Shown piece after piece: positions 1 through 16,643 of a DNA stretch of 16,643 bases. Source of the stretch: Acidobacteriota bacterium (GTDB lineage: Bacteria > Acidobacteriota > Thermoanaerobaculia > Multivoradales > JAHEKO01); NCBI GenBank assembly GCA_024638355.1, contig JAHEKO010000029.1, positions 1-16,643 of the forward strand. Reading direction: 5' to 3'. Under the pieces are notes generated by a model. It was not told the DNA's origin, made no database searches, and saw only the letters and a list, made by a program, of their open reading frames with translations. The position numbers and the translations under genes were made by a program. How positions within the stretch are numbered: position 1 is the stretch's first letter; every line of letters begins with the position of its first letter.

Positions 1-896
1 TCATCCTGGCCGCTCTGCTCGCCTCGTACAAGCAACGCTCGATCGAGCTCCGGCTCCTCCACCTGTTGCCGGTGCTCTACGTGTTGATGCTGATGGTCAT
101 CCACATACGGGCGACGTACGTTTTCCTGCCCAGATACCTCTACCCGATCGTGCCGGTGAGCTGCTTTCTGGGAGCCGCCGCCTTTCACTACCTCGGCCTC
201 GACGAGCTGAGCTGGCGCGAGCTCCGGGTCCCCCAATTCTTCCTCCCCGCGGCCCTGCTCGGCTTCGTCGTCGTCGCCATCGTGATCCCCTACGAGACCG
301 GGTGGATCGCGGCCCGCGACTTCCTGCCCGCGGCCTGGCTCGAATCAATGGCCTGGAGCTCTCTCGACGCCTTCGTCGATCTGGTGCTGGCGCCGAGCTT
401 CGTGCTGACCCTGATCCTGATCCTGGCTTTCGTGCGAGCGCGCTCGCTTCGCCTCCTCGTCTCCGCTACCCTGCTTCTCGTCTTCCTCGGCCTGCCCTTC
501 TTCCGAACGATGTGGGAGCTGCGCACGCGGCAGGCCTGGCAGCGCGGCGAGAGCCACCTTCACGGCCTTCGCGTGCTCGGCGACCAGGTGCCGCCGGAGT
601 CGGGGCCGCAGGTTCAGGTCAGCGCCGCCTTCATCGGCCAGAAGATGTTCGGCACCCGGGCGACCTGCGAGCGCGTGGTGAACGTCTACCTGCGCCGGCG
701 CGACGTCAAGGCGACCTGCTGGCGGTCGCTGTTTCCGATTCACGACGTCGCGTTCCTGACCGCCGATGAGTATCCGCGCTGGCGCCGGCTCTGGCCGGGC
801 CTCGAGGAGACCGCGGTCGTCTCGCCGGCGGGCGAAGTCGTCGTGGTCAAGCCGAGCCGGGCCGGCGAGCCACCGCCGGGCCTATTCCCGGAGTAG
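1..896 (+). CDS. Partial multi-membrane protein, C-terminal part; probable GT39/ArnT-like glycosyltransferase
   Basis: The reading frame is open from the left edge (first full codon at position 3), so the true start lies outside; a TTG at 66 is unlikely to be the start because coding sense continues upstream. About five hydrophobic segments lie in the first 160 or so residues, with an RYLYPIVP motif of the kind seen after the late membrane helices of ArnT/PMT-like (GT39, GT-C fold) enzymes. A soluble tail of about 130 residues follows. GT39 relatives move a sugar from a polyprenyl-phosphate donor on the outer face of the inner membrane. The catalytic N-terminal acidic loop is missing from the window, so the family call rests on the C-terminal layout and on the similar protein next door at 939-2765. 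Only 42 nt separate the two genes. Confidence 0.6.
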   Translation, partial: ILAALLASYKQRSIELRLLHLLPVLYVLMLMVIHIRATYVFLPRYLYPIVPVSCFLGAAAFHYLGLDELSWRELRVPQFFLPAALLGFVVVAIVIPYETGWIAARDFLPAAWLESMAWSSLDAFVDLVLAPSFVLTLILILAFVRARSLRLLVSATLLLVFLGLPFFRTMWELRTRQAWQRGESHLHGLRVLGDQVPPESGPQVQVSAAFIGQKMFGTRATCERVVNVYLRRRDVKATCWRSLFPIHDVAFLTADEYPRWRRLWPGLEETAVVSPAGEVVVVKPSRAGEPPPGLFPE

Positions 897-924
897 CCAC
901 AACGGCCGCGCCGACGGCGGCTGC

Positions 925-930
925 TAAGCT
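925..930 (+). promoter_or_regulatory. Possible -10 element (TAAGCT) just upstream of the 939 start
   Basis: TAAGCT ends 8 nt before the ATG at 939, the distance expected if transcription begins almost at the start codon (leaderless or very short leader). No Shine-Dalgarno is visible here. Similar hexamers precede the starts at 2804, 3960 and 6977. No -35 element is evident. Inference from position and repetition only. Confidence 0.35.
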
Positions 931-938
931 CCGACGCC

Positions 939-2765
939 ATGCACGCCGGGGAGCGCGAGCGGGGTCGGCGACAGTCGTCGCTGGTCCTCGTCTGCCTGAC
1001 CCTCTTCGTGGTCCTCCTGCCGCTGACTCTCACCAAACCCGGCATTCCGGTGGCTCTCAAAGCCGACGAGGCCGCCTACTACCTCGCCGCCCTGAGCTTC
1101 TGGCACGACGGCGATCTGGTCTGCGACGACGGCGACGCGCGCCGCCTCTTCCGCGAGTATCCGGGGACCCGGAACCTCAAGCTCATCAGTCGCGGCGGCG
1201 GCCGGGCCTACTTCGGCGTGCCGTTCCTCTACCCGCTCGTGGCGACGCCGTGGGTGGCGCTCTTCGGCGCCAACGGCATGGTGGCGCTCAACGCCGCCCT
1301 GCTGATGGTCATGGTGTGGATCGGCTACGCTCACCTTCGGCGCTGGAACGGCGAGTCGCTCTCGACCCTGTTCGCCGCCGGCTACTTCCTGCTGAGCACC
1401 GCGTTCGTCTACGTCTTCTGGCTGCAGGCCGAGGTCTTCAACATGGCCTGCGTGACGGCGGCCTTCTTCCTCGGCCAGCGCGCGGTCGAAGACCTCGGCG
1501 CCCCCGCGGGCCGCCCGCGATCGAGCGGGCGAACGGCGCTCGACGCGGCGGGATCGGCCGCCCTCCTGACCGTCGTCGCCTACAGCCGGCCGATGCTCGC
1601 CGTCCTCGTCTTGCCGCTCCTCTACCCGCTGCTCCGGGCCCGAGCCTGGCGGCGCCTCGCGACGTTCGGCGCCAGCGCCCTTCTGACCCTCGCCCTGCTG
1701 GCCGGCACCGCCTACGGCTTCACCCGGCAGGTGTGGCCCTACTTCGGACCGCGCATGGGGATCGCCCTGACCAGCCCCATCGACTATATGGAGCGCAAGG
1801 TGGAGCGCCGGCTGCCCAAGCGGGAGGCTCCAACCGTACCGGTGGGCCGCATCGAGCGCGCCGTCGGGCAGTTTCGCGTGACGGTGGTGCCGATCGTGAC
1901 CCAGGGAGTTCCAGAGTTCCTCTTCGGCCGGCACGGCGGCTTCTTGATCTACATGCCGTTCGCGGTCCTGGCCATCGGGCTCTTTCTCCTTCACGACCGT
2001 CGCTCGGTATTCAGATGGCTGATCGTGGTCGCCGCCGCCTTCGCGGCGCTGCTCTTCATGACGCTGATTCGCGGCCACTGGCTGGGCGGAGCCGGCTTCG
2101 TCGGCAACCGCTATTTCTCGGCGGTGTACCCCGCCTTCTTCTTCCTGGTCACGCGCGTGCGCCCCGCCTGGCTCACCGCGATCGGCTACGGCGCGGCGGC
2201 GATCTTCCTCGGTCCGGCCTTGATCACGCCCCTGGGCGCCCCGGTCGCCGAGCCGACGCTCCAGGCGCACGTGCGAAACCAGCCGCTGCGGCAGCTGCCG
2301 CTGGAGTGGTCGCTCGTGCGCAAGCTCTCGGGCTACCGCCGGATTCCGGTCGACGACGTCACCCTGCACGCCCGCCGCACCGAGGTCGGACCTCACGACG
2401 GCGAGATCTGGGTGCACGGCGCCAAGCGGGTGGAGATCCACATCCTGAGCCGCGAGCCACGCCGAACCTTCGCCTTCGACGTACGGAACCTGGCCTCCGG
2501 CAACGTCATCGAGCTCTGCCTCGAGGGCGACTGCCGCACCCTCGAGTTCGGTGAGGTTCCGGCCGGCGGCGCCACCAGATCCGTCGCTTTCGCCGAGACT
2601 CGCGGCCGGCCGGTGCCGCGCACCGCCCGAGCGAGCTACCGGTACCGGCTGATCGTCGACTCGCACTGGGGCGAGCAGCCGCGCTGGCGCGGCTCCGGCG
2701 ACGAGCGCTTCTACCTGGGCGCCGCGCTGAAGCTGGTCGATGCGGCCGGAGAGGACGGGCGATAG
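939..2765 (+). CDS. Multi-membrane GT39/ArnT-like glycosyltransferase-type protein with soluble C-terminal domain
   Basis: A 608-residue protein. The first membrane helix spans about residues 14-32 and is followed by an acidic DE pair (D43-E44, in KADEAAYY) at the head of the first outer loop, where GT-C enzymes such as PMT/ArnT carry their catalytic or metal-binding acid. Further hydrophobic segments run from about 93 to 430, ending with a GNRYFSAVYP motif at 389-398. Residues about 440-608 form a soluble, probably beta-rich tail. Expected role: transfer of a sugar from a polyprenyl-phosphate donor at the outer face of the inner membrane, possibly for envelope or exopolysaccharide glycans; donor and acceptor are unknown. 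ATG at 939 is chosen because a short charged N-terminus precedes the first helix. The next gene follows within 40 nt, so co-transcription is likely. The exact family is not certain. Confidence 0.65.
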   Translation: MHAGERERGRRQSSLVLVCLTLFVVLLPLTLTKPGIPVALKADEAAYYLAALSFWHDGDLVCDDGDARRLFREYPGTRNLKLISRGGGRAYFGVPFLYPLVATPWVALFGANGMVALNAALLMVMVWIGYAHLRRWNGESLSTLFAAGYFLLSTAFVYVFWLQAEVFNMACVTAAFFLGQRAVEDLGAPAGRPRSSGRTALDAAGSAALLTVVAYSRPMLAVLVLPLLYPLLRARAWRRLATFGASALLTLALLAGTAYGFTRQVWPYFGPRMGIALTSPIDYMERKVERRLPKREAPTVPVGRIERAVGQFRVTVVPIVTQGVPEFLFGRHGGFLIYMPFAVLAIGLFLLHDRRSVFRWLIVVAAAFAALLFMTLIRGHWLGGAGFVGNRYFSAVYPAFFFLVTRVRPAWLTAIGYGAAAIFLGPALITPLGAPVAEPTLQAHVRNQPLRQLPLEWSLVRKLSGYRRIPVDDVTLHARRTEVGPHDGEIWVHGAKRVEIHILSREPRRTFAFDVRNLASGNVIELCLEGDCRTLEFGEVPAGGATRSVAFAETRGRPVPRTARASYRYRLIVDSHWGEQPRWRGSGDERFYLGAALKLVDAAGEDGR

Positions 2766-2791
2766 TGGTTGTCCGTGAGCCCCGGCGGTGG

Positions 2792-2797
2792 CAAACT
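2792..2797 (+). promoter_or_regulatory. Possible -10 element (CAAACT) upstream of the 2804 start
   Basis: CAAACT followed by CCG lies 6 nt before the GTG at 2804. It resembles TAAGCT+CCG before 939 and TAGAGT+CCG before the minus-strand start at 6977. It supports 2804 rather than 2765 as the gene start. Low confidence because it rests on motif resemblance in GC-rich DNA. Confidence 0.3.
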
Positions 2798-2803
2798 CCG
2801 CGC

Positions 2804-3952
2804 GTGAATCGGGTCGTCGCCGCCGGGGTCGTCATCCTCGGGCTCCTCGCACCCGCCGCCGCGGTAGGCCACGCGGTGGGCGAGGACTACGTCTTCCTCT
2901 CCATCCAGGAGAGCCACATCGAGGGTCACTTCGAGATTCACTTCGGCGACCTCGAGTCCAAGCTGGGTCTCGAGCTCGACCCGAGCCCCGAGGCGGCAGC
3001 GGCGGAGGTGAACCGGACCGCCGCGCGGGTGCGCGCCTACATCGAGGAGAACTTCGCCGTCGCTCCCGAGGGCGGCGAGCCCTTCGACTTCGAGTTCACC
3101 CACCAGGACGTGACGGCGCTGCCGCAGGGCAACTTCGCCCAGTACCACTTCCGGCTCGACACCGGCCCGCTGCCCGATCGCCTCGCCTTGCACCACTCGA
3201 TGTTCTACGAGGACGACAAGCTGCACCGCGGTCTCGTGCTCCTCGAGTACAACGCCAAGACCGACACCACCTACCCGAGCGAGTACACGGCGATGGTGTT
3301 CAGCCCGCGCAACCGGGATCAGACTCTCGACCTGACCGACGTGCCCGCGCTGATGGGACCGCGCGAGATGATCCCGCAGGGCGTCTGGCACATCTGGATC
3401 GGAATCGACCACGTGCTCTTCCTGCTCGCCCTGATGCTCTCCACCGTCCTCGTTCGGGTCGAGGGGCGCTGGCGACCGCTCGAGCGCTTCCCGCCGGCGC
3501 TGTGGAATCTGCTCAAGATCGTCACCGTCTTCACGATCGCGCACTCGGCGACCCTGCTGCTGGCGGCGCTCGACCTGGTGTCGGTGCCTCCCCGGCTGGT
3601 CGAGTCGGTGATCGCCCTGTCGATCGTCCTGGTCGCCGCGAACAACATCTTCGGAGCGGTCCGCGAAGGCTCGCTGCTGATCATCCTCGGCCTCGGTCTC
3701 TTCCACGGCCTCGGCTTCGCCTCGGTGATGGGGCATCTTCCCTTCCGCATGGTCGATCTCCTCGGAGTCGTGATCGGGTTCAACATCGGCGTCGAGCTCG
3801 GCCAGATCGCTATCGTGGCGCTGGTCTTTCCCCTTCTTTTCTGGCTGCGCAGAGCGAGCTTCTACCAGCCCTACATCCTGAAAGGCCTCTCCGCGGTGCT
3901 CATCGTGATCTCCAGCTGGTGGTTCGCGCAGCGCGCCTTCGGCCTCGGCTAG
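2804..3952 (+). CDS. HupE/UreJ_2-family membrane protein with signal peptide
   Basis: A 382-residue protein from GTG 2804; the frame is also open to a GTG at 2765, but 2804 places a clean signal peptide (residues 1-23, cleavage near VGHA) at the N-terminus. Residues about 24-185 form an exported soluble domain. The C-terminal half has about six membrane segments with the family's histidine/acid signature: HIWIGIDH (H196, D202, H203), FTIAHS (H247), ES.IALSI (E267), FHGLGFA (H301) and FNIGVELGQ (N327, E331). HupE/UreJ proteins are known or proposed nickel/cobalt permeases; the HupE/UreJ_2 branch with a large N-terminal domain is poorly characterised, so transport of a transition metal is inference. 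No hydrogenase or urease genes are in view. It ends 7 nt before the carrier-protein gene, but no functional link is evident. Confidence 0.8.
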   Translation: MNRVVAAGVVILGLLAPAAAVGHAVGEDYVFLSIQESHIEGHFEIHFGDLESKLGLELDPSPEAAAAEVNRTAARVRAYIEENFAVAPEGGEPFDFEFTHQDVTALPQGNFAQYHFRLDTGPLPDRLALHHSMFYEDDKLHRGLVLLEYNAKTDTTYPSEYTAMVFSPRNRDQTLDLTDVPALMGPREMIPQGVWHIWIGIDHVLFLLALMLSTVLVRVEGRWRPLERFPPALWNLLKIVTVFTIAHSATLLLAALDLVSVPPRLVESVIALSIVLVAANNIFGAVREGSLLIILGLGLFHGLGFASVMGHLPFRMVDLLGVVIGFNIGVELGQIAIVALVFPLLFWLRRASFYQPYILKGLSAVLIVISSWWFAQRAFGLG

Positions 3953-3955
3953 CCT
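3950..3955 (+). promoter_or_regulatory. Possible -10 element (TAGCCT) overlapping the upstream stop codon
   Basis: TAGCCT includes the TAG stop of the HupE-like gene and ends 4 nt before the ATG of the carrier-protein gene. It could give a leaderless transcript so that the carrier protein is expressed independently of the membrane-protein genes upstream. Weak, pattern-based inference. Confidence 0.25.
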
Positions 3956-3959
3956 GACC

Positions 3960-4220
3960 ATGTCGGACGCGCAACGGATCGAACGCCTGATCGCGGACTT
4001 CATTCGCGGCGAGCTGGTCGGCGATGAGACGACGGTGATCGAGCTCGACGAGAACCTGCTGACAAGCGGTCTGGTCGATTCCGTCGGCATCGTTCGCCTG
4101 ATCGCTCACGTGACCGAAAGCCTGGAGGTGACCGTGCCGCCCACCGACCTGGTGCCGGCGAACTTCCGCACCGTCCGCGTCATGGCGGCCTACCTGGCCG
4201 GTCTCGCGAGTACGGGCTAG
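3960..4220 (+). CDS. Free-standing acyl/peptidyl carrier protein
   Basis: An 86-residue protein of typical carrier-protein size. The phosphopantetheine site is Ser41 in the motif GLVDSVGI; the usual DSL is DSV here. Four-helix spacing is preserved, with an acidic helix II region after Ser41. A phosphopantetheinyl transferase must load it; none is in the window. A carrier this close to a free-standing adenylation enzyme (4226-5800) and a dehydrogenase (5832-6977) suggests it holds the activated amino acid while the flavoenzyme oxidises it, as PltL/RedO/CloN5/AnaD-type proteins do, and then donates it to the condensation domain of the NRPS at 7015-11160. It lies on the opposite strand from its presumed partners and converges with the adenylation gene with only 5 nt between stops. 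A carrier for another acyl group is the alternative. Confidence 0.88.
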   Translation: MSDAQRIERLIADFIRGELVGDETTVIELDENLLTSGLVDSVGIVRLIAHVTESLEVTVPPTDLVPANFRTVRVMAAYLAGLASTG

Positions 4221-4229
4221 GCAGCCTAG
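4217..4229. repeat. Inverted repeat holding both convergent stop codons
   Basis: CTAGGC-A-GCCTAG is a perfect 6-bp inverted repeat around one base. The plus-strand TAG stop (4218-4220) sits in one arm and the minus-strand TAG stop (4226-4228) in the other. The one-base centre makes a stable RNA hairpin unlikely, so I do not call it a terminator; the two genes converge with essentially no intergenic space. Confidence 0.5.
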
Positions 4230-5800
4230 GCCGAGAAGGCCCGGCGGAGGGCGGGCCGGTCGATCTTGCCGGTGCCGGTGCGCGGCATCGACTCACGAAC
4301 CTCGATCCGCGACGGTACGGCGTAGGAGGAGAGCCGGCGCGCCGCCTCGCGCCGCAGCCGGCCCGGCTCGAGCCGCGCTCCCGGGACCGGCAGGACCGCG
4401 GCGACGATCGTCAGCTGCCCCGCGGAGTCGCGCACGTCGATCGCCGCCGCTTCGGCGACGGCCGCGTGAGCGCCGAGCACCGCCTCGACCTCGTCGAGCT
4501 CGACCCGGTAGCCCCGCACCTTCACCATCCGGTCCTTGCGTCCGAGAAAGACGAGATTGCCGTCGCCGCGGTCGCGGACCAGATCGCCGGTCCGGTAGAA
4601 GGTGAGGTCGAAGCCGTCGAACAGGGTCTGTCGGAAGAAAGCTCGGCGGTTCAGATCGGGGCGCCGCCAGTAGCCGCGCATCATGGTCGGCGCGCGAATC
4701 AGCAGCTCGCCGGGCTCGCCGGACGCCACCTCCCGGTCGTCGGCGTCGACGATGCGGCCATCGGCCCCGGGCCAGACCGGACCGATCGGGATCGGCCGCT
4801 CGAGGTCGAGCGGCCCGGCAGGCACGTGATAGGCGGTGCACTGGTTGACCTCGGCGGGCCCGTACGAGTTCGAGAAGCGCGCCTGGGGCCAGAGCTCGGC
4901 GAGCCGCGCGACGTACTTGGGGGCGAAGGGCTCGCCGCCGAAGAGCACCCAGCGCAGGCTGCTCAGGTCGCGCTCTTCGATCCCGCCTTCCGTCAGCAGC
5001 TGGATCAACGCCAGCGGTACGGAGTACCAGAAGGTCAGCCGCTCGCGCTCCATGAGCTCGGCCAGGCTGCGCGGGAACATCGTCACCTCTTCGGGGATGA
5101 GGACCGTCGTCGCTCCGCACAGCGGTCCCGTCAGGTACTCGAAGGTGGACATGTCGAAGTGCAGCGGCGAGTGGTTGCCCAGGCGGTCCTCGCCGCGTAC
5201 GCCGTACTCGCGCGCCGACAGCCGGGCGTAGGCGAGGCCGCTGGCGTGGGTGTGCATCAGCCCCTTGGGCACGCCGGTCGAGCCCGAGGTGTACATGACG
5301 TAGGCGAGATCGGGCTCCACCAGACCCACGCCCGGGTCGCGGGCGGGCGAAGCGTCGACCGTTTCCCATGGGAGGAAACGCACCGACGTCGCTCCGCCCG
5401 TGGGGTCGCCGGCTCCGATCACGACGCGCAACGCTTCCGCCTCCGCCGCCACCCGCCCGGCCCGGCGCGCGTGCGACGGATGCGTGATCAGGTGCCGGAT
5501 CCCGCAGTCTTCGACGATGAACTTCACCCGCGCCGGCGGCGCCGCCGGGTCGATCGGCACGTAGGCGGCGCCCGCCTTGAGGATGCCGTAGAGCGCCACC
5601 GGCAGCTCGAGGCGCTTCGTCATGTAGATGCCGACGCGGTCGTGGGGCCGGACCCCCTCCTCGACGAGGAGAGCCGCCAGCCGGTTGGCGGCCGTGACCA
5701 GCTCGGTGTAGGTCAGCGACTCGCCGTCGCAGCGGAACGCCTCGCGCTCGGGCGCGCGCTCGGCCGACTCGTCGACGGAGTGATGCAGCAGGAAACCCAC
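4226..5800 (-). CDS. Free-standing amino-acid adenylation enzyme, possibly L-prolyl-carrier-protein ligase
   Basis: A 524-residue ANL-family adenylation enzyme, full length, without C or carrier domain. Motifs in order: A3 YTSGSTGVPKG (170-180), A4 HFDMSTFE (214-221), A5 NSYGPAE (311-317), A6 GELLI (364-368), A7 YRTGD (402-406), A8 KVRGYRVELDE (427-437), A10 GTGKIDR (509-515) with catalytic Lys512. By alignment to the PheA positions I read the specificity code as D216 M217 F220 Y259 L286 G288 S312 Q320 C321 K512. Asp at the first site indicates an alpha-amino acid. The D-(L/M)-F-Y-L...C-K pattern resembles the prolyl codes I recall for pyrrole-forming ligases (PltF, RedM, CloN4), but sites 7 and 8 (S, Q) differ. 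It probably loads the carrier encoded at 3960. GTG 5800 is used as start; homologues begin at this point. Exosortase-associated ligases of similar appearance are an alternative family. Confidence 0.85.
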   Translation of the reverse strand: MGFLLHHSVDESAERAPEREAFRCDGESLTYTELVTAANRLAALLVEEGVRPHDRVGIYMTKRLELPVALYGILKAGAAYVPIDPAAPPARVKFIVEDCGIRHLITHPSHARRAGRVAAEAEALRVVIGAGDPTGGATSVRFLPWETVDASPARDPGVGLVEPDLAYVMYTSGSTGVPKGLMHTHASGLAYARLSAREYGVRGEDRLGNHSPLHFDMSTFEYLTGPLCGATTVLIPEEVTMFPRSLAELMERERLTFWYSVPLALIQLLTEGGIEERDLSSLRWVLFGGEPFAPKYVARLAELWPQARFSNSYGPAEVNQCTAYHVPAGPLDLERPIPIGPVWPGADGRIVDADDREVASGEPGELLIRAPTMMRGYWRRPDLNRRAFFRQTLFDGFDLTFYRTGDLVRDRGDGNLVFLGRKDRMVKVRGYRVELDEVEAVLGAHAAVAEAAAIDVRDSAGQLTIVAAVLPVPGARLEPGRLRREAARRLSSYAVPSRIEVRESMPRTGTGKIDRPALRRAFSA

Positions 5801-5815
5801 TAGCCTGATCTTCTC

Positions 5816-5831
5816 ACCGGCTAGCGCCGGT
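5816..5831 (-). repeat. Small hairpin between dehydrogenase stop and adenylation start
   Basis: ACCGGC-TAGC-GCCGGT is a perfect 6-bp stem with a 4-nt loop that abuts the TGA of the flavoenzyme gene and lies 15 nt before the GTG of the adenylation gene. There is no U-run, so full termination is unlikely; it could modulate read-through or translation between the two genes. Stem is seen directly, function is inference. Confidence 0.4.
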
Positions 5832-6977
5832 TCAGAGGCCCAGAAGGCTGGCGATCAGGTTGCGCTGGATGTCGGAGGTTCCGGCGTAGATCACGCCGCC
5901 GATCGAGTCGCGCAGCTGGCGCTCCACGCCGTGCTCCTCGAGGTAGCCGCGCGCGCCGTGGATGCGCACCGCGTCGGTCGCGCACTCGAGGAGCGACTCG
6001 GCGATGTGCAGGTTGGCCATGGCGCACTCGATCGCCGCGTCGCTCCCCGCGTCCTTCATCTCCGCGACCTTGTACATCAGGAGGCGCGAGGTCTCGAGCC
6101 GCACCTTCATGTCCGCAATCCGGTTCGACACCGACTGGAAATCGCCGATCGGCCGACCGAACTGCCGGCGCTCCCTGGCATAAGCCAGGCATCGCTCGAA
6201 CAGCGCCGTCATCGCCCCCAGATGTCCGGCGTGGATGAAGGCCCGTTCCCAGGAGATCGTCTGGGTGAACAGGCTCATGCCGATCCCTTCACCGCCCAGC
6301 AGATTCTCTTCGGGCACGAAGCAGTCCTCGAAGACCAGGTCGCCGAACGGATTGGTTCTCGTGCCGGTCTTCGGCCGCGGCTCGCTCTGCCTGAAGCCCT
6401 CGGCGCCCCTCTCGACCAGGAACGCCGAGACGCCCCATTTCCCCGCCGCGGGATCGGAGTTGGCGAGCACCAGCGCCAGGTCGGCGAGCGGCGCCATTCC
6501 GACGTAGCTCTTGCGCCCGTTGAGCAGGTAGCCGCCCGCGATCTTGACCGCGCGCGTCCGCAGGCTCAAGGCGTCGGACCCCGCCTCGGGCTCGCTCACG
6601 CCGTGGCAGCCGATCCACTCGCCCGAGGCGAGCGGCGGCAGGTACCTGCGCTTCTGCTCGTCGCTGCCGTAGACCACGATCGGCTCCTGGACGCTCCAGG
6701 TCTGGCCGCCGATCGCCAGCGTCAAACCGTTGTCCTGGCAGCCGTAGCCGATGGCCTCGTGAGTCAGGACGGTGGACACGGCGTCGAGGCCCGCACCGCC
6801 GTACTCCTCGGGCACATGGCACCCGAGAACGCCCCGTGCGCCGCAGCGCTCCCAATCGCCCTTGGCGAACGATCCCCGGCGATCGTTCTCCGCCAGCTTC
6901 GAGCCCAACTCGGTGCGGGCGAACTCGATCATCCGCTGCTGACGCGCGAGCTGCCGCTGGTCGAGAATAGGTAGCAT
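5832..6977 (-). CDS. Acyl-CoA-dehydrogenase-fold flavoenzyme, probable prolyl-carrier-protein dehydrogenase
   Basis: A 381-residue protein with the full acyl-CoA dehydrogenase layout: N-terminal helical domain with VPEEYGG (55-61), middle beta domain with SEPEAGSD (128-135), and C-terminal helical domain with RRQFGRPIGDFQ (270-281) and YAGTSDIQRN (364-373). The catalytic Glu usual in the YEGT motif is Ala365. A Glu is instead present at E244 in ISWER, matching the helix-G base of isovaleryl-CoA dehydrogenase and of prolyl-carrier dehydrogenases (AnaB-type; I recall Glu244 there). Such enzymes use FAD to oxidise prolyl-S-carrier protein to a dehydroprolyl or pyrrolyl thioester. It precedes the adenylation gene by 31 nt on the same strand, and the likely carrier is encoded just beyond that. 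A branched-chain acyl-CoA dehydrogenase is the main alternative; the context argues against it. ATG 6977 is the start. Confidence 0.85.
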   Translation of the reverse strand: MLPILDQRQLARQQRMIEFARTELGSKLAENDRRGSFAKGDWERCGARGVLGCHVPEEYGGAGLDAVSTVLTHEAIGYGCQDNGLTLAIGGQTWSVQEPIVVYGSDEQKRRYLPPLASGEWIGCHGVSEPEAGSDALSLRTRAVKIAGGYLLNGRKSYVGMAPLADLALVLANSDPAAGKWGVSAFLVERGAEGFRQSEPRPKTGTRTNPFGDLVFEDCFVPEENLLGGEGIGMSLFTQTISWERAFIHAGHLGAMTALFERCLAYARERRQFGRPIGDFQSVSNRIADMKVRLETSRLLMYKVAEMKDAGSDAAIECAMANLHIAESLLECATDAVRIHGARGYLEEHGVERQLRDSIGGVIYAGTSDIQRNLIASLLGL

Positions 6978-7014
6978 GGCGGTCGCCGGACTCTAGCACC
7001 CGGCAGGTGGCGAA
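6978..7014. promoter_or_regulatory. 37-nt divergent start region
   Basis: Only 37 nt separate the ATG of the flavoenzyme (minus) from the GTG of the NRPS (plus), so signals for both must sit here or inside the genes. On the minus strand TAGAGT (6995-6990) lies 12 nt before the ATG and fits the -10-like hexamer seen at other starts in the window. On the plus strand AGGTGG (7005-7010) is a Shine-Dalgarno 4 nt before GTG 7015, the clearest one I see in the window. The tight divergence supports co-regulation of starter formation and the NRPS. Confidence 0.45.
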
Positions 7015-10000
7015 GTGAGCGAACGGACACCTCAGGACGGGCGGCTGACGCACAGTCAGCTGCGGATCTGGATCGGCCAGCGGCTGCATCCGGAGAGTCC
7101 CCTCTACAACATGGCGTTCGCCTGGGTCTTTCCGGCCGAGCTGCGTACCGACCTGTTCCAGCGGGCCTGGCGCCGGGTGGCCGACTCCAGCGACGCCTTG
7201 CGGACCCGCATCGAGGAGCGCGACGGCGAGCCGCGCTGGCGGCTCGCGGAGGCCGGGAGCTGCGTCACGGAGATCGTCGACCTGGAACCCGGAGACGATG
7301 CTCGCCGGACCTTCGGCCGCTGGTGCCGACAGCGCTGCGCGCGGCCGCTGGCCGTCGATGAGGGGCTCGTCGACAGCATGCTGGTCCCGCTCGGGAACGG
7401 CGGGACGGGCTGGTATCTGAATCTGCATCACCTCGTCGCCGACGCCCGGTCGACCGTCCTCCTCTACCGGCAGGTGGCCGCCGAGTACGAGGCGCTCGTG
7501 GCGAGCGACGTCGAGCGGCCGCCCGCGCTCGCCGGCTACTACCCGACTTCGGAGGAGCTCACCGCTCGGGCCCGGGACTCGAAGGCCGCTCGCGAGCACT
7601 GGGCGGCCAGATCCGGAGGCGCGGCGCGCACGATCCCCCTCTACGGCCGCAGCGGCCAGCCGGCCGGCACCGCCAGCACCCGGCTCACCCTGAGCCTCGG
7701 CCGGTTGCGCTCGGCGGCGCTCGATCGGCTGTGCGCCGAGCCGGGATTCCTCAGCCTGTTCGCCGAGACGTCGCGCTTCGCGCTCTTCTCTACGCTGCTT
7801 CTCGGCTGGCTCCATCGCATCAGCGGTCGCTCCGATCTCGGCTTCGACGCGCCGGTGACCGGGCGACCGACCCCGCAGTCGAAGCGTGCGCTCGGCCTGT
7901 TCATCGAGATGTTCCCCTTCGCGGTGGCGCTCGAGCCGGGCGAGACGTTCCGGTCGCTCGGCGCCAAGTGCCTGGCCGAGACCGAGCTCTTCCTGCGCCA
8001 TTCGCTGCCCGGGACGAGCTCGCCTTCGGGCGCGGCGGCCAGCAACGTGGTGCTCAACTTCCTGCCCGACGCGTTCGGCGACTTCGCCGGCTTGCCGGCG
8101 GAGGCCGAGTGGGTTCATCCCGGCCATGGCGACAGCGTGCACGCCTTGCGACTCCAGGTGCACGACTTCGGCGGCATGGACCGCTACGAGCTGCACTTCG
8201 ACTTCAACGAAAGTGCGCTCGCGGACCGGCTACGCCGCCGCGGCCTCGAGCATTTCGAGCGGCTGCTCGAGGCGCTGCTCGAAAATCCCGACGCCGAGAT
8301 CGCGGCCGTCGACGTGCGGACGGACGACGAGCGCCGCGCCCTGGCCGAGCTCAACGACACCGGCGGTCCGCCCCTGCCGGAGCGGTCGCTGGTCGGCGCG
8401 TTCCTCGACCGCGCGGCGGCCGATCCCGACCGCACCGCCCTGCGCGAGGGTAGCTCGGAGCTGTCGTTCGGCGAGCTGCGCGAGCGGGTCGACGCGCTGG
8501 CGGCGGAGCTCGTCGGCCGCGGCGTCGAGGCCGGCGATCGCGTCGCGATCCTCTCGCGGCGCTCGATCGACGCAGTCGTCGCCATCCTCGGGACGCTGCG
8601 CGCGCGGGCGGCCTACGTTCCGATCGATCCAGCCTATCCACGACACCGGGTCGAGGGTCTGCTCGCCGATTCGGGCGCTCGCCTGGTGCTCGCCGGAGAG
8701 CGGATCGAGTCCGCCGTAGTCCCCTCCGGTCTCGCCCTGCTGCCGATCTCCGACGCCGCCCGGACCGGCCGGGAGACGAGCCCCGATCTGCCCGAGCCCG
8801 GGCTCGGCGATCTCTGCTACGTGCTCTACACCTCCGGCTCCACGGGCAGGCCCAAGGGCGTTCTGGTCGAGCACGGCGGCGTGGCCGACTACCTCGAATG
8901 GGCCGCCCGCACCTACGTGCGGGACGAGCGCCTGCGCTTCCCGCTCTTCACCTCGCTCTCCTTCGACCTGACCGTCACCAGCCTCTTCCTGCCGCTCATC
9001 ACCGGCGGCACGCTCGAGATCTACCCCGAGCCGCGGGGGCCGGTCGATTCCTCGCTGATGGACGTCGTGCGGGCGAACGCGGTCGACTTCATCAAGCTCA
9101 CCCCGTCGCACCTGTCGCTGCTGCGTCAGATGCATCCGACCGAGTCGCGCATCCGGCGGATGGTGGTCGGCGGCGAGGACCTCAAGACGCGGCTGGCGGC
9201 CGAGATCGCCGGCCTCCTCGGACCCGACGTCGAGATCTACAACGAGTACGGACCGACGGAGGCGATCGTGGGCTGCGTGGCGCACCGCTACGACCCGGAG
9301 TCCGATACCGGGGCCAGCGTGCCGATCGGCGCGCCGGCGGACCACGTGCGGGTCGAGGTGCTGAACGACACCCTGGCACCGGTACCGGAGGGAGTGGCGG
9401 GCGAGCTCTGGATCTCCCGGTTCGGCCTGGCCCGCGGCTACCAGGGTCTCGAGGAGCTGACCGCCGAGCGCTTTCGGGTGCGGGCGGGCGCCCGCAGCTA
9501 CCGCACCGGCGACGTGGTGCGCCTGGCCGATTCGCACGGGCTCGAGTACCTCGGGCGCCTCGACCGCCAGGTCAAGATCGCGGGCTTCCGGGTCGAGCCG
9601 GGCGAGATCGAGGCCGCCCTGCTGTCCATACCCGGGATCGAGCAGTGCGCCGTGGTGGCCCGGCGCCCGGGCCCGGCCGCCGACGACGGCGGCGACGGGG
9701 TCCGGCACTGCCGCCGCTGCGGCCTGCCGTCGAATCACCCGCGGGCGCTCCTCGACGACGGCGGCGAGTGCGCCGTCTGCCGCTCCTACGACACGATCCG
9801 GGAGCACGCCCGCGGCTACTTCCGAACCCTCGACGATCTGCGGGAGCTGTTCGCGGAGTCCGCCCGCCGCAACCCATCCGACTACGACTGCATGATGCTC
9901 TACAGCGGCGGCAAGGACTCGACCTACGCGCTCTGCCGCCTCGTCGAGATGGGTCTGTCGGTCTACGCCTTCACCCTCGACAACGGCTTCATCTCTGACG

Positions 10001-11160
10001 GCGCCAAGGAGAACATCCGCAGGGTGACGGCCCAGCTCGGCGTACCGATCGAGTTCGCCACGACGCCGGCGATGAACGCCATCTTCCGCGACAGCCTGGC
10101 GCGTTTCGACAACGTCTGCCAGGGCTGCTTCAAGACGATCTTCACGCTCTCGACGCTGCGCGCGCGGCAGCTGGGAGTCCCGATCATCGTCACCGGGCTG
10201 TCGCGCGGGCAGATGTTCGAGACCCGGCTGACCGAGGAGATGTTTCGCGACGGTCGCTTCAGCCCCGACGAGATCGACGCCGCGGTGCTGGCCGCGCGCA
10301 AGGCCTACCACCGCACCGACGACGAGGTCGCCCGCTCGCTCGACGTGAGCGTCTTTCGCGACGACCGGGTCTTCGAGGAGATCCGCTTCGTCGACTTCTA
10401 CCGCTACTGCGACGTCGGCCTCGGCGAGCTGCTCGCCTACCTGCGGCGCCGGGTGCCGTGGGTGCGCCCCGAGGACACCGGCCGCTCGACCAACTGCCTG
10501 ATCAACGACGTCGGCATCTACGTCCACAAGCGGCGGCGCGGCTTCCACAACTACGCCCTGCCCTACAGCTGGGACGTGCGCATGGGGCACAAGAGCCGCG
10601 ACGAGGCCCGCGACGAGCTGGACGACGACATCGACCAGGCGCAAGTGCGCCGCATCCTCTCCGAGATCGGCGCCGACCCGGAGAGCGTGACGGCCGACGA
10701 CGCCGCGCCGCGCCTGGCGGCGTTCTACGTGTCGACCAGCGAGATCGCCGACGACGAGCTCCGCCGCCGGCTCGCCGAGCGCCTCCCTTCCGCCCTCGTC
10801 CCTTCTCATCTGCAGCGGGTCGACGCGATCCCGCTGACGGTCCAGGGCAAGGTGGACGAAGCGCGCCTGCCGCGACTCGAGCTCGAGGCGCGACCCGCGG
10901 GGACGCCCTACCGCCCGCCCGACGGTCCGGTCGAGAGCTACCTGGCCGCGGTCTGGCGGGAACAGCTCGGCGTCGATCGCGTCGGCGCCGAAGACAGCTT
11001 CTTCGAGCTCGGCGGCACCTCGCTCACCGCCATGGAGGTGATGATCCGGCTCTGCCGCGAGTACGACATCGACCTGCCCCTCGGCACCCTGTTCTCGCAC
11101 CCGAAGCTCGGCTCGCTCGCCCGCGTCGCCGAAGACCGCATCCTCGCCGACGTCCCCTGA
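7015..11160 (+). CDS. NRPS module C-A-PCP with PP-loop ATPase inserted in the adenylation domain; Asn-type code
   Basis: A 1381-residue single-module synthetase. Condensation domain about 1-445 with HHLVADA (138-144): both His and Asp143 are kept, and the usual final Gly is Ala. Adenylation core about 455-885: A3 YTSGSTGRPKG (605-615), A4 FDLTV (650-654), A5 NEYGPTE (743-749), A7 YRTGD (829-833), A8 KIAGFRVEPGE (854-864). The A9/A10 part resumes at about 1233-1290 with Lys1279 in QGKVD. The carrier domain at about 1300-1375 has Ser1336 in LGGTSL. Residues about 886-1232 are a foreign insert (described separately). The specificity code D651 L652 T655 K694 V717 G719 E744 V752 G753 K1279 is the asparagine pattern. 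There is no C-terminal thioesterase. The N-terminal C domain implies a donor made elsewhere, probably on the carrier at 3960. GTG start supported by AGGTGG at 7005-7010; the whole module is one unbroken frame. Confidence 0.93.
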   Translation: MSERTPQDGRLTHSQLRIWIGQRLHPESPLYNMAFAWVFPAELRTDLFQRAWRRVADSSDALRTRIEERDGEPRWRLAEAGSCVTEIVDLEPGDDARRTFGRWCRQRCARPLAVDEGLVDSMLVPLGNGGTGWYLNLHHLVADARSTVLLYRQVAAEYEALVASDVERPPALAGYYPTSEELTARARDSKAAREHWAARSGGAARTIPLYGRSGQPAGTASTRLTLSLGRLRSAALDRLCAEPGFLSLFAETSRFALFSTLLLGWLHRISGRSDLGFDAPVTGRPTPQSKRALGLFIEMFPFAVALEPGETFRSLGAKCLAETELFLRHSLPGTSSPSGAAASNVVLNFLPDAFGDFAGLPAEAEWVHPGHGDSVHALRLQVHDFGGMDRYELHFDFNESALADRLRRRGLEHFERLLEALLENPDAEIAAVDVRTDDERRALAELNDTGGPPLPERSLVGAFLDRAAADPDRTALREGSSELSFGELRERVDALAAELVGRGVEAGDRVAILSRRSIDAVVAILGTLRARAAYVPIDPAYPRHRVEGLLADSGARLVLAGERIESAVVPSGLALLPISDAARTGRETSPDLPEPGLGDLCYVLYTSGSTGRPKGVLVEHGGVADYLEWAARTYVRDERLRFPLFTSLSFDLTVTSLFLPLITGGTLEIYPEPRGPVDSSLMDVVRANAVDFIKLTPSHLSLLRQMHPTESRIRRMVVGGEDLKTRLAAEIAGLLGPDVEIYNEYGPTEAIVGCVAHRYDPESDTGASVPIGAPADHVRVEVLNDTLAPVPEGVAGELWISRFGLARGYQGLEELTAERFRVRAGARSYRTGDVVRLADSHGLEYLGRLDRQVKIAGFRVEPGEIEAALLSIPGIEQCAVVARRPGPAADDGGDGVRHCRRCGLPSNHPRALLDDGGECAVCRSYDTIREHARGYFRTLDDLRELFAESARRNPSDYDCMMLYSGGKDSTYALCRLVEMGLSVYAFTLDNGFISDGAKENIRRVTAQLGVPIEFATTPAMNAIFRDSLARFDNVCQGCFKTIFTLSTLRARQLGVPIIVTGLSRGQMFETRLTEEMFRDGRFSPDEIDAAVLAARKAYHRTDDEVARSLDVSVFRDDRVFEEIRFVDFYRYCDVGLGELLAYLRRRVPWVRPEDTGRSTNCLINDVGIYVHKRRRGFHNYALPYSWDVRMGHKSRDEARDELDDDIDQAQVRRILSEIGADPESVTADDAAPRLAAFYVSTSEIADDELRRRLAERLPSALVPSHLQRVDAIPLTVQGKVDEARLPRLELEARPAGTPYRPPDGPVESYLAAVWREQLGVDRVGAEDSFFELGGTSLTAMEVMIRLCREYDIDLPLGTLFSHPKLGSLARVAEDRILADVP
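9670..10710 (+). other. PP-loop / TtcA-like domain inserted between motifs A8 and A9 of the NRPS
   Basis: Protein residues about 886-1232. In order: a CxxC...CxxC ribbon (C899, C902, C919, C922), a helical linker, the PP-loop YSGGKDS (963-969) of alpha-hydrolase ATP pyrophosphatases, LDNGF (988-992), CQGC (C1035, C1038), GLSRGQ (1061-1066), then TNC with C1161 and a HNYALPYSWDVR segment (1178-1189). PP-loop enzymes adenylate a carbonyl or amide oxygen, which a nucleophile then displaces. CxxC plus a later Cys is how TtcA/TtuA-type thiolases hold a [4Fe-4S] cluster, and an N-terminal zinc ribbon occurs in TtuA and in sugar amidotransferases (WbpG/PseA-like). The insertion site is the one NRPSs use for embedded methyltransferases. 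Thiolation, amidine formation or nitrile formation (as in QueC) are all possible; the reaction is inferred. Confidence 0.85.
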
Positions 11161-11163
11161 CCC

Positions 11164-11199
11164 GGCCTGCGCGGGCCCGCTTCGACTCCCCGGCAGGCC
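11164..11199. terminator. Possible bidirectional terminator between convergent genes
   Basis: GGCCTGC (11164-11170) and GCAGGCC (11193-11199) form a perfect 7-bp stem around 22 nt that includes the palindrome GCGGGCCCGC (11171-11180). It fills the 40-nt gap between the NRPS stop and the stop of the minus-strand membrane protein, the right place for a shared terminator. No U-run follows on either strand, so a classical intrinsic terminator is not demonstrated. Confidence 0.35.
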
Positions 11200-11200
11200 T

Positions 11201-11527
11201 CTACGAGGCGCGCCGGTCGGCCAGCCGGTTGTAGACCCGGGCCAGCACGTACCCGATCACGGCGCCGGCCACGGCGCCGTACACGAACCCGAGGAAGGCG
11301 CCGCCCCAGCTCACCGAGTAGCCCGGGAAATAGAAGCGCAGCAGCGAGAGGTGCTGGCCGACCCGCTCGCCGCCGCGGACGAGCAGCCAGACGGTGGCGA
11401 TCCACAGCCCGGTGCCGCAGGTCAAGCCGAAGACCGTGGCCATCACGCCGCTGCGCAGCCGCGCCACGGCGCGCGCCAGCGCGCGCTCCTGGAGCTCCTC
11501 GAGACCGGGCGTCCGCTCGTTATTCAA
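11201..11527 (-). CDS. Small two-helix membrane protein, paralogous to the C-terminal domain of the upstream oxidoreductase
   Basis: A 108-residue protein from TTG 11527, which overlaps the end of the upstream gene by 8 nt; an ATG at codon 29 is an alternative but would cut into the first helix. Two membrane helices (about 28-50 and 74-97) flank a short loop. Residues about 61-101 align without gaps to the tail of the oxidoreductase encoded at 11520-13343: 21 of 41 positions are identical, including LSLL, Y..GY.VSW.G, GF, GY.LAR and N. Thus it is a duplicated, free copy of that membrane domain. The function is not recognised; being last in a coupled run, it may partner the oxidoreductase in the membrane, for example as a hetero-pair of helical hairpins. 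Confidence 0.75.
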   Translation of the reverse strand: MNNERTPGLEELQERALARAVARLRSGVMATVFGLTCGTGLWIATVWLLVRGGERVGQHLSLLRFYFPGYSVSWGGAFLGFVYGAVAGAVIGYVLARVYNRLADRRAS

Positions 11528-13343
11528 GGATCCTCGCCATCTCGAGCTCGCGGCGGAGCGTCGTCTCGGCGTTCGAGATCATCGCATTGAGCAGGCGCGC
11601 CAGCAGGTAGCCGAAACCGAAGCCGGCGAGCCCGGCCTCCAGGAAGCCGACGGCGGAACCCGCCCACGAGACCTCGTAGCCGAACAGATAGTTGCCCAGC
11701 AGCGACAGCGTCGGGCCCTTGGGCTCCTCCGGCCGCAGCACGAGCACCGCGGTCGCCAGGAAGAGGCCGAGGGCCGCGACCGCGCCGACCGCGCCGCCCA
11801 GCGCCACCGGGTCGTAGCGGGCGAAGGCGGCGAGCAGCCGCTTCTCGAGACTCGGCGCGACGGCCGGCCGAGGCGTCAGCCGGTCGCCGCCGGCGGCCGC
11901 GGCGCCCTCGGCCTCGCCGGTGTGCACCTCCTCGTGGTACTCCTGCTCCACGTTGACCGACCACAGATCGTGCGCCCCGCCGTCGATGTTGCGTGCCGCG
12001 TAGACGCCGGTCACCATCGAATGGTCCTGGTTGTTGTAGCGGTGCTGGCCGTTGCGGCCGACGCAGTAGAGATTGGGAAAGCCGAGCAGGTAGTCGCGGA
12101 TGCGCGGCAGAGCCTCGCGATGCCCCTCGTCGTAGACCGGATAGGCCTTGGGCATGCGGACGATGGCGGAGTCGAGCACCGTGCCTCCGGCGAGCAGGCC
12201 GAGCTGCTCGACCTCGCGCGCGCCGAGCTCGGCGAGCTCGTCGTCGGCCGCGCTCCACAGGTCGTCTCCCTCGTTGACGAAGTACTCGAGGCCGAGCGAG
12301 GAGGTGCTCGGGTCGGGAACCATCTCCGGGCTCCAGTTCTTGAAGTTCTGGATGCGCCCGAGACGGACGTCGGGTGAGTGGATGTAGATCCAGTTGTCGG
12401 GGAAGAGGTCGGGCTTGTCGACGATCAGGACCACGGTCAGAAAATCGCGGAAGCGGAGTCGGCGGGCCGCCTCGAGGATCTCGGGCGGCGGCGCCGGATC
12501 GAGACTGCGAACGAGTGCCGGAAGCGGCATCGACGAGACGAAGTGATCGGCCGGCACCCGCCGCTCGCCGGCGCCGTCGCGCACCGTAGCGGCCACGATC
12601 CGGCCCTCTTCGTGATGCAGCCGCTCGACCCGGGTTCCGGTGAGCGTGGCGATGCCCCCCTCCGCCAGCCGGTCGCGGCAGCGTTCCCACATCATCCCCG
12701 GACCGTGACGCGGGTAGTGGAAGCGATCGATGAGGGTGGAGATGACCTCGCCGTTCTTCGAGCCGCTCGACAGGAGGGCGTTCTTCAGAGCCGCCAGCAG
12801 ATCGAGGTTCTTGATCCGCTGTGCCGCCCAGTCGGAGCTGATCTCGGTACAGGGCGTGCCCCACACCTTCTCGGTGTACGTCTTGAAGAAGATCTCGTAG
12901 AGGCGGCGGCCGAAGCGGTTGATCACCCACTGTTCGAAGTTCCGCTCTTCGCGCTCGGGAAAGGCTCGCGCCCAAAGCCAGCTACAGCCGATGCGCACCG
13001 CCTCGACCGGTCCGAGGTTGGTCAGGGCGTTGAGCGGCTTGAGCGGATAGTCGAAGAACTTCCCCTGGTAGTAGATGCGCGAGAGTCGTGGCCGCTCGAG
13101 AAACTCCTCGCCCAGGATCTCGCCCCACATCTCCCACACCAGCGGCACCTTCGTGAAGAAGCGATGGCCGCCGATGTCGAAGCGGTAGCCGTCGTGGCTG
13201 ACCGTGCGCGAGATGCCGCCGACCACCTCGTCCTGCTCGTAGACGACCGCCTCGCGGCCGAGCTTGCCCAGCTCCCAGGCACACGCGAGGCCGGCCGGCC
13301 CGGCGCCGGCGATCAGGGTACGTCTCTCGTCGGGGGAAGTCAT
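11520..13343 (-). CDS. FAD-dependent oxidoreductase (amine-oxidase / UDP-galactopyranose-mutase-like) with C-terminal membrane domain
   Basis: A 607-residue protein. The N-terminal Rossmann motif GAGPAG (13-18) and Glu36 at the end of the second strand bind FAD; VGGISR (41-46) and FDIGGHRFFTK (55-65) follow, as in HemY/UGM-like flavoproteins often found beside family 2 glycosyltransferases. Catalytic-type sequence runs to about residue 460. After a low-complexity linker (about 478-495, Ala/Gly-rich) comes a membrane domain, about 498-590, with two hydrophobic segments that are homologous to the separate small protein at 11201-11527. The substrate is unknown; relatives may act on polyprenyl-linked or nucleotide-linked sugars, but this is not established. 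ATG 13343 overlaps the stop of a 43-codon ORF (ATGA), and no Shine-Dalgarno is present. The fused membrane anchor suggests it works at the inner membrane. Confidence 0.8.
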   Translation of the reverse strand: MTSPDERRTLIAGAGPAGLACAWELGKLGREAVVYEQDEVVGGISRTVSHDGYRFDIGGHRFFTKVPLVWEMWGEILGEEFLERPRLSRIYYQGKFFDYPLKPLNALTNLGPVEAVRIGCSWLWARAFPEREERNFEQWVINRFGRRLYEIFFKTYTEKVWGTPCTEISSDWAAQRIKNLDLLAALKNALLSSGSKNGEVISTLIDRFHYPRHGPGMMWERCRDRLAEGGIATLTGTRVERLHHEEGRIVAATVRDGAGERRVPADHFVSSMPLPALVRSLDPAPPPEILEAARRLRFRDFLTVVLIVDKPDLFPDNWIYIHSPDVRLGRIQNFKNWSPEMVPDPSTSSLGLEYFVNEGDDLWSAADDELAELGAREVEQLGLLAGGTVLDSAIVRMPKAYPVYDEGHREALPRIRDYLLGFPNLYCVGRNGQHRYNNQDHSMVTGVYAARNIDGGAHDLWSVNVEQEYHEEVHTGEAEGAAAAGGDRLTPRPAVAPSLEKRLLAAFARYDPVALGGAVGAVAALGLFLATAVLVLRPEEPKGPTLSLLGNYLFGYEVSWAGSAVGFLEAGLAGFGFGYLLARLLNAMISNAETTLRRELEMARILE

Positions 13344-13471
13344 CGCGCAGACGGCACCAGCAGGAACGGCAATGCTGTCAGAAAACCGAGGGCGGGCACC
13401 CGACCCGGGAGGACGCGGAAGTATCGACGCCGCTCGAGCCAGACAGCGCGGTCGAAAACCGGCGAGAACAT
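13340..13471 (-). CDS. Probable 43-residue small membrane peptide
   Basis: This short ORF fills the only sizeable gap in the minus-strand run. It starts (ATG 13471) 4 nt after the glycosyltransferase stop and its TGA overlaps the ATG of the oxidoreductase as ATGA. The N-terminal half is basic (WLERRRYFR at 11-19) and the C-terminal half hydrophobic (ALGFLTALPFLLV at 27-39), a one-helix layout. About 74% of third positions are G or C, lower than I see in the neighbours, so coding is not certain. It could be a small membrane partner, or a translated leader that couples ribosomes into the oxidoreductase gene. No family recognised. Confidence 0.45.
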   Translation of the reverse strand: MFSPVFDRAVWLERRRYFRVLPGRVPALGFLTALPFLLVPSAR

Positions 13472-13475
13472 CAGA

Positions 13476-14243
13476 CTAGGCCTTCGCGCGACGGCCTGCC
13501 AGCAGATGCACCAGGACACCCACCCGCTGGGCTGGGCCGAGCTCGCGGAACGTCGCGATCTGCGAGTTCGTGCGGCGGTAGAGCTTGAGGCGCTCGGCGC
13601 GCGCCCGACCCCGCTCGAACTCGAGGTGGGTGACCTCCATGCCGCGGTCGAACCTGACCTCGAGCTCGGGCCGGCGCGCGGCCAGACGGTGCACCAGCTC
13701 GCTGTCGGCGGCGCGCTGCCACTCTTCGAAGGGCCCGATCTCGTCGAAGACCGAGGTCCGAACCGCCATGTTGTTGGCGTAGGCGAAGTGATGCGCCGGC
13801 TCGCAGTGCCCGAGCACGTACTCGGCCTTCGCGTTCTCCCAGGCGCCCAGCAGCCGCAGGGGCCACGACGCGCCGCCGCCGTAGCTGCAGGCGCCGAGCA
13901 GGATCGCCGTCCGCGGTTCGCGCATGCCGTCGAGAATCGCCCTGAGCCAGCCGCGCCCGACGACGCAGTCGGCGTCGGTCAGCGCGATCACCGGGGCCGA
14001 TGCCGCCCGGATGCCGGCGTTGCGCGCGGCGTAGGCGCCGCGCTTCGGCTCGCGCAGGAGCCTCACCTCGTCGTAGCGCCCGGCAATCGCCGCCGAGCCG
14101 TCGCTCGAGCCGTTGTCGATCAGCAGGATCTCGTAGCGCTCGTCGACGCCCTGCTGGACCAGCAACGACTCGATGCACGCGGCGAGATAGCGCTCGCTGT
14201 CGAAAAAGGGCACCACGACCGAGACCAGGGGACGCTCGCTCAT
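13476..14243 (-). CDS. Family 2 glycosyltransferase (GT-A fold)
   Basis: A 255-residue protein from ATG 14243. The frame stays open upstream to 14573, but that stretch overlaps the sulfotransferase gene, and the GT2 domain begins right after this ATG with LVSVVVPFFDSERYL (6-20). LIDNGSSDGS (41-50) binds the nucleotide, and the metal-binding DxD is D90-A-D92 in LTDADC. The later acidic segment is FEEWQRAADSE, where GT2 enzymes usually keep the general-base ED region. It transfers a sugar from a nucleotide-sugar; donor and acceptor cannot be read from sequence. No membrane helix is evident. The ATG overlaps the TGA of the sulfotransferase (ATGA), so translation is probably coupled. It could decorate a lipid, a glycan or the peptide product. 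Confidence 0.85.
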   Translation of the reverse strand: MSERPLVSVVVPFFDSERYLAACIESLLVQQGVDERYEILLIDNGSSDGSAAIAGRYDEVRLLREPKRGAYAARNAGIRAASAPVIALTDADCVVGRGWLRAILDGMREPRTAILLGACSYGGGASWPLRLLGAWENAKAEYVLGHCEPAHHFAYANNMAVRTSVFDEIGPFEEWQRAADSELVHRLAARRPELEVRFDRGMEVTHLEFERGRARAERLKLYRRTNSQIATFRELGPAQRVGVLVHLLAGRRAKA

Positions 14244-15106
14244 GACGTGGTGCTCTCGACCACTCGCGAGTAGAGGTCGCGGCGCAGGGCGGCGGTCGCG
14301 CGCTCGCGCTCCGCGTCGGTCAGCGCGTGGCCGGAGGTGGCGGAGGGGCGGAGGCCGCGTCCGGACCCCTCCTTCCAGCTCTCCCGCGGAGTGATCAGGC
14401 GGGCGGAGGCATCGGCGAAGCTCTCCAGGATCTCGGGCTCCCACTCGAGATCGAGTGCGGCGAGGAGCCGCCCGAGCGCCGCCTCGGGCCGCGCCGTCAG
14501 CTCCTCGTAGACGACGAAGTGGTCGTGCGGCCGGCCGACCCGGCCGAGAGAGAACTCGACGTCCGCGTTCCACCGCTCGACACAGCGGTCGAGATCGTAG
14601 GCTCGCTCCCAGCTGCGCGAGGCCGTGCGCAGCGAAGCGACGACCTCGAGGCCGTCGCGCACCACGTGCACGAACCGACTCCGCCCCACGGGCTCGGAGA
14701 GCCGCTCGAGGAAGGGAACGAAGCGCAGATGCCGCGGCGTCTTCTCGACCCAGATCGACCGCGCGCGCAGCCCGGCCATGTCGTCCAGGAGGCGCAGGAG
14801 CTGGCGCGCGACCGAGCGCGTTCGGAACGGCAGGAAGGGCGCCGGCGGCACCGCCCGCCGGACGCGCTCCGCGGCGGCGGTGGCCTCCAGGCCGTTCTCG
14901 GCCAGAAACTCGCCGACCCGCGGCATGGGATCGCGCACCAGTAGCGCCGACGCCGCCGTGACCAGCTTGAAGTGGCGCGCGAAGAGGTGGCTCTCGGTAA
15001 ACGAGGTCACGCGGCTGTGCGCGGCCAGCAGGCTCTGGACCAGCGTCGTGCCGGAGCGCGGCACTCCGACGACGAAGACGCGCCGTTCGATCTCGGGCCG
15101 GGGCAT
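14240..15106 (-). CDS. PAPS-dependent sulfotransferase
   Basis: A 288-residue protein. The frame is open further upstream to 15844, but ATG 15106 overlaps the stop of the preceding gene (TGATG), and the family begins here: VGVPRSGTTLVQSLL (13-27) is the 5'-phosphosulfate loop of PAPS. Other family marks are WVEKTPRH (119-126) and the 3'-phosphate site FVHVVRDG with R150 and S158. It moves a sulfate from PAPS to a hydroxyl or amine of a small molecule, sugar or lipid; the substrate is unknown. It lies between a methyltransferase and a glycosyltransferase in one coupled run, which suggests successive tailoring of one product, possibly a sulfated glycan. Confidence 0.87.
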   Translation of the reverse strand: MPRPEIERRVFVVGVPRSGTTLVQSLLAAHSRVTSFTESHLFARHFKLVTAASALLVRDPMPRVGEFLAENGLEATAAAERVRRAVPPAPFLPFRTRSVARQLLRLLDDMAGLRARSIWVEKTPRHLRFVPFLERLSEPVGRSRFVHVVRDGLEVVASLRTASRSWERAYDLDRCVERWNADVEFSLGRVGRPHDHFVVYEELTARPEAALGRLLAALDLEWEPEILESFADASARLITPRESWKEGSGRGLRPSATSGHALTDAERERATAALRRDLYSRVVESTTS

Positions 15107-15879
15107 CAGGCTTGCGGTTTCACGGCGATCAGGGTGAAGAACGGCCGCAGCGAGGGCACCAGCCGCTCCGCGACCCCCACCAGACCGCGGCCGTAGCCGC
15201 CGCGGTAGATGATCTCGGTCACCCGAAAGCCGACGCGGCTCAGGAACTCGGCGACCTCGCGGGTCGTGTACTCGCGCACGTGGCCCATGTGGCCCAGGGT
15301 CGCGAGCTTCTCGTACTGGCGGTAGACCCCGGCCGAGGCGGCGTGGCCCTGGTTGCGCAGCACGAGGTTGCGAATGCCCCGGAACGAGCGCAGGTTCGGG
15401 GTCGACAGCAGCAGCCGGCCGCCTGGCTCGAGCACCCGGAGCACCTCGCCGAGCGTCGCGATCGGGTCGATGCGCAGATGCTCGAACAGCTCGTTGAAGA
15501 CGACCGCCTCGAAGGCCCCGGCATCGAACGGCAGGGGCTCCCTTTCGACGTCGCATCTGTGGAGTTCGAGCCCCAGCTCGGCGACGGCCGCAGCGAACCG
15601 CTCCGGCGCGATATCGACGGCGCGAACCGCGTATCCGAGCTCGGAGAGAGCGCCCGTCGTGAGAAGCGGTATCGCCCCGACCTCGAGGATTCGCGCACCC
15701 GGCGCGATGTGCCGCTCGACGATCAGCAGGTCGCCCGCCAGGCGCCGTCTGTGCTCGCGGACGTATCCCGAGTACCAGGGCTCGAGGGCCGGCTCGTCGG
15801 GCCGCACTCGCGAGGCGATGGCGTCGAGGAGCTCGAAGCACCACCCGGGAAATCGCCGCGGCTCGGAGTACACGCGCAC
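15106..15879 (-). CDS. Class I SAM-dependent methyltransferase
   Basis: A 257-residue protein with a seven-strand Rossmann methyltransferase pattern: motif I ILEVGAIP (64-71), the acidic end of strand 2 VDIAP (88-92), CDVEREPLPF (109-118), the motif FNELFEHL (128-135) and LEPGGRLLLSTPN (150-162). Motif I has a single Gly where GxGxG is common, but the rest is regular (Methyltransf_11/23 type). An N-, O- or C-methyl acceptor cannot be chosen. GTG 15879 starts 4 nt after the thioesterase stop; a second GTG two codons later is equally possible. The gene overlaps the sulfotransferase by one base (TGATG). Confidence 0.82.
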   Translation of the reverse strand: MRVYSEPRRFPGWCFELLDAIASRVRPDEPALEPWYSGYVREHRRRLAGDLLIVERHIAPGARILEVGAIPLLTTGALSELGYAVRAVDIAPERFAAAVAELGLELHRCDVEREPLPFDAGAFEAVVFNELFEHLRIDPIATLGEVLRVLEPGGRLLLSTPNLRSFRGIRNLVLRNQGHAASAGVYRQYEKLATLGHMGHVREYTTREVAEFLSRVGFRVTEIIYRGGYGRGLVGVAERLVPSLRPFFTLIAVKPQA

Positions 15880-15883
15880 GGTC

Positions 15884-16643
15884 TCAGGCTCGCGAGGCCT
15901 CTCCCAGATCCCGCAGGTGGTGCAGGATCAGCTCCTTGGCGCCCCGGATCGAGTCCTCGTCCAGATGCGGATCGGGGATGTCGTGCACGGTGAACGGACC
16001 CCGGAACCAGGGCCGCCAGGTGGCGGCGGCGTCGGTCTCGGGCTCGCGCGCGTTGAAGATCACCGTCGGCGTTTCGACCAGCCCGGGCCGGTAGCCGGCA
16101 TGGAGCCGGAAGCGCTCCAGGCGCAAATCGGCGTGCAGAACCCGCGCCGAGAGCGGCCGTCCCGCGCGCACTCGAGCCCCGGCTGTCAGACAGAGGAGGC
16201 GCCGCCCCGGCTGGATCGCCAGCAGCCGCCAGAGGCGGGCGTAGAGGCGGCGCCCGAACGGGTGGTTGGCGCGCGCGAAGCGGCCGAGAGCTTCGCCCAT
16301 GGAGAGCTCTTCCAGCGGCTGGCGCAGCCCGTCGATCTGGAATCGCAGCGGCCCGGCACGGTAGAGGTCGAGCGGCATGGGCGCGATCAGGTAGAGACGC
16401 TCGACGGGCATCCCCCGTGCCTCCATCAGGCGCACGGCCTCCACCGCCATCGTGCCGCCGAAGGAGTAGCCGGCCATGATGCAGGGCTCGTCCGGGAACC
16501 GCCGGGCGATCTCCTCCACCATCTCCTCGCCCAGATCGCGCATCGTCGGCCACCGGCCCCGGTTCCCCTCGGGCCGCAGGCTGACGCCGCGCAGGCCGTA
16601 CACCGGCCGCTCGCCGCGGAATCTGGCCGCGAAGGTGTCGGAG
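15884..16643 (-). CDS. Thioesterase domain (NRPS/PKS type), N-terminus beyond the window
   Basis: The frame runs to the right edge. A GTG at 16603 is possible as a start, but 13 further codons in the same frame (FAARFRGERP before VYGL) continue the usual thioesterase beginning, so the gene is treated as cut. The nucleophile motif GYSFGG (GxSxG, Ser at 16463-16465) is clear, and the His lies in DPHLDED near the C-terminus. At the place where many type I thioesterases have the catalytic Asp (after the strand RLYLI) there is Ala-Pro, so the acid may come from another position, such as the REPETD stretch. It hydrolyses or transfers thioester-bound acyl or peptidyl chains. The NRPS at 7015 has none of its own, so this could release its product or proofread; it may also be the end of a larger synthetase or ligase. 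First gene of the coupled minus-strand run in view. Confidence 0.8.
   Translation of the reverse strand, partial: SDTFAARFRGERPVYGLRGVSLRPEGNRGRWPTMRDLGEEMVEEIARRFPDEPCIMAGYSFGGTMAVEAVRLMEARGMPVERLYLIAPMPLDLYRAGPLRFQIDGLRQPLEELSMGEALGRFARANHPFGRRLYARLWRLLAIQPGRRLLCLTAGARVRAGRPLSARVLHADLRLERFRLHAGYRPGLVETPTVIFNAREPETDAAATWRPWFRGPFTVHDIPDPHLDEDSIRGAKELILHHLRDLGEASRA

What the first reader, a model, noticed from the sequence alone, without database searches (positions are those of the whole stretch)
9670..10710. PP-loop ATP pyrophosphatase embedded in an NRPS adenylation domain
The frame is continuous through C-A(N)-insert-A(C)-PCP. Residues about 886-1232 of the synthetase carry SGGKDS and cysteine motifs with no place in an adenylation domain, while A9/A10 and the carrier resume intact afterwards. 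The site (between A8 and A9) is the one used by embedded methyltransferases, so the protein should stay functional. An embedded amide- or carbonyl-activating ATPase would be a new kind of on-line tailoring domain. I cannot say whether this architecture is already described.
Basis: partly seen in the sequence, partly recalled or inferred. Interest (0 to 1): 0.95.

Follow-up and report, generated by a model that had tools for sequence, protein, structure and literature searches.

The report
Sulfur-swapping domain inside peptide synthetase
A bacterial peptide-making enzyme carries, buried inside the domain predicted to pick asparagine, a second ATP-using domain that likely swaps an oxygen for a sulfur in the growing product; the same build recurs in dozens of other bacterial genomes, and no description of it was found.

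Summary
ORF 7015-11160(+) is one frame: C - A(A1-A8) - PP-loop domain (about aa 895-1224, window 9697-10686) - A(A9-A10) - PCP. It is no assembly join: 342 genome loci encode the domain, and 79 of the 80 examined show an A-domain piece in the same frame. Every A code read beside it is Asn-type (DLTKxGE[VI]). The closest named family is the N-acetyl sugar amidotransferases (WbuX), but the domain misses that cut-off (99.8 against 203.2 bits) and carries three extra invariant cysteines, CxxC and a distant third. 7 of 7 WbuX-type proteins checked lack that CxxC. The pattern matches the CXXC-C [4Fe-4S] signature of LarE/TtuA sulfur transferases and resembles CtaC, the stand-alone closthioamide thioamide synthetase. 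HisH/HisF ammonia partners were not found at the 80 loci. I infer an embedded, carrier-acting thioamide synthetase (0.6). Neighbours (prolyl-carrier dehydrogenase, prolyl-type A, PCP, HupE permease, second synthetase, TonB receptor in some loci) suggest a Pro-derived/thio-Asn peptide, perhaps a metallophore. Product, sulfur chemistry and modified atom are untested.

The parts
7015..11160 (+). NRPS C - A(Asn-type) interrupted by a PP-loop domain - PCP, 1381 aa
7045..8364 (+). condensation domain (HHLVADA motif)
   Evidence: Pfam match ends at aa 315; end drawn by eye before the A domain
8407..9666 (+). adenylation domain, A1-A8; specificity code DLTKVGEVGK (Asn-type)
   Evidence: that the code means Asn is recalled
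9697..10686 (+). embedded PP-loop ATP pyrophosphatase domain
9709..9780 (+). tetracysteine (C899, C902, C919, C922), predicted Zn site as in LpNASAT 8wex
9904..9921 (+). PP-loop SGGKDS (aa 964-969)
10117..10128 (+). C1035-x-x-C1038, predicted [4Fe-4S] ligands
10495..10497 (+). C1161, predicted third [4Fe-4S] ligand
10687..10884 (+). rest of the A C-terminal subdomain with A9 and A10 (K1279)
   Evidence: outer limits by eye
10939..11124 (+). peptidyl carrier domain
3960..4220 (+). stand-alone carrier protein
4226..5800 (-). stand-alone adenylation enzyme; L-prolyl-carrier ligases are among its solved relatives
5832..6977 (-). prolyl-carrier-protein dehydrogenase-like (best PDB match 4irn)
2765..3952 (+). 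HupE/UreJ_2 permease, the only one found in this assembly
13476..14243 (-). family 2 glycosyltransferase (start by eye)
14240..15100 (-). sulfotransferase
15106..15879 (-). methyltransferase
15884..16643 (-). thioesterase end of a second NRPS, which continues on own contig C552 (A code DSALVGEVWK; 121-base exact overlap)

Best explanation
The synthetase carries a PP-loop (SGGKDS) domain between motifs A8 and A9 of an adenylation domain predicted to select asparagine, and this domain likely turns an amide of the carrier-bound residue into a thioamide with the help of a predicted [4Fe-4S] cluster. Inferred steps: the A domain loads Asn on the PCP; the carrier arm reaches the embedded domain; the PP-loop adenylates an amide oxygen with ATP; sulfide held on the unique iron of a cluster bound by C1035, C1038 and C1161 attacks; AMP leaves. 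The amide is either the Asn side-chain carboxamide (thio-asparagine) or the new Pro-derived-acyl-Asn backbone amide; I lean slightly to the side chain. The chain then passes to the second synthetase (A code DSALVGEVWK) and is released by its thioesterase. Shown here: architecture, residue conservation, domain kinship, gene neighbourhood. Not shown: cluster, sulfur source, product, modified atom.
For: (1) SGGKDS, C1035, C1038 and C1161 are >=98% conserved in 191 insert sequences (window plus 190 near-full-length of 239 hits, >=50.8% identical to the query) and in 81 of 81 rows from genome loci (the scan patterns contain SGGKDS or the CxxC, so C1161 is the independent part). (2) 7 of 7 WbuX-type proteins (4 over the TIGR03573 cut-off, 3 related) lack a CxxC in the 40-110 residues after the start of the PP-loop; so does the WbuX on the Roseovarius plasmid. 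30 of 30 LarE rows contain a CxxC; in the 5 whose offset was printed it stands 70 residues after the start of the PP-loop, 71 in the window's insert. Profile alignment sets C1035/C1038 on LarE's CxxC (hhalign 95.8%). In several LarE alignments the range ends imply that model residue 276 (C1161) sits on LarE 176, the sulfur-donating Cys176 of PMC9283937 (passages). (3) CtaC, a carrier-dependent thioamide synthetase, loses activity on mutating D77 or S78 of the ATP motif and is weakened by mutating C154, C157 or C284 (PMC6772006 passages); from C157 to C284 is 127 residues, here 123; from S78 to C154 is 76, here 66. (4) A stand-alone family with the same three cysteines is a relative (hhalign 100%, E 1.6e-40); one member lies by an ACP and a ketosynthase. 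(5) One HisH and one HisF query found nothing in the 80 loci and window. (6) All A codes read beside the insert are Asn-type. (7) In Microvirga L065 the protein begins at the A domain and three C-domain queries found none in the locus.
Confidence: 0.6

Rival explanations
1. Embedded amidotransferase: it likely adenylates the amide and ammonia replaces AMP, giving an amidine, as proposed for WbpG/WbuX.
Against: 99.8 bits against a cut-off of 203.2; no CxxC after the PP-loop in 7 of 7 WbuX-type rows; no HisH/HisF hit in 80 loci plus window, while a WbuX on the Roseovarius plasmid lies beside both. Other ammonia sources were not searched for.
Confidence: 0.13
2. Embedded cyclodehydratase: the activated amide is likely attacked inside the molecule, for example by the Asn side-chain nitrogen on the acyl-Asn carbonyl, giving a dihydropyrimidinone-like ring; CongE/OzmP are the model.
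For: CongE/OzmP are PP-loop proteins proposed to close oxazoles on an assembly line (PMC4504003 passages); Asn offers a suitably placed nucleophile; no HisH/HisF partner was found.
Against: Does not explain three invariant extra cysteines; CongE's role is itself a proposal.
Confidence: 0.13
3. Embedded nitrile synthetase: the Asn carboxamide would be adenylated and lose AMP to give beta-cyanoalanine on the carrier.
Against: Only 166 residues are aligned; it gives no role for C1035/C1038/C1161.
Confidence: 0.07
4. Passenger or structural insertion without catalysis.
For: No activity has been measured; inserted domains can be inert.
Against: Catalytic residues invariant in the rows examined, from many phyla by record title.
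Confidence: 0.03

Closest known systems
CtaC, closthioamide thioamide synthetase (AANH/PP-loop, Fe-S)
   Same: PP-loop plus three functionally important cysteines of similar spacing (127 against 123 residues between second and third); acts on carrier-bound substrate (PMC6772006 passages)
   Different: Stand-alone protein in a pathway its authors call NRPS-independent; here embedded in an NRPS A domain. Sequences not compared.
TtuA/NcsA and [4Fe-4S] LarE sulfur transferases
   Different: Act on tRNA or a nicotinic-acid-derived nucleotide; the 5 LarE rows checked have no CxxC before the PP-loop
N-acetyl sugar amidotransferases WbuX/WbpG/LpNASAT (TIGR03573)
   Different: Below the family cut-off; extra three cysteines; no HisH/HisF found nearby
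Interrupted A domains (methyltransferase, oxidase, ketoreductase inserts)
   Same: Insertion between a8 and a9 with the A domain otherwise whole
   Different: Inserts named in the review passages I read are methyltransferase, oxidase/monooxygenase and reductase; none is a PP-loop ATPase
CongE/OzmP
   Same: PP-loop protein serving an NRPS-PKS line (PMC4504003 passages)
   Different: Stand-alone; proposed for oxazole closure
Streptomyces sp. NBC_01216 plasmid protein (L111:14938-17118)
   Same: 41% identical PP-loop domain with the tetracysteine and the CxxC-C cysteines
   Different: Not inside an A domain: fused ahead of a condensation-like domain, beside a separate A-PCP protein and asnB

Membership tests
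Interrupted adenylation domain (a8-a9 type) | one frame with A1-A8, a foreign catalytic domain, then A9-A10 | tested here: met
Interrupted adenylation domain (a8-a9 type) | A domain still adenylates | not testable with these tools
   A10 Lys1279 is kept in 118 of 121 rows, the other 3 show a gap there; activity needs an assay
N-acetyl sugar amidotransferase TIGR03573 | score over curated cut-off | tested here: not met
   99.8 against 203.2 bits
N-acetyl sugar amidotransferase TIGR03573 | tetracysteine CXXCXn[GN]XCXXC and SGGXDS | tested here: met
N-acetyl sugar amidotransferase TIGR03573 | HisH/HisF-type ammonia supply beside it | tested here: not met
   0 hits in 80 loci plus window with one HisH and one HisF query, from the Roseovarius plasmid; other ammonia sources not searched
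[4Fe-4S] PP-loop sulfur transferase (TtuA/LarE/CtaC type) | SGGxDS plus CXXC and a distant third Cys | tested here: met
   match of the third Cys to LarE rests on alignment ends
[4Fe-4S] PP-loop sulfur transferase (TtuA/LarE/CtaC type) | Fe-S cluster and O-to-S exchange | not testable with these tools
   needs protein
Prolyl-carrier starter genes (dehydrogenase, A, PCP) | dehydrogenase over an equivalog cut-off | tested here: not met
   369.8 against 650 (RedW) and 361.3 against 500 (PigA) bits, the two best families
Metallophore cluster | dedicated outer-membrane receptor or permease | tested here: inconclusive
   HupE at 45 of 80, TonB receptor at 10 of 80 loci; metal unknown

The most novel reading that the evidence does not exclude
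A built-in iron-sulfur thioamide synthetase: bacteria of some eleven phyla carry an NRPS domain that swaps O for S on the carrier arm, making a Pro-heterocycle/thio-Asn peptide that acts as a methanobactin-like metallophore taken up through its own HupE permease and, in some Bacteroidota, a TonB receptor.
Probability: 0.35. Interest if true: 0.92.

Novelty: new variant of a known kind. Interest (0 to 1): 0.8.

Why it matters
In 2019 thioamides in non-ribosomal peptides were called exceedingly rare, and CtaC the first NRP thioamide synthetase (PMC6772006). If this reading is right, thioamide-forming machinery is built into a widespread synthetase that public annotation names only 'amino acid adenylation domain-containing protein', and an unmined compound family would be within reach in named strains such as Leptolyngbya, Neolewinella, Algoriphagus and Roseovarius. 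It would also add an ATP-dependent amide-editing domain to the list of A-domain inserts.

Tried and rejected
Assembly join: rejected, same junction in independent genomes and a complete plasmid. Plain WbuX-type amidotransferase: demoted by the cut-off, the cysteine pattern and the missing HisH/HisF. Phage origin: no match in the phage collection. Name of the second amino acid: full-text search for three variants of the DSALVGEVW code found nothing; a likeness to His codes is recalled only. Methanobactin paper searched for HupE/UreJ: 0 occurrences. A search for HupE with metallophore words: none of the 15 papers shown of 981 names HupE. PMC8341866, the 2020 survey of interrupted A domains, is not held; from its abstract I recall only methyltransferase inserts. 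Third cysteine by LarE profile: the local alignment stopped before it. The tree (47 rows) shows the embedded domains as one group (95/98; the Streptomyces protein lies with them), but WbuX rows scatter among distant CxxC-bearing proteins and long-branch warnings were given, so I draw nothing on the parent family. FAD oxidoreductase 11520-13343: found at 0 of 80 other loci, so not counted as part of the pathway.

Full report
What is there. The frame 7015-11160(+) codes for 1381 aa. Pfam and NCBIfam read condensation, adenylation core to aa 884, then the rest of AMP-binding_C from 1232 and a carrier domain at 1309-1370. The stretch between matches no Pfam family over its cut-off; NCBIfam TIGR03573 (WbuX, N-acetyl sugar amidotransferase) matches aa 897-1214 with E 2.1e-28 but 99.8 bits against a cut-off of 203.2. 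An AlphaFold model of the insert is confident (mean pLDDT 92.6, pTM 0.91), and one of A-insert-A-PCP (pLDDT 89.6, pTM 0.68) puts the insert between two strands of the A C-terminal subdomain, the a8-a9 site known for other inserts (PMC11355689 and PMC8949500, passages).

How common. A search scored on the insert but limited to proteins of the synthetase's size class gave 2116 hits at E<=1e-3 among 7996 scored candidates; I saw 120. A search with the insert alone gave 436 hits, 120 seen; 101 of those 120 list a carrier (PF00550) or AMP-binding_C (PF13193) domain, so they look like fragments of the same proteins. In genome contigs, 404 stretches matched a pattern, 342 encode a relative and 80 were kept. 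In those 80, BLAST found an A-domain piece in the insert-bearing frame in 79, a C domain in 72 and a PCP in 66, each at E<1e-8; several contigs end inside the gene. Record titles name Acidobacteriota, Gemmatimonadetes, Verrucomicrobia-type taxa, Chloroflexi-type Anaerolineae, Actinobacteria-type taxa, Bacteroidetes, Cyanobacteria, Proteobacteria, Myxococcota, Pirellulaceae (Planctomycetes) and Calditrichaeota. Among the window's own relatives, 46 of 196 genomes match TIGR03573 at all, 4 over its cut-off; of the 29 loci fetched there (L082-L110), 16 carry the insert at 56-78% identity.

Which amino acid. The A code is DLTKVGEVGK. In the 121 rows (119 besides the window, which counts twice) all are DLTKxGEV[GA] with 3 gaps at the last place; all 78 codes read at the main domain (76 loci plus the window twice) are DLTKxGE[VI][GA]. 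That this code means Asn is recalled knowledge.

Pathway. Of the 80 loci (in brackets: of the 46 with more than 4.5 kb before and 4 kb after the gene) BLAST or the A code finds: stand-alone prolyl-type A 58 (43), PCP 60 (43), prolyl-carrier dehydrogenase-like 53 (42), HupE 45 (32), OCD/ornithine-cyclodeaminase family 27 (24), second A with DS[AV]L.GEVW 46 (34), GT1 16 (13), GT2 13 (8), sulfotransferase 12 (9), methyltransferase 8 (7), TonB receptor 10 (10), PPTase 14 (12). The window has the starter trio, HupE, GT2, sulfotransferase, methyltransferase and a thioesterase end. The latter continues on own contig C552, which overlaps the window's last 121 bases exactly and gives code DSALVGEVWK. 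HupE is the only member of PF13795 found in this (82.5% complete) assembly. The dehydrogenase's best solved relative is 4irn, a prolyl-ACP dehydrogenase, though it misses the RedW and PigA cut-offs. The stand-alone A enzyme's best solved match is linear gramicidin synthase; prolyl-carrier ligases (6o6e, 7thn) are among its relatives. A proline-derived starter, then Asn, then an unknown residue is the inferred backbone. A metal-binding product is a guess from HupE and TonB; the six TonB-bearing loci displayed are from Bacteroidota (taxonomy recalled).

Mechanism. Thioamide formation is the reading that uses every conserved feature: ATP, three cysteines, no HisH/HisF partner, carrier tethering. 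Side chain or backbone is open. Asn-type codes throughout and a Microvirga protein without a C domain found in its locus favour the side chain; CtaC's backbone chemistry favours the other. The second A code is also conserved, so conserved Asn may merely reflect a conserved product, and the Streptomyces relative with a free-standing PP-loop domain has a neighbouring A domain without the Asn code (by eye).

Literature. Searches run: interrupted adenylation domain with PP-loop; N-acetyl sugar amidotransferase with nonribosomal peptide; ATP pyrophosphatase, adenylation domain and NRPS (2 papers, one opened); thioamide, nonribosomal, ATP pyrophosphatase (66 papers, 25 listed); adenine nucleotide alpha hydrolase with NRPS (not opened); interrupted adenylation (passages of 3 read); six-term search (none opened after it). 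No listing or passage that I read describes this architecture. The library holds open-licence papers only, so absence there is weak evidence.

Noticed in passing
L016:11506-19790; L019:11514-17221; L043:12802-18012: In relatives, the second synthetase's A domain is itself broken after A8 by a methyltransferase-like stretch: fused to A(N) in L016 with A9-A10 on the next gene, a separate gene between A(N) and A(C)-PCP-C in L019, apparently also split in L043. A domains may work as two chains split at the insertion site.
   Followed up: partly
L111:11196-17888 (Streptomyces sp. NBC_01216 plasmid): A 41% identical PP-loop domain with the same cysteine motifs, fused to a condensation-like domain beside asnB, an A-PCP protein and an amino acid racemase; a tyrosine 2,3-aminomutase lies about 10 kb on.
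   Followed up: partly
L124:7755-8903 and proteins P0242-P0313: Unnamed stand-alone PP-loop family with CxxC and [ST]NC cysteines in Streptomyces, Frankia, Burkholderia and others; one lies by an ACP and a ketosynthase.
   Followed up: partly
L090 (own-family genome) and L125:5122-7086 (Solidesulfovibrio plasmid): What looks by eye like a class II glutamine amidotransferase fused to a WbuX-like PP-loop domain, followed in L125 by asnB genes and a glycosyltransferase.
   Followed up: no
L065:8528-11500 (Microvirga calopogonii): A-insert-A-PCP protein with no C domain found in the locus by three queries.
   Followed up: partly
L112:1-3304: A WbuX with HisF and HisH lies about 14 kb from the embedded-domain synthetase on the same Roseovarius plasmid, a natural control.
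   Followed up: yes
window 11201-13343: Small ORF and a PRK07208-type FAD oxidoreductase between the synthetase and the GT2-sulfotransferase-methyltransferase-NRPS2 block; the oxidoreductase was found at 0 of 80 other loci.
   Followed up: partly
window 3-896 and 939-2765: Two adjacent hydrophobic ORFs without Pfam matches; BLAST found no relative of either in the other loci.
   Followed up: no
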